Positions 1-53,100 of a stretch of DNA of 53,100 bases are shown one piece after another. The position numbers were made by a program, and so were the translations under genes. The first letter of the stretch is position 1, and every line of letters starts with the position of its first letter. Below the pieces are notes generated by a model. The model did no database searches. It was not told where the DNA came from and worked only from the letters and a program-made list of their open reading frames with translations. Source of the stretch: Paracidovorax cattleyae (GTDB lineage Bacteria > Pseudomonadota > Gammaproteobacteria > Burkholderiales > Burkholderiaceae_C); assembly GCF_900104515.1 (NCBI RefSeq), contig NZ_FNJL01000024.1:42142-95241 (forward strand). Direction: 5' to 3'.

Positions 1-216
1 GGCTGCTCGCGCCTGGCTGAAGCCTGCAAAGCGGACAACGGCAGGTGCTCTGCCCCGGAGCTGCCTCGCTTCCCGAAGTCAAGGCTCTGGCTATGGATGA
101 GTTGTTTCCAATTGCATCAATTTTTCCGCGTTCCCGTAATACTCGAGGGGTGGGCCGTCCTGGGATGCAGGAAGCGGCCCCCTGACAGAACAGACACCAT
201 CCAGCCGAGGAGAACC

Positions 217-1869
217 ATGCGCGCCAACCTTCCCGTCACCACCCAGGAATACCCCTTCCCGCGGGGCGAGACCCTGGTGTCCACCACCGACCTGCAGGGC
301 CGCATCCTCTACTGCAATCCGATGTTCGTCGAGGTGAGCGGCTACGAGCGCGCCGAACTGCTGGGGCAGCCGCACAACATGATCCGCCACCCGGACATGC
401 CGGAAGAGGCGTTCCGCGACATGTGGGAGACCATCGCCGCGGGGTGGCCATGGTCCGCTGCCGTGAAGAACCGCCGCAAGAACGGAGACTACTACTGGGT
501 CATGGCCAACGTCACGCCGCTGATGGAGGACGGCCGCCCGGTGGGCTACATGTCGGTGCGCACCGAGGCCTCGCGCGAGCAGGTCGCGGGCGCAGAAGCG
601 CTCTACGGACACATGCGCGCCGAGAAGCAGGCCGGCTGCATGGTGCATGCGCTGCAGCGCGGCCGCGTCGTGCGAAGGAACCTGTCCGGGCGCATTGCCC
701 AGGCGCTGGATGTCGGCCTGGGCGGCCAGGTGGCCATGGCTTTCGCGGCCGTCTGGCTGGCCGCCTTCCTCGCCGGTCTCGTGGACCGGGTGTCCGGCAT
801 GTCCGCCGCGCTGGCCTGGCTGGCTGCCGCATGCGTGGCGCTGGGCGGGTTCGCATGGGTGCGCCGCGCTGCCGTGCGTCCGCTGGCCGCCATGGTGGGT
901 GCGGCCAACCGCATGGCGGCCGGCGACCTCACGCAGAGCGTGTCCGTGACGCGCACCGGCCTGACCGGCGAGCTGCAGAGGGCGCTCGCGCAGCTCAACG
1001 TGAACCTGCTGTCCATCGTGCGCGATGCCCGCCAGGAGAGCGACAGGATGCGCCTGTCCAGCCGGGAGATCGCGCAGGGCAACCAGGACCTGTCCTCGCG
1101 CACCGAGAGCCAGGCGAGCAACCTGCAGCAGACGGCCGCCTCGATGGAGGAGATCACCGGCACCGTCAAGCAGACCGCAGACTCCGCACGCCAGGCCAGC
1201 GAACTCGCCCAGCAGGCCACGGGCGTGGCCGAGCGCACCAGCGGCGCGGTCGACGAGGTGGCCGCGACCATGCGGGAGATCCAGACCTCGTCCGGCCGCA
1301 TCGGCGAGATCACCGGGCTGATCGACTCCATCGCTTTCCAGACCAACATCCTCGCGCTGAACGCGGCCGTGGAGGCGGCGCGCGCGGGCGAGCACGGCCG
1401 CGGCTTCGCCGTGGTGGCCGCGGAGGTGCGCAGCCTGTCGCAGCGCACCCAGTCCGCCGCCAAGGAAATCCGCCAGCTGATCGAGGAATCCGCGGCGCGG
1501 GTGGGCGAGGGCCATGCGTGTACCGACGGTGCCCGTCGGACCATGCAGGAATCGCTCGAACTGGTGCGCCGCGTCGGCGTGTTCATCGGGGAGATCCACA
1601 GCGCCTCGAACGAGCAACTTTCGGGCATCTCGCAGGTGAATGCGGCCGTGGCCCAGCTGGATACCATCACCCAGCAGAACGCGGCGCTGGTCGAGGAGAG
1701 CGCCGCCCTGGCCATCGAACTGGAGCGCCAGGCCCAGACCGTGTCGGAGTCGGTGCAGGTGTTCCGCCTGGACCGGGGGCCCCGCGCCGCCGCGCCCGAT
1801 GCCGTGGCGCTGCGCAAGGCGGCCAAGGCCGGCAGGACCGGTGCCGCCGCGCTGCCCGCGCCGCATTGA
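217..1869 (+). CDS. Aer-like PAS-domain methyl-accepting chemotaxis protein
   Basis: Membrane chemoreceptor that probably senses redox or energy state through a cytoplasmic PAS domain and signals to CheA/CheW. The 550-residue product has a PAS domain at about residues 20–120 ([20 protein letters not shown] region), two closely spaced hydrophobic segments around 175–225 with no periplasmic domain (the Aer layout), a HAMP-like linker, then a long MCP signalling domain. The hairpin tip is clear near residues 370–400 ([20 protein letters not shown]). There is no C-terminal CheR-docking pentapeptide. I chose the ATG at 217 because GAGGAGA lies just upstream; the frame is open to 97, but that extension has no domain content. 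A terminator-like hairpin follows the gene. Confidence 0.93.
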
Positions 1870-1872
1870 CGC

Positions 1873-1893
1873 CCGCTGTGGCAGCGGCTTTTT
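1873..1893 (+). terminator. Rho-independent terminator of the chemoreceptor gene
   Basis: A 6-bp stem CCGCTG/CAGCGG with a TGG loop starts four bases after the chemoreceptor stop and is followed by C and five T. This is an intrinsic terminator reading on the plus strand. Confidence 0.7.
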
Positions 1894-2014
1894 GCAACCT
1901 TGTGTATACCCCGCCCGGCCACGGCCGGGCGTCGCCCCGTTGCGGACCGCGCGGCTTGCATGGACACTGGCGCCAGGCCAGATGCCGTTCACCATCCAGC
2001 ACCGGGAGGCTTCC

Positions 2015-2464
2015 ATGACCGCCGTCGCAGACATCCTCAGATCCAAGGCCCGCCAGGAGGTCTTCACCATCGCGCCGTCCGACTCCATGCTCGACGCGCT
2101 GCGCCTGATGGCCGACAAGGGCATCGGTGCGCTGCTCGTGGTGGACGGCGGGCGCATCGCCGGCATCGTCACCGAGCGGGACTACGCGCGCAAGGTGGCG
2201 CTGCTGGGCCGCACTTCGGGCGACACCCGCGTGGCGGACGTGATGACCCGCGCAGTGCGCTTCGTGCGGCCCGTGCAGACCAGCGGCCAGTGCCTGGCGC
2301 TCATGAGCGAGAACCGCCTGCGGCACCTGCCCGTGGTGGAGGAAGATGGCACGCTCGTGGGCCTCATCTCGATCGGCGACCTCGTGAAGGACGTGATTTC
2401 CGAGCAGCAGTTCATCATCGAGCAGATGGAGCAGTACATCACCGGGGGCGGCCGGCCCGCATAG
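2015..2464 (+). CDS. CBS-domain pair protein
   Basis: Small cytoplasmic protein of 149 residues made almost entirely of two CBS repeats (about 10–60 and 75–130). These contain the typical DALRLMADKGIGALLVVD, GIVTERDYARK and RHLPVVEEDGTLVGLISIGD segments. CBS pairs (Bateman modules) bind adenosine nucleotides and usually act as energy sensors; the target of a stand-alone pair cannot be told from sequence. The ATG at 2015 is preceded by GGGAGG at a suitable distance. It stands alone, facing the convergent monooxygenase gene downstream. Confidence 0.9.
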   Translation: MTAVADILRSKARQEVFTIAPSDSMLDALRLMADKGIGALLVVDGGRIAGIVTERDYARKVALLGRTSGDTRVADVMTRAVRFVRPVQTSGQCLALMSENRLRHLPVVEEDGTLVGLISIGDLVKDVISEQQFIIEQMEQYITGGGRPA

Positions 2465-2503
2465 GCGCCTCGCCGGCGGCGCCCCGGAATACTGTGCTCC
2501 GCG

Positions 2504-3499
2504 TCAACGCGCAAGCGAGGTTCGCTGCTGGCCGAAGTGTCTTCCAAGTGCGGGAATGACCTGCAGGCCATAGAGCCGGTATGACGTCAGCAGGGCATTC
2601 CTGTCCAGGGTATTGCCCGTGAAGAAGCCCACCATGTGGCCAGCCCCCGTGCGGCGTGCCTGCTCGATGATCTGCTCCACGACATCGGCCGGCGACCCGG
2701 CGATGGTGTCCTGCTCCAGGATGGAGGGAATGCGCTGGCGCGCGATGTCGGCTTGTTCCAGCGCCTCGGCCCGGCCCGGTGCCACGAAAATGCACCGTCT
2801 TATCGCGAGCCGGGAAGACACTTCGTCTTCGGACCCGGCATGGATGGCGTTGCGGTATTCATCGAAGAGTGCGCAGACCTCGTCCACGGAGAGGAAGCCC
2901 GTACAGACCTTGTGTCCCTCGCGGGCGGCTTCCTGCGTGGCCCTGGCGCTGCGCACCGTCGCCCAGACCGGCGGGAAGGGCCTTTGCAGCGGCGAGGGAA
3001 GAGCGTGCAGGTTCCTCATCGTCCAGTAAGTGCCTGCGTGGTCCAGCGGGGCCGTGTCCATCGCTTTCCGGATGATCTGCCGGGCCTCATCGAACATCGG
3101 TTGCAGATGCTCCCGATCCATGCCCAGGGCAACCGCCTCGTCGGGATTGGATCCGCGTGCCAGGCCGACCTCCAGCCGTCCCCCGCTCAGGTGGTCGAGT
3201 ACGCCGATCTCCTCCAGGACACGCCACGGCTGGCTGAGCGGAAGCACCCATCCCAGGATGCCGATCCTCAACCGCTTCGTCAGTGCCGCGGCCGCGGCTG
3301 CGACCAGGGCGGGCGCCGGAGAAACCCGTGCGCCGCCGAAATGGTGTTCGCTGAAGAAGATGCCTTCGTACCCGAGGGCTTCCGCATCGATCCAGCTCTT
3401 TCTTCGCCAGGCGAGTTCCGCCTGATAGTTGGCCGGGTCGAAAGCGGCAGGGTTTTCGTCAGTGGAAACGTTGAATTGTTCGAAGATCCAGGATTTCAT
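2504..3499 (-). CDS. LLM-class flavin-dependent oxidoreductase (luciferase-like monooxygenase)
   Basis: 331-residue protein of the bacterial luciferase-like superfamily, which uses FMNH2 or F420 for monooxygenation. Recognisable segments are the N-terminal EALGYEGIFFSEHHF strand-helix, the DHLSGGRLEVGLARGSNPDE phosphate-binding loop, and the C-terminal GSPADVVEQI motif. It lies 60 bp downstream of the carboxyltransferase gene on the same strand, so the two probably form an operon. The region is visibly more A/T-rich than the flanking chemoreceptor and trehalase genes. The substrate is unknown. The partner gene hints at a CoA- or acyl-linked substrate, but that is inference. Confidence 0.88.
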   Translation of the reverse strand: MKSWIFEQFNVSTDENPAAFDPANYQAELAWRRKSWIDAEALGYEGIFFSEHHFGGARVSPAPALVAAAAAALTKRLRIGILGWVLPLSQPWRVLEEIGVLDHLSGGRLEVGLARGSNPDEAVALGMDREHLQPMFDEARQIIRKAMDTAPLDHAGTYWTMRNLHALPSPLQRPFPPVWATVRSARATQEAAREGHKVCTGFLSVDEVCALFDEYRNAIHAGSEDEVSSRLAIRRCIFVAPGRAEALEQADIARQRIPSILEQDTIAGSPADVVEQIIEQARRTGAGHMVGFFTGNTLDRNALLTSYRLYGLQVIPALGRHFGQQRTSLAR

Positions 3500-3559
3500 C
3501 GTTGCAGGGTTTTCACTTCTTAAGGGAGATTCATGGGGCGCCGGGTGGGTGGCTGCCGG

Positions 3560-5026
3560 TCATGCACGCTTGCGCAATGGAGCGGAGACCCTGGAAACGC
3601 CGATGGGCCCGGGACGCGGGACAGATTTCCTGGCGGGGGCCGCGGGCTGTCCAGATGAGGCCTCTGCCGCGAGAAATGGGGCGAGATGGTGCAGTATTCT
3701 TTCCCGCGTGTCTGCAGGGTCGATCACTTCCGTGACGAGGCCTTTATCGGCCAGCCGGGCCGGTGCCGAGATCTCTTGGCGGAGCAGTTCCACCACCTGC
3801 CGCGTTTCAGGTGGAGCGTTTTCCAATATCGCTTCCATCGTTTTGACGCCAAAAACCCCAATGCCGGCGTGCGGATAGGCGAGGATCGCCACAGGGTCGA
3901 AGCCGGGCCCCTGCATGGCGTACAGTCCGCCGGTATAGGCTTTTCGCACGACGATGAGGATTTTGGGGACGGTGCTTCGGACATGGGCCGAAAACAATTC
4001 GGCCGCCGCGGAGAATATGCCGCTGCGCTCAGCTTCTCTGCCTATCATGAAGCCCGGCACATCCGCGAAGAAAACAATGGGAATGCGGAGCTTGTCCGCA
4101 ATGCGGATGGCGCGGACCATTTTCCTGGCCGACGGTCCCTGGATGGCGCCCGACTGGTACCTGGGATTGTTGGCGATCAGCGCAATGGGATGTTTCCCCA
4201 GGGTCGCGAAACCGGTCAGGACTTCGGGTGCGTGGCGGGGGCTGATTTCCAGCAGGCTGCCTGCATCTGCGACCGCCTCGACCAGGTGGTGCGCGTCGTA
4301 GGGCCTGCCAGGGTCGCGAGGGATCAGACTGCCAATGTGCAGTGGTCTCGGCCCGGGACTCCTCGCGAGGCTGCGGGGTGCCTGCCGGCTGCCCAGGCTT
4401 ATCAGCTTCCGCGTGCAGGCGAACAGCGTCTGCTCGTCATCGAAAACCAGCTGCACCGAACCGGCTTCGCTGTGCACTTGCGCGCCCCCCAGCGACTGCA
4501 GGTCGCATTCCTGTCCCAGCATGGCCCGGACCATGTCGGGACGGCCCATGCACAGGGCACCTTTGCGGGTCATCAGCACGACGTCGGCCAGCATGAGCGG
4601 CAACGCGAGGGGACCGGATGTCGGTCCCAGGATGGCGGAGACCATGAGATGGTGTTCTGCGAACCTTGCCAGGCAGGCACTGACACGTCCCATGCCGGAA
4701 GGCGACAGCAGCAGGGTAGAAAGATCTGCCGTGATCACGCGGGTGGTATCGAATCCGCCGTCCGGATCGCCCAGCTGATCCTGCACATAGAGCAGGGACG
4801 CTTCTGCCTGCGCCGCCTGCTTGATCGTGTGGGTGATATGCAGCGGGGTGTTCCGCTGCAGTCGATCTTCGAATTCGCAATCACGTCCCCGGTTCATTAT
4901 CAGGAAAACGGTGCGTGAATCGATGAGGCCTTTGCCGCAGATGAAATGGCTTTCGATGGAAGGTTCCGTCTCTGTGAATGTTCCGGCATCGAAAATCAAT
5001 CCTGTCCTGGTTGCGGCAATCGACAA
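3560..5026 (-). CDS. Acyl-CoA carboxylase carboxyltransferase-family protein
   Basis: 488-residue member of the biotin-dependent carboxyltransferase (crotonase-fold) family, like the beta subunits of propionyl- or methylcrotonyl-CoA carboxylase. The N-half carries LGGAQVHSEAGSV. The C-half carries GPSARKMVRAIRIADKLRIP, then FFADVPGFMIGREAERSGI, VPKILIVVRKAYTGGLYAM and PHAGIGVFGV, all hallmark carboxyltransferase segments. No biotin carboxylase or biotin carrier gene is nearby, so it either borrows these or acts as a biotin-independent (de)carboxylase. The start is a TTG at 5026 with a strong GAGGAG six bases upstream. The tail after about residue 455 is low-complexity Pro/Arg-rich. Probably co-transcribed with the downstream monooxygenase. 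Confidence 0.85.
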   Translation of the reverse strand: MSIAATRTGLIFDAGTFTETEPSIESHFICGKGLIDSRTVFLIMNRGRDCEFEDRLQRNTPLHITHTIKQAAQAEASLLYVQDQLGDPDGGFDTTRVITADLSTLLLSPSGMGRVSACLARFAEHHLMVSAILGPTSGPLALPLMLADVVLMTRKGALCMGRPDMVRAMLGQECDLQSLGGAQVHSEAGSVQLVFDDEQTLFACTRKLISLGSRQAPRSLARSPGPRPLHIGSLIPRDPGRPYDAHHLVEAVADAGSLLEISPRHAPEVLTGFATLGKHPIALIANNPRYQSGAIQGPSARKMVRAIRIADKLRIPIVFFADVPGFMIGREAERSGIFSAAAELFSAHVRSTVPKILIVVRKAYTGGLYAMQGPGFDPVAILAYPHAGIGVFGVKTMEAILENAPPETRQVVELLRQEISAPARLADKGLVTEVIDPADTRERILHHLAPFLAAEASSGQPAAPARKSVPRPGPIGVSRVSAPLRKRA

Positions 5027-5039
5027 GGGTTTCTCCTCG

Positions 5040-5125
5040 TATTTGTGCGGTATTGTTGGGTAAATAATTCTTGATGATTTCGATTTGAAAAAAATTTAAT
5101 TTCTGCAGAGATTAATTATTTTGTA
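5040..5125 (-). promoter_or_regulatory. A/T-rich promoter region of the carboxyltransferase–monooxygenase pair
   Basis: This stretch between the divergent carboxyltransferase and trehalase genes is rich in A and T runs, in strong contrast to the surroundings. It directly precedes the GAGGAG–TTG start of the minus-strand gene. It is the natural place for that operon's promoter, but I cannot pick a single -35/-10 pair with confidence. Confidence 0.4.
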
Positions 5126-5281
5126 TGCGGATGCGAAGTCACGGCGCTGCGTCCGACGTGCTGCCCGGGCATTTCCGACAGGGAATGGGCGGGATGCGGT
5201 GCTCCAATGCCAGAACTCGGCCGTGGCCCATCTGCTGTCGCGATGACCGAAGGCTTTATCCACCCGCCCCTGACCCGCCGC

Positions 5282-6982
5282 ATGTCCGCCTTGCCCTCAA
5301 ACACCTCCACACCAGAGCCCCGCGCTCACCATGCGGCGGCGCCCATCGAGGGCGCCGGCCCCATCGACGCCACGCCGGCCGCCCGTGCCGCCGCGGCCCG
5401 CAGCGTTCCGCCACCGGACACGCGCTCCCCTGCCGACCGCTACGAAGAGCTGTTCGTGGAAGTGCAGCGCCAGCGCGTGTTCGAGGATTCCAAGACCTTC
5501 GTGGACTGCGCGCCCCGCGTGCCGCCCGAAGACATCCTGGCCGCCTACCGTGCCGAGCGCGGCAGCCCCGGCTTCGACCTGGCCGGTTTCGTGCACCGCC
5601 ACTTCGCCCCGCCGCGCAGCGGCTGCGAGCGCTCCACCGCGCCGCCGGGCCTGCCGCTGGCGGCGCACATCGACGCGCTGTGGGACGAACTGGCGCGGCA
5701 CCCCTCCCACCATCCCCGGCGCGGGTCCCTGCTGGAACTTCCCCATGCCTACGTCGTGCCCGGCGGCCGCTTCGTGGAGATGTACTACTGGGATTCGTAC
5801 TTCACCATGCTGGGCCTGGTGCCCAGCGGGCGCCCGCGGCTGCTGCATGCGATGACGGACAACTTCGCCTACCTCATCGACACCTACGGCCACGTGCCCA
5901 ACGGCACGCGCACCTACTACCTGAGCCGCTCGCAGCCGCCGGTGTTCGCGCTGATGGCCGACCTGTGCGAATCCACGCGCGGGCAGGGCGCGCGCCGCTA
6001 CCTGCCGCAGATGCTGCGTGAATACGCTTTCTGGATGGACGGCGCCGACGGGCTGGAGCCGGGCAGTGTCCACCGGCGCGCGGTGGCCCTGCCCGACGGC
6101 AGCGTGCTCAACCGCTACTGGGACGACCGCGACACGCCGCGGGAAGAATCCTGGCGCGAGGACATGGAGACCGCCGCCGCCTGCACCCGTCCGGCGAACG
6201 AGGTGTTCCGCAACCTGCGCGCGGCGGCGGAATCGGGCTGGGATTTCAGCTCGCGCTGGCTGGACGACCTGGACGCCGCCGCCACGCGCACCGCCTGCCT
6301 GGCGGGCATCTGCACCACGCGCATCCTGCCCGTGGACCTGAACGCGCTGCTGCATGCGAGCGAGACGATGATCGCCCGCCTGAGCCGCGAGGCGGGCGAC
6401 ACCGCCACCGCGAGCGAGTTCGACGGCCGCGCCGCGCGCCGTGCGGACGCGATGACCCGCTTCTTCTGGAACGACGAGGCCGGGGCCTTCCTGGACTACG
6501 ACTGGGAGAAGCGCCTGCACCGGCCCGCCCTCACGGCCGCGACGGTGGTGCCTCTCTTCACGGGCACGGCCACGCTGGAGCAGGCGCACGCACTCGCTGC
6601 GACCGTGCGGCGGCGCCTGCTGGTGCGCGGCGGCCTCGCCACCACGGAAATCGCGAGCGGTGAGCAGTGGGACCGGCCCAACGGCTGGGCGCCGATGCAA
6701 TGGATGGGCGCCGAGGGATTCGCGCGCTATGGCGACCGGGACGAAGGCTGCCGCCAGCTGGCCAGCGACATCCGCGAGCGCTGGCTCGCCACCGTGCGCC
6801 ACGTGTACGACCAGGAAGGCCGGCTGGTGGAGAAATACGCGCTGTGCGAGAGCGACTGCGATGCGTCCGCGGGTGGCGACGGCGGCGAATACCCTCTGCA
6901 GGACGGCTTCGGCTGGACGAACGGCGTGGTGCGGGGCTGGCTGGATGATCCGGCGTGGAAGGGGCCAACCGCCGAGACCTGA
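5282..6982 (+). CDS. treF: Alpha,alpha-trehalase (GH37), cytoplasmic TreF-like
   Basis: Hydrolyses trehalose to two glucose molecules. Both GH37 signatures are present: PGGRFVEMYYWDSYF near residue 160 and QWDRPNGWAPMQW near residue 461. Also present are the ESGWDFSSRW segment with the catalytic acid (about residue 318) and the C-terminal glycine-rich GGEYPLQDGFGWTNG. From the ATG at 5282 the product is 566 residues; an in-frame ATG at 5207 would add 25. Neither start gives a signal peptide, so a cytoplasmic TreF-type enzyme is more likely than periplasmic TreA. The N-terminal 40 residues are Ala/Pro-rich and unconserved-looking. Confidence 0.92.
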   Translation: MSALPSNTSTPEPRAHHAAAPIEGAGPIDATPAARAAAARSVPPPDTRSPADRYEELFVEVQRQRVFEDSKTFVDCAPRVPPEDILAAYRAERGSPGFDLAGFVHRHFAPPRSGCERSTAPPGLPLAAHIDALWDELARHPSHHPRRGSLLELPHAYVVPGGRFVEMYYWDSYFTMLGLVPSGRPRLLHAMTDNFAYLIDTYGHVPNGTRTYYLSRSQPPVFALMADLCESTRGQGARRYLPQMLREYAFWMDGADGLEPGSVHRRAVALPDGSVLNRYWDDRDTPREESWREDMETAAACTRPANEVFRNLRAAAESGWDFSSRWLDDLDAAATRTACLAGICTTRILPVDLNALLHASETMIARLSREAGDTATASEFDGRAARRADAMTRFFWNDEAGAFLDYDWEKRLHRPALTAATVVPLFTGTATLEQAHALAATVRRRLLVRGGLATTEIASGEQWDRPNGWAPMQWMGAEGFARYGDRDEGCRQLASDIRERWLATVRHVYDQEGRLVEKYALCESDCDASAGGDGGEYPLQDGFGWTNGVVRGWLDDPAWKGPTAET

Positions 6983-7103
6983 GCCCACGGTTGAAAATAC
7001 CCATCTTCGAGGAGATGTCAGAGTCGCACGGTCCAGAGGGTAGTCCTGCCATGTGGCTGACGGAGCAGACCTTGGGGTGCGCGTCTACTGCTCGTAGCCG
7101 CTG

Positions 7104-7786
7104 CTAGAGCTTCTGTCTGAGATCTGCGGGGTTCACCATTCTCGAGTGCTTTTCGCTTTGCTCGACATGGAGCACGATCCTGAGGGATCGGCATTCAAGT
7201 AATTGCTGGCTCGGCGCGTTTTCACCCGTGTCCTGGGCGTTCAGGCGGGCGGGCAGCATGGAAGCGAGAGTATGCAGAACCTTGGCCGCGACCGCATCGG
7301 CCAGCTTTCCGTATCCGGGTGCCGGTAGTCCTTCACTTCCACGAAATATGCATGCTTTTCGGGGGAGAGCGCGACGACATCCACCGCTTTCCTGGGAGCG
7401 TTGCCCACGGCGACTTCCGACTTGCTGTTCGTGGCAACGCTGAAGTCGATGTTCAACTCTGCGTCGGAGAAAAGCAGGGAGACATCGCACCGCTCTCGGC
7501 CCTGCCGCCTCCGGGCAAGGCGTCCCAGGCATTCCGGGCGGAACACATTGACGAGCTTGGTGGCAAGAAGGCTTTGCAGCGCAGATTTGGTCGGCGTCTC
7601 TGCAGTTGGTTTCCTGCCCTCGTCATGGCTGGCCGCCATGACGGAATAGGCGGCTTTCGGCAAATGCGTTTTGCCCGCGCCGTTCTCGCCAACGATCACA
7701 TTCAGTTGAGCAGAGAAGTCCGGTTTCACGTCGGAAAACACCGTGAAATTTTTCAGATGCATCTGCTTCAGCATTGTTTTGCTCAC
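7104..7786 (-). pseudogene. Broken chimera: AAA ATPase N-terminus fused to an EVKD-motif protein, frameshifted
   Basis: From the ATG at 7786 the first ~126 residues read as the head of an SMC/RecF-like AAA ATPase (LKNFTVFSDVKPDFSAQLNV, Walker A GENGAGKTH at 34–42), but the protein then stops resembling an ATPase: no ABC signature or Walker B follows. From about residue 131 (near 7396) the sequence becomes KAVDVVALSPEKHAYFVEVK, which looks like a different protein with a nuclease-like E-x-K motif. At 7306–7308 the frame breaks. Adding one T to the TTT run (one A on the minus strand) joins HPDTE to KLADAVAAKVLHTLASMLPA and keeps the frame open to the TAG at 7104. This looks like a two-gene cassette fused by internal deletion and then frameshifted. 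Confidence 0.7.
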
Positions 7787-8000
7787 CTGGCGTTGGGGTG
7801 GACGTAGCGCCTTTTTCTAGTTGAAGAGATGTCGTTCATGCCGATGGTAGCCAGTGCCCGGGCTTTCGATGCGACGTCCCTGCTTTCAGTCGTATCCTCT
7901 CTGGCGCAAGGGCAGGAGTGAGCGGCCGAGGCTCCCTCCGCGGCATATGCAGACATCGTCTGGCCATCGTCGCAGCACTCTGGCGGGCGTCCGGCACCTT

Positions 8001-8023
8001 CGCGGGGCTTTGTCATCCCCGCG
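8001..8023. repeat. 7-bp perfect inverted repeat upstream of the kinase gene
   Basis: CGCGGGG (8001–8007) and CCCCGCG (8017–8023) form a perfect hairpin with a 9-base loop, 57 bp before the kinase start. No T-run follows, so it is not a classical terminator. It may be a leader structure or an operator. The rest of 7787–8079 shows nothing I can assign. Confidence 0.35.
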
Positions 8024-8079
8024 CCATATGGGGATTCCATACTGGATGCATCTTGTTACATGCGTGGATCGCCCCTGCC

Positions 8080-10422
8080 ATGACCGTCCGCTTGCGCATC
8101 ACCCTGCTGATCGTTCTCGCCTTTCTCGCGCTGTGCTCCGTCGGAGGCTTCGCGCTCTACCGGTCGGCCGAGGGGGCCCGGCAGGTCAAGCGGGTGACCG
8201 AGGGCGTCGTGCCCAGCGCCATCCATTCCGTGGAGCTCATGGGCCAGCTCAAGGACGTGCAGATGGCTGCGCTGGGCATGGTGTCCGCGAACGACGCGGA
8301 TACCGCGCAGAAGCTGCACGAGCAGCTGGTGGAGCGCAAGGCGGTGCTGCAGAAGGCACTGCAAAAGCAGCTGGAGGAGGCCGACAGCGATGCGCAGCGT
8401 GGCCTGGTGAAGGAAGCCGCCATGAGCCTGGAGAACTACTTCGCGGCCATCGACGACACCGCGCGCTTCAAGCTCGCCGGTCAGCAGGATGCGGCCGAGG
8501 CCTTCATGGCCGCCACGGTGGACCAGTACCTGCGCGAGCAGGGCCAGATGATCGAGGCCATCCAGGTGGAAAAGCGCCGCAGCAAGGACGAGGCCATCGG
8601 CTCGCTCAATGCGCAGCTGGAGCACACCACCGCCGCGCTGCTGGGCGTGGGCGCCGTGGCCCTCCTGGGCCTGGCCGCCGCGGGGACCATGCTGTATCGG
8701 CAGATCGTGCGTCCGATCCGCGAGATGGAGCTGAAGATGACGGAGATCGCCATGAGCCAGGATTTCTCGCACCGCCTGCCTGTCACCCGTATGGACGAGA
8801 TCGGCCGCTCCCTCACGGCGTTCAACGCCATGGTGGAGAAAATCCAGGAAAGCTCCGAACTGGTGCGCCGCAAGACGGCCGACATCCAGGCCATGCTGCA
8901 CACCATTCCCCAGGGCATTCTGACCCTGCAGGCCGGGCGCACCATCCACCCCGAGTACTCGGACCACCTCACGCGCATCCTGCAAGAGGGCGGCATTGCC
9001 GGCCGCACGCTCGATGCACTGCTGTTCGACCGCTCCGACCTGAGTGCCGATGCGCGTGCCCAGGCCCTCGCCGCGATCGACGCCTGCATCGGCGAGGACG
9101 AACTCAACTTCTCTTTCAATGCCCACCTGCTGCCGCAGGAATTGCAGGTGCGCTTCGATGGCGGCCGTGTGAAGGTGATCGAGCTGGGCTGGTCGCCCAT
9201 CACGGCCGCCGACGGCACCGTGGAGCGCCTGCTGCTGAGCCTGCGAGACGTGACGGAGTTGCGCGAACTGGCGCGGGATGCCCAGGCGCGCAAGGAGGAC
9301 CTGGCCATGGTCGGCGAACTGCTGGGCGTGGCGGCGGACAAGTTCCGGCAGTTCGCCGACAGCTCCGTGCGCCTACTGCAGGACAAGCGCGCGCTGCTGG
9401 AGACCGCGGCATCGCGGCCCGATGCGCGCCCGGATGCCCTCGCGGCGCTGTTCCGCCACATGCACACCGTCAAGGGAAACGCCCGCACCTACGGCCTCCT
9501 GCGCATCGCCGACGCGGCCCATGTGGCCGAGCAGCGCTACGCCGCGCTGCGGGACGACCCCGCCGGCTGGGACGATGCCGCCCTGCAGGCCACATTGCAG
9601 GCCGAACTGGAGGCGGTGGCAGGGGCCCTGCAATCCTACGTGCGCGTGAACGACGGCACCCTGGGGCGCGGCGCCGCTCCCGCGGCTGGCGATGCCCAGG
9701 CGGTGCGCCTGCCGCGCGCCCGCATCGATGCGTTGTGCGCGCGCATCGGCACCCTGGCGCAGGACCCCGGCTGCACGCCGGACCACCGCGCCGCGCTGCA
9801 GCGCATCGCCAACGCGCTCGCCGATGCCGACGCGGCCGGCCTGGACGAGGTGGTGGATGGCGTGGCCGCGTCCCTGCCGGCGCTGGCCCGGGACCTGGGC
9901 AAGGAGTCTCCGGAGGTCGTCCTGCAGTCCGGGGTGCCTGTGGCCGTGAAGCCGCAGGCCGCCGATGCGCTGCGCAATGCCTTCATGCACCTGTTGCGCA
10001 ATGCGCTGGACCACGGCATCGAACCTGCGGCCGAGCGCGCGGCGCACGGCAAGCCCGCCGCGGGCCGCATCCGCATCGACACTGCACTGGACGCGCAGGA
10101 GCTGGAGATCCGGCTCGCCGACGACGGGCGCGGCCTGGACCTGGACCGCATCCAGGCCAGGGCCCGCGCGCAGGGGCTGATCGCGGAAGACGCCGCCCCG
10201 GCGCCCGAGGACGTGGCCCAGCTGATCTTCGCGCCGGGCTTTTCCACGGCCAGCGAGGTGACGGCCGTGTCCGGCCGCGGCGTGGGGATGGATGCGGTCA
10301 AGGCCTTCGTGGAGTCGCTGGGCGGCCGCATCCAGCTGGTGCTGGCCGGCGGTGCCCCGCGCGCGGCCACGCCGTTCGAGACCGTGCTGCGCCTGCCTGC
10401 CCATTGGGCGGTGGCGGCCTGA
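8080..10422 (+). CDS. Membrane Hpt/CheA-like histidine kinase with HAMP domain
   Basis: 780-residue signalling kinase. Order of parts: TM1 (about 5–25), an extracytoplasmic helical sensor (about 28–180), TM2 (about 185–207), HAMP (206–260), a degenerate PAS-like region (275–400), and an Hpt domain with the phosphorylatable His462 in MHTVKGNARTYGL. The CheA-type ATPase domain follows at about 600–770, with N-box HLLRNALDHGIE, DDGRGLD, LIFAPGFSTA and GRGVGMDAVK. It ends straight after the ATPase: no CheW-like (P5) or CheY-docking P2 domain is visible. The ATG at 8080 was chosen because it begins the TM1 leader; its ribosome site is weak. It heads a four-gene run with the MCP-like, CheX-like and CheY-like genes. 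Confidence 0.87.
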   Translation: MTVRLRITLLIVLAFLALCSVGGFALYRSAEGARQVKRVTEGVVPSAIHSVELMGQLKDVQMAALGMVSANDADTAQKLHEQLVERKAVLQKALQKQLEEADSDAQRGLVKEAAMSLENYFAAIDDTARFKLAGQQDAAEAFMAATVDQYLREQGQMIEAIQVEKRRSKDEAIGSLNAQLEHTTAALLGVGAVALLGLAAAGTMLYRQIVRPIREMELKMTEIAMSQDFSHRLPVTRMDEIGRSLTAFNAMVEKIQESSELVRRKTADIQAMLHTIPQGILTLQAGRTIHPEYSDHLTRILQEGGIAGRTLDALLFDRSDLSADARAQALAAIDACIGEDELNFSFNAHLLPQELQVRFDGGRVKVIELGWSPITAADGTVERLLLSLRDVTELRELARDAQARKEDLAMVGELLGVAADKFRQFADSSVRLLQDKRALLETAASRPDARPDALAALFRHMHTVKGNARTYGLLRIADAAHVAEQRYAALRDDPAGWDDAALQATLQAELEAVAGALQSYVRVNDGTLGRGAAPAAGDAQAVRLPRARIDALCARIGTLAQDPGCTPDHRAALQRIANALADADAAGLDEVVDGVAASLPALARDLGKESPEVVLQSGVPVAVKPQAADALRNAFMHLLRNALDHGIEPAAERAAHGKPAAGRIRIDTALDAQELEIRLADDGRGLDLDRIQARARAQGLIAEDAAPAPEDVAQLIFAPGFSTASEVTAVSGRGVGMDAVKAFVESLGGRIQLVLAGGAPRAATPFETVLRLPAHWAVAA

Positions 10423-10440
10423 GGCGGGAGCAGGAGCGAC

Positions 10441-11199
10441 ATGATGGACGGATGGATGCAATTCCTGGCAGGCTGCGTGCTGGGTGGTGGATGTGTGGCG
10501 GCCGCGGCGGCCTGGCTGGCCGCGCGCAACCGCTCGGCGCTGGAGCAGGCGCGGCGGCAGGCCCTGGACGGGGCAGCGGCCGGGGAGGCCGCGGCGCGCG
10601 AGGCGGCCCGGGCGCTGGAGGCGCGCGGTGCGCAGCTGGAGGCCGAACTGGCCCAGGCCCGGCGGCAGCTCGACGATGCCGCTGCCGAATGGGAGCGCCG
10701 GCTGGAGGGTGAAGGGCGCGACTCCGAACACCGCCTGCGGGAGCGCACGGACCACACGCTCGGCCATGCACGCGAGCAGGCCGAGGCGCTGCGCGAACTG
10801 CAGGGCATCGGCAAGACCTTCGAGCGGTGGCACGCGGACATGAGCACCCTCGTGTCCCACAACCGCAGCCTGCACGACAAGAACGATGCCTTCTCGCAGA
10901 TCGTGCGCAAGATGGTGATCGTGGCGCTCAACGCCTCCATAGAGGCCGCGCGCGCCGGTGTCGCGGGCCGCGGCTTCGATGTGGTGGCGATGGAGATGCG
11001 CGAGCTCTCGGCCAGCGCCGAGCGCCTATCGCGCGACTACCGCACCAGCCTCTACGAAAACGACCTGATCGCCACCACCACCTTCCAGGACATGCAGGCC
11101 GGCGGCAAGATGGTGATCAACGCCGCCATGGGACTGGAGCTGGCCAACCGACGCATCCAGGCCGCACTGGACGGGGCCGCGATGGTGGAGGGCGCATGA
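10441..11199 (+). CDS. Truncated MCP-like signalling protein
   Basis: 252 residues: one N-terminal hydrophobic segment (about 5–28), an Ala/Glu/Arg-rich coiled coil (about 35–115), then a shortened MCP signalling hairpin tip (VALNASIEAARAGVAGRGFD, then VVAMEMRELS). The sensor domain, HAMP and long methylation helices of a normal MCP are absent. The gene starts 18 bp after the kinase stop and its TGA overlaps the next ATG, which indicates co-translation. It probably serves as the receptor or scaffold piece of the kinase module; that role is inferred. An ATG at 10444 is an equally possible start. Confidence 0.8.
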   Translation: MMDGWMQFLAGCVLGGGCVAAAAAWLAARNRSALEQARRQALDGAAAGEAAAREAARALEARGAQLEAELAQARRQLDDAAAEWERRLEGEGRDSEHRLRERTDHTLGHAREQAEALRELQGIGKTFERWHADMSTLVSHNRSLHDKNDAFSQIVRKMVIVALNASIEAARAGVAGRGFDVVAMEMRELSASAERLSRDYRTSLYENDLIATTTFQDMQAGGKMVINAAMGLELANRRIQAALDGAAMVEGA

Positions 11200-11777
11200 G
11201 CGCTCCGGCCTCGTTCCTCGGGCCCCGCGCCCGCGACAGCCTGGACCGCATGATGGTCTCGGCCCTGCACCAGAGCGTGGCGCGCGGCAGCGGCGTGGCC
11301 GTGCAGCCGGTGGACGCGCTGCCGGCCACCGGCGGCGCCACCCACATGGCCGTGCTCTCGATCGCCTCGTTCTCCTTCCGCGTTGTCGCGGCGCTGCATT
11401 TCGCGCACGGACCGGCCTGGCGCGCGTGGGTGGCGGCAACGGCCGGGCTGGATGCCGATGCCATGGGCGAGCAGGCCTTCCTCGACCGGATCTGCGAGAT
11501 GGGCAACCTCTGCTGCGGCGCGATCAACCGCGACCTGGGCGCGTTCCAGGCCTTCCTGGGCCTGTCCACGCCGCAGATCCTCGATGCGCGCTGCGCGCCG
11601 TACTTCACGCGCGCGGGCTTCGAGCACGTGCGCCATTTCCGCATGGACGTGCGGCCCGACCTGGCGCTGCATGCATCGCTTTGCGCGCGCGCCTACGTCC
11701 CGCAGGATTTCCACTGGGCCGGCGCCGCCGCCGCGGCACCGGAGGCGGTGGCGTCCGGCGAGCTCGAACTGTTCTAG
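11196..11777 (+). CDS. CheX/CheC-like candidate phosphatase
   Basis: 193-residue soluble protein that I do not recognise by overall similarity. The segment RICEMGNLCCGAINRDLG (about residues 104–121) matches the E-x-x-N helix that CheX/CheC phosphatases use to dephosphorylate CheY-P, and is followed by LSTPQILDARC, where CheX proteins carry a Ser/Pro strand. The neighbouring gene encodes a lone CheY-like receiver, which fits a phosphatase role. The start ATG overlaps the previous stop (ATGA). The CheX assignment rests on one motif plus context. Confidence 0.55.
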   Translation: MSAPASFLGPRARDSLDRMMVSALHQSVARGSGVAVQPVDALPATGGATHMAVLSIASFSFRVVAALHFAHGPAWRAWVAATAGLDADAMGEQAFLDRICEMGNLCCGAINRDLGAFQAFLGLSTPQILDARCAPYFTRAGFEHVRHFRMDVRPDLALHASLCARAYVPQDFHWAGAAAAAPEAVASGELELF

Positions 11778-11807
11778 GTTTTGAATTTTTTCCAAGAGGA
11801 GCATTCC

Positions 11808-12173
11808 ATGGCCAACATCCTTGTCGTCGATGATTCGAGCACCGTGCGCAGCGAAGTGGGCAACTTCCTGGGCAACAACGGCTTCCAGGTCGCGCTCGCC
11901 GTCGATGGCCGCGACGGGCTCGCCAAGCTCAGGCAGCACAGCGGCATCAGGCTGATCGTGTGCGACGTGAACATGCCCCACATGGACGGCTTGACCATGG
12001 CCGAGCGGGTGCGCAGCGAACTCGGCAACCACCGCGTGAACATCGTGATGCTGACCGCCGAAAGCTCGCCCGCCATGAAGGAGCGCGGCAAGGCCGCGGG
12101 CGTGAAAGGCTGGATCGTCAAGCCGTTCAACGGCCCCGCGGTGCTGGGTTCGTTCCAGAAGCTGGCCGCCTGA
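11808..12173 (+). CDS. CheY-like single-domain response regulator
   Basis: 121 residues, a receiver domain only. Acidic pair DD at the start (LVVDDSSTVR), phosphoacceptor Asp in LIVCDVNMPHMDG, Thr in VMLTAESS and Lys in WIVKPFN are all in place. AAGAGGAG precedes the ATG at 11808. It has no output domain, so it must act by protein binding, as CheY does. Being last in the run after kinase, MCP-like and CheX-like genes, it is the likely phosphoryl target of the Hpt kinase. Confidence 0.92.
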   Translation: MANILVVDDSSTVRSEVGNFLGNNGFQVALAVDGRDGLAKLRQHSGIRLIVCDVNMPHMDGLTMAERVRSELGNHRVNIVMLTAESSPAMKERGKAAGVKGWIVKPFNGPAVLGSFQKLAA

Positions 12174-12265
12174 GCGTTGCGGACCGGCTGGCGGCACGAC
12201 GGCGCCGCCGCCTACCGCCGGCCCGCCGCCGCGGGTTAGCCTTGGGGGGCTCCGAAAGAGCCACC

Positions 12266-13054
12266 TTGAAAATCGCCACCTTCAACGTCAACAGCATCCG
12301 CGCCCGGCTGCCGGCGCTGCTCCAGTGGCTGCAGGAGACCCGCCCCGACGTGGCCTGCCTGCAGGAACTCAAGTGCACCGACGACGCCTTCCCGGCCGAG
12401 GAGATCCGGGCCGCGGGCTACGGTGCCCTCTGGCACGGGCAGAAGGCCTGGAACGGCGTGGCCATCCTCGCGCGGGGTGCCGATCCGATCGAGGTGCAGC
12501 GCGGGCTGCCCGGCGACGAAGCCGACAGCCAGAGCCGCTACCTGGAGGCCGCCATAAACGGCGTGCTCATCGCCTGCCTCTACCTGCCCAACGGCAACCC
12601 GGCTCCAGGCCCCAAGTTCGACTACAAGCTCGCCTGGCTCGACCGCCTCGCGCGGCGGGCCGGAGTGCTGCGTTCCCGCCCCGAGCCGGTGGTGCTGGCG
12701 GGGGACTTCAACATCATTCCCACCGGGCGCGACGTGTACAAGCCCGATGCCTGGGTGGAAGACGCCCTGTTCCGCACCGAGGTGCGCGATGCCTTCCGCG
12801 CCCTGGTGGACAGCGGCTGGACCGACGCGCTGCGCGTGGTGCATCCCGACGAGACGGTCTATACCTTCTGGGACTACCTGCGCCAGCGCTTTCAGCGCAA
12901 CGCCGGCCTGCGCATCGACCACCTGCTGCTCAACCCCGCGGCGGCGCGTCGCCTGCAGGACGCCGGCGTGGACCGCGACGTGCGCGGCAGGCCCCGGCCC
13001 AGCGACCATGCTCCGGCCTGGGCGCTGCTGGCGCCGGAGCAGGGCGGGGCCTGA
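12266..13054 (+). CDS. xthA: Exodeoxyribonuclease III
   Basis: AP endonuclease/3'-5' exonuclease of base-excision repair, 262 residues, normal for the family. Catalytic and metal residues are visible: Glu34 in CLQELK, Tyr106 in YLPNG, Asp147 and Asn149 in GDFNII, and the C-terminal Asp247-His248 in SDHAP. The conserved N-terminus (M)KIATFNVNSIRARL begins at a TTG at 12266, with GAAAGAG just upstream; no ATG lies nearby, so TTG is the start. It is convergent with the UvrA2 gene, only 11 bp apart. Confidence 0.93.
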   Translation: MKIATFNVNSIRARLPALLQWLQETRPDVACLQELKCTDDAFPAEEIRAAGYGALWHGQKAWNGVAILARGADPIEVQRGLPGDEADSQSRYLEAAINGVLIACLYLPNGNPAPGPKFDYKLAWLDRLARRAGVLRSRPEPVVLAGDFNIIPTGRDVYKPDAWVEDALFRTEVRDAFRALVDSGWTDALRVVHPDETVYTFWDYLRQRFQRNAGLRIDHLLLNPAAARRLQDAGVDRDVRGRPRPSDHAPAWALLAPEQGGA

Positions 13055-13065
13055 GCCGCCGGCCG

Positions 13066-15924
13066 TCAGGTGTCTGGCTCTCCGGCCAGAGCCTGCGCCA
13101 GATAGGGCGCGGTGCGGCTGCCGCGCTGGCGCGCCACCTCGGCCGGCGTGCCGGTGGCCACGATGCGGCCACCGTCGCCGCCCGCACCGGGGCCCATGTC
13201 GATCACCCAGTCGCATGCCGCCACCACGCGCATGTCGTGCTCCACGACCACGACCGTATTGCCCGCCGCGGCCAGCCCGTCGAGTTGCACCAGCAGGCGG
13301 TCCACGTCCGCCGGGTGCAGCCCGGTGGTGGGCTCGTCGAGCACATACAGCGTGTCGCCCCGCTGCGGGCGCTGCAGCTCGGTGGCGAGCTTGATGCGCT
13401 GGGCCTCGCCGCCGCTCAGCTCCGTGGCCGGCTGGCCCAGGCGCAGGTAGCCCAGCCCGATATCGCTCAGCAGCGCCAGCGGCCGCAGCACCGCGGGCTC
13501 TTGCGCGAAAGCTTCGCAGGCCGCGTCCACCGTCAGGCGCAGTACCTCGGCGATGTCCAGGCCGTTCCAGCGCACCTCCAGCGTCGCCGGGTTGTAGCGC
13601 GCGCCGTGGCAGTCGGGGCAGGGCGCATAAACGCTCGGCAGGAAGAGCAACTCCACGCTCACCGAACCCTCGCCCTCGCAGGTCGGGCAGCGCCCCGCCG
13701 CCACGTTGAAGGAAAACCGCCCGGGCCCGTAGCGTCGCCGCCGCGCGGCGGGCGTGGCGGCGAACAGCTTGCGCACCCCGTCGAACAGGCCGGTGTAGGT
13801 GGCGAGGTTGGAGCGCGGCGTGCGGCCGATGGGCTTCTGATCCACGCGCACCAGGCGGCGGATGCCCGCCAGTTCCGCGATCCGCCCGGCCGTGGCGCCC
13901 AAGGGGGCGTCGGTGGCCCCGGGGTCGTCATCCCGCGGCGCGCTGGGGGGTGGCCCGCCCTGGGCTCCCTCCGCGGCGGAATCCCCATCGTCCCGCGCGT
14001 CCGCCACCGGCGAGCCCAGCGCCTGCGCCACCAGCTCCACCAGCGCGCGGCTCACCAGGCTGGACTTGCCCGAGCCGGAGACGCCCGTCACCGCAGTGAG
14101 GCAGCCCGCGGGAAAGGCCGCATCGATGTCCTTCAGGTTGTGGCGCTCGATGCCTTCCAGCCGCAGCCATCCTGCTGCCTCGCGCAGCGTGCGCGGCATG
14201 CTGGGTGCCGAGGCAGGCCCGTCCCGTCCGGGAAACAGGTAGCGCCGCGTCTGCGAAGGCTGCACGGCCGCCAGCCCGTCCGGCGGGCCGCTGTAGAGCA
14301 CTTCACCGCCGTGCATGCCCGCGCCGGGCCCGACATCCACCAGCCAGTCGGCGGCCCGCATCGTGGCCAGGTCGTGCTCCACCACGAACAGCGAATTGCC
14401 GGCGCGCTTGAGCCGGTGCAGCGCGGCCCGCAGCGCCTCGCCGTCGGCGGGATGCAACCCGGCCGAGGGCTCGTCGAGCACGTACACCACCCCGAACAGC
14501 TGGGAGCCCAGCTGCGTGGCCAGCCGCAGGCGCTGCAGCTCGCCGGATGAAAGCGAGGGCGTGGAGCGGTCGAGCGTCAGGTAATGCAGCCCCAGTTGCG
14601 ACAGCGCGGCGATGCGCGCGCCGATCTCCTGCGCCAGCCGCTGGGCGGCCAGCACCTTCTCTTCCGACAGGTCCGGCGTGCGGCGAACGTCCGGCGACGC
14701 CGCATGGGCCGAGCCGCCCGCGGCCACGCGGCGGGCGATATGGGCCCGGTGGCTGTCGGCACCCGGGCGTGCTGGCGCACGCGATCCGCCGGACGGGTGC
14801 AGGCTGTCACCCAGCCGGCCTTCCGCCGCGGGCTCCAGCAGCCGGGCCAGTTCGCCGAGCGGCAGGCGCCCCAGCTCGGCGATGTCATGGCCCGCGAAGG
14901 TGACGGACAGCGCCTCGGGCTTGAGGCGCTTGCCGCCGCAGGCCGGGCAGGGGCTGCCCACCAGGCAGGCGGCCGCGCGCTCGCGCATGCGGGCGCTCTG
15001 GCTGTGGGCGAAGCTGTGCAACACGTGGCGCCGGGCGCTGCTGAAAGTGCCCATGTAGCTGGGCGGCGTGCCGGCCTTGCGTGCCGCCTGCGCGGCCTTG
15101 CGGTCCAGGCCCGCATAGACGGGCACCACCGACTGCTCGTCGGTGAACAGAATCCAGTCGCGCGTCTTGCGCGGCAGGTCGCGCCAGGGCACGTCCACAT
15201 CGTGGCCCAGCATGACGAGGATGTCGCGCAGGTTCTGGCCGCCCCAGGCGGTCGGCCAGGCCGCCACGGCGCGCTCGCGGATGGTGAGGCGGTCGTCCGG
15301 CACCAGGGACCGCTCCGTCACCTCGTACACCCGCCCCATGCCGTGGCAGTGCGGGCAGGCGCCCTCCGGCGTGTTCGGCGAGAAGTCTTCCGCGTACAGC
15401 ATGGGCTGGCGCGCCGGATACTGCCCGGCGCGCGAATACAGCAGCCGCAGCAGGCTGGAAATCGTCGTCGCGCTGCCGACCGAAGAGCGTGCCGTCGGCG
15501 TGCCGCGCTGCTGCTGCAGCGCCACCGCGGGCGGCAGGCCGTCGATGGCGTCCACCTCGGGCGTGCCCGCCTGGTCGATCAGGCGCCGCGCATAGGGCGC
15601 CACCGACTCCAGGTAGCGGCGCTGCGCCTCGGCATACAGCGTGCCGAAGGCCAGGGACGACTTGCCCGAGCCCGACACACCCGTGAACACCACCAGCGCA
15701 TCGCGCGGAATGTCCACGTCCACGTTCCGGAGGTTGTGCTCCCGCGCGCCGCGCACGCGCACGAAGCCGTCGGTGGCAGGCGCGGCAGGCGGCGCGGCCT
15801 GGGGCGCGGGTCGCGGCGGGGGCGATGGCGATGGCTCCACCGCGGGCCGGGGTTCGCTGCGCGATGTGCGCCGGGGCTTTGATGGTGACCGGGATGGGGG
15901 CTTGGACTTGGACTGGGAGGGCAT
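13066..15924 (-). CDS. UvrA2-type excinuclease ATPase paralogue
   Basis: 952-residue double ABC ATPase of the UvrA family, with Walker [12 protein letters not shown] near residues 80 and 611. CXXC zinc elements occur at CPHCHG (about 190), CPACGG (about 327), CPTCEG (about 745) and CPDCHG (about 768); [15 protein letters not shown] is the second ABC signature. Between [15 protein letters not shown] and [10 protein letters not shown] only a short linker remains, so the UvrB-binding domain of housekeeping UvrA is missing. That is the mark of UvrA2 proteins linked to drug or damage tolerance. Start ATG at 15924 with GAGGAAG upstream. The first ~45 residues are Ser/Pro/Lys-rich, and two low-complexity inserts lie in the middle. 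Next to an MFS drug pump. Confidence 0.9.
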
Positions 15925-16149
15925 GGAGGCCTTTCTTCCTCGGGGCTGGGGCCGCTGCCACCTGCCCGGCCTGCACCGCGGTGGCTCATCAGCGCGGCCG
16001 GCCCGGGCACCGACGCCGGGACGGCAGCCACCGAAGATCGAAGCTAGCACCGCCCGCCCGGCATCCACGCCAGCGGCGCGGACCGTCGTCGCGTAGGACG
16101 AGTGCACCCCCAGCACCGGGCCGGTGGCCGCGGCACCCAGCGCGCCAGG

Positions 16150-17406
16150 TCAGGCCCGGGCTTTCTTGCGCGTATCGGGCAGCAGGGCCGTCGCCAGCCC
16201 GAGCAGCGGCAGGAATGACGTCACGCCGTACACCCAGACGATGCCATGGATGTCCGCCAGGTCGCCCAGTCCGGCCGCGCCGATACCGCCGATACCGAAC
16301 ATCAGCCCGAACATGAGGCCCGACACCAGCCCCACGCGGCCCGGTACCGCCTCCTGCGCATACACCACGAGCGCGGCGAAGGCCGACGACATCACCAGCC
16401 CGATCACGATGGCGAGCACCGCCGTCCACGCCAGGCCCACATGCGGCAGTGCCAGCGCGAACGGCGCCACGCCCAGGAACGAGATCCAGATCACCGCCTT
16501 GCGGCCGATGCGGTCGCCCACGGGCCCGCCCGCGAACGTGCCCGCCGCCACCGCCGCGAGGAACAGGAAAAGGAACAGCTGGCTGGTCTGCACGCCCACG
16601 TGGAAGCGCTCGATCAGGTAGAACGTGAAGTAGTTGGTGAACGAAGCGATATAGACGAACTTCGCGAACATCAGCACGCAGATCACGGCCACGGCCCGCA
16701 CCACGCCGGCCCGGTCCAGCCCCTCGCTGCCGCCCCGCGCCAGCCCCCGGGCCTTCGCTGCCCCATGGTGCCGCACCCACGCCGTGAGGCGGTAGAGCAC
16801 GAAGATCGCCAGCAGCGCCGCCACCATGAACCACGCGACCGCCGGCTGCCCGTGCGGAATCACGATGGCCGCCGTCAGCAGCGGCCCGATCGCCGTGCCC
16901 GTATTGCCGCCCACCTGGAACGTGGACTGCGCCGTGCCGAACCGCCCGCCCGAGGCCAGCCGCGCGATCCGCGACGCCTCCGGGTGGAACGTGGCCGAGC
17001 CCACGCCCACCACCGCGGCCGCGAGCAACAGCATCGGATAGCTGTGCGCCACGGCCAGCAGCGCGATGCCCAGCAGCGTCATGCACATGCCTGCGGGCAG
17101 CAGGTAGGGCTTGGGATGCTTGTCGGTGTAGAACCCGATCCACGGCTGCAGCAGCGATGCCGTCACTTGATAGACCAGCGCGATGATCCCGATCTGCCCG
17201 AAGCTCAGCGAGAAATTCGTCTTCAGCATCGGGAAGATCGACGGCAGCATCGCCTGGATCATGTCGTTGAGCAGGTGGGCGAAGGCCGCGCCGCCGACGA
17301 TGGGCAGAAGAAAGCCCTGGGGTGTGGCGTCCTGCATCGGCGGAGTGGCGGGGGCGGGCGGGGCGAAGGGCGCGGGTTGCGCGGTGTCTGCGGTCGTGGC
17401 GGTCAT
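16150..17406 (-). CDS. fsr: MFS exporter, fosmidomycin-resistance (Fsr) type
   Basis: 418-residue major facilitator with about 12 hydrophobic segments. It carries the Fsr-family pattern FAHLLNDMIQAMLPSIFPML in the first helix, then FYTDKHPKPYLLP, SATFHPEASRIARLASGGR and FQVGGNTGTAIGPLL. These exporters expel small antibiotics such as fosmidomycin; the real substrate here is unknown. The N-terminal ~28 residues are Ala/Pro/Thr-rich. It lies on the same strand as the UvrA2 gene, about 225 bp upstream, and may be transcribed with it. Confidence 0.88.
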   Translation of the reverse strand: MTATTADTAQPAPFAPPAPATPPMQDATPQGFLLPIVGGAAFAHLLNDMIQAMLPSIFPMLKTNFSLSFGQIGIIALVYQVTASLLQPWIGFYTDKHPKPYLLPAGMCMTLLGIALLAVAHSYPMLLLAAAVVGVGSATFHPEASRIARLASGGRFGTAQSTFQVGGNTGTAIGPLLTAAIVIPHGQPAVAWFMVAALLAIFVLYRLTAWVRHHGAAKARGLARGGSEGLDRAGVVRAVAVICVLMFAKFVYIASFTNYFTFYLIERFHVGVQTSQLFLFLFLAAVAAGTFAGGPVGDRIGRKAVIWISFLGVAPFALALPHVGLAWTAVLAIVIGLVMSSAFAALVVYAQEAVPGRVGLVSGLMFGLMFGIGGIGAAGLGDLADIHGIVWVYGVTSFLPLLGLATALLPDTRKKARA

Positions 17407-17618
17407 CGTGGGGGGGAAATGGCTTTACAGGCCGGCGTCCCTGGCCTGCCGGTGGGGGCAGGCCAGAGCGGCCGTGGAAAAGCACCGAGCGTAAGCCGTT
17501 GGCCTGTGGCAGGTTCGCGCGCTGCTGCCAATGTCTGTCGTGATCCTGCCATTGCGCATGGCGCCGATCCCCAGGAGGAAGGCATGGCGGGTCAGCGCGA
17601 TGGAAGTCGGCTCGCCGC

Positions 17619-18050
17619 ATGTACAGCGATGACACCGCGCTGCTCGCGCATCTGCAGGCTCTCGAAACAGAACTGCACCGGCCGGCGACCCGCAGGGACG
17701 CCGCGCGGCTCGGCGCACTGCTGCACGGGGATTTCGGGGAGATCGGGCGATCCGGCGTGGCTTACATCAAGGCCGGCGTACTGGCGCAGTTGTCCCTGGA
17801 GGCAGCGCATGCCTACATCGTCGCGGGCGGGTTTGAGCTGAAGCGGCTGGGCGCGGCGGTCGCGCTCCTCACCTGCCGCTCGGCGCATCGGATGGAGCAC
17901 GGGATGTTGCAGCGGGTGACCCTGCATGCGTTCATCTGGGAAAGATCGGGAGCGCAGTGGCGCATGCGGTTCCACCAGGGAACCCCCGCCGCAGCTTCGG
18001 TGGCCAGCCTCGCCTATCTGTCGCAATTTCTGCCGCCAGGTGGTTCCTGA
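17619..18050 (+). CDS. DUF4440/SnoaL-like small protein
   Basis: 143-residue soluble protein. The layout (helical start with LLAHLQALETELH, then LGALLHGDFGEIGRSG, strands VALLTCRSAH and LHAFIWERSGAQWRMRFHQG) matches the NTF2-like DUF4440 family, a small cone-shaped fold used by enzymes and binding proteins. The family gives no firm function. It stands alone between the divergent MFS gene and the biosynthetic cluster. The start ATG at 17619 lacks a clear ribosome site. Confidence 0.7.
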   Translation: MYSDDTALLAHLQALETELHRPATRRDAARLGALLHGDFGEIGRSGVAYIKAGVLAQLSLEAAHAYIVAGGFELKRLGAAVALLTCRSAHRMEHGMLQRVTLHAFIWERSGAQWRMRFHQGTPAAASVASLAYLSQFLPPGGS

Positions 18051-18118
18051 CGCAATTGGGCGCCATGTGATTCCGGGGGGGGTCATCTGGACGGGCGGAA
18101 ACATTGCGATACAAGAAT

Positions 18119-18149
18119 TTGGAATTTACTTATTTCCTGTCGTTATACT
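18119..18149 (+). promoter_or_regulatory. Candidate promoter of the transketolase-led cluster
   Basis: TTGGAA (18119–18124) and TATACT (18144–18149) are spaced by 19 bp, in a locally A/T-rich stretch about 110 bp before the first cluster gene. The -10 element is good. The spacing is longer than ideal. Confidence 0.4.
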
Positions 18150-18258
18150 GTCATGAAAACCGGCTCTCAGCGAAGCCGCAACGCAGGCCACGTTCCTGCA
18201 TCGATCCCGGGACCGGACCGTGGATCGTTCGAATATTTCTTAGGGAGGGGGAGACACC

Positions 18259-19125
18259 ATGAGAACCCATGGAAATGGGGCAGACGGTCTGGCAGTGGCC
18301 AGGGGCACGCGGGAGCGCTCCCGGTTGGATGTCGATCATTCCAGAAAGATCGCGCAACGCGCCCGAATCCGGTGCTTGACGGTAACGGCCGAAAGCCACT
18401 TCGGCCACCTGGGCCCCGATTTCTCCGCCATAGATATTCTGACGGTCCTCTACGGATCGGTCATGGCATCCCGTTCTTTCAACGACCCGTTGCGAGACCG
18501 TTTCGTCCTCAGCAAAGGGCATGCTGCCTTGGCCCTTTATTCGGTATTGATCGAATTGGGGCTTTGGGACGAAGACATGCTGCTGGATTATGGCCGTTCA
18601 GGGGGATTGCTCGGCGGCCATCCTTCTTCCTCCATTGTCGGAATCGAAACCTGTACCGGTGCGCTGGGGCATGGATTGCCTTTCGCCACGGGTGCAGCTG
18701 CCGCTGCATCGGCCAATGGCAGCAGGCACAGGACGTTTGTCCTTCTCGGAGACGGCGAATTGCAGGAAGGGAGTAATTGGGAGGCAGCGATGTTTGCGAG
18801 CGCACGGCGCCTCGGTGATCTGACGGCCATTGTGGATCGCAACGGGCTGCAGCAAGGGCGAGGCACGGAGCAGGTCAATCCCTTGGGGCCTCTGGCAGAC
18901 AAATGGCGCGCTTTCGGTTGGGACGTCGAGGAAATCGACGGTCATGACCACGGCGCCATTTTTGACGGTCTCGCCCGGGGTGGGCGTTCAACGCAGCCGC
19001 GGTGCCTGATCGCGATGACAAAAAAGGGCAAAGGTGTTTCTTTCATGGAGGGGAATGCAGCATGGCACCACAAACTGCCTTCACCAGCGGAGGCTGCGCA
19101 GGCGCTGGAAGAGTTGAGCCGATGA
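18259..19125 (+). CDS. Transketolase-like, N-terminal (ThDP-binding) subunit
   Basis: 288 residues matching the N-terminal half of transketolase. The ThDP/Mg motif GDGELQEGSNWEA starts at residue 164; HFGHLGPDFSAIDIL, LSKGHAALALY and GGLLGGHPSS are typical upstream blocks. Together with the next gene it would form a two-subunit transketolase that moves a two-carbon ketol unit, a format common in secondary metabolism and in special sugar pathways. A very strong ribosome site (GGGAGGGGGAG) precedes the ATG at 18259. It heads the cluster. Composition is clearly lower in G+C than the flanks: 31 G/C in the 60 bases 18421–18480. Confidence 0.9.
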   Translation: MRTHGNGADGLAVARGTRERSRLDVDHSRKIAQRARIRCLTVTAESHFGHLGPDFSAIDILTVLYGSVMASRSFNDPLRDRFVLSKGHAALALYSVLIELGLWDEDMLLDYGRSGGLLGGHPSSSIVGIETCTGALGHGLPFATGAAAAASANGSRHRTFVLLGDGELQEGSNWEAAMFASARRLGDLTAIVDRNGLQQGRGTEQVNPLGPLADKWRAFGWDVEEIDGHDHGAIFDGLARGGRSTQPRCLIAMTKKGKGVSFMEGNAAWHHKLPSPAEAAQALEELSR

Positions 19126-20096
19126 ACGTGGACGAGGGCTTGGAAGACCCCAAGGACGCATTCGCCGAGGAAGTGCTGAATCTCGCCAGGCACGACCCCA
19201 GGGTTTGCCTGGTAATCAACGATTGCCTGTCTTCCACCAATGCCAAATTCTTTCTGGAAGAGTTTCCGGATCGGGTTTTTGACGTCGGTATTGCCGAACA
19301 GAACATGGTGGGCGTGGCGGCAGGCCTGGCCAGTGGCGGAATGATCCCGTTTGTCTGCGCGGCGTCATGCTTCCTTTCGGGGCGGGCACTGGAGCAGATC
19401 AAGGTGGACATCGCCATGTCGAAGGCCAACGTGAAGCTCTGCGGTTTCAGCAGCGGGTTCACCTACGGCTCGCTCGGGGCAACGCACCACGCGATCGAGG
19501 ACATCGCGTGGATCCGCGTCCTTCCGAATGTCCGCTTCGCCGCGCCATGCGACGCTCGCGAGGCGAGGGCTGTGGCCAGGGCCCTGCATGCGCACGAGGG
19601 GCCGGCATTCGTCCGGCTGGCGCGAGGTGGTCGGCGGAACATTACCAGCCGCGACGAGTATCGGTTCGGCCACGCCGAGAGGCTGCGTGACGGACGCGAT
19701 GTCGCGCTGCTGGGTACCGGTTCGATGGTGCATAACCTCGTCCAGGCTGCGCGGCTCCTGGAAGATGACGGCATCACGTGCCGCGTGCTGAATTTCTCCA
19801 GCATCGCACCGCTCGATATAGCAGCCATTGTCCAGGCCTGCCGGGATACCAGGGGAATCGTATGCGCCGAGGAGCACCAGGTCGGGGGAGGCCTGTTCGG
19901 TGCCGTTGCGGAGGTGGTCGTCAGCCGCGCGCCGGCACCGATGCTGGCGCTCGGCGTGCCCGGTGTATTCGCGCCGGTAGGCGACAGCAGCGACCTGCTC
20001 AGGCATTTCGGGCTGGAGCCCGCGCAGATGGCATCGCGTGTGCGGCACTGGCTGGTTGCGATGAATCGTGAAAACAAGGAAATGGCCAGTGCATAA
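19122..20096 (+). CDS. Transketolase-like, C-terminal subunit
   Basis: 324 residues matching the pyrimidine-binding and C-terminal halves of transketolase. The ThDP-activating Glu59 sits in DVGIAEQNMVGVAAGLA. The segments CGFSSGFTYGSLGATHHAIEDI and EEHQVGGGLFGAVAEV correspond to the conserved middle and C-terminal domains. The ATG at 19122 overlaps the TGA of the N-terminal subunit (ATGA), so the pair is translationally coupled in near 1:1 ratio. The 3' end overlaps the next gene. Confidence 0.9.
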   Translation: MNVDEGLEDPKDAFAEEVLNLARHDPRVCLVINDCLSSTNAKFFLEEFPDRVFDVGIAEQNMVGVAAGLASGGMIPFVCAASCFLSGRALEQIKVDIAMSKANVKLCGFSSGFTYGSLGATHHAIEDIAWIRVLPNVRFAAPCDAREARAVARALHAHEGPAFVRLARGGRRNITSRDEYRFGHAERLRDGRDVALLGTGSMVHNLVQAARLLEDDGITCRVLNFSSIAPLDIAAIVQACRDTRGIVCAEEHQVGGGLFGAVAEVVVSRAPAPMLALGVPGVFAPVGDSSDLLRHFGLEPAQMASRVRHWLVAMNRENKEMASA

Positions 20097-20850
20097 ACAA
20101 CCACTATTGCCGAAGGCTGCGCCCCAGGTCAGTTTCGACGACAAACCCACCAGCACTTTCTTCGTGGTCTCGGGACCCGGCGGTACGGGAAAAACCACCC
20201 TGATCAAACGTTGGCTTCGCGACTCTTCCGACCTGGGTTATGTCCCCAACGTCACGACGCGCGCCCCGCGTTCTTCCTCCGCCGTCGATGAGGCCGGATT
20301 CTACGAGTTCGTGTCGAGGCACGAATTCCAGGAAATGGTCAAGGCGGAGGCCTTCGCTCAATGGGTGAATCCTTCGGAAGGCAAGTACTACGGCACGCCG
20401 ATCAAACCCTTGCAGGAGGCCATTGCGGCGGGAAAGGACCTGGTTTTCGACTACACGCCGCAGCTGTACATCAACCTTCGCCGCCAATTCAGGGAGCAGG
20501 TCGTCGGGATATTCGTCATTCCACCGACCTTCGAGGAGCTTCTTGTGCGCCTCGAGAAACGGGGAACGGAGCGGGGCGAGGAGCTTTATATCAAGCAGCA
20601 GATGGCCCTGCAGGACCTCAGCTATGTCGATGAACACGAATACCACCTCGTCAACAAAGACCTGGATGGCAGTCTTGCGGTTCTCAAGGCGATACAAATC
20701 GCCGAAAGGCACAGGCTCACCCGCTTGAGAAACGTGGGGCCGACCTGCAAGAAGCTCTCGCCGCGTTCGATGATGTTTTACTACGATCCATTGTTCGAGC
20801 GTGTCAACCGCATCGCACAACTGCAGCCGCAAAATGCCGATGCAGAATGA
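20089..20850 (+). CDS. Guanylate-kinase-like protein
   Basis: 253 residues with a guanylate-kinase core: Walker A GPGGTGKTT (29–37), then TTRAPRSSSAVDEAGFYEFV and YYGTP, the blocks that bind GMP in guanylate kinase. It carries extra N- and C-terminal stretches, and its place inside a biosynthetic operon argues against the housekeeping gmk. It may phosphorylate a nucleotide or a nucleotide-linked intermediate. I chose the GTG at 20089, which follows AAGGA at eight bases and overlaps the previous gene by 8 bp. A GTG at 20068 in the same frame lacks a ribosome site. Confidence 0.82.
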   Translation: MHKQPLLPKAAPQVSFDDKPTSTFFVVSGPGGTGKTTLIKRWLRDSSDLGYVPNVTTRAPRSSSAVDEAGFYEFVSRHEFQEMVKAEAFAQWVNPSEGKYYGTPIKPLQEAIAAGKDLVFDYTPQLYINLRRQFREQVVGIFVIPPTFEELLVRLEKRGTERGEELYIKQQMALQDLSYVDEHEYHLVNKDLDGSLAVLKAIQIAERHRLTRLRNVGPTCKKLSPRSMMFYYDPLFERVNRIAQLQPQNADAE

Positions 20851-21835
20851 ATACAGTGAATTGATCCCGCTGCTCACGGTGCAGGATGCCAAGATCCAGG
20901 CTTACCGGAGCGATTTCGTTTCGGAGGAAGCGTGGGACATCCTGTGCCGGGTCTGGGGCGATCGTGTGGGCGAATTCGTCTATGGGCATTCATTCGTGCT
21001 GATTAAGCCCGAGGCCCTGGCCAGGCGTTGCAGCCAGTCAGTGCTACTGTTCCTGCAAAAGAAGAGGCTGGTACCTGTTGCAGTGACACCGGTATCCGTT
21101 GACCGGAATGCCGCACACCTCATATGGCGTTTTCAGTGGAATGCAGCGACGGTGGATCGGGTGCGGTTGACCAATATGGTCAATGCGCAAAGCGATTCCA
21201 TCCTGGTTATGGTGCGTGACGCTGACCACGGGGTGGTTCCCGCGTCGGTCAAGCTCTGGGGCATGAAAGGTTCCGCCCATGCCGATCGGCGCAATGAACA
21301 GCATTTACGCACCTTGCTGCGCATGCACAACCGGATGCTGGGTTTCGTCCACACACCCGACGAGCCAGCGGATCTCGTTCGAGACCTGTCGATTCTGCTC
21401 GGAGGTCCGGCCCTGGTTGCGCTGGTGCGCGACTGCGCCGCCGCTCCTGCGAGGTCCGCTGTCGATCTAGCCGCCAGCGTATGCGCCGAGGTGCTGCGCA
21501 CCGAGGCTGCATCGCGGAAGAACGAAATCGATCCCGCGCGCTCCATGGCGCGGCTCCAGGATGCCTTGGGCCGGAGGTCTCCAGGGCTTCGCGCGCTCGC
21601 GGATGCCATGCAAAGCAATACCAAGCTACCGCTCGATGCGGTCCTCGAAGCGGTCGATGGCGGGTTGGCGCAGCCATGGGACGTGCTCACCATCGCGTCC
21701 GAAGTGATCCGGCACGACAGGCCCGGTGTCAAGCCCCTGATCGATGCACGCGCGGTCGGCGAAGTCACTTCGCGGTGGGCCGAGCACGGCGCGGTTCTGA
21801 AAAACGCACTCGATGAGTCAATTCATGCTTTCTAG
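20834..21835 (+). CDS. NDP-kinase-like domain protein with unknown C-terminal half
   Basis: 333 residues. The N-terminal half holds a diverged nucleoside-diphosphate kinase domain: FVLIKPEAL with Lys58, and MLGFVHTPDEPADLVRDL with His173, in the place of the phosphorylated active-site His. So catalysis may be retained even though overall similarity is weak. The C-terminal ~140 residues are helical, Ala/Arg-rich and unknown to me. It overlaps the guanylate-kinase-like gene by 17 bp and the next gene by 23 bp. The start could be 20834 or 20840; neither has a strong ribosome site, consistent with coupling to upstream translation. Confidence 0.7.
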   Translation: MPMQNEYSELIPLLTVQDAKIQAYRSDFVSEEAWDILCRVWGDRVGEFVYGHSFVLIKPEALARRCSQSVLLFLQKKRLVPVAVTPVSVDRNAAHLIWRFQWNAATVDRVRLTNMVNAQSDSILVMVRDADHGVVPASVKLWGMKGSAHADRRNEQHLRTLLRMHNRMLGFVHTPDEPADLVRDLSILLGGPALVALVRDCAAAPARSAVDLAASVCAEVLRTEAASRKNEIDPARSMARLQDALGRRSPGLRALADAMQSNTKLPLDAVLEAVDGGLAQPWDVLTIASEVIRHDRPGVKPLIDARAVGEVTSRWAEHGAVLKNALDESIHAF

Positions 21836-22856
21836 AAATGAGGAACGCGGTCAGGTCTACAGCCTGCTCAACGGCAACGTGCACCTGTCCAGTGACTTCA
21901 TTCTGGACAATGCCTACCTGCGGGATGGAGATGCGGCCTTCGTCGGCGGCTCGTTGATCGAGGGCATCGGAAATTCCATGTCCGACGTGGATGTCCATGT
22001 GGTGACCGATGAGCTTCGGCGGGAGCGGGACATCGCACTGGACAGGCACTACAGGACGCTCAGCACGGACCGTTCGATCCTGACGGGGGCGGCGCCGACG
22101 GCGGAGGTGTTCCTCATCCACACCGTCGTGCCCTCCACGCACATCAAGGTGGACATCGAATACCGCTCGAAGGCCGATATGGATGCCCTGGTGTCCCAGG
22201 TCCGCAGTACCTTCGATTACGCCACCCGATCGCTGGTGCTGCTCACGAAGTACATGAGTGCTCGCGACATGGCCTTCGTGCATCGGCTCTTTCATTCGCA
22301 TGGACTGGCCGGCAAGGCCTATCTCGACGACCTGCGCGACCGCATGGGTCTCAAGGTATTCCAGTACCTGATGTACCGCTGGAAGGCTTCCGATTTCTCT
22401 GTGCTGCTCGACATCGTCGGCGCTTGGAATGAGGGCGAGTGGGCCCGCTGCGCCGACCTTGCGCGCGAGAACATGGTTACCCAGTTCCATGCATACACGC
22501 ACCTGTGCGGAAACACCAATTACCACAGGAAGTGGATCGTCCGGTACGGCGCGAGGGCGGGTGTGGATGCGCTGCTCTACGGGCGCTATCTGCATTTGCT
22601 GCTGGCCGGTTGCGGACGGGATACCGGGGAGACGAAGGCGTACATACTCGCCACCATCGACTTCATCGATGAACTTTTCGAGGCCAGCCGCCTGCTGCTT
22701 CAGGCCGAACCGCTGTTTCCCTCCGGTGCGCTGGCGAAGGAGCGTGTCGCCGCGTTCTTCCAGCATGAGACGGAAGAATATTCGGACATGGAAATGCAAT
22801 ACCGTCTGAGAGTGTACGAACCCACCGGCAACGCGACGCGGGCATGGTTCGCATGA
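21813..22856 (+). CDS. Nucleotidyltransferase (Pol-beta/MNT superfamily)
   Basis: 347 residues. Near the N-terminus FVGGSLIEGIGNSMSDVDVH carries the GGS…G…SDxDxxV signature of minimal nucleotidyltransferases, with Asp58 and Asp60. A third acidic residue, Asp114, sits in HIKVDIEY. These enzymes transfer NMP to a hydroxyl, phosphate or protein. The remaining two thirds is helical and not recognised. The start overlaps the NDP-kinase-like gene by 23 bp; ATG 21825 is an alternative. In this cluster it may activate a small intermediate as an NMP derivative; that is inference. Confidence 0.8.
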   Translation: MSQFMLSRNEERGQVYSLLNGNVHLSSDFILDNAYLRDGDAAFVGGSLIEGIGNSMSDVDVHVVTDELRRERDIALDRHYRTLSTDRSILTGAAPTAEVFLIHTVVPSTHIKVDIEYRSKADMDALVSQVRSTFDYATRSLVLLTKYMSARDMAFVHRLFHSHGLAGKAYLDDLRDRMGLKVFQYLMYRWKASDFSVLLDIVGAWNEGEWARCADLARENMVTQFHAYTHLCGNTNYHRKWIVRYGARAGVDALLYGRYLHLLLAGCGRDTGETKAYILATIDFIDELFEASRLLLQAEPLFPSGALAKERVAAFFQHETEEYSDMEMQYRLRVYEPTGNATRAWFA

Positions 22857-23674
22857 GTGAATTGCGGCCTCTCGTCGGCGTTTCGTGCTGCCTGCGCGGC
22901 ATCGCGTTTGGTGACTACCCTCCGACGCCTCATCACACCGCATTTCACAAGTACGTGGACTATGTTCTCGATGAACTGCAGGCCGTACCGGTCCTGATTG
23001 CCGCTACACCGTCGCTTGGCGGGCCTGCCGGCGCACTTTCATTGCTCGCCGAACGTCTGGATGGGGTGTTGTTCACGGGCTCGCCGAGCAACGTGGGACT
23101 GCGGCGCCGAGGCGATGAACTGATCGAGATCGAACCTGTCGGCCAGCCGGACAGGGCGCGCGACGAGACCACGCATTGGCTGATCCGGCATTGCCTGTCG
23201 CAGGGAGTTCCCATGCTGGGGATCTGCCGTGGAATGCAGGAGATGAATGTGGCCTGTGGCGGGGGATTGCACGAGCAGGTCCACGAGCTGGGATGTTTCG
23301 AGGACCATCGGTCGGACAAGTCGCTTCCTTACCGGGAAAGATACAGGGCGCGCCATCCGATTCGCATCCACAGGGGAAGCTACTTGAGCGAATTGATCGA
23401 ACGGTCGGGCCACATGGGCCTGGAGCAGAAGGTGAACTCCCTGCATTCGCAGGCAGTGTCGGATCTGGGGGAGGGGGTCGCCGTTCAAGCTACCAGCGAG
23501 GACGGCTTGACCGAAGCGATCGTCCTGACCCGTGCGCGTGAATTCGCGATGGGCGTCCAGTGGCACATCGAATGGGGAGCGAGCGCGGGCGATCTGGACA
23601 AGGTCATTTCCAGTGCCTTTCGTGCAGCGTGCGTCGGCCGGGCCCGGCGCACGGATCGCAAGGCGGTGCCATGA
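22853..23674 (+). CDS. PuuD-like gamma-glutamyl hydrolase / class I glutamine amidotransferase
   Basis: 273 residues of the peptidase C26 family. The nucleophile Cys125 is in MLGICRGMQEMNV, and His238 and Glu240 are in QWHIEW, completing the triad. The closest functional type is PuuD, which removes a gamma-glutamyl group from an amine intermediate. No gamma-glutamyl ligase is in the window, so it may instead act on another glutamyl or amide bond. ATG at 22853 overlaps the previous stop (ATGA), and its own stop overlaps the next ATG. Confidence 0.85.
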   Translation: MSELRPLVGVSCCLRGIAFGDYPPTPHHTAFHKYVDYVLDELQAVPVLIAATPSLGGPAGALSLLAERLDGVLFTGSPSNVGLRRRGDELIEIEPVGQPDRARDETTHWLIRHCLSQGVPMLGICRGMQEMNVACGGGLHEQVHELGCFEDHRSDKSLPYRERYRARHPIRIHRGSYLSELIERSGHMGLEQKVNSLHSQAVSDLGEGVAVQATSEDGLTEAIVLTRAREFAMGVQWHIEWGASAGDLDKVISSAFRAACVGRARRTDRKAVP

Positions 23675-24420
23675 GCAGCGGGTTCATTCCGGGTGCTGCA
23701 GACCAGGGCCTGTCCGGCAAGGTCGCGATCATTACAGGTGCGTCCAGCGGCATCGGCATGGCGCTGGCGGGCAAGCTGGCAGACAGGGGAATGCAGCTCG
23801 TTGTGCATGGTCGCCGCGAAAGCCGTTTGAAATCGCTCGCATCCCGATATGCCGGCATCGAATGGATCGCTGGCGATCTGACCGAGGGCGACGCATGCTC
23901 GCGATTGCTCGAGCGAGCGGTGAGCTGTTTCGGCCGGGTCGATTTCGCCGTCAACAATGCCGGTGTCAACCATACCGGGACCATCGAGCAGATCGATATC
24001 GATCAGGTCTGCGCCATGTCCCGCATCAATGTCGAGGCAGCCTATCGGTTCACATACACCCTGCTGAAGCAGTTCCGTGGGCAGGGACATGGCCACCTGA
24101 TACACACCACCAGCATCATGGGCCACAAGGTGCGGGAGACCGCCGGGGCCTATGCGGGTACGAAACATGCCATCGAGGCGCTGTGCGAAGCCCTGCGCAT
24201 GGAGCTCGCCCGCAGCCGAATCAAGGTGTCGTGCGTCGCCCCGGGCCTCGTGGAGACGGAGCTGCACCGCGATGCGGCGGTGCGGCCGGCAGTCGCCCGG
24301 AACATTGCCCGGCCGCTCCAGCCGGATGATGTTGCCGAGAGGATTCTCTGGCTCATGCTGCAGCCTGCCCACATCAACGTACCTCAACTCATCGTGCTTC
24401 CCCAGGATCATCCGATCTGA
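23671..24420 (+). CDS. Short-chain dehydrogenase/reductase
   Basis: 249-residue classical SDR using NAD(P)H. It shows TGASSGIG (22–29), NNAG (95–98), Ser148 and the YxxxK pair Tyr161/Lys165 (YAGTKHAIEAL). An Arg/His-Gly-Arg after strand 2 (VVHGRRESR) favours NADP. Start ATG overlaps the amidotransferase stop (ATGA). It probably reduces or oxidises a carbonyl/alcohol of the cluster's intermediate. Confidence 0.92.
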   Translation: MSSGFIPGAADQGLSGKVAIITGASSGIGMALAGKLADRGMQLVVHGRRESRLKSLASRYAGIEWIAGDLTEGDACSRLLERAVSCFGRVDFAVNNAGVNHTGTIEQIDIDQVCAMSRINVEAAYRFTYTLLKQFRGQGHGHLIHTTSIMGHKVRETAGAYAGTKHAIEALCEALRMELARSRIKVSCVAPGLVETELHRDAAVRPAVARNIARPLQPDDVAERILWLMLQPAHINVPQLIVLPQDHPI

Positions 24421-24456
24421 CGGAATTTCTCCAATCCCTGCCCGAAGAACTTCATC

Positions 24457-25299
24457 TTGGACACCGTATCACTAGGCCTCGTCATGCTCTCCGCGGTGAT
24501 GCATGCGGCATGGAATCTCTTCGTCAAGAAGGATGAGGACAAGTTTCTTTCGCTGACCGTGATGGCGGCTACCTCCGGCGGTATCTGCCTGGCGATGCTG
24601 CCATTTTTCCCAGGCATGGACCCCGCGGCCTGGAAGTGGCTGGCGGTCTCCGCACCGCTGCATGCCGGTTACCGTATCTGTCTCAGCGCGGGCTACAAGC
24701 ACGGAGACATGAGCCAGGTATATCCCATTGCCCGCGGTGCCACGCCGCTGATGGTGACGGCGATCTCGGTCCTGTTGCTGGGCACCGTGCTGGCACCCTG
24801 GAAATACGTGGGAATCGCCGTCATCGGGGCAGGCATCATGGGCCTGTCGTTCTCCCGGGGTCTTCCGAAAGGGAATGAAGGCCGGGCCATAGCGTTCGCA
24901 CTGGGGACTTCGGCATTCATCGCGGTGTTCACCTTGCTGGACAGCGAGGGTGCACGCGTGAGCGGCCAGGCGCTCACCTATGTGCTGTGGTTGTTCGTCC
25001 TCGAAGGGATGCTGATGCTGATGGTCGCGGCAGCGGCGGGTTTCAGGAAGCTGCAATCCTACGTCGCGAGGAATGGCCGAAGTTGCCTGGTCAACGGCTT
25101 CGTGATGTCGGCAGCCCACGGGCTCGTGATTCTCGCGCTGTCGCGGAGCCAGCCCGCGCTGGTTTCGGCGCTGCGCGAGACAAGCGTTGTATTCGGGGCC
25201 CTCTTCGGTGCCGTCTTCCTGAAGGAGAAAGTGGTCGGGATGCGGCTGGCCTGCACATTGTTCGTGATGGTCGGCCTCGTGCTGAGCGTGCTGGGCTGA
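24457..25299 (+). CDS. EamA/DMT-family transporter
   Basis: 280 residues with about ten hydrophobic segments and the two-fold EamA layout (AVMHAAWNLFVKKDEDKF near the start, PLMVTAISVLLLGTVLAPWK and FGALFGAVFLKEKVVGMRL near repeat ends). Members export amino acids and small metabolites. It lies 36 bp after the SDR gene and ends the plus-strand operon, so it is a reasonable exporter for the cluster's product. The conserved N-terminus starts at a TTG at 24457; an ATG at 24484 is possible. Confidence 0.87.
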   Translation: MDTVSLGLVMLSAVMHAAWNLFVKKDEDKFLSLTVMAATSGGICLAMLPFFPGMDPAAWKWLAVSAPLHAGYRICLSAGYKHGDMSQVYPIARGATPLMVTAISVLLLGTVLAPWKYVGIAVIGAGIMGLSFSRGLPKGNEGRAIAFALGTSAFIAVFTLLDSEGARVSGQALTYVLWLFVLEGMLMLMVAAAAGFRKLQSYVARNGRSCLVNGFVMSAAHGLVILALSRSQPALVSALRETSVVFGALFGAVFLKEKVVGMRLACTLFVMVGLVLSVLG

Positions 25300-25343
25300 G
25301 CCCGGGCGGTGCCGGGGCCAGGCGGTTCGATGGCTGGAGCGCG

Positions 25344-26534
25344 CTATGCGTCGAAGGCCGATGACCAGGCGTTGGATACGTCCGCCGCCAGATCGCCTCC
25401 GTCTTCCAGGCCGAGCCAGAACCGCGCAATGCAGCCCGCCCCGGGATGGCTTCTTTTTAAATGTCGCGTGGAAGCATTCTCCTTGCCGTAGAACATGACC
25501 AGGCTGGTCGGACCTCCCCACGAGAAACCAAAGTGAAAGAGGGTCAAGGCTTCGAGAAACGCCTCTATTTTTTCGGTTTCGACCGATGCGTCGAAGGCAA
25601 TGCTGAACAGGCTGGTGGCACCCGTGAAATACCGTTTCCAATGGTCGTGGCCCTGGCTGCCGCGGAAAGCCGGATGCATGACGGCCACGATCTCCTTCTT
25701 CTCCGAAAACCACTGCGCGAGGCGCAAGGACGCTTCCGTGTTGGCCGCGTACCGAAGGCTCAGCGTGGGCAGGCCCCTGAGCACCAGATAAATATCATCC
25801 GGCGAGACATGCATTCCGAGAAAATGGCGTGTTTCGCCAAGGCTGAGGGAGATGTCCTCGCGCACGCTGCCCACGCTTCCCATCACCAGATCGGCACCAC
25901 CGGACTGGAGTTTCGTCAGTGCCTGGATGGACACATGGAAGCCGAGTTCAAACACACGCAGATGGAATCCTGCGCTGTATGTATTGTCGATCGCGGCGAT
26001 GCATCCCTGTTCCTCTGCGAAGCCGGCAAGGCGCCGAAGATCCGGAACTTCCATGGTGACCGAGCCCGGTGCCTCGACGCACAACAGGCGGGTGGAAGGG
26101 GGAACGGCCCCGGCCCAGGTCTCGGGCGCCATGGGGTCATACAGCACAATTCCGATGCCGAAGCGGTGAAATACGTTCCGCAGCATTTGCTGCGCGGTGC
26201 CATAGCCGTTCGTCGGCATCGCGACGACGTCGCCGGGAGACAGCAGAGCCATGCAGATCAGCGCGTATGCCGCGAGCCCGGAAGACACCACGAGCGCTTG
26301 CCGGGCACCTTCGATGTGTGCAAGCCTGGTTTCCAGTTCGCATGCGGCGCGGGAACCATCTCTGCCGTAGGGTGGTTGGCTGCGGTTGCGCCAGTCGGCG
26401 CTTTTCAGCCGCGCGAGGGTCGGCAGGAAAATGGTGGACGCGCGGTGGACCGGGGGAAGCGTCGAGGCAGGATCGTCGGTTTCCGTGCCAGCGATGGGCT
26501 GGGACAGGAAGGTCGGGGGTGTATCGTGATGCAT
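25344..26534 (-). CDS. PLP-dependent transsulfuration-family enzyme (cystathionine gamma-synthase/beta-lyase like)
   Basis: 396 residues of the Cys/Met metabolism PLP family. Lys208 in ALTKLQSGGADLVMGS is the Schiff-base lysine. Asp183 (AIDNTYS) holds the pyridine N, and YGRDG with Tyr56/Arg58 matches the phosphate-binding Y-x-R. The family performs beta- or gamma-elimination/replacement on amino acids, which suits making an unusual amino acid. It is convergent with the exporter gene and divergent from the methyltransferase gene (41 bp). The start ATG at 26534 lacks a clear ribosome site. Confidence 0.88.
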   Translation of the reverse strand: MHHDTPPTFLSQPIAGTETDDPASTLPPVHRASTIFLPTLARLKSADWRNRSQPPYGRDGSRAACELETRLAHIEGARQALVVSSGLAAYALICMALLSPGDVVAMPTNGYGTAQQMLRNVFHRFGIGIVLYDPMAPETWAGAVPPSTRLLCVEAPGSVTMEVPDLRRLAGFAEEQGCIAAIDNTYSAGFHLRVFELGFHVSIQALTKLQSGGADLVMGSVGSVREDISLSLGETRHFLGMHVSPDDIYLVLRGLPTLSLRYAANTEASLRLAQWFSEKKEIVAVMHPAFRGSQGHDHWKRYFTGATSLFSIAFDASVETEKIEAFLEALTLFHFGFSWGGPTSLVMFYGKENASTRHLKRSHPGAGCIARFWLGLEDGGDLAADVSNAWSSAFDA

Positions 26535-26575
26535 CCAGGAGCGAAAGTAGTATCTGCGTGGAAGGGTGACGAGGC

Positions 26576-27268
26576 TTGAGGCGATTCACGATAACTAAAA
26601 ATTACCCGGTGCTTTCGGGCAAATGGGCGGATTCCCTCAAATTCTCCGTATGGGGCCTGGCCTCGTTTCTCGGCGGCCGGCGCTGGGGGCCGGCGCACGA
26701 CGAGTGGCTGAGGCGATGGCTTCCCCTGCTTCGGCACAGTGCAGGGGGCGGGGTGATCGCAGAACTCGGCTGCGGCAATGGAGCAGATCTCGCGATGCTG
26801 GCAGCCGAAGGGTTTTCCGTGGTCGGCGTCGATCGATCACCGGCAGCCATCGCCGAGGCGGGGAAAAGGATTTCGCAGCAGTTCTTGTATCGACAGGATC
26901 TTCGCGAGCATTTTCCTATAGCCGCCCACAACGCGAGCGCCGTGATCGCAAGCCTGTCGCTGCACTATTTTTCCGTTGGGCAGACGGAGGAGGTGATGCA
27001 TCGCATACGGGATTGCCTCGCTCCTGGTGGCATCTTTCTTTGCCGCGTGAACTCAACGCAAGACGTCCATTTCGGCGCGGCCGGTCATCGCCCGGTGGGA
27101 GAGGGCCAGTACCTCGTGCATGGCCAATTGAAGCGCTTTTTCGATGAAGCGTCGGCCCGCTCGTTGTGCGACGAAGGCTGGGACGTCATCAGCATTCAGG
27201 AGAAGACGATACAGCGCTATGCGCTGCCCAAGGTTGTCTGGGAAATTGTCGCGCGCCGCGCCGTTTGA
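26576..27268 (+). CDS. Class I SAM-dependent methyltransferase
   Basis: 230 residues. Motif I VIAELGCGNGADLAML (about 60–75), motif II VVGVDRSPAAI and a motif IV/post region (ASLSLHYFSVGQTEEV, DCLAPGGIFLCRVN) define a Rossmann methyltransferase. The overall pattern is of tellurite/thiol-type small-molecule methyltransferases, but the acceptor cannot be deduced. Start is a TTG at 26576, preceded by GAAGGG and GAGG. It lies 41 bp from the divergent PLP-enzyme start, too little room for two ordinary promoters, so its promoter may lie inside that gene. Confidence 0.85.
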   Translation: MRRFTITKNYPVLSGKWADSLKFSVWGLASFLGGRRWGPAHDEWLRRWLPLLRHSAGGGVIAELGCGNGADLAMLAAEGFSVVGVDRSPAAIAEAGKRISQQFLYRQDLREHFPIAAHNASAVIASLSLHYFSVGQTEEVMHRIRDCLAPGGIFLCRVNSTQDVHFGAAGHRPVGEGQYLVHGQLKRFFDEASARSLCDEGWDVISIQEKTIQRYALPKVVWEIVARRAV

Positions 27269-27305
27269 ATCGCAGGCACAGGGCCGGAATGGGCGACGGC
27301 GCCCC

Positions 27306-28118
27306 TCAAGCCACCTTCTCCACATGCCCCTGCCGCGTATACAGAAAATCGATCACCGCCTTCCGGCACTGCAGGTATACCGCATCCTCCGCCAGCTGCA
27401 CGCGGCTGCGCGGCCGCGGAATCTCCACCGCCAGCACCTCGCCAATCGTCGCCGCCGGTCCGTTGGTCAGCATCACGATCTTGTCGGACAGCAGCACGGC
27501 CTCGTCCACGTCGTGGGTCACCATCACCACGGTGCTCTGCGTGCGCGCCACGATCTCCAGCAGCTCGTCCTGCAGCTTGGCGCGGGTGAGGGCGTCCAGG
27601 GCGCCGAAGGGTTCGTCCATCAGCAGCACCTGCGGCTCCATCGACAGGGCCCGCGCGATGCCCACGCGCTGCTTCATGCCGCCGGAGATTTCGCCGGGGC
27701 GCTTGTGCGCGGCATGGCTCAGGCCCACCAGCGCCAGGGCAGCGGCGGTGCGCTCCTTCAGGCGCGCCTTCGATTCCGTGGCGCCGAACACGCGCTCCAC
27801 GGCCAGGTGCACGTTGCCTTCGCAGGTCAGCCAGGGCAGCAGGGAGTGGTTCTGGAAGACCACGGCGCGGTCCGGGCCCGGGCCCTTGATCTCCTTGTTG
27901 GCGCAGATCAGGGTGCCCGCGGTGGGGGTGGTCAGCCCCCCGATCAGGTTCAGCAGCGTGGATTTGCCGCAGCCCGAGTGCCCGATCAGCGAGACGAACT
28001 CGCCCTTGGCGATCGCCAGGTCGATGCCGCGCAGCGCCGGGAACAGGCCCTTGGTGGTCTTGAAGGTCTGCTCCACGCCCTGGATTTCGATGAACTTGGT
28101 GCTGAGAGAGGGTTGCAT
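27306..28118 (-). CDS. nrtD: Nitrate/nitrite ABC transporter ATP-binding protein
   Basis: 270-residue ABC ATPase of the nitrate/sulfonate/taurine family: Walker A GHSGCGKSTL, Q-loop FQNHSLLPWL, signature ISGGMKQRVGIARAL, Walker B VLLMDEPFGALDAL, and switch His in VTHDVDEAV. It powers import together with the permease (18 bp upstream) and the binding protein. AGGAG precedes the ATG. Last gene of the nrtABD operon. Confidence 0.94.
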   Translation of the reverse strand: MQPSLSTKFIEIQGVEQTFKTTKGLFPALRGIDLAIAKGEFVSLIGHSGCGKSTLLNLIGGLTTPTAGTLICANKEIKGPGPDRAVVFQNHSLLPWLTCEGNVHLAVERVFGATESKARLKERTAAALALVGLSHAAHKRPGEISGGMKQRVGIARALSMEPQVLLMDEPFGALDALTRAKLQDELLEIVARTQSTVVMVTHDVDEAVLLSDKIVMLTNGPAATIGEVLAVEIPRPRSRVQLAEDAVYLQCRKAVIDFLYTRQGHVEKVA

Positions 28119-28136
28119 GGAAGTCTCCTGGGTGGG

Positions 28137-29078
28137 TCAGGCCTTGACCTCTTCGAACGAGAAGGCCGTGGCGAGCTTGACGAGGGCGTATTCGAGCAGC
28201 AGCCCGACGATGCCGATCACGAAGATCGCGATCAGGATGTTCTTGACGTTCAGGTTGTTCCACTCGTCCCACACCCAGAAGCCGATGCCGACGCCGCCGG
28301 TCAGCATCTCGGCGGCCACGATCACCAGCCAGGCGGTGCCGACGGCCAGGCGCACCCCGGTGAGCATGTAGGGCAGCACCGAGGGGAAGAGGATGGTGGT
28401 GGCGATCTTCCATTCGGAAAGATTCAGCACGCGGGCCACGTTCATGTAGTCCTGCGGCACGCGCTGCACGCCCACGGCGGTGTTGATGATCATCGGCCAG
28501 ATGGAGCAGATGAAGATGGTCCAGATGGCCGCGGGATTCGCGCCCTTGAACACCAGCAGGCCGATCGGCAGCCAGGCCAGCGGCGAGACCGGGCGCAGCA
28601 GGCTGATGAGCGGGTTGAACATGCGCGAGAGGAAGGTGAAGCGCCCGATCACGAAGCCCGCCGGGATGCCCACCACCGCCGCGAGCCCGAAGCCGATGGC
28701 CACGCGCTCCAGCGAGGCCAGCACGTTCCACCCCACGCCCTGGTCGTTGGGGCCGTTGCGGTAGAACGGGTTGCTGAAGATCTCCACGGCCTGCTTCCAG
28801 GTGTCGGCCGGGGTCGGGATGCTCCCGCCGGTGGTGGCGGAGACCACGGCCCAGATCACCAGCAGCAGGCCCAGGCCGCAGGCGGGCGGCAGCACCGCCA
28901 GCCAGAAGCGCCGCAGGGCGGCGGAGGTGTCGCGCGGCACGGGGGTGGGGGCGGCCGCCGCAGGGGCGGGAGGGGATGCGGTCTTCATCGTGGAGGCGGT
29001 GGAGGAGGGGGCCGACGCGGAATGCGCGGCGGCGGTGGCGGCGGGCTCCGGGGGAGCATGGAAGACGGCGCTGACCAT
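28137..29078 (-). CDS. nrtB: Nitrate ABC transporter permease
   Basis: 313 residues with about six membrane segments and the binding-protein-dependent permease EAA region (DYMNVARVLNLSEWKI, then FPSVLPYMLTGVRLAVGTAW). The first ~60 residues are a long Ala/Pro/Ser-rich cytoplasmic extension, unusual for the family. The ATG at 29078 was chosen because it begins the extension just after the binding-protein gene (41 bp). Homologues are NrtB/CmpB permeases for nitrate or bicarbonate; the operon leader and NasT argue for nitrate. Confidence 0.93.
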   Translation of the reverse strand: MVSAVFHAPPEPAATAAAHSASAPSSTASTMKTASPPAPAAAAPTPVPRDTSAALRRFWLAVLPPACGLGLLLVIWAVVSATTGGSIPTPADTWKQAVEIFSNPFYRNGPNDQGVGWNVLASLERVAIGFGLAAVVGIPAGFVIGRFTFLSRMFNPLISLLRPVSPLAWLPIGLLVFKGANPAAIWTIFICSIWPMIINTAVGVQRVPQDYMNVARVLNLSEWKIATTILFPSVLPYMLTGVRLAVGTAWLVIVAAEMLTGGVGIGFWVWDEWNNLNVKNILIAIFVIGIVGLLLEYALVKLATAFSFEEVKA

Positions 29079-29119
29079 GATGGGCTCCTTCGCGGTGATC
29101 GGGGTGGGAGGGCCGGCGC

Positions 29120-30364
29120 TCAGACCTTGATCTTGAAGCCGTCCGCGTATTTCGCGGGGTCCTTGCCGTCCCAGACGATGCCGTCCACCAGCTTGCTCGT
29201 GCGCATGTCGCTCTTGGGCAGGGGTACCTTGGCGGCCGCTGCGGCCTGCTTGTAGAGGTCGATGCGGTTGACGGACTTCGCCACGCCGAGGTAGTCGGGG
29301 TGGTCCTTGATCAGGCCCCAGCGCTTGTGCTGGGTCAGGAACCACATGCCGTCCGACAGGTACGGGAAGTTCACGGCGCCGTCGTTGTAGAACTTCATGT
29401 AGTCGGGCTCGTCCCAGGTCTTGCCCAGGCCGTCCTGGTAGCGGCCCAGGATGCGCTGGTTGATCGCGTCCACGCCGGTGTTCACGTAGGCCTTGCCGGC
29501 GATGGTCTCGGCCATCTTGCTCTTGTTGGCCAGGCTTTCGTCGATCCAGCGGCCGGCTTCCAGGATGGCCGCCGTCACGGCGCGGGCCGTGTTGGGGTAC
29601 TTCTGCACGAACTCCGAGGTGGTGCCCAGCACCTTCTCGGGGTGGTCCTTCCAGATGGCCTGCGTGGTGGTGGCGGTGATGCCGATGCCGTCCATGATGG
29701 CGCGGTGGTTCCAGGGCTCGCCCACGCAGAAGCCGTCCATGTTGCCCACGCGCATGTTGGCCACCATCTGCGGTGGCGGCACGGTGATGACCTTGGCGCC
29801 TTTCATCGGATCGATGCCGTTGGCCGCCAGCCAGTAGTAGAGCCACATGGCGTGCGTGCCGGTGGGGAAGGTCTGCGCGAAGGTGTATTCGCGTTTTTCC
29901 GTGGCCATCAGCTTGGCCAGGCTCGCGCCGTTGACAGCGCCCTTCTCGGCCAGCTTCTTGGAGAGCGTGATCGCCTGGCCGTTGTTGTTGAGGGTCATGA
30001 GCACGGCCATGTCCTTCTTGGGGCCGCCCACGCCCAGGTGCACGCCATAGACCAGGCCGTAGAGCACGTGGGCGAAGTCCAGCTCGCCGTTCACCAGCTT
30101 GTCGCGCACGCCCGCCCAGCTGGCCTCCTTGCTGGGGATGATCTTCACGCCGTACTTCTCGTCGATGCCCAGCACCGAGGCCATGACCACGCTGGCGCAG
30201 TCGGTCAGCGGGATGAAGCCGATCTTCACTTCCTTCTTCTCGGGCGCGTCGGAGCCCGCGGCATGCACGAGGGACCGCAGCGCCGGGCTGACGCCGGCGG
30301 CGCCCACGGCGGCGGCCTGCAGCACGGTGCGGCGTTGGAGGCTGGTTTTCGATAGGTCGGTCAT
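29120..30364 (-). CDS. nrtA: Nitrate ABC transporter substrate-binding protein, Tat-type leader
   Basis: 414-residue periplasmic binding protein of the NrtA/CmpA family. N-terminus has a twin-arginine signal (QRRTVLQAAAVGAAG) ending near an ALRSLVHAAG cleavage region. Conserved NrtA blocks include IGFIPLTDCASVVMA, EASWAGVRDKL, VGEPWNHRA and DGMWFLTQHKRWG. The signal sequence argues for a transport component rather than the cytosolic sensor NasS. It is the first gene of the operon, behind a 175-base leader containing the ANTAR hairpins and terminator. Confidence 0.94.
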   Translation of the reverse strand: MTDLSKTSLQRRTVLQAAAVGAAGVSPALRSLVHAAGSDAPEKKEVKIGFIPLTDCASVVMASVLGIDEKYGVKIIPSKEASWAGVRDKLVNGELDFAHVLYGLVYGVHLGVGGPKKDMAVLMTLNNNGQAITLSKKLAEKGAVNGASLAKLMATEKREYTFAQTFPTGTHAMWLYYWLAANGIDPMKGAKVITVPPPQMVANMRVGNMDGFCVGEPWNHRAIMDGIGITATTTQAIWKDHPEKVLGTTSEFVQKYPNTARAVTAAILEAGRWIDESLANKSKMAETIAGKAYVNTGVDAINQRILGRYQDGLGKTWDEPDYMKFYNDGAVNFPYLSDGMWFLTQHKRWGLIKDHPDYLGVAKSVNRIDLYKQAAAAAKVPLPKSDMRTSKLVDGIVWDGKDPAKYADGFKIKV

Positions 30365-30418
30365 CGGGGCTTCCTTGCGAAGGGGGCGGGCGCGGGCCCG
30401 GGGCATGCGTCGAAACGG

Positions 30419-30475
30419 AAAAAGGCGTCCGCACCGCCCCGCGGCCGGAGGGCCGCGAGGGGTGGGGACGCCTTT
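30419..30475 (-). terminator. Leader terminator/attenuator of the nrt operon
   Basis: On the minus strand AAAGGCGTCC (30475–30466) pairs with GGACGCCTTT (30430–30421), enclosing a further G+C-rich stem, and is followed by a T run (minus strand of the A run 30419–30423). It ends about 55 bases before the nrtA start. A strong intrinsic terminator here would stop transcription unless the NasT-bound hairpins upstream prevent it from forming. Confidence 0.85.
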
Positions 30476-30491
30476 GTCCTGTGGTCGAGAC

Positions 30492-30535
30492 CCCGTCCGC
30501 CGTTGGACGGGAAGCTCGGAGACCCTGCGATGGGT
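30492..30535 (-). ncRNA. ANTAR-target two-hairpin leader RNA
   Basis: Two adjacent hairpins with six-base loops. P1 (30535–30522) is ACCC-ATCGCA-GGGT and P2 (30511–30492) is a 7-bp stem with loop AACGGC. Both loops have A at position 1 and G at position 4, the signature recognised by ANTAR domains, and are about 11 bases apart. They lie directly upstream of the leader terminator and downstream of the sigma-54 promoter, the same order as in the Klebsiella nasF leader. The ANTAR protein NasT, encoded nearby, should bind here and allow read-through when nitrate/nitrite is present. Confidence 0.83.
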
Positions 30536-30549
30536 GCTGCGGCAAGCGT

Positions 30550-30565
30550 TGCAAGGCCTGTGCCA
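30550..30565 (-). promoter_or_regulatory. Sigma-54 (-24/-12) promoter of the nrt operon
   Basis: The minus strand reads TGGCACAGGCCTTGCA: GG and GC elements with exactly ten bases between, an almost perfect sigma-54 promoter. Transcription would start near 30540, just ahead of the first leader hairpin. Sigma-54 implies an NtrC-type activator and nitrogen control. Confidence 0.8.
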
Positions 30566-30649
30566 GCCAGGTGGCGCCAGGCACGGCTTTTCCGGGCCCG
30601 CGGCGCAGCGGGGCTTTCGGGGCGCGGTGCCCCGGGACGGGGCCGGATT

Positions 30650-30674
30650 GGTGCACTGCGGGCAGGCGGTGCAC
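30650..30674 (-). promoter_or_regulatory. Candidate activator (NtrC-like) repeat
   Basis: GGTGCAC occurs at 30650–30656 and 30668–30674, about 100 bases upstream of the sigma-54 promoter, where enhancer sites usually lie. GGTGC/GCACC elements are part of the NtrC site, but the arrangement is not the textbook palindrome. Confidence 0.35.
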
Positions 30675-30719
30675 TTTCTTCGTGCGCAGGCGCCAGCCGC
30701 CTGTGCATGCGGGGCGGGG

Positions 30720-30744
30720 TTCGCCCCGCCGATGCTCGCTTCGG
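30720..30744 (+). promoter_or_regulatory. PIP box (HrpX-type) of the small effector candidate
   Basis: TTCGC (30720–30724), then 15 bases, then TTCGG (30740–30744), a perfect match to the plant-inducible-promoter consensus TTCGB-N15-TTCGB recognised by HrpX/HrpB AraC-type activators. It points at the gene starting 109 bases downstream. I do not see a clean YANNNT -10 element at the usual distance. Confidence 0.7.
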
Positions 30745-30852
30745 GCGCGCCCGGCCGCAGCGCGCCGCATCCGCGAGGATGGGCGCAGTGCTGCCCGCTG
30801 GCATCGTCCACGAGGGCGGCGGAATCAACCTTCAACTTTCAGGTACTACCCC

Positions 30853-31314
30853 ATGTTCAACAGAGTTTCAGGAAACGGTGGAAGGAATCCCTACGCTACC
30901 TTCCAGGTGTCGCCGAACAGCTCGCCCGAGCGCGCGCAGGACGAATCCCCCGACAAGGTCACGCAGTGGGATCTTCCCGCGAGCCCGCCGCGCGCGGCGA
31001 ACCGCCCGCCCAGGGCATCGGCGGAGTCGTCCTCTTCGATGGCGCCGCGCGGCGTGGCGTTTTCCGCGAGCACGCGGTACGAAGGCGGGCGCGGCGCGCT
31101 GGATGGGCGGCACGTCTCGGGTGATGGCGGCGATCCGAAGATGCGGGCGCAGTTCTCTCGCAACCAGAGGGCGGCGGCCTTGCTGGGGGAGTACCCTGAT
31201 GGATTGACCGAGGCGCTGAAGAAGGCCGTCAAGTCCGGCAACCTGCTGAATTCGACCTCCAAGGAGGGCAAGGCCGTCTATGCCATCTACAAGCAAATGA
31301 TGAAGGACCGTTGA
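30853..31314 (+). CDS. Candidate type III secreted effector (small, PIP-box gene)
   Basis: 153-residue protein that I do not recognise. The first ~70 residues are rich in Ser, Pro, Ala and Arg and poor in hydrophobic runs (VSPNSSPERAQDESPDK, SAESSSSMAPRG), the usual look of a type III secretion leader. The last ~55 residues are a compact helical part (NQRAAALLGEYPDGL, ALKKAVKSGNLL, YAIYKQMMKDR). No signal peptide or membrane segment. A perfect PIP box lies 109 bases upstream. It sits alone between nasT and nrtA on the opposite strand. The effector role is inferred from promoter plus composition. Confidence 0.62.
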   Translation: MFNRVSGNGGRNPYATFQVSPNSSPERAQDESPDKVTQWDLPASPPRAANRPPRASAESSSSMAPRGVAFSASTRYEGGRGALDGRHVSGDGGDPKMRAQFSRNQRAAALLGEYPDGLTEALKKAVKSGNLLNSTSKEGKAVYAIYKQMMKDR

Positions 31315-31332
31315 AGCGGCCGGCGCCAGGCC

Positions 31333-31959
31333 TCAGCCCAGCAGGTCGAAGGCGTCGATCATGCGCCGGGCGACTTCCCCCAGCTTCAGGCCCTTGTCCA
31401 TCGCGGACCGGCGCAGCTTGTCGTAGGCGGCCTGTTCGGTCAGGCCGTGGCGCTGCATGAGCAGGCCCTTGGCGCGGTCGATGGTCTTGCGGTCCTGCAG
31501 CGCGCCGCGCGCATCGGCCAATTCGGCCTTCAGGGCCTGTTCGTGCTGGAAGCGCGCCATCGCCACGTCCAGGATGGGGCGGATGCGCTGCGGTGCGAGC
31601 CCGGCCACGATGTAGGCGGTCACGCCCGCGGCCACGGCATCCTTCACGTGGGAGGTGTCCTCGTCGTTGGTGAACAGCACGATGGGGCGGGGCGCCTCGC
31701 GCGTGGCCATCACCACGTGTTCGAGCGCGTCGCGCGCGGCGCTTTCCGCGTCCACGATCACCATGTCGGGCTGCAACTGGGCGATGCGCTCGCTCAGGAA
31801 CACGTCCGCCGGCAGCGTCGCCACCAGGTTGAAGCCGTTCTCCAGCAGGCCGATGCGCAGCGCGCGCGAACGCTCGGCCTGCTCCCGGGCGTGCTCGTCC
31901 TCCTCCCCGGGCGTGGACAGGTCCGGGGCCACCACCACGATGCGCAGCGACTCGTTCAT
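31333..31959 (-). CDS. nasT: ANTAR-domain antiterminator NasT
   Basis: 208 residues: an N-terminal receiver-like domain (LRIVVVAPDLS … DMVIVDAESAARDAL; IVLFTNDED), then a C-terminal ANTAR domain (DRKTIDRAKGLLMQRHG, AYDKLRRSAMDKG, EVARRMIDAFDLL). NasT/NasR proteins bind two-hairpin leaders and prevent terminator formation in nitrate assimilation operons. Just such a leader precedes nrtA in this window. Its own operon neighbours (a NasS sensor) are not visible here. Confidence 0.9.
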   Translation of the reverse strand: MNESLRIVVVAPDLSTPGEEDEHAREQAERSRALRIGLLENGFNLVATLPADVFLSERIAQLQPDMVIVDAESAARDALEHVVMATREAPRPIVLFTNDEDTSHVKDAVAAGVTAYIVAGLAPQRIRPILDVAMARFQHEQALKAELADARGALQDRKTIDRAKGLLMQRHGLTEQAAYDKLRRSAMDKGLKLGEVARRMIDAFDLLG

Positions 31960-32062
31960 ACGCCCAGCCTAGAGCAAGAAACACGCCAAATTGGTGCAGC
32001 GGACCGCGTTGTTCCAGGATTGGAACTTGCTATCAGACAGGAGTTACCCGATAGCGTACGGG

Positions 32063-32084
32063 GCAAGGCTCTTATATACCTTGC
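32063..32084. promoter_or_regulatory. Palindromic operator-like site before the binding-protein gene
   Basis: GCAAGG (32063–32068) and CCTTGC (32079–32084) form a perfect 6-bp inverted repeat around a central CTCTTATATA, which can itself serve as a -10 region. It is 24–63 bases ahead of the possible starts of the following gene, so a repressor or activator site overlapping a promoter is plausible. Confidence 0.4.
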
Positions 32085-32125
32085 GTCCCATCGATCAACC
32101 GAACTCAATGAATGGAACGACCGTG

Positions 32126-33310
32126 ATGCAGACGACGAGGCAGGGGATGGACGGGGTGGCGGTGCGGGGCGGCAGGCGTGCGGCGCTGGCAGGGCTGGCG
32201 GGGGCATGCGCCGCGCTGGTGCTTGCGGGGTGCAGCCGCATGCCGGACACGGTGAAGATCGGCGTGGCCCAGCCGCTGTCGGGGCCGCTCGCGGCGCTGG
32301 GGCAGGACATGCTCAACGGCGTGAAGATGGCGGTGGACGAGCTCAATCAGTCCGGCTTCATGGTGGACGGCAAGCGCGTCACCCTGGAAGTGGTGGCCCA
32401 GGACGATCGCGCGGACGCCGCCACGGGCAAGACCGTGGCGCAGCAACTGGTCGAATCGGGCGTGGTGGCGGTGGTGGGGCACCTGAATTCCGGCGTCAGC
32501 ATCGAGGCCGCGCCCATCTACGCCGCCCGGGGCATCCCCCAGCTGGCCATCTCCACCCATCCGCGCTTCACGCAGCTGGGGTTTCCCGGCACCTTCCGGC
32601 TCGTCGCCAACGATGCCCTGCAGGCGCGCGCCATGGGCTCGTTCGCCGCCACGCAGCTGTCCGCGTCCAGCTACGCCGTGCTCGACGACGGCACGCCGTA
32701 CGGCAAGGGGCTGGCCGACGGTGCCGCGGCGCAGATCGCGCAGGACAAGCGCAATGTCTCCGTGCGCGAATCCTTCGACGACAAGACCACCGATTTCAAG
32801 GCGCTGGCCGGCCGCCTGCAGCAGGAGCGCGTGGACGTGATCGTCACGACCCTCAACGATTTCCAGGTGCTCGCCCTGATCGATGCGCTGGTGCAGGCGA
32901 ACTACACCCGCGTCAGCATCCTGGGCGGGGACACCATCAAGACTATCGACATGCTCAAGGGCGACCGCAAGCTGGCGGGCATCTACGCCACCTCGCCCGT
33001 GCTGGAGGCGCGCGAGTTCATCGCGGGCCGGCAGTTCCTGGACCGCTACGACCGCGCCTTCAAGCGGGCGCCGGCCTATGGCGGGCACTACAGCTACGAC
33101 GCGACCTATGTGCTCTCGGCCGCCATCCAGCAGGCCAAGTCGGCCGATCCGCGCGAGATCACGAAGGCGCTGCACGCCATCAACGGCTACGCCCCCGTCA
33201 CCGGCACCATGAAGTGGGACGACAAGGGCGAGCAGCGCTACGGTGCGGTCGGCGTGTATGGCATGCGCGCGGGCCAGTGGGAGCTGCGCATGCGGTCCGA
33301 CCGCTGGTGA
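32126..33310 (+). CDS. Amino-acid-type ABC transporter substrate-binding lipoprotein (LivK-like)
   Basis: About 394 residues of the branched-chain amino-acid binding family (periplasmic_6): VKIGVAQPLSGPLAALGQDM, GVVAVVGHLNSGVSIEAAPIY, YAVLDDGTPYGKGLADGAAAQ and GGHYSYDATYVLSAAIQQA are typical blocks. Lipobox LVLAGC marks it as a lipoprotein. No permease or ATPase genes are adjacent, so it is an orphan component. Start is uncertain: ATG at 32108, 32126 or 32147; the last has GAGG upstream, the middle one GGAA. Confidence 0.88.
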   Translation: MQTTRQGMDGVAVRGGRRAALAGLAGACAALVLAGCSRMPDTVKIGVAQPLSGPLAALGQDMLNGVKMAVDELNQSGFMVDGKRVTLEVVAQDDRADAATGKTVAQQLVESGVVAVVGHLNSGVSIEAAPIYAARGIPQLAISTHPRFTQLGFPGTFRLVANDALQARAMGSFAATQLSASSYAVLDDGTPYGKGLADGAAAQIAQDKRNVSVRESFDDKTTDFKALAGRLQQERVDVIVTTLNDFQVLALIDALVQANYTRVSILGGDTIKTIDMLKGDRKLAGIYATSPVLEAREFIAGRQFLDRYDRAFKRAPAYGGHYSYDATYVLSAAIQQAKSADPREITKALHAINGYAPVTGTMKWDDKGEQRYGAVGVYGMRAGQWELRMRSDRW

Positions 33311-33347
33311 GTGAGAAGCGGCCGCAGCGTGCGGACGACCCCGCCAC

Positions 33348-35723
33348 TCAGTGGATGGACACGGGCACCGCGGCCTGGGCGGTGCGGCTCAGGGAGTCGC
33401 GCGCCACGATGGCCAGGGTGTAGTTGCCTGCCACGGGCGCGGGCCAGCGGGCGGTCACCGCCGTGCCCTGCATCGAGAAGCCCATGCCCAGCGGGGCGCC
33501 GGTGATCGTCACCGATACCCAGGCGGCGCCCGGCGCGGAGACCGTGACGGTGCCGGTGAGCGCCTGGCCGGCCGTTCCGGTCCAGGGCGCGGCGGTGACC
33601 GACAGCCCGGCCGGCGCCGTGCCGCCGCCGGCCGCCGCGATGCGCACGGTGTAGATGCCGCGGCCGGTGAGGCCGGTGCGCGTGTCCGTGGCCTCCACGG
33701 TCACCGCGTAGGTGCCCTGCACGGGGCGGGGCCAGGCCACGGCGCCGTCTGCGCCTATCGACATGCCGGAGGGCGTGCCGCTCAGCGCATAGCGCAGGGG
33801 ATTCACCGCGGTGGCCGCGCCACTGAACGACAGCGGCACGCCCGCGGTGCCGGAGATGCTGCCGCCCGGCACGGCGGGCGGCGCAGGCGCCGCGATGGTG
33901 ACCGTGCAGGTGCCCTGGCCGCTCAGGCCCGTTCGGGTGTCGCGCGCCGTCACGGCCACCGCGTAGCTGCCGGCCACCGGCGCGGCCCAGGTGACCACGC
34001 CGGTGGCGGACACTACCATGCCGGCCGGGGCACCGGCCAGGCTGAAGCCGACCGGGTTGGCCGATGCGACCGAGACGGTGAAGGACAGCGGCTGGCCGGC
34101 CATCCCGCTCACCGCGGCGCTGCCCACCACCGGTGGCGGCGCGGCCACGGTGGAGCCGGCCAGCAGCCCGAGCAGGTCCGCGGCGCGGGGTGTGCCCAGC
34201 CCGGTGAGCTGGTCATAGCCTGCGCGGGCGGTGCAGGTGGCGCAGGTGCCATGGCTGCCGGCCGCCACGTCGAGGAAGCCGGCCGCATAGCTGGAGGGTT
34301 GCGCGCCCACCGTGCCGTACAGCACGGCATGCGGCCGGCCCAGCGCCTCCTTGCCCGCCAGCGCGCGCAGCGCGCCGGCCACCGCCATCAGGCCCGACCA
34401 CATCGGCGTGGACAGGCTGGTGCCGCCCGCGCTCAGCCACTGCGCGGCGCCGCCGGCCTGCGGGATCGCGGCCACGTACTGGCCGGTGGACGGATCGGCG
34501 TTCATGGCCACGTCCGCGACCGTGCGGCGGGGCACCGAGCCCAAGCCGGGCAGGCCGGCCTGCTGGTAGGCCGGCGTCGCGGCGTAGGCGCTGGTGCCTC
34601 CGCCCGTGCCCGACCACGCCACCTCGGAGCGGGGGCCCGCTCCGGAGTAGCTCAGCGAGGTGCCGCCCACGCCGAGCACGCCCGGCGATGCGGCGGGCCA
34701 CATCACACCCGCGCCCGAATCCCCGGTGGCCGCGAGGTAGCCCATGCGCGCTCCGGTGAAGGCGGATTCGAGCCCGCCGGTCCAGCTGCCTTCCGGCGCG
34801 CCGAAGCTCATGGACACCTGTCCCTCCCCCATGGCGTTGGCCAGCCGCACGGCGGCGGTGAGCGCGTTGACCGATGCGTCCGGCGCCTCGATCAGCACGA
34901 TGCGCGCGGCCGGGGCAATGGCGTGCGACCACTGCACGTCCAGCGCGATCTCCGTGGCCCAGCCCGCGTCGTAGGCGGGCGCGGTGCCCGCCAGCGCGCC
35001 TGCGGCCGTGGCGTAGGCCACCCACAGCTCGCAGCCGGCGGCGGCAGGCGCGGGCAGGGGCAGTGCGGTGGCCGCCGGCAGCACTTTCGCGGTGCAGGCC
35101 GGCAGGCCGAGTTTCTGGTTGAACGTGGCCAGTTCCGCCGCCACGTTCGGGTTGTGGCGTGCCGCCACGATGTAGATCGTCTGCCCCGCACCCATTTGCG
35201 CCGCCTGCTGCGCGCTCGGCATTGCACCCGGCGTGGGCAGGGCCGGCAGGCCGTACGCCGCGCGCACCTGGGCCGGGGTATAGGTGGTGACCACGCCGGC
35301 GGCACGGGCCTCCTGCGCACTGCCGGCGGAAGGCGCGCGCAGGCTCTGCGCAATGGCGGCCTCGATGCGGTCCGGTGTGAGCTGCCGCGTGGACAGCGCC
35401 GCCACGCCGGCATCGACCGGGGTCGTTCGCGGCTGCATCGAGGCGTCGGCTGCATCCTGGGGCGTGGGCTCGGGCAGCAGTACCGGTGCGATGTGGAACG
35501 TGGGCTGCGCCACCAGGGCGTCCGGTACGGGGGCGGACACATCGGTGGACGATGACAGCGTGGTCGCGCTCGCGGCGACGTCGCCATTGCGCGCGGCCAC
35601 GCCCTCGGTGCCGGAGCCGCCGCCGCAGGACGTGAGCAATGCCGCGAGCGCGGCCAGGGTCCACCCGGGGCTGCCGCGCCTGCGGTGTGCCGGGAGGGAG
35701 GGGGCGTCGGCGGAATGGGGCAT
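33348..35723 (-). CDS. Sedolisin (S53) serine-carboxyl peptidase lipoprotein with Ig-like repeats
   Basis: 791 residues. Lipoprotein-type leader ending ALLTSC at residue 33. The S53 catalytic set is visible: Glu258 and Asp262 in TEIALDVQW, Asp335 in AATGDSGAG, and nucleophile Ser436 in GGTSLSTPMW; the calcium site is at GFLDVAAG and GYDQLTGLGTP. Three tandem immunoglobulin-like (He_PIG-type) repeats follow, each starting G(T/M)AGxPLSF-like and running to the end. Only ~140 residues precede the catalytic domain, so the usual large propeptide is shortened or replaced by low-complexity sequence. Probably an acid-active extracytoplasmic protease. Own promoter in the A/T-rich gap 35750–35850. Confidence 0.88.
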   Translation of the reverse strand: MPHSADAPSLPAHRRRGSPGWTLAALAALLTSCGGGSGTEGVAARNGDVAASATTLSSSTDVSAPVPDALVAQPTFHIAPVLLPEPTPQDAADASMQPRTTPVDAGVAALSTRQLTPDRIEAAIAQSLRAPSAGSAQEARAAGVVTTYTPAQVRAAYGLPALPTPGAMPSAQQAAQMGAGQTIYIVAARHNPNVAAELATFNQKLGLPACTAKVLPAATALPLPAPAAAGCELWVAYATAAGALAGTAPAYDAGWATEIALDVQWSHAIAPAARIVLIEAPDASVNALTAAVRLANAMGEGQVSMSFGAPEGSWTGGLESAFTGARMGYLAATGDSGAGVMWPAASPGVLGVGGTSLSYSGAGPRSEVAWSGTGGGTSAYAATPAYQQAGLPGLGSVPRRTVADVAMNADPSTGQYVAAIPQAGGAAQWLSAGGTSLSTPMWSGLMAVAGALRALAGKEALGRPHAVLYGTVGAQPSSYAAGFLDVAAGSHGTCATCTARAGYDQLTGLGTPRAADLLGLLAGSTVAAPPPVVGSAAVSGMAGQPLSFTVSVASANPVGFSLAGAPAGMVVSATGVVTWAAPVAGSYAVAVTARDTRTGLSGQGTCTVTIAAPAPPAVPGGSISGTAGVPLSFSGAATAVNPLRYALSGTPSGMSIGADGAVAWPRPVQGTYAVTVEATDTRTGLTGRGIYTVRIAAAGGGTAPAGLSVTAAPWTGTAGQALTGTVTVSAPGAAWVSVTITGAPLGMGFSMQGTAVTARWPAPVAGNYTLAIVARDSLSRTAQAAVPVSIH

Positions 35724-35900
35724 GGGCGGGTCTTCCGAAGGGGCGGTGGACGTACCGGTCCAATGTAAGCGGTTGTTTCTGTTGTGCCGATCAAATTTTT
35801 CAAATAGAACGTTTATCCAATTAAAAATGATGAAAATGATTTGGATCGGGCCCCGATTAAGCCGGCCCGGCGGTAGCGGCACCACTACACTTGCAGGCCC

Positions 35901-36941
35901 ATGAGCCAGCTGATCCTCGGAATCGAATCCTCCTGCGACGAAACCGGCGTGGCCCTGGTGCGCGCGCCGGCGGACGGCGGCGTGCCGACGCTGCTCTCCC
36001 ACGCGCTGCACAGCCAGATCGACATGCACCAGGCCTATGGCGGCGTGGTGCCCGAACTGGCCAGCCGCGACCACATCCGCCGCGTGCTGCCACTGACCGA
36101 GACCGTGCTGGCCGAGTCGGGCTGCCGCCTCGCGCAGGTGGACGTGGTGGCCTACACGCGCGGGCCGGGCCTGGCCGGCGCGCTGCTGGTGGGGGCGGGC
36201 GTGGCCTGCGCCCTGGGGGCGGCCCTGGGCCGGCCCGTGCTGGGCGTGCACCACCTGGAAGGGCACCTGCTCTCCCCGTTCCTGAGCGCCGACCCGCCCG
36301 AATTCCCGTTCATCGCGCTGCTGGTATCGGGCGGCCACACCCAGCTGATGCGCGTGGACGGCGTGGGCCGCTACGAGCTGCTGGGCGAAACCATCGACGA
36401 CGCGGCCGGCGAGGCGTTCGACAAGTCCGCCAAGCTGCTGGGCCTGGGGTACCCGGGCGGTCCCGCGCTGTCCCTTCTGGCGGAGCAGGGCGACGCCACG
36501 GCCTTCAAGCTGCCGCGGCCCCTGCTGCACAGCGGCAACCTCGATTTCTCGTTCGCCGGCCTCAAGACGGCGGTGCTCACGCAGGCGAAGAAGCTGGGCG
36601 ACGAACTGCCTGCTCGCAAGGCCGACCTGGCCGCCAGCACGCAGGCCGCCATCGTCGATGTGCTCGTGAAGAAAACGCTGGCGGCGCTGCAGCAGTCCGG
36701 CCTGCGCCGCGTGGTGGTGGCCGGCGGGGTGGGAGCCAACCGGCTGCTGCGCGCCCAGCTGGATGCCGCCTGCGCCCGCATGGGTGTGCGCGTGCACTAT
36801 CCCGAACTGCACCTGTGCACCGACAACGGCGCCATGATCGCCATGGCCGCCGCCATGCGCCTGCAGGCGGGGCGCGAAGCCCCCAACCGCGAATACGCGT
36901 TCGACGTCAAGCCGCGCTGGCCGCTGGACGCGCTGGCATAG
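35901..36941 (+). CDS. tsaD: tRNA N6-adenosine threonylcarbamoyltransferase
   Basis: 346-residue TsaD (Kae1/YgjD). It transfers the threonylcarbamoyl group to A37 of ANN-decoding tRNAs with TsaB/Tsa[17 protein letters not shown] at the N-terminus, the iron-binding HxxxH in [42 protein letters not shown] and the C-terminal [12 protein letters not shown] are all present. Length is normal. It is divergent from the protease gene across a 177-bp A/T-rich gap and stands alone. Confidence 0.97.
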
Positions 36942-36980
36942 CCGCCTGCGGGCCGCCGCGCGCGGGCAGGCGGGCATGAT

Positions 36981-37014
36981 AAAAAAAGCGCCCGGCCAGC
37001 GAAGGCACGGGCGC
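36981..37014 (-). terminator. Rho-independent terminator of the hsp20 gene
   Basis: On the minus strand GCGCCCG (37014–37008) pairs with CGGGCGC (36994–36988) and is followed by seven T. It lies 36 bases past the Hsp20 stop codon and may also act as the end of the convergent tsaD transcript. Confidence 0.8.
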
Positions 37015-37050
37015 AAGGGCGACAACCGAGGGCGGAGCCGGATGCGCCGA

Positions 37051-37425
37051 TCAGCCGATCGAGAGCTGGGTGGCGCGGCTTTGCGGCACCACCTTGGCGA
37101 GCACCAGCGTGAGCACGCCGTTCTCGAGCCTGGCGGAACTGGCGGATGCGTCGATCTCGTCGGCCAGTTCCCAGGCGCGCTGCACCTGGCGGGGCGCGCC
37201 TTCGACGCTGGAGAGCCGCACCTGCTGGCCCTCGATCGTCACGTTGAGTTGTTCGCGGGACAGGCCCGGAACATCGATCTGCAGGGTCACGGTCTTGTCG
37301 TCCTGCGACACCGTGGTCCCCTGGCTGGCCAGGGTGCTCTGCATGAAGCGCTGCAGGGCGAAATCGGCGGGGGCGGCGGGACGGGTGCCATAGGCGGCGC
37401 GGCGGATGACGGGGGCGAAGAACAT
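37051..37425 (-). CDS. Hsp20/alpha-crystallin small heat-shock protein
   Basis: 124 residues with an alpha-crystallin domain: TVTLQIDVPGLSREQLNVTI, VRLSS and SARLENGVLTLVLAKV, the A-x-x-x-N-G-V-L motif that closes the domain. The C-terminal I-x-I anchor is not obvious. These chaperones hold unfolding proteins for DnaK/ClpB. ATG at 37425 follows CCAGGAG. An intrinsic terminator follows the gene. Confidence 0.9.
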   Translation of the reverse strand: MFFAPVIRRAAYGTRPAAPADFALQRFMQSTLASQGTTVSQDDKTVTLQIDVPGLSREQLNVTIEGQQVRLSSVEGAPRQVQRAWELADEIDASASSARLENGVLTLVLAKVVPQSRATQLSIG

Positions 37426-37663
37426 GTCGGAACTCCTGGAAAAAGGGGCGGCGCACGGGGCGCCTGGAACGCTGTGGGACGCGGCGCCCGGGTTCGCCGC
37501 TTGGGATGCAGATGCGCACCGGCCGCCGCATTTCAAGAGCTGCGCCGCACGGAACCCGCGCCCCGCGACCGCGTCACATTCTCGCGGTTGCGAGGGGTTA
37601 CAACCCCTTCGCAGGCGCGCCAAATCGCAACCAGCACAATGCAGGGTCAGGAATCCTGCCGCC

Positions 37664-38533
37664 ATGCCCATGCCTTTTCGCCTCCAAGACATTCCGCGCC
37701 CGTATTCCAGCCGCCGTGCCTGCCCGTTGCGCGCCGCGGCGGCGTGCGCCCTGACCGCCCTGGCCGGTTGCACGGCGGTGCCCAACTCCATGCCGGGCCT
37801 GGACCGGGCGTCCCGCTTCGATCCCGACGACTTCAACACCAATGCCAGCATCTATACGCGCCATCTCGACGCGCCCCCCGCCAGGGTGTGCGAGGGCGCC
37901 CGCCGCGCGCTGCTGAGCCAGGGCTACCTCGTGGGCACCGCCAGCGCGGAGGTGGTGGCCGGACGCAAGTACTTCCAGCCGTCCACCGACATCCACTACC
38001 AGGTGGAGATGCGCGTCGTCTGCGCGTCCGAAGGACCGGAGAAGCAGCGCACGGCGGTCTTCGCCAGCGCCCTGCAGGACCGCTATGTCATCAAGAAGAT
38101 CAACAATTCGGCCTCCCTCGGCGTGGGGGCCCTGGGCTCGCTGTCCCTGCCCGTGACGGCCAGCGACGACACCCTCGTGAAGGTGGGCAGCGAGACCGTC
38201 ACCGACGCGCGCTTCTACGACCGCTTCTTCCAGGTCTTCGACCGCTTCATCCCGCCGCGCGAGGCACCCACGGAGGTGGGCCAGGCCTCGCCCAAGGTGC
38301 CGAAGACGCCCGATACCGAGGCCATGGTGCGCGAGGCGCGCGAGTCCGGCGAGGTGAAGGATCCAGCCGAAGGCAGGGCGACCGCCACGCCGGTCGCTCC
38401 GCAGCGCGCGCCGGCCTCCGACCCGCTGCCGGAGGTGCTGCCGTACCCCGTGTTCGCGACGCCGCCGGTCCCGCCCGCTGCCGCGGCCTCGGTGCCCGCG
38501 ATTCCCTCGGGCCCGCCTACCATCTCTCCCTGA
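37664..38533 (+). CDS. DUF2242 lipoprotein
   Basis: 289 residues with a lipoprotein signal (ALTALAGC) followed by the DUF2242 core: RFDPDDFNTNASIYTRHLDA, CEGARRALLSQGYLVG, ADVVAGRKYFQP-like strand, TAVFASALQDRYVIKKINNS and FYDRFFQVFDRFI. The C-terminal ~90 residues are Pro/Ala-rich. Function of the family is unknown; it is common in Burkholderiales outer membranes. The ATG at 37664 directly precedes the signal peptide. Confidence 0.85.
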   Translation: MPMPFRLQDIPRPYSSRRACPLRAAAACALTALAGCTAVPNSMPGLDRASRFDPDDFNTNASIYTRHLDAPPARVCEGARRALLSQGYLVGTASAEVVAGRKYFQPSTDIHYQVEMRVVCASEGPEKQRTAVFASALQDRYVIKKINNSASLGVGALGSLSLPVTASDDTLVKVGSETVTDARFYDRFFQVFDRFIPPREAPTEVGQASPKVPKTPDTEAMVREARESGEVKDPAEGRATATPVAPQRAPASDPLPEVLPYPVFATPPVPPAAAASVPAIPSGPPTISP

Positions 38534-38659
38534 CGGACCTGGCCGGGGCGGCACCGTCCGCACCGGTCCCGTCACCGGTCCGGGGCCCGGCGCTGCCGTC
38601 CCGGCAAGACACCCCCGTGCCGCACTGGCGCCCCTTCGCGCCACTCCCTCACCGTCTCC

Positions 38660-40012
38660 ATGAACGCTTCCATTCCGCGCTTCCCGTTCCCGGCACCTGC
38701 CGTGGCCCGCCACACTGCCGCCGCGCTCGCGGCCGCCCTCTCGGTGCTGGCTGCGGCATCGCCGGCCGCCGCGGCCACCGCGTCCGCGCCTTCCGCGTCG
38801 GCCCCTTCGCCCGCCGCCGCGCCCATCAGGATCGCGCTGATCGAAAGCCTGTCCGGCCCGTTCGCCAACACGGGCGAGGCCGTGTACCGCAATGTGCTCT
38901 GGGCCACCGAGCGCGTGAATGCCCGCGGCGGCGTGAAGCTGCCCGCTGCGGCCGGCGGCGCGCGCCCGCTGGTGCTGGAGCGCTACGACAGCAAGGGCCA
39001 GAACGAGGAGGCGCTCTCCGCCCTGCGCGCGGCCATCGACGCCGGCGCGCGCGTGGTGCTGCAGGGCAACTCCTCGGCCACGGCCGCGGTGCTGATCGAG
39101 GCCATCAACAAGCACAACGAGCGCGATCCGGCGCGGCGCGTGCTGTTCCTGAACTATTCCGCGGTCGATCCCATCCTGACCAACGAGAAGTGCAGCTTCT
39201 GGCACTTCCGCTTCGATGCCCATGCCGACATGCGCATGGCGGCCCTGATGCAGGCCATCCGCGCCGACAAGGGCCTGCAGGGCGTGTACCTGATCGGCCA
39301 GGACTACAGCTTCGGGCAGGCCGTGCTGCGCGAGGCGCGGCGCCAGCTGGCGGCGCAACGGCCGGACGTGAAAATCCTCGGGGAGGAGCTGCATCCCGTG
39401 GGCCGCGTGAAGGATTTCGCGCCCTACGCGGTGAAGATCCAGGCCAGCGGCGCGCGGGCCGTCGTCACCGGCAACTGGGGCAACGACCTCACGCTGCTGG
39501 TCAAGGCCGCGCGCGAGGTGGGCTACGCCGGCACCTTCTACACCTTCTATGGCAACGCCCTGGGGGCGCCCGCGGCGCTGGGCGATGCCGGCGTGGACAA
39601 GGTCGTGGCGGTGGCCGACTGGCTGCCCAACGTGCCCACGAAGGAGAGCGAGGCCTTCTACCGGTCGTTCCGCCAGCGGTTCCCGAGCCCGGCCGACGAC
39701 TATGTTCACATGCGCATGCAGCTCATGGTCGAATCGCTCGCCGAATCGATGGAGCGCGCCGGCACGACCGACACCACCGCCGTCGCGCGCGCGATGGAAA
39801 GCTCGCGCGTGCAGCTGGCCGGGCAGGCCGGCGCCATGCGCGCCGCCGACCACCAGTTCCAGCAGCCCCTGGTGGTCGGCGTGATGGAGCGTGCCGGCAC
39901 GCCTGGCGTGCCGTTCGACGTGGAGGGCTCGGGCTACGGGTTCCGCGTGGTGCGGCGGATCGCGGCCGGGCAGGCTGAAATGCCCTCGCGATGCGAGATG
40001 CGGCGGCCGTGA
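38660..40012 (+). CDS. LivJ-like ABC transporter substrate-binding protein
   Basis: 450 residues. N-terminal Sec signal peptide ending around AAASPAAA, then a Ser/Ala/Pro linker and a periplasmic_6-type binding fold: IRIALIESLSGPFANTGEAV, VLQGNSSATAAVLIEAINKH, GVYLIGQDYSFGQAVLREA, KDFAPYAVKIQASGARAVVTG. Members bind branched-chain or aromatic amino acids, amides or urea. No transporter genes adjoin it. It follows the DUF2242 gene by 126 bp on the same strand. The closest paralogue in the window (32126–33310) is clearly distinct in sequence. Confidence 0.9.
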   Translation: MNASIPRFPFPAPAVARHTAAALAAALSVLAAASPAAAATASAPSASAPSPAAAPIRIALIESLSGPFANTGEAVYRNVLWATERVNARGGVKLPAAAGGARPLVLERYDSKGQNEEALSALRAAIDAGARVVLQGNSSATAAVLIEAINKHNERDPARRVLFLNYSAVDPILTNEKCSFWHFRFDAHADMRMAALMQAIRADKGLQGVYLIGQDYSFGQAVLREARRQLAAQRPDVKILGEELHPVGRVKDFAPYAVKIQASGARAVVTGNWGNDLTLLVKAAREVGYAGTFYTFYGNALGAPAALGDAGVDKVVAVADWLPNVPTKESEAFYRSFRQRFPSPADDYVHMRMQLMVESLAESMERAGTTDTTAVARAMESSRVQLAGQAGAMRAADHQFQQPLVVGVMERAGTPGVPFDVEGSGYGFRVVRRIAAGQAEMPSRCEMRRP

Positions 40013-40063
40013 GACACCTTCGCAGACCAGCCGGGCGGAGCATCTAACGCTGCGCAGAGGGCG

Positions 40064-40088
40064 TTCGCAAGGCTGGAAAGGCATTCGC
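40064..40088 (+). promoter_or_regulatory. PIP box (HrpX-type) of the second effector candidate
   Basis: TTCGC (40064–40068), 15 bases, TTCGC (40084–40088): a perfect TTCGB-N15-TTCGB plant-inducible-promoter box, 67 bases before the next start codon. A TAGCAT that fits the YANNNT -10 pattern lies at 40134–40139, farther than the usual 30–32 bases. Confidence 0.72.
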
Positions 40089-40154
40089 GCCGTGCCGCCG
40101 GAGCCACCCGGCGGAGCGGGAAGATCAGGAAATTAGCATTTTGCATTCACTGCG

Positions 40155-41156
40155 ATGGACTTTTTTCAGACCTCTCCCATTTTTTACGATCCCGCGGCCT
40201 ATGCCGCTTTCCAGCGCCAGGCCGCTGCGCGCGGCAACTCCGCTGGATCGCCCCCGGCGTCGCCCCGGGGGGCCTCTTCTTTTTCCACCCATGCGCTGCG
40301 CGAGGCGTTGCCGCCCCTTCCGCGCCGCGCGGCCTCGCCGGAGCCCCACTGGCCTAGTGAACCGTGGTCCGCTTCCGGGCACGAAGGCCCGATAGCCTGG
40401 CAGGATGACCATGGCGGCAACGATGCCTGGCAGGGGGCCGTGGCAGGTGGGTTCCACGGCGCACCGGCAGGAGCTGCATGGGAAGTTCCGGCGTGGAGCG
40501 GCATTGCCGACCTGCACGCAGTGGCGGGCTCGCAGCCGTTTCCATCGCCCGCCTTGCTCCAGCAGCGGGCACAGGAATGGCAGGCGCTTTGCTCCACGAC
40601 CTTGAAGCATGACGGGGACGACGGGCGGCTCGCCCAGGCGATGCGGGATCTTTTCGTGGTGTTCGTGGATTCCCCGACCTTCCGGCAGACCATCGCAACC
40701 GTCCGGGATGGCGGTCCTGTGGACATCCGGATCGATCCCGAGGTGGCCACGGCGTACTTCGACGGGAGCCGGCGCGCCGTGGTGGTGGGCGAGGTCAACG
40801 CGCGCAGCCGCGTCCACGCCATGGCCATGGTGGCTTTCGAGCTGACCAACGCTTCCCTGGCGAGCGCCTTATCTGCGCACGCCCAGGCCGCCATGGCGGG
40901 TATGCATCCCCGCGCTTATGCCGAGGGTGTGGAGCGGATCGAATACAACTCGGTGAGCAATTGCCAGGCCTACTACCGCGAGGCGCGGCAGTCGCTGCAG
41001 CGGGTGGGGCTCGACAATCCTGGGGTATGGTACAGCCGGGTTACCCCCGATGGAGATATCCAGCCGGTCATCGCCTCGGAAGACGAATCCCTGCGCAACG
41101 CCCAGGCCACGGGCCATTTCGGCCGTTACGAGCAGGATTACGCACGCATGCAATGA
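40155..41156 (+). CDS. Candidate type III secreted effector (PIP-box gene)
   Basis: 333-residue protein of no family I can name. The first ~110 residues are Ser/Pro/Ala/Trp-rich with no signal peptide, typical of a secreted-effector leader. The C-terminal ~190 residues look like a folded domain: RDLFVVFVDSPTFRQTIATV, RIDPEVATAYFDGSRRAVVV, AMAMVAFELTNASLASALSA, AEGVERIEYNSVSNCQAYY. The FELTNA segment lies where metallopeptidases of effector families carry HELTHA-like zinc motifs, but the histidines are absent, so an enzyme activity is not supported. A perfect PIP box lies 67 bases upstream. Stand-alone gene. Confidence 0.65.
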   Translation: MDFFQTSPIFYDPAAYAAFQRQAAARGNSAGSPPASPRGASSFSTHALREALPPLPRRAASPEPHWPSEPWSASGHEGPIAWQDDHGGNDAWQGAVAGGFHGAPAGAAWEVPAWSGIADLHAVAGSQPFPSPALLQQRAQEWQALCSTTLKHDGDDGRLAQAMRDLFVVFVDSPTFRQTIATVRDGGPVDIRIDPEVATAYFDGSRRAVVVGEVNARSRVHAMAMVAFELTNASLASALSAHAQAAMAGMHPRAYAEGVERIEYNSVSNCQAYYREARQSLQRVGLDNPGVWYSRVTPDGDIQPVIASEDESLRNAQATGHFGRYEQDYARMQ

Positions 41157-41200
41157 CGGCCCAGCCGCGATACCGCTGCTGGACCAGGGCCGGGTCGGGT

Positions 41201-41872
41201 TTACCGCACTTCCACGGCCCCGATGTCGCAGCGGCTGGTGTCGCGCGCCACGCCGCGCTGGTCGGTGGCTTCGCAGCCGGCGGCCGGCTTCGGCAGGGCG
41301 CTGCCGGAGCCGGGCAGCATGGTCGGCGTGGGGCCGCCGTTGTCGGCCGGGGCGGCGAGCACCGGGTTGGCCGCGGTCACGTTCCGGATGCAGCGGTCGC
41401 CTCCGCCGTTGGCGGTGGACGTCTGCCATTGCACGACATGGTCGCCCGTGCCGGTGGTGCTGCACGACAGCGCCTGCTTCCACGGGTCGCCGGCGGTGTT
41501 GTCCACGAACACGGTATTGCGCAGCGTGAAGTTCTTGCCGTAGAGCGCGCCGCCGTGTCCGCCCGCGCCGTTGCCGGCGAAGGTGACGTTGCTGTCCTGG
41601 TGGCCGTCGCCGAAGATGGCCCCGCCACAGGACTTGGCGGAATGGCCCTGGAAGGTGCTGTTGCGGCCGTTGGGTTCCGCATGGTTGTTGGCCACGGTGG
41701 TGCGGCCGATGGTGATGCGGTCGGGCGGGTACACCCAGAGGTGGGCGCCGCCGCCATTGCCGCGTCCGGTGCTGCCGGTGATCTGCGTGCCGCAGATGCG
41801 CACCTCGCCGCCCTCGGCATCGTCCGGGCTGGCGGAGGCCCCGTCGGTGCCGATGGCGCCGCCGTCGCCGAG
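41201..41872 (-). pseudogene. 5'-truncated right-handed beta-helix (choice-of-anchor Q) protein remnant
   Basis: In this frame recognisable sequence begins abruptly at LGDGGAIGTDGASAS near 41872. It runs through beta-helix-like repeats (GGAHLWVYPP, CGGAIFGDG, GHGGALYGKN) to a typical end CEATDQRGVARDTSRCDIGAVEV. The signal peptide and first half are missing: upstream the frame merely stays open antisense to the end of the GH43 gene, whose stop is at 41940. So this is the 3' part of an exported beta-helix surface protein that lost its start. No promoter or start codon with a ribosome site is visible. Confidence 0.7.
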
Positions 41873-41939
41873 CCGAGCAGGCGGAGATGCCGCCGCGCTG
41901 CGACATGCGGCGCCCGGACTGATCCGGCGTGCCGCAGCT

Positions 41940-43367
41940 TCAGTCGGTGACGCGGAACGTGGCGTCGCTGCGCGAGGTCGCGTCGCCGCCGATGGTATCG
42001 AGGCGCAACTGGTAGGCATAGTGGCGCATGTAGTAGTTCGGCTGGCTGTAGGACTGGAACGATGAGCCCGTCGTGTCGGCCAGGCCGGGCACCTCCGCGA
42101 AGGTGGCATCGGCCGCGAACTGGGGCGATCCGTCATACGGAGCGAGTTCGAACGCGAAGTTCTTCTGGCGCAGGTAGTAACCTGGCTGGTTGACGGACGC
42201 GAAGGACACATAGCCGGCGTTGTCGGCGAGTCCCTTGACGATGCGGAACTTCGAATCGTCTTCGGGCGAGACATTTGCGTCGATGCGTACCGACGTGAAA
42301 TTGGCGTGCCGCACGTACCGATCGGGGAAGTTGCCGGACTGCAGCCGGTTGATCGGGGTGGTGCCGCCCCACTGCGCCTGCAGGCGGCCCAGCTCCGCGT
42401 CGTTCAGGCTCAGAATGCCGCCGTGGCGCTTGTGGCTCGCGCCCAGGTGATATGAGCCTTCCGCGGCGATCTGCCAGTTCTGCGCACTGCCCATGTTGAC
42501 CGAGGTGAGGGGCAGGTAGCCCTTGCCCGATGCATATTGGTCGACCCACAAGCCCCACTTCGTCTCGCCATTGAACTTGAAGAGGATGGGGCCTTCGACC
42601 ATATGGCCCGTCAGGCCCACCTGCGACAGATCGCCGATGGTCGTCCACGCGCCCAGCACCGACTGGCTGCCTTCCAGCGTGATCTGGCCATCGCCGGAAG
42701 CGCGCACGTATTGGTATCCGCCCACGCTGCCCGCCACTTCGATGATCTGCGTGTCGATGATGGGTTGGTCGCCCGGCCGATCGATGTAGAGCTGGGGCGC
42801 CGTGAAGGTCACGAAGTCGGTGGTCTTGGCATGGTAGATGCGGGGCTTGTCCACGCCGTTGAGCGGCGAGATAGTGGTCCAGTACACGATGTAGGCGTTG
42901 GATACCGGGTCCCAGATGGCCTCGGGCGCCCAGGCGCAGCCCGCGTTCGGAATGGCGCCGGCCACGTCGGCCAGGCGCGGCGCGGACCAGTGCACCAGGT
43001 CGGAGGATTCCCAGATCACGAGTTTGGTGCTGCCCCGGTGCATGGCCGTGTCCCAGCCCTTGCCGTTGGCGATGCGCAGATCCGTGGCGAGGATCCAGTA
43101 TCTGGAGCCGTCGGGAGAGCGCACGATGGAGTGGTCGCGCACACCCTTTTCACCCACGGTGGACCTGAGGACGGGCTGGCTGTCATTCAGGTCCGTCCAG
43201 TGCATGCCGTCGGAACTGACTGCCATGTAGGTCTGCTCGCCCGATGCCGACTCGCCGGTGAAGTGGACCAGCAGGTAGCCGCCGGACCGGGCCTGCGCGC
43301 TGCCGAAGGACACGGCCAGCGTGGCGGCCACGAAGAGCGCCCGAAGGGACTTCCGGGTTTTTTTCAT
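41940..43367 (-). CDS. GH43-type glycosidase with C-terminal AbfB arabinose-binding domain
   Basis: 475 residues: Sec signal peptide (KKTRKSLRALFVAATLAVSF to AQA), then a five-bladed GH43-like catalytic part (HFTGESASGEQTYMAVSSDG, RDHSIVRSPDGSRYWILATD, WAPEAIWDPVSNAYIVYWTT, GHMVEGPILFKFNGETKWGL), then an AbfB (CBM42-like) beta-trefoil from about residue 340 (RYVRHANFTSVRI, YYLRQKNFAFEL, YYMRHYAYQLRL). Such enzymes remove arabinose from plant arabinoxylan or arabinan, outside the cell. Good ribosome site (AGGAG). The gene abuts a truncated beta-helix gene, suggesting past rearrangement. Confidence 0.88.
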   Translation of the reverse strand: MKKTRKSLRALFVAATLAVSFGSAQARSGGYLLVHFTGESASGEQTYMAVSSDGMHWTDLNDSQPVLRSTVGEKGVRDHSIVRSPDGSRYWILATDLRIANGKGWDTAMHRGSTKLVIWESSDLVHWSAPRLADVAGAIPNAGCAWAPEAIWDPVSNAYIVYWTTISPLNGVDKPRIYHAKTTDFVTFTAPQLYIDRPGDQPIIDTQIIEVAGSVGGYQYVRASGDGQITLEGSQSVLGAWTTIGDLSQVGLTGHMVEGPILFKFNGETKWGLWVDQYASGKGYLPLTSVNMGSAQNWQIAAEGSYHLGASHKRHGGILSLNDAELGRLQAQWGGTTPINRLQSGNFPDRYVRHANFTSVRIDANVSPEDDSKFRIVKGLADNAGYVSFASVNQPGYYLRQKNFAFELAPYDGSPQFAADATFAEVPGLADTTGSSFQSYSQPNYYMRHYAYQLRLDTIGGDATSRSDATFRVTD

Positions 43368-43751
43368 GAGTGAACTCCTGTCTCCAATGTGTTGTCGTCT
43401 CAGGGCAGGCGGCCGGTGCCGGGTGCGTTCCGGGGCACCGGATGAAAGCCTGCCTTGCAGTTCCGCGCGCCCGGAACCCTTCGCGGAGAAAGGTGGTCCA
43501 GCGTGGCGGGGCCGTTGCTTCTCGATCAACTGCCGAGTTGGCGAGGCCATGCTAGGGAAGTTGCTGCGGCGGGACCAATCGTTTTTTGACGGCGTGCGAT
43601 AACCGATTGGCGTGTGGATGGCGCTGCCGGGGCGTTCCGACAGCATTCGCTCAATCCGCGACACGCACGCGGCAGCAGGGCTACAACGGCCCGGGCCCGG
43701 CGACGCCGAGGCGGCAGGAGGGGCGGGGGCAGGCGCCCCGCAGGCCGCGCG
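43368..43751. other. Intergenic region upstream of the GH43 gene
   Basis: No gene can be supported here. It holds the GH43 leader and probably its promoter, plus an inverted repeat CCAATCG (43575–43581) … CGATTGG (43604–43610) spaced by 22 bases, which could be an operator. The end nearest mltB is G+C-rich with short GGGCC/GGCCC palindromes. Confidence 0.45.
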
Positions 43752-44849
43752 CTACCGCGCCGCCGCCACTTCCCGCCCGAGCTCGATCACCGCCATTGCG
43801 TAGTAGCTCGACCAGTTGTAGCGCGTGACCACATAGAAATTGCGCGTGCCGGCCGCGTAGGCCGCGGGTGCGCTGCCGTTCTGCAACTCGATCAGCGCCA
43901 GCGGCCCGGCGGCGTCGGGCTGGATGGTCGCGCCGTCCGCCGTCAGGGGGCGGGCGCCGAGCTCCTGCATCCCGGCGGCGGTGAAGCTGGGCAGGATGTC
44001 GGGCGCGAGCAGTTCGGGCAGGCGCAGGCGTCCTTCGTCGAAGGCCACGGCGTAATGCGTGGGCAGCCCGCTCACCCAGCCGTGGGCCTGGAAGTAATTG
44101 GCCACGGATCCGATCGCGTCGGCGGGGCTGTTGAACAGGTCGATGCGGCCGTCGCCGTCGAAATCCACCGCCCAGCGCGCCCAGCTGGTGGGCATGAACT
44201 GGCCCATGCCCATGGCACCTGCATAGCTGCCGCGCAGTGCGAAAGGATCGGTGCCGGTGCGGTCGGCCAGGCTCAGGAACTGCTCCAGCTCGCCCCGGAA
44301 GAAGGCCTGCCGCTCCGCGGAGCGCGGGTGGGCGCCCGGGAAGTCGAAGGCCAGCGTGGCGAGCGCGTCCATCACGCGGAAGCCGCCCATGTGCTGCCCG
44401 TAGAGTGTCTCCACGCCCAGGATGCCGACGATGATCGCGGCCGGCACGCCGTATTCGCGCTCTGCGCGCGCCAGCGTGTCGGCCTGCTCGTTCCAGAAGC
44501 GCACGCCGGCGCGGATGCGCACCGGTTCCACGAACCGCGCGCGGTAGGCGGTCCAGTTCTTCGCCGTGCCCCGGGGCGCCGGCAGCATGAGGCGCGGCAC
44601 CTGCGGCAGGAACCGGGCCTGTCCGATGGCCTGCCGCACCCATTCGCGGTCCAGGCCGCGGCGCCCGGCCAGGTCGTCGGCGAAGCGCAGGGCTTCGGGG
44701 CGCTGCGCGTAGAGCACTTCCGGCGCGGCCTGCTTCTCCTTCTTCCTGGCGGGTTTCCGGGCCATTGCGGCCGGCGGCAGGACCAGGGCGGCGGCGCAGG
44801 CGAGGGCGAGGAGGGCGGTGGGGCGGGCGAAAGGCATCGCGGAAGGCAT
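43752..44849 (-). CDS. mltB: Lytic murein transglycosylase B
   Basis: 365 residues of the MltB (SLT_2) family, cleaving the MurNAc–GlcNAc bond of peptidoglycan with 1,6-anhydro formation. The catalytic Glu is in GVPAAIIVGILGVETLYGQH. GSYAGAMGMGQFMPTSW, DFDGDGRIDLF and GSVANYFQAHGW are hallmark blocks. A Sec-type leader (ALLALACAAALVLPPAAMA) is present but no lipobox Cys. Start ATG at 44849; 44837 is possible. It is 42 bp downstream of the transglutaminase gene, likely in the same transcript. Confidence 0.93.
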   Translation of the reverse strand: MPSAMPFARPTALLALACAAALVLPPAAMARKPARKKEKQAAPEVLYAQRPEALRFADDLAGRRGLDREWVRQAIGQARFLPQVPRLMLPAPRGTAKNWTAYRARFVEPVRIRAGVRFWNEQADTLARAEREYGVPAAIIVGILGVETLYGQHMGGFRVMDALATLAFDFPGAHPRSAERQAFFRGELEQFLSLADRTGTDPFALRGSYAGAMGMGQFMPTSWARWAVDFDGDGRIDLFNSPADAIGSVANYFQAHGWVSGLPTHYAVAFDEGRLRLPELLAPDILPSFTAAGMQELGARPLTADGATIQPDAAGPLALIELQNGSAPAAYAAGTRNFYVVTRYNWSSYYAMAVIELGREVAAAR

Positions 44850-44891
44850 CAGGTCGGAGACAGGAAAGAGGGCAGCGGGCCGGGCTCGCGG

Positions 44892-46946
44892 TCAGTGGCG
44901 CGCCGAAGGGTTGCCGGAGGTGGGCCAGCGCAGGCCGCGCAGCTCCCGCCGCAGGCCCGCCAGCGTGGCCCCGGGATCGCGGGCGTAGCGTGCCTGGTCC
45001 ATGCGCAGCAGCCAGCCGGCTGCAGGTTCGGCGGCCTCCCCGAAACGGTCGCGCACCTGCTGTGCCATGGCGCGCGGCGGCAGGTGGCCGGGCAGGGGCA
45101 GGCCGGCGCGTGCCAGCCGGCGGCGCGCCCGGTCCAGCAGGCGCAGCCAGGGGTCCTGCCGGCGGCGCTCCCACAGGTTCCAGCCGACGCCGGCCAGCGC
45201 CGCAGCCGCGGCCAGCGCGCCGAGCACGCGTGCCAGGTCCTGCGCGTCGGGCGAAGCGATGCCCAGGGCCTTGAGCAGGTCCAGTTGCTGGCTCTGCGTG
45301 TAGTTGAGCACCCACTGGTTCCAGCGGTTGTTGACGGCCTCCCACACGGCGCGCGCGCGGGCGGCGATGCCGCGGCCGATGACGGTGTCCACCGCGGTGC
45401 CGAACACGCCGCGCGGTGCCTGCAGGCGCTGGAAGTTGCCGATGCGGGCCGGCGAGACGGCGCCGGTCGGGTCCACGCGCACCCAGCCGCGGCCCGCGAG
45501 CCAGACTTCGGTCCAGGCATGGGCATCCGCCTGGCGCACGGTCCAGTAGCCGTCCACGCCGTTCATCTCGCCGCCCTGGTAGCCCGTCACGATGCGCACC
45601 GGGATGCCGGCCGCGCGCAGCAGCACCGCGAAGGCGGAGGCGATGTGCTCGCAGAAGCCCGCCTTCTGGTCGAACCAGAAGGCATCGGCCGTGTGCTCGG
45701 CATAGACGCCGGGTTCCAGCGTGTAGCTGTAGCCGCCGGTGCGCAGCCGCTCCAGCGCGGCCTGCACGAAGGCCGCAGCGCCGCCCGCGGCCACCGCCGG
45801 CTCCGCCAGCATCTGGCGGGCCAGGGCGCGCGTGCGCGGATCGAAACCTTCGGGCAGCTCCAGATACGGACGCAGCCGCGGAGAGTCCTCCATCGGGCCG
45901 TGCGTGAAGCGCGGATAGCTGGCGGCCCGGTAGCGCAGCACCTCGTTGATGGGGCGGCTCGCGACCCAGGAGAGTTCGGGCGCCATCGACGCGCGCAGGC
46001 CCGGCGGCAGCACGGGTGACTCGGGCGCGGCATCGAGCGTGAGCAGCCAGGGCACGCGCAGCGCCTCCAGCGTGACCTCGTAGCGCAGGGGCTCGCCTTC
46101 CACCTGCAGCGCCGGGGGCGCGGGCGGACGCCAGGCGGCCGCCGGAGCGCCCGGCTGCCCGAAAGCGAACCATTCGCGCCCATCGAAGGCCGAGAACACC
46201 GGCCCCCGGAAATACAGCGCGCTCTGCGGCGGCGGCTCGCCGCCCGGCGTCTCGAAGCGCACCCGCAGCGCGATGCCGTCGTCCAGCGCGAGCGAGGCCA
46301 CGTTGCCGATCTCCATGCGGCCCGACAGCCCGCTGCGGCCCGTCGGGTTCTCGCTGGGCATGCCCCAGAGCGGCGCCATGCGCGGAAACAGCAGGAACAG
46401 CGCGAGCATGACCGGCGCGCCCAGCAGCGCCATGCGCCCCGCCAGCCGCAGCGGCACGGACAGAGGCGGCCGGCCCACGGGCATGTGGGCGTTGACCAGC
46501 GCGGTCAGCAGGCCCAGCAGCGCCACCAGCATCGCGGTGGCCGTGGCGAGCGACTGCGAGAAGAAGAAGTTGCTGAGCATCGTGAAGAAGCCCAGGAAGA
46601 ACAGCACCATGGCGTCGCGCCGCGCATGCACTTCCATCGTCTTGAGCGCGAGCAGCATCACGATGAGCGTGACGCCTGCATCGCGGCCGACGATGGTGCC
46701 GTGCGACACCACCGTGAGCGCGACCGATGCGGCCAGCAGCACGCCCAGCTGCCAGCGCCCGGGCTGCGGACGGCCGCGCAGCGCCAGCACGCCCCGCCAG
46801 ACCAGCACGGCGGCGGCGAGCGCCGTGGTCCACGCTGGCAGGTAGGGCGCCAGCGGCAGCACCACCCAGCCCACCGTGGCGAGCAGGAACAGCGTGTCGC
46901 GCGTCTCGCGCGGCAGGTTCGAGAACGTCCGGCGCAGTGTGCTCAT
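44892..46946 (-). CDS. TgpA-family membrane transglutaminase
   Basis: 684 residues. Five or six N-terminal membrane segments (about 15–190), a periplasmic DUF3488 region, then a transglutaminase-like catalytic core with Cys432 (GFCEHIA), His476 (DAHAWTEVWL) and Asp492 (VRVDPTGAV). One further membrane helix (about 580–600) and a C-terminal DUF4129-type cytoplasmic tail follow. TgpA of Pseudomonas is essential and acts at the envelope. It follows the DUF58 gene by 52 bp and belongs to the conserved MoxR–DUF58–TgpA set. Confidence 0.93.
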   Translation of the reverse strand: MSTLRRTFSNLPRETRDTLFLLATVGWVVLPLAPYLPAWTTALAAAVLVWRGVLALRGRPQPGRWQLGVLLAASVALTVVSHGTIVGRDAGVTLIVMLLALKTMEVHARRDAMVLFFLGFFTMLSNFFFSQSLATATAMLVALLGLLTALVNAHMPVGRPPLSVPLRLAGRMALLGAPVMLALFLLFPRMAPLWGMPSENPTGRSGLSGRMEIGNVASLALDDGIALRVRFETPGGEPPPQSALYFRGPVFSAFDGREWFAFGQPGAPAAAWRPPAPPALQVEGEPLRYEVTLEALRVPWLLTLDAAPESPVLPPGLRASMAPELSWVASRPINEVLRYRAASYPRFTHGPMEDSPRLRPYLELPEGFDPRTRALARQMLAEPAVAAGGAAAFVQAALERLRTGGYSYTLEPGVYAEHTADAFWFDQKAGFCEHIASAFAVLLRAAGIPVRIVTGYQGGEMNGVDGYWTVRQADAHAWTEVWLAGRGWVRVDPTGAVSPARIGNFQRLQAPRGVFGTAVDTVIGRGIAARARAVWEAVNNRWNQWVLNYTQSQQLDLLKALGIASPDAQDLARVLGALAAAAALAGVGWNLWERRRQDPWLRLLDRARRRLARAGLPLPGHLPPRAMAQQVRDRFGEAAEPAAGWLLRMDQARYARDPGATLAGLRRELRGLRWPTSGNPSARH

Positions 46947-46998
46947 GCGGCCGGGCCTTCCGGCGGGCGGCCGGGGCGAAGAGGGAGGAGCGGTGGGG

Positions 46999-48018
46999 TC
47001 AGCATAGCGCCAACGCCTCCAGGCAGCGCCGCTCATGGGCCGGGCCGCTGCCCTGGGGGATCTCGCCCGAGGGCAGCCGCAGGCCATAGTCCAGGTCCTG
47101 CCGCTCGGCCTGCAGCACCCAGGATGCGAGGCGGGAGATGCGGGCCTCGGGATCGGTCAGGCTGGTGAGCGCCATGTCGAGCCACAGCTCCTGCCGCCGC
47201 GTCTGCTGCGCGTCGCGGCTCACGAGATCGTCCGTCCCGGTGGCGATCGACCGGGCGGCCTTCTTCCAGACCACCAGCTTGAGCGGATCGCCCCGCCGGT
47301 AGGCGCGCACGCCGTCGAACTCGCCGATGCCCTGCGCCGGCGCGCTGCCCGCGCCGCACGGGCTCGGCTCGCCCGCGGGCAGGGGCGGCGGCGGCAGCTC
47401 GGGGCGCGGATAGACCAGCACCTGCGCGGCCGGGCGCCAGAGCGTCCACACCCGGAAGGTGCCCAGCGGGAAGCGCGTCTCGGCCGTGATCAGCGGCACG
47501 TCGTGCAGGCCCCTGCGCTGCGGCTGGAATGCCACCTGAACGGACGCCGTGCCCTGGGCGGGCACGTCCGTCCACGCCCAGCGCGGCGCACCGCCGTCAT
47601 GCACCGCCAGCGCGATGCCGTGGCGCGGTGACTTGCGCGTGCTCGACAGCTGGATCTCGAACACCGCGCTCTGCCCCAGGAAGCACGGCTCCGGCGGCAG
47701 CAGGTGCAGCGTCAGCCCCCGCAGCGTGGCGTGGCACACATGCATTCCCGCCACCGCGCTGCCCGCCAGCAGGAAGGTGAGCAGGTAGCCCAGGTTGAGC
47801 TGGAAATTGATCGACGCCACCAGCAGCACCAGCAGCGTGAGCGCCAGCATCCACCCGGCGCCCGTCGGCAGGATGTACACATTGCGCTGCGTGAGCAGCG
47901 TGGTGTCCGTGCGCGGCAGCCGCGCCTGCCACCAGCGCTGCAGCCGCCCGCGGAGCGCGGCGATCGGGTTCCGCGGTGATGCCGTGCGCGGTAGGGTATC
48001 GCCCGTAGCGGATGTCAT
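46999..48018 (-). CDS. DUF58 membrane protein
   Basis: 339 residues with two hydrophobic helices near the start (MLALTLLVLLVASINFQLNL and YLLTFLLAGSAVAGMHVCHA) and a C-terminal DUF58 domain (GIGEFDGVRAYRRGDPLKLV, then VWKKAARS), which has a vWA-like fold. DUF58 proteins work with MoxR ATPases, but their biochemical role is unknown. Start ATG at 48018. Same strand as the MoxR gene, but separated from it by 301 bp that carry repeats, so the three genes may not be a single tight operon. Confidence 0.9.
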   Translation of the reverse strand: MTSATGDTLPRTASPRNPIAALRGRLQRWWQARLPRTDTTLLTQRNVYILPTGAGWMLALTLLVLLVASINFQLNLGYLLTFLLAGSAVAGMHVCHATLRGLTLHLLPPEPCFLGQSAVFEIQLSSTRKSPRHGIALAVHDGGAPRWAWTDVPAQGTASVQVAFQPQRRGLHDVPLITAETRFPLGTFRVWTLWRPAAQVLVYPRPELPPPPLPAGEPSPCGAGSAPAQGIGEFDGVRAYRRGDPLKLVVWKKAARSIATGTDDLVSRDAQQTRRQELWLDMALTSLTDPEARISRLASWVLQAERQDLDYGLRLPSGEIPQGSGPAHERRCLEALALC

Positions 48019-48319
48019 GCCTGTACCTTCGACGATGCGCCACGCCCATGACACGCTTGGCACTCTACGTGCGCGCCGCTTGAAAGCCGCGCGGCCTTCG
48101 CCCGTCGATTGGCCGCGGAGCAGGCCAGGCCAGCAGACGCCGTGGAACCGGCTTCGCCGGGCCACTGGCGTCCGGCCCCCCGCCAGAGTCGGGGGGCGTT
48201 CGTCCCGTCCATGCCCGCGCAGGCGGGCATGGAGCCGCGGTCCTCACTCCGCACTGCCCGCCGTGCGCAGCAAGGCGGGAGCAGGGGGACGCGGCTCGGC
48301 CGCTCAGGGGGGTGCTCCC
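48019..48319. repeat. Repeat-bearing gap inside the MoxR–DUF58 locus
   Basis: No gene here. It holds a perfect 9-bp hairpin CATGCCCGC-GCAG-GCGGGCATG (48210–48231), a second pairing CCCCCC…GGGGGG around 48178–48196, and a GGCTTCGCCGG-like stem near 48150. Such short palindromes look like dispersed intergenic repeat elements or weak terminators. Confidence 0.5.
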
Positions 48320-49240
48320 TCATTTCAGGGGGACGGCTTCCACCATTGCCACCACCTGCTCCGCCGCCCCCCGGCCGGCATCGCCCACGGGCACGAGGCG
48401 GTGGGCGATGGTCTGCGGCAGCACGGCCTGCACGTCGTCCGGCGCCACATAGTCGCGGCCGGCGATCAGGGCCTGGGCCTTGGCCGCACGGATGAGCGCG
48501 ATGCCGGCGCGCGGCGACAGGCCCTGCAGGAACCAGCGCCCGGAGCGGGTCGCGGCGATCAGGTCCTGCACGTAGTCGAGCAGCGGCTCGGCTGCGTGCA
48601 CGGCCAGCACCTGCTGCTGCAGCGATTCGAGCTCCCCGGGCGAGAGCAGCGGCAGCATGCCCTCCACCATGTCGCGGCGGTCGCCGCCGGCCAGCAGCTG
48701 GCGTTCGGCCGCGCGGTCGGGATAGCCGATGGAAATGCGCATGAGGAAACGGTCGAGCTGGCTTTCCGGCAGGGCGAAGGTGCCGAGCTGGTCGTGCGGG
48801 TTCTGCGTGGCGATCACGAAGAAAGGATGGGGCAGGGCGCGCGTCTCGCCCTCCACCGTGACCTGCTTCTCTTCCATGGCTTCCAGCAGCGCGCTCTGCG
48901 TCTTGGGGCTGGCACGGTTGATCTCGTCGGCCAGCAGCACCTGGGCGAACACCGGGCCGGGATGGAACACGAACGACTCGCGGCCGCGCTCGTACACCGA
49001 GACACCCGTGAGGTCGCTGGGCATCAGGTCGGCCGTGAACTGCACCCGCGAGAACTGCAGCCCGAAGGTGCGCGCCAGCGCATGGGCCAGGGTGGTCTTG
49101 CCTACGCCCGGCACGTCCTCGATCAGCAGGTGTCCTCCGGCCAGCAGGCAGGCCACGCAGTCCTGGACCTGCGGCTTCTTGCCCACGATCACCGTGTTAA
49201 GCTGATCCAGAAGCGACCGGATCTTGTGCTGTGTATTCAT
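48320..49240 (-). CDS. MoxR-family AAA+ ATPase
   Basis: 306 residues. Walker A EDVPGVGKTT (41–50), Walker B LLADEINRASPKTQSALLEA, sensor I VIATQNPHDQLGTFALPESQ and an arginine-bearing C-terminal lid (GLSPRAGIALIRAAKAQAL). MoxR ATPases act as chaperones for partners carrying vWA-like domains; here the partner is the DUF58 gene downstream. Divergent from the HDAC-family gene with 42 bp between starts. Confidence 0.95.
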   Translation of the reverse strand: MNTQHKIRSLLDQLNTVIVGKKPQVQDCVACLLAGGHLLIEDVPGVGKTTLAHALARTFGLQFSRVQFTADLMPSDLTGVSVYERGRESFVFHPGPVFAQVLLADEINRASPKTQSALLEAMEEKQVTVEGETRALPHPFFVIATQNPHDQLGTFALPESQLDRFLMRISIGYPDRAAERQLLAGGDRRDMVEGMLPLLSPGELESLQQQVLAVHAAEPLLDYVQDLIAATRSGRWFLQGLSPRAGIALIRAAKAQALIAGRDYVAPDDVQAVLPQTIAHRLVPVGDAGRGAAEQVVAMVEAVPLK

Positions 49241-49282
49241 GAGACCCGAAGTTATCCGAAAAAAACCAGAGACAAGGGATTC

Positions 49283-50239
49283 ATGGTGGGCGGCACAGGC
49301 TATTTCACGCACCGCGAATGCTGGAAGCACGAGATGGGGCCGGGTCACCCGGAATGCCCGGGACGGCTGGACGCCATCGAGGACCGGCTGCTGGCCACCG
49401 GCGTGGCCGACGCGCTGGAGCGCTTCGAGGCTCCCGAGGCCTCGCTGGCCGACGTCGAGCTGGCGCACGACCGCATGCACGTGGCCGCGCTGCGCGGGCT
49501 GTCCGACCGGCTCGCGGAAGAGATCCTGGCTGGCGGCCCTGCCCATGCGCAGATTGATCCCGACACCTCCATCAACCCCCACACCTGGCCGGCCGCGCTG
49601 CGGGCCGCGGGCGCGGCCCTGGCCGCCACCGACGCCGTCATCGCGGGCGAGCTCGAAAATGCCTTCTGCTGCGTGCGCCCGCCCGGGCACCACGCCACGC
49701 GCAGCAAGGCCATGGGCTTCTGCTTCTTCAACAACGTCGCCATCGCCGCCCGGTATGCCCTCCGGCGCCACAAGCTGCAGCGCGTCGCGGTGGTGGATTT
49801 CGACGTGCACCACGGCAACGGCACCGAGGACATCCTCGCGGGCGACCCGCGCGCGCTGATGGTCGGCATCTTCCAGCATCCGTTCTACCCGTTCAGCGGC
49901 GACAAGGACCCGGCGGCCAACATGCTCAACGTGCCCGTGGCCGCCTACACGCGCGGCATGGACATCCGCGAACTGATCGAGATGCTCTGGATACCGCGCC
50001 TGGAGGCCTTCAAGCCCGAGATGATCTTCGTCTCGGCCGGCTTCGACGGCCACCGCGACGACGACATGGGCCAGCTCGGCCTTACCGAGCAGGACTATGC
50101 CTGGATCACGCAGCGCATCAAGGACATCGCCCGCCGCTATGCCAGGGGACGCATCGTGTCCTGCCTGGAGGGCGGCTATGTGATGGACGCCCTCGCGCGC
50201 AGCGTGGAGGCGCACGTGCGCGTGCTGGCCGATCTCTGA
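49283..50239 (+). CDS. Histone-deacetylase-family (class II/AcuC-like) amidohydrolase
   Basis: 318 residues of the zinc-dependent HDAC superfamily. The catalytic His pair is in RPPGHHATRSKAMGFCFFN (136–137). Zinc ligands are Asp174 and His176 (VDFDVHHGNGTEDI) and Asp255 (SAGFDGHRDD). The N-terminal HPECPGRLDAI block is also conserved. Bacterial members deacetylate acetylpolyamines or other acetamides, sometimes proteins. ACAAGGG precedes the ATG at 49283. It is followed at 43 bp by the crotonase-family gene. Confidence 0.94.
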   Translation: MVGGTGYFTHRECWKHEMGPGHPECPGRLDAIEDRLLATGVADALERFEAPEASLADVELAHDRMHVAALRGLSDRLAEEILAGGPAHAQIDPDTSINPHTWPAALRAAGAALAATDAVIAGELENAFCCVRPPGHHATRSKAMGFCFFNNVAIAARYALRRHKLQRVAVVDFDVHHGNGTEDILAGDPRALMVGIFQHPFYPFSGDKDPAANMLNVPVAAYTRGMDIRELIEMLWIPRLEAFKPEMIFVSAGFDGHRDDDMGQLGLTEQDYAWITQRIKDIARRYARGRIVSCLEGGYVMDALARSVEAHVRVLADL

Positions 50240-50282
50240 TGCGGATCGCCTGCCGCCAAAGTTCCGAGCCTTTTCCTTCGCC

Positions 50283-51122
50283 ATGACCGAACCTGCCGCC
50301 TCCGCTCCCGATGCCCCCTTGCTCCACACCGCGCGCGATGCCCGCGGTGTCGTGACCCTCACGCTGGCCGATCCCGGGCGATTGAATGCGCTCGGCGACG
50401 GCATGCTCTCCGCGCTGCAGCAGGCACTCGATGCCGTGGCGCAGGACGCGCAGGCCCGCGTGGTGGTGCTGGCCGCGCAGGGCAAGGCCTTCTGTGCGGG
50501 GCACGACCTCAAGGACATGGCCGCGCACCCCGACGCCGCCTGGTACAAGCGCCTCTTCGCGCAGTGCAGCCGCATGATGGTGTCGATCCAGCGCCTGCCG
50601 GTGCCGGTGGTCGCGCGCGTGCAGGGCATCGCCACCGCGGCGGGCTGCCAACTGGTCGCGCAGTGCGACCTCGCGGTGGCGACAGAGGGCGCGCGTTTCG
50701 CCACCAGCGGCATCCATTACGGCCTGTTCTGCGCCACGCCCAGCGTGCCGCTGGTGCGCAATGTGCAGGCCAAGCGCGCCATGGAGATGCTGCTCACCGG
50801 CGACTTCATCGACGCGCGCACCGCGCTGGCCGAGGGCCTGGTCAACCGGGTGGTGCCGCCCGAGGCGCTGGATGCCGAGGTCGAATCGCTGGTGCGCTCC
50901 ATCCTCGAGAAACCCCGCGCCGCCGTGGCCATGGGCAAGGCGCTCTTCTACCAGCAGCGCGAACTCGGCGTGGAGGCGGCGTATCAGCTCGCCGGCCAGG
51001 CCATGGCCGTCAACATGATGGACGAGGCCGCACAGGAAGGTGCGCGTGCGTTCGCCGAAAAGCGCGCGCCTGCGTGGAAGGCGGCGGCCGGCGCCCCGCT
51101 GCCACCACCTGCAGGGGCTTGA
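50283..51122 (+). CDS. Enoyl-CoA hydratase/isomerase-family protein (ECHDC3-like)
   Basis: 279 residues with the crotonase fold: VVVLAAQGKAFCAGHDLKDM forms the first oxyanion-hole segment, and GIATAAGCQLVAQCDLAVAT the second. The two glutamates that hydrate enoyl-CoA in true crotonase are replaced here (Cys-Gln-Leu-Val-Ala-Gln at the first site, and no acidic residue in the HYGLFCATPSVPLV region). It therefore resembles ECHDC3-type members whose reaction is unclear. The ending is Pro/Ala-rich. It probably shares a transcript with the deacetylase gene. Confidence 0.88.
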   Translation: MTEPAASAPDAPLLHTARDARGVVTLTLADPGRLNALGDGMLSALQQALDAVAQDAQARVVVLAAQGKAFCAGHDLKDMAAHPDAAWYKRLFAQCSRMMVSIQRLPVPVVARVQGIATAAGCQLVAQCDLAVATEGARFATSGIHYGLFCATPSVPLVRNVQAKRAMEMLLTGDFIDARTALAEGLVNRVVPPEALDAEVESLVRSILEKPRAAVAMGKALFYQQRELGVEAAYQLAGQAMAVNMMDEAAQEGARAFAEKRAPAWKAAAGAPLPPPAGA

Positions 51123-51228
51123 CGGCGCCGCCGCGGCACAGCGGCAGGGTAAGCTCCAGGCCTCTCCTGCCGGGGCTCGCCGCCGCGCTCCGGATCCGCC
51201 GTCCAACGATGTCCTCCGATTCCCGCCC

Positions 51229-52551
51229 ATGGAAGCCCTCCACGCGCTGATCCGCGATTTCAGCCAATCCCGCACCTGGCCCGAGGCGGCCGTGCTGGCC
51301 GCCTGCCTGGCGCTCGCCTATGGCGCGAGCCGCATCCTCGGCCGCCAGCAGCCGCCCGATTCGGTGTGGTTCGGCCGCCGCACGGTCGATGGCCTGATGT
51401 TCCCGCTGCTGGCGCTGGCCCTGGTCTATGCCGCCCGCGTGGGCGTGGAGACGGTGCTGCTGCAGCCCGTGTTCCTGCTGCGCGTGGCGGTGCCGGTGCT
51501 CAGTTCGCTGGTGCTGATCCGGTTCTTCGCGCGCATCCTCGCCAACGCGTTTCCGAAGTCGGCGGCCATGCGGCTGGTGGAGCGCATCGTCTCGTGGCTG
51601 GCCTGGGGCGTGGCGGTGCTCTGGATCGTGGGCCTGCTGCCCGCGGTGCGCGCGGAGCTGGCGGGCGTCGCCATCCATTTCGGCAAGTCGCAGGTCACGG
51701 CGCTCACGCTCATCGAGGGTTCGCTGTCGGCCACCGTGGTGATGCTGCTGGCGCTCTGGCTCTCATCCACTGTGGAGCGGCGCCTGCTGGACCGCACGAT
51801 CGCGGACCTGTCCATGCGCAAGGTGGCCGTGAACGCCACGCGGGCGGGGCTGTTGCTGGTCGGCCTGCTGTTCGCGCTGTCGGCCGTGGGCGTGGATCTC
51901 ACGGCGCTGTCGGTGCTGGGCGGCGCCGTGGGTGTGGGCCTGGGCTTCGGGCTGCAGAAGCTCGCTTCCAACTACGTGAGCGGCTTCGTGATTCTGCTGG
52001 AGCGCTCGCTGCGCATCGGCGACAACGTGCGCGTGGACGGCTTCGAGGGCCGCATCACCGACATCAAGACCCGCTACACCCTGATCCGTGCAGGCAACGG
52101 GCGCGAGTCCATCGTGCCCAACGAGACGCTGATCACGCAGCGCGTGGAGAACCTCTCGGACGCCGACCGCAAGTTCAACATCACCACCAACATCACCGTG
52201 GGCTACGACAGCGACGTGGCGCGGGTGCAGGCCATTCTCTGCGGTGCCGCGGCGGCGCAGCCGCGCGTGCTGCCCGACCCGGCGCCGGTGGCCTACCTGG
52301 TGAACTTCGCGCCCGACGGACTGGAGTTCAGCCTCAATTTCTGGGTCAGCGACCCTTCCGCCGGCACGGTCAATCTGCGCTCGGCGATCAACATCGCCAT
52401 CCTGGACGGCCTGCGCGCCGAGGGCATCGACATCCCCTATCCGCAGCGGGTGGTGCGCCTGCAGGCCGACGGGCCACCGCCCGCGGGGCCCCTGCAGGTC
52501 GCGCATGTCGCGCATGTCGCGCAAGCGTCCGCGCCGCCGCCCACGGCGTGA
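51229..52551 (+). CDS. MscS-type mechanosensitive channel
   Basis: 440 residues with about five membrane segments in the first 250. Then comes the MscS pore helix and beta domain (LGGAVGVGLGFGLQKLASNY, SGFVILLERSLRIGDNVRVD, GRITDIKTRYTLIRAGNGRE, IVPNETLITQRVENL) and a C-terminal alpha/beta domain. It releases solutes on hypo-osmotic shock. The C-tail contains a short tandem repeat (HVAHVAQ, from GTCGCGCAT units near 52498). Start ATG at 51229. The upstream intergenic is short. Confidence 0.93.
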   Translation: MEALHALIRDFSQSRTWPEAAVLAACLALAYGASRILGRQQPPDSVWFGRRTVDGLMFPLLALALVYAARVGVETVLLQPVFLLRVAVPVLSSLVLIRFFARILANAFPKSAAMRLVERIVSWLAWGVAVLWIVGLLPAVRAELAGVAIHFGKSQVTALTLIEGSLSATVVMLLALWLSSTVERRLLDRTIADLSMRKVAVNATRAGLLLVGLLFALSAVGVDLTALSVLGGAVGVGLGFGLQKLASNYVSGFVILLERSLRIGDNVRVDGFEGRITDIKTRYTLIRAGNGRESIVPNETLITQRVENLSDADRKFNITTNITVGYDSDVARVQAILCGAAAAQPRVLPDPAPVAYLVNFAPDGLEFSLNFWVSDPSAGTVNLRSAINIAILDGLRAEGIDIPYPQRVVRLQADGPPPAGPLQVAHVAHVAQASAPPPTA

Positions 52552-52674
52552 CCGGACGCGGATATACTCCGACAAAAAGCACGATCGTTCTTTTTTGTGC
52601 GCGGCGGGTCTGCCGGCACGATTCCACCTCCCGCGAGCCAGGCCGCGCACGGGGCGGGGCATAGAATGGGTCAG

Positions 52675-52689
52675 TTTACGTTACGTCAA
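52675..52689 (+). promoter_or_regulatory. Operator-like palindrome before etfB
   Basis: TTTACGTTACGTCAA is a near-palindrome 30 bases before etfB. Similar TTTACGTxxACGTxAA sites are used by regulators of branched-chain and fatty-acid breakdown (LiuR-like) in beta- and gammaproteobacteria. The match is one base short of the 16-base form. Confidence 0.4.
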
Positions 52690-52718
52690 TCAATCAACCC
52701 CCTTTAGGAGCCGCAGCA

Positions 52719-53100
52719 ATGAAGGTCTTGGTCCCCGTCAAGCGCGTGGTGGACTACAACGTGAAGGTCCGAGTGAAGTCGGACCACACGGGTGTGGACA
52801 TCGCGAACGTGAAGATGAGCATGAATCCGTTCGACGAGATCGCGGTGGAAGAGGCCGTGCGGCTGAAGGAAAAGGGTGTGGCCACGGAAGTGATCGCGGT
52901 CTCGTGCGGCGTGGCGCAGTGCCAGGAGACGCTGCGCACGGCGATGGCGATCGGCGCGGACCGCGCGATCCTGGTGGAGAGTTCGGAAGAGCTGCAGCCG
53001 CTGGCCGTGGCCAAGATCCTGAAGGCCCTGGTGGACAGGGAGCAGCCGCAACTGGTCATCCTGGGCAAGCAGGCGATCGACGACGACTCCAACCAGACCG
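52719..53100 (+). CDS. etfB: Electron transfer flavoprotein beta subunit (partial, runs off the window)
   Basis: Only the first 127 codons lie in the window. [40 protein letters not shown] and [20 protein letters not shown] are classic EtfB sequence, carrying the AMP/FAD-site strands. EtfAB shuttles electrons from acyl-CoA dehydrogenases to ETF-quinone oxidoreductase. TTTAGGAG precedes the ATG by eight bases. etfA would be expected just downstream, beyond the window. Confidence 0.96.

Follow-up and report, generated by a model that had tools for sequence, protein, structure and literature searches.

A horizontally acquired Paracidovorax gene cluster with a recurrent nucleotidyltransferase and C26 hydrolase core, tentatively read as an operon for a small exported metabolite

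The window analyzed here is a 53,100-nt stretch of Paracidovorax cattleyae DNA; it carries a compact accessory set of about ten genes, which was horizontally acquired by some plant-associated Paracidovorax. To judge from sequence comparison, the core of the cluster is one nucleotidyltransferase (NTase), one C26 hydrolase, one kinase-fold gene, one PLP enzyme and one exporter, not the transketolase. Directly observed were the gene set, its retained motifs, its accessory status and a core that recurs across six lineages. We favor, tentatively, the reading that these genes form an operon whose enzymes make and export a small amino-acid-like metabolite via nucleotidyl tagging and gamma-glutamyl unmasking. 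The product is plausibly an antimetabolite. The features of the locus are as follows.

17553-27302, no strand: accessory insertion carrying the cluster (breakpoints in three genus-mates without the insertion; low G+C and GC3)
18259-19125, plus: TktN, N-terminal subunit of split transketolase (Pfam PF00456, 3.5e-29; PDB 6yak, 5.3e-57; GDGELQEGSNWEA motif)
19122-20096, plus: TktC, C-terminal subunit of split transketolase (PF02779, PF02780; PDB 6yaj, 5.2e-66; GIAEQN motif)
20089-20850, plus: GMK-like P-loop kinase with altered acceptor-site motifs (PF00625, 2e-22; alignments)
20834-21835, plus: NDK-like phosphotransferase, long and divergent (PF00334, 3.4e-5, under the cut-off; alignments; weak PDB NDK profile match)
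21813-22856, plus: putative Pol-beta-superfamily-type NTase (GxLxEGIGx3SDxD motif and a later, nearly invariant Glu; grouping with C26-linked NTases)
22853-23674, plus: C26 class-I amidotransferase-like gamma-glutamyl hydrolase, PuuD type (PF07722, 7.1e-49; PDB 7d4r, 1.7e-49; PDB 6vtv, PuuD, 3.1e-33)
23671-24420, plus: short-chain dehydrogenase/reductase, SDR (PF00106, 3.8e-43)
24457-25299, plus: EamA/DMT-family transporter, probably an exporter (PF00892, 4.7e-18)
25344-26534, minus: PLP enzyme of the Cys/Met metabolism family, MetC-like (PF01053, 1.7e-70; best PDB matches are cystathionine beta-lyase MetC)
26576-27268, plus: SAM-dependent methyltransferase, start codon uncertain (TTG) (PF13649, 4.9e-15; homologous Photorhabdus piece)

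The eight genes from TktN to the EamA/DMT transporter are all on the plus strand, the PLP enzyme is on the minus strand and the methyltransferase is on the plus strand. Recomputed coordinates bore out the tight packing described in the initial annotation, with overlaps of 4, 8, 17, 23, 4 and 4 bp and one single gap of 36 bp. The insertion is ∼9.75 kb in length; it is flanked by one conserved MFS gene and one conserved ABC-transporter operon, and it is missing at the same site in all three Paracidovorax genus-mates compared. In another genus-mate (G013), positions 15997-27268 align without break over 11.3 kb with 94.6% identity, and P. oryzae carries all ten cluster genes. The gene block is therefore more than a chance arrangement, owing to the unbroken alignment, the absence from the same site in three genus-mates and the complete set in P. 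oryzae. The G+C content of the cluster is about 0.59-0.63, compared to 0.67-0.76 in 2-kb windows at 9-18 kb and 27-36 kb, which agrees with the lower G+C noted earlier. The codon-usage comparison proposed at that time points the same way: GC3 is 0.64-0.80 inside the cluster and 0.90-0.95 in seven of nine flanking ORFs, the remaining two being 0.80 and 0.78. A second low-G+C stretch (0.63-0.69) is located at 2-10 kb of the window.

No repeats of at least 14 bp were found at the insertion ends when the two end stretches were each scanned alone, and no tRNA gene was found in the window; therefore, we propose no insertion mechanism. The promoter scan gave 0 matches against 2.2 expected and the terminator scan gave 13 against 7.5 expected; neither was used as evidence. 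Relatives have 2.3 kb between the methyltransferase and the right flank, containing regulator, RNA-binding and reductase-like genes. This stretch was judged to lie outside the cluster, because similar genes occupy the same site in genomes without the cluster.

A scan with two peptide patterns, which may miss more distant or variant NTases, found the NTase in 4 of 17 Paracidovorax genomes. The cluster genes are linked in all four (in P. citrulli, up to its contig end). Photorhabdus asymbiotica has an apparently decayed copy, in which the genes are partly linked. These observations uphold the earlier view of a linked accessory metabolic operon with an exporter-family protein; genes scattered in relatives, the outcome named at that time as contrary to it, were not encountered. 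The methyltransferase had been described as adjoining. It does adjoin, however, in Photorhabdus one methyltransferase-homologous piece is located directly upstream of the GMK-like piece, and the methyltransferase is therefore probably a member of the cluster.

Most family calls of the initial annotation agree with our searches, except that the NDK-like protein falls below the Pfam cut-off and the NTase has no Pfam family above cut-off (E 0.056-0.19). The NTase was identified from its GxLxEGIGx3SDxD motif, which is invariant in 14 aligned sequences. Its best E-value in the PDB profile search was 0.47, and the single-sequence PDB search returned two chance-level matches only. Assigned from motifs, it is of putative Pol-beta-superfamily fold. 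Profile comparison gave no match between the NTase and the NTP_transf_5 protein of locus L011, and one weak match to the second NTase of locus L018. The C26 protein contains a C26 domain with Cys-His-Glu retained in the alignment. Its nearest PDB entries are a probable glutamine amidotransferase and PuuD; by NCBIfam the protein is not a PuuD equivalog, with 134.6 bits against the PuuD model NF008471 (cut-off 266), and it scored 42.2 bits against the gamma-glutamyl-CDP-amidate hydrolase model (cut-off 250). We take the retained motifs of the NTase, NDK-like, C26 and transketolase proteins to be catalytic. A defense system was also considered and rejected; PADLOC search gave nothing for the NTase, NDK-like and C26 proteins and three weak P-loop matches for the GMK-like protein. 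As noted earlier, the cluster has no NRPS/PKS scaffold: no such module was found in the proteins scanned. The SDR does match the PKS KR domain, a cross-match that is common for SDRs.

The NTase gene adjoins the C26 gene in the window, Photorhabdus, Rhizobiales (L006, L016 and L017), one Phenylobacterium MAG, one Sphingomonadales MAG and Pectobacterium. The pair thus occurs in six lineages that span five orders of proteobacteria, with two gene orders, and is usually accompanied by an exporter, a PLP enzyme and a gene resembling gmk, tmk or NDK. Using profiles that were built partly from the loci being scored, we found a kinase-fold gene (NMP kinase or NDK) in 9 of 9 C26-linked NTase loci, a PLP enzyme in 8 and a DMT- or MFS-type transporter in 8 (for L018 by a weak match, 4e-6). 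Loci L027 and L029-L031 enter this companion-gene scoring only, and L027 ends at a contig end. For loci lacking annotation, a simple script selected the ORFs, and many of these received their names by visual inspection; when a subset of individual locus proteins was checked with Pfam, the expected family was above cut-off in 10 of 10 cases, one of them narrowly (22.3 versus 22). Some rows of the alignments (A1-A4) begin at arbitrary in-frame codons, and one stretch used in the companion-gene scoring stops within a codon. In the tree of 16 NTases, the eight C26-linked sequences, covering five of the six lineages, form one group (100/100).

The module is not universal in the wider NTase family, since the nine other loci include a kinase-fold gene in five cases and a C26 gene in none. 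In locus L007 of the wider family, pyrF, dihydroorotate dehydrogenase and nucleoside phosphorylase are annotated; other loci contain genes that by eye resemble phosphoribosyltransferases, TrpF or beta-RFA-P synthase. The smallest related cluster, in Pectobacterium, retains NTase, C26, NDK-like, PLP enzyme and MFS genes. An ATP-grasp gene is present in the rhizobial locus L006, and was identified by eye in L016 and L017. Neither L019 nor the C26 loci of Rhizobiales gave an NDK match in the profile scoring.

The GMK-like protein is of the PF00625 family, in line with the guanylate-kinase-like call of the initial annotation; however, two residues conserved in true guanylate kinases are missing. 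At the acceptor site, FxE[WH] is changed to FAQW and [DE]IDxQG to DYTPQL. In the alignment, Gln and Thr/Cys replace the Glu and Asp of GMK in the window, P. oryzae and Streptomyces; the Photorhabdus piece spans the second acceptor site only. Both the Glu of FxE[WH] and the second Asp of [DE]IDxQG, which we take to be guanine contacts, are kept in the genome's own gmk and in the four PDB GMKs aligned. The protein scored 128.8 bits, compared to the NCBIfam guanylate kinase cut-off of 160.45. A real guanylate kinase was rejected on the altered residues and the presence of the genome's own gmk, and true guanylate kinase activity (EC 2.7.4.8) is unlikely, as predicted from these motifs. The NDK-like protein scored 24.2 bits against a Pfam NDK gathering cut-off of 27. 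In the alignments, it retains the His expected to be catalytic, within an HTPDEP motif. Its profile matched PDB NDKs weakly (best E 4e-4), and the single-sequence PDB search gave no match. NDK-like matches in plasmid records were examined in five of nine records. A housekeeping NDK was rejected, as one canonical ndk is located elsewhere in the genome.

The best PDB matches of TktN and TktC are the N chain (6yak) and C chain (6yaj) of split transketolase. N and C chains are encoded separately and contain what we take to be the ThDP motif and the catalytic Glu of transketolase. A housekeeping transketolase was rejected, as the genome has its own full-length tkt. Among 704 plasmid records, the best 25 TktC relatives listed have 50-53% identity. 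The two of these 25 whose neighborhoods were examined are rhizobial split transketolases (L042, 51.2%; L043, 50.5%), and both are located in operons with sugar ABC transporter, FGGY kinase and SDR genes. The cluster had been described as built on split transketolase. This does not hold: no transketolase was found in the available stretches of related NTase loci outside Paracidovorax, whereas the NTase and C26 core recurs. Outside these loci, the genomes of L020 and L018 encode split-length TktC-like ORFs of 315 and 371 aa (40 and 39% identity), respectively.

In the pathway that we infer, including the order of steps, all substrates, the mask-and-tag idea and the product, the NTase would tag an intermediate with a nucleotide and the C26 hydrolase would remove a gamma-glutamyl mask. 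The GMK-like and NDK-like enzymes may recharge the released nucleotide or phosphorylate an intermediate. Local tailoring would be performed by four enzymes: in Paracidovorax, the split transketolase would add a C2 ketol unit, the SDR would reduce and the methyltransferase would methylate, and the Cys/Met-type PLP enzyme would eliminate or replace a beta or gamma substituent. The DMT protein would export the product. The chemistry listed in the initial annotation was likewise inferred. Because no gamma-glutamate-attaching ligase was recognized in either the Paracidovorax cluster or that of Pectobacterium, the gamma-glutamyl mask is guessed solely from the hydrolase; the C26 enzyme could instead act on glutamine itself. 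No obvious nucleotide-removing enzyme was recognized in the cluster. Relatives of C26 also act in polyamine catabolism, which counts against the tag-and-unmask reading.

The same genes may be read in other ways. A modified-nucleotide antimetabolite is unlikely, though worth weighing: the NMP-kinase-like and NDK-like enzymes would make an analogue triphosphate, and the NTase would couple it to an acceptor or inactivate it for self-protection. NMP-kinase-fold and NDK genes do recur beside the NTases, and other loci of the wider family contain nucleotide-metabolism genes (annotated in L007, by eye elsewhere). However, no nucleoside-forming gene was recognized in the window cluster or, by eye, in that of Pectobacterium. 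Quite unlikely is a P-N (phosphoramidate) route akin to that for the O-methyl phosphoramidate of the Campylobacter capsule, in which the NDK-like enzyme, through phospho-His, would phosphorylate the glutamine amide, or the NTase would join NMP to the amide; C26 would then release glutamate, the GMK-like enzyme would phosphorylate the product and the methyltransferase would methylate it. The first Campylobacter step, according to a review, is N-phosphorylation of the L-glutamine amide (PMC6429109), which favors this route. Also in its favor, four kinds of activity (kinase, phospho-His kinase, NTase and gamma-glutamyl hydrolase) are adjacent in the window, and the small Pectobacterium cluster retains NTase, C26 and NDK-like genes plus the PLP enzyme and MFS genes. 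After glutamine phosphorylation, the Campylobacter pathway employs a nucleotidyltransferase, a class-I amidotransferase-like gamma-glutamyl hydrolase and a second kinase, and is in this respect similar to the window. However, its NTase and kinases are of other families, and hydroxyls are the usual acceptors of Pol-beta enzymes. The C26 protein of the window scores below the cut-off of the Campylobacter hydrolase model (42.2 bits versus 250, and 134.6 for PuuD), and the missing NDK in the rhizobial C26 loci and L019 also argues against this route. We give slightly less credence to the wider claim that C26-linked NTases define one new proteobacterial cluster class making P-N bonded nucleoside phosphoramidate-type compounds from glutamine, with enzymes assembled independently of Campylobacter and a transketolase-derived carbon unit added in Paracidovorax.

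It is very unlikely that the genes serve the catabolism of an unusual sugar or polyamine conjugate. The sugar operons around the two examined TktC relatives of the 25 listed, and the similarity of the C26 protein to probable glutamine amidotransferase and PuuD, would fit it. However, none of the ten cluster proteins is a sugar kinase, an ABC importer or a regulator, the transporter belongs to the EamA family, and related loci without transketolase retain the core; we also know of no catabolic role for the NTase and NDK-like proteins. The least probable reading, highly improbable in our view, is an argolaphos-like phosphonate pathway, in which a C-P compound would be activated by nucleotidyl transfer. 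The argolaphos (alp) cluster of Streptomyces monomycini is nevertheless the closest described precedent found. According to the accessible text, it combines a 291-aa NDK (AlpE), a 291-aa cd05403 nucleotidyltransferase (AlpM; proposed, not proven, to attach CMP), a PLP aminotransferase (AlpL), an MFS transporter (AlpN) and an ATP-grasp gene (PMC8976061); NDK, cd05403-type nucleotidyltransferase, aminotransferase and MFS transporter are the shared elements, AlpE and AlpM being likened to the window proteins by their description. Different from the window, it contains PEP mutase and other C-P genes, and its gene table lists no C26, GMK-like kinase or transketolase (PMC8976061). PEP mutase is absent among the ten cluster proteins and, by eye, from the related loci examined.

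Two other systems resemble parts of the cluster. Rif15 is a two-subunit transketolase with overlapping genes inside a biosynthetic cluster, and adds a C2 unit to rifamycin S; there the cluster product is a polyketide antibiotic, and the accessible text mentions no NTase, NDK or C26 partners (PMC6002545). In a plasmid cluster of Streptomyces sp. HUAS 15-9 (L041), the GMK-like protein has 43.7% identity and the same altered acceptor sites, with a nucleotidyltransferase and a class III aminotransferase nearby. However, that cluster contains pitrilysin, cupin and adenosylhomocysteinase genes, and gave no C26, NDK-like or transketolase match. No described pathway with the gene set of the cluster, which had been named as a second contrary outcome, was found among the open-access papers listed in the literature search.

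Taken together, a module without an NRPS/PKS scaffold gene recurs across several bacterial orders, in some cases in plant-associated hosts, and has apparently spread across these orders by horizontal transfer. If antimetabolites are made, the module would be a searchable marker for a new class of products, and these may perhaps play a part in plant disease or in competition. The module would also reveal roles into which divergent NDK-like and GMK-like enzymes have been recruited.

The initial annotation described a low-G+C, non-NRPS/PKS biosynthetic cluster built on a split transketolase and nucleotide-handling enzymes. The ten genes (18259–27268) encode the transketolase subunits TktN and TktC, a GMK-like and an NDK-like protein, a Pol-beta-superfamily-type nucleotidyltransferase (NTase), a PuuD-type gamma-glutamyl hydrolase (C26), an SDR, a DMT exporter, a PLP enzyme on the minus strand and a methyltransferase. 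All ten annotated positions are correct, and the overlaps and gap reported between the genes are exact. The lower G+C relative to the flanks was also confirmed: it is ∼0.59–0.63 over 18–27 kb, and GC3 is 0.64–0.80 in the cluster versus 0.90–0.95 in seven of the nine flanking ORFs measured. Another lower-G+C stretch (0.63–0.69) lies at 2001–10000; by eye, it contains one short AAA-ATPase-like ORF (7241–7786, minus strand).

The cluster-bearing segment, 17553–27302, is an insertion. Three (G008, G002 and G012) of the 13 genus-mates lacking the NTase were used for empty-site comparison. The left-flank match stops at 17552 in G008 and G002 and at 17402 in G012, which keeps an extra matching stretch at 17652–17826; in all three, the right-flank match restarts at 27303–27305, and 1.3–5.6 kb of non-matching DNA separates the flanks. 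A fourth genome, G013, matches without break over 15997–27268 (94.6% identity), and 2.3 kb of different sequence separates this match from the right flank. The site, between an MFS gene and an ABC-transporter operon, is variable, its DNA differing among genus members. Repeat and tRNA scans found no repeat or tRNA accounting for movement of the insertion.

The cluster genes are rare. Of 149 relatives searched, four carry the NTase (the window's own genome is one of them), and all of these belong to the 17 genomes of the genus; among 369 genomes sampled from the class, it occurs in one, again the window's own. The NTase profile matched 4 of 398 phylum genomes: the matches to Pectobacterium and to a Rhodobacteraceae genome, which the species-genome scan also returned, are strong, and the other two are weak and partial. 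It also matched 1 of 295 genomes of the Pectobacterium order. The NDK-like profile matched 8 of 398 phylum genomes, with the window's own genome among the three strong matches. The scan of species genomes gave Paracidovorax citrulli DSM 17060 and P. oryzae ATCC 19882 as near-identical named relatives. P. oryzae has all ten genes (86–96% identity), and P. citrulli has every gene covered by its contig, which ends inside the NDK-like gene.

We compared 19 loci from one species-genome scan and two from plasmids. NTases at least 32% identical to that of the window all have an adjacent C26 gene; they come from Paracidovorax, Photorhabdus, Rhizobiales (L006, L016, L017), Phenylobacterium and Sphingomonadales MAGs (L018, L019) and Pectobacterium (L020). 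Those at most 30% identical lack adjacent C26, with two qualifications: in L006 and L017 the second NTase lies in the C26 locus, and the L027 sequence stops at a contig end. The C26-linked NTases (n = 8, five lineages) form one group with support of 100/100 in a 16-NTase tree, which omits Photorhabdus and L006 and is weak in deep branching order. In L018 and L019, C26 lies upstream of the NTase; in the other C26-linked loci it lies downstream. This difference in order would speak for a functional tie rather than an inherited block.

All nine C26-linked loci contain an NMP-kinase-fold gene or NDK. Eight have a PLP gene (exception, Photorhabdus L015), and eight a DMT or MFS transporter (exception, L019; the L018 match is weak). 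A kinase-fold gene is present in 5 of 9 further loci whose NTase is clear (L007, L021–L028) and in none of three weak actinobacterial loci (L029–L031). Pfam searches with single proteins returned the expected family for 10 of 10: six thymidylate kinases, two NDKs, one gamma-glutamyl cyclotransferase and one phosphoribulokinase/uridine-kinase-like domain, which is fused to a HAD hydrolase and scored 22.3 against a cut-off of 22 bits. The cyclotransferase (L028, 9540–9983) adjoins the NTase at the position occupied in other clusters by the C26 hydrolase, and is thus a different type of gamma-glutamyl enzyme at that position. The smallest set, in Pectobacterium, comprises NTase, C26, NDK-like and MFS genes, plus a PLP gene on the opposite strand. 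By eye, NTase-family genes lie near beta-RFA-P synthase-like genes in L026 (4222–12207) and L023 (9073–13442), with a TrpF-like gene also in L026; such genes resemble those of C-nucleoside biosynthesis.

In Photorhabdus asymbiotica (L015), methyltransferase, GMK-like, NDK-like, NTase, C26, SDR and DMT genes follow one another in this order, at 46–68% identity. Unless there is sequencing error, this copy (8015–11721) looks decayed, because truncated methyltransferase and GMK-like parts are fused together and both the NTase and C26 are interrupted. The 21-kb locus contains no transketolase or PLP match; TktC matches of this genome are outside it, in ORFs of 628–672 aa. Split-length TktC-like ORFs also lie outside the NTase locus in the genomes of L020 (40% identity) and L018 (39%). 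The window's split transketolase retains the ThDP and Glu motifs. Its best 25 plasmid relatives are 50–53% identical, and the two examined are both within sugar operons. A full-length tkt is located elsewhere in the window's genome, as are separate gmk and ndk genes.

Across 14 NTase sequences, the GxLxEGIGx3SDxD motif is invariant, with a nearly invariant Glu further on. The NDK-like protein (333 residues) scores below the Pfam cut-off; it retains the expected phospho-accepting His within an HTPDEPAD-like motif, and several Arg/Lys. NDK relatives occur in nine plasmid records, eight from Streptomyces and one from Enterobacter. Among the five examined, an annotated nucleotidyltransferase is near the NDK in L008 and L011, L010 has a weak NTase-profile match, and neither annotation nor the NTase profile revealed a nucleotidyltransferase near the NDK in L009 and L012. 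On the Enterobacter chuandaensis plasmid, L011 (4987–17224) carries what looks like a biosynthetic cluster: a run of genes for an NDK-like protein, an NTP_transf_5 nucleotidyltransferase, two haem-oxygenase-like iron enzymes, a U32 protein, an M14 metallopeptidase and an MFS protein.

FAQW occurs in the GMK-like protein, in the P. oryzae copy and in a Streptomyces protein (43.7% identical), at a site where aligned true GMKs have FxEW/FxEH. At a further site, the window, P. oryzae and the Photorhabdus piece have DYTPQL and Streptomyces DYCPEG, versus DIDxQG/EIDFQG in true GMKs. The Glu and Asp of these sites in true GMKs contact guanine; judged from their loss, the GMK-like protein likely uses another acceptor. 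The Streptomyces protein with the altered sites is encoded in a cluster in L041 (2606–14645, plasmid of Streptomyces sp. HUAS 15-9), together with a nucleotidyltransferase, a class III aminotransferase, a cupin, a pitrilysin and an adenosylhomocysteinase.

In the proposed core, the NTase would attach NMP to an intermediate, C26 would take off a gamma-glutamyl group, the kinases would phosphorylate the intermediate or restore the nucleotide to its charged form, the PLP enzyme would act on an amino acid, and the exporter would carry the product out. In Paracidovorax, the transketolase may add a C2 unit, the SDR a reduction, the MetC-like PLP enzyme a beta/gamma elimination or replacement, and the methyltransferase a methylation; for every step, we infer the substrates.

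As described in PMC6002545, Rif15 of the rifamycin pathway, a two-subunit transketolase from overlapping genes, shows that such enzymes can tailor a natural product. PMC8976061 places an NDK (AlpE), a cd05403 nucleotidyltransferase (AlpM), an aminotransferase and an MFS together in the argolaphos cluster and proposes CMP activation by AlpM; AlpE appears once in its main text, in a table. Phosphonate pathways often use nucleotidyl activation (PMC6697681). The Campylobacter phosphoramidate pathway offers a P–N analogy to the cluster chemistry; the window's C26 protein fails the gamma-glutamyl-CDP-amidate hydrolase model. Among the open-access papers listed by full-text search for the gene combination, none describes a pathway that has these genes together, and we call the cluster a new form of nucleotidyl-activation cluster.
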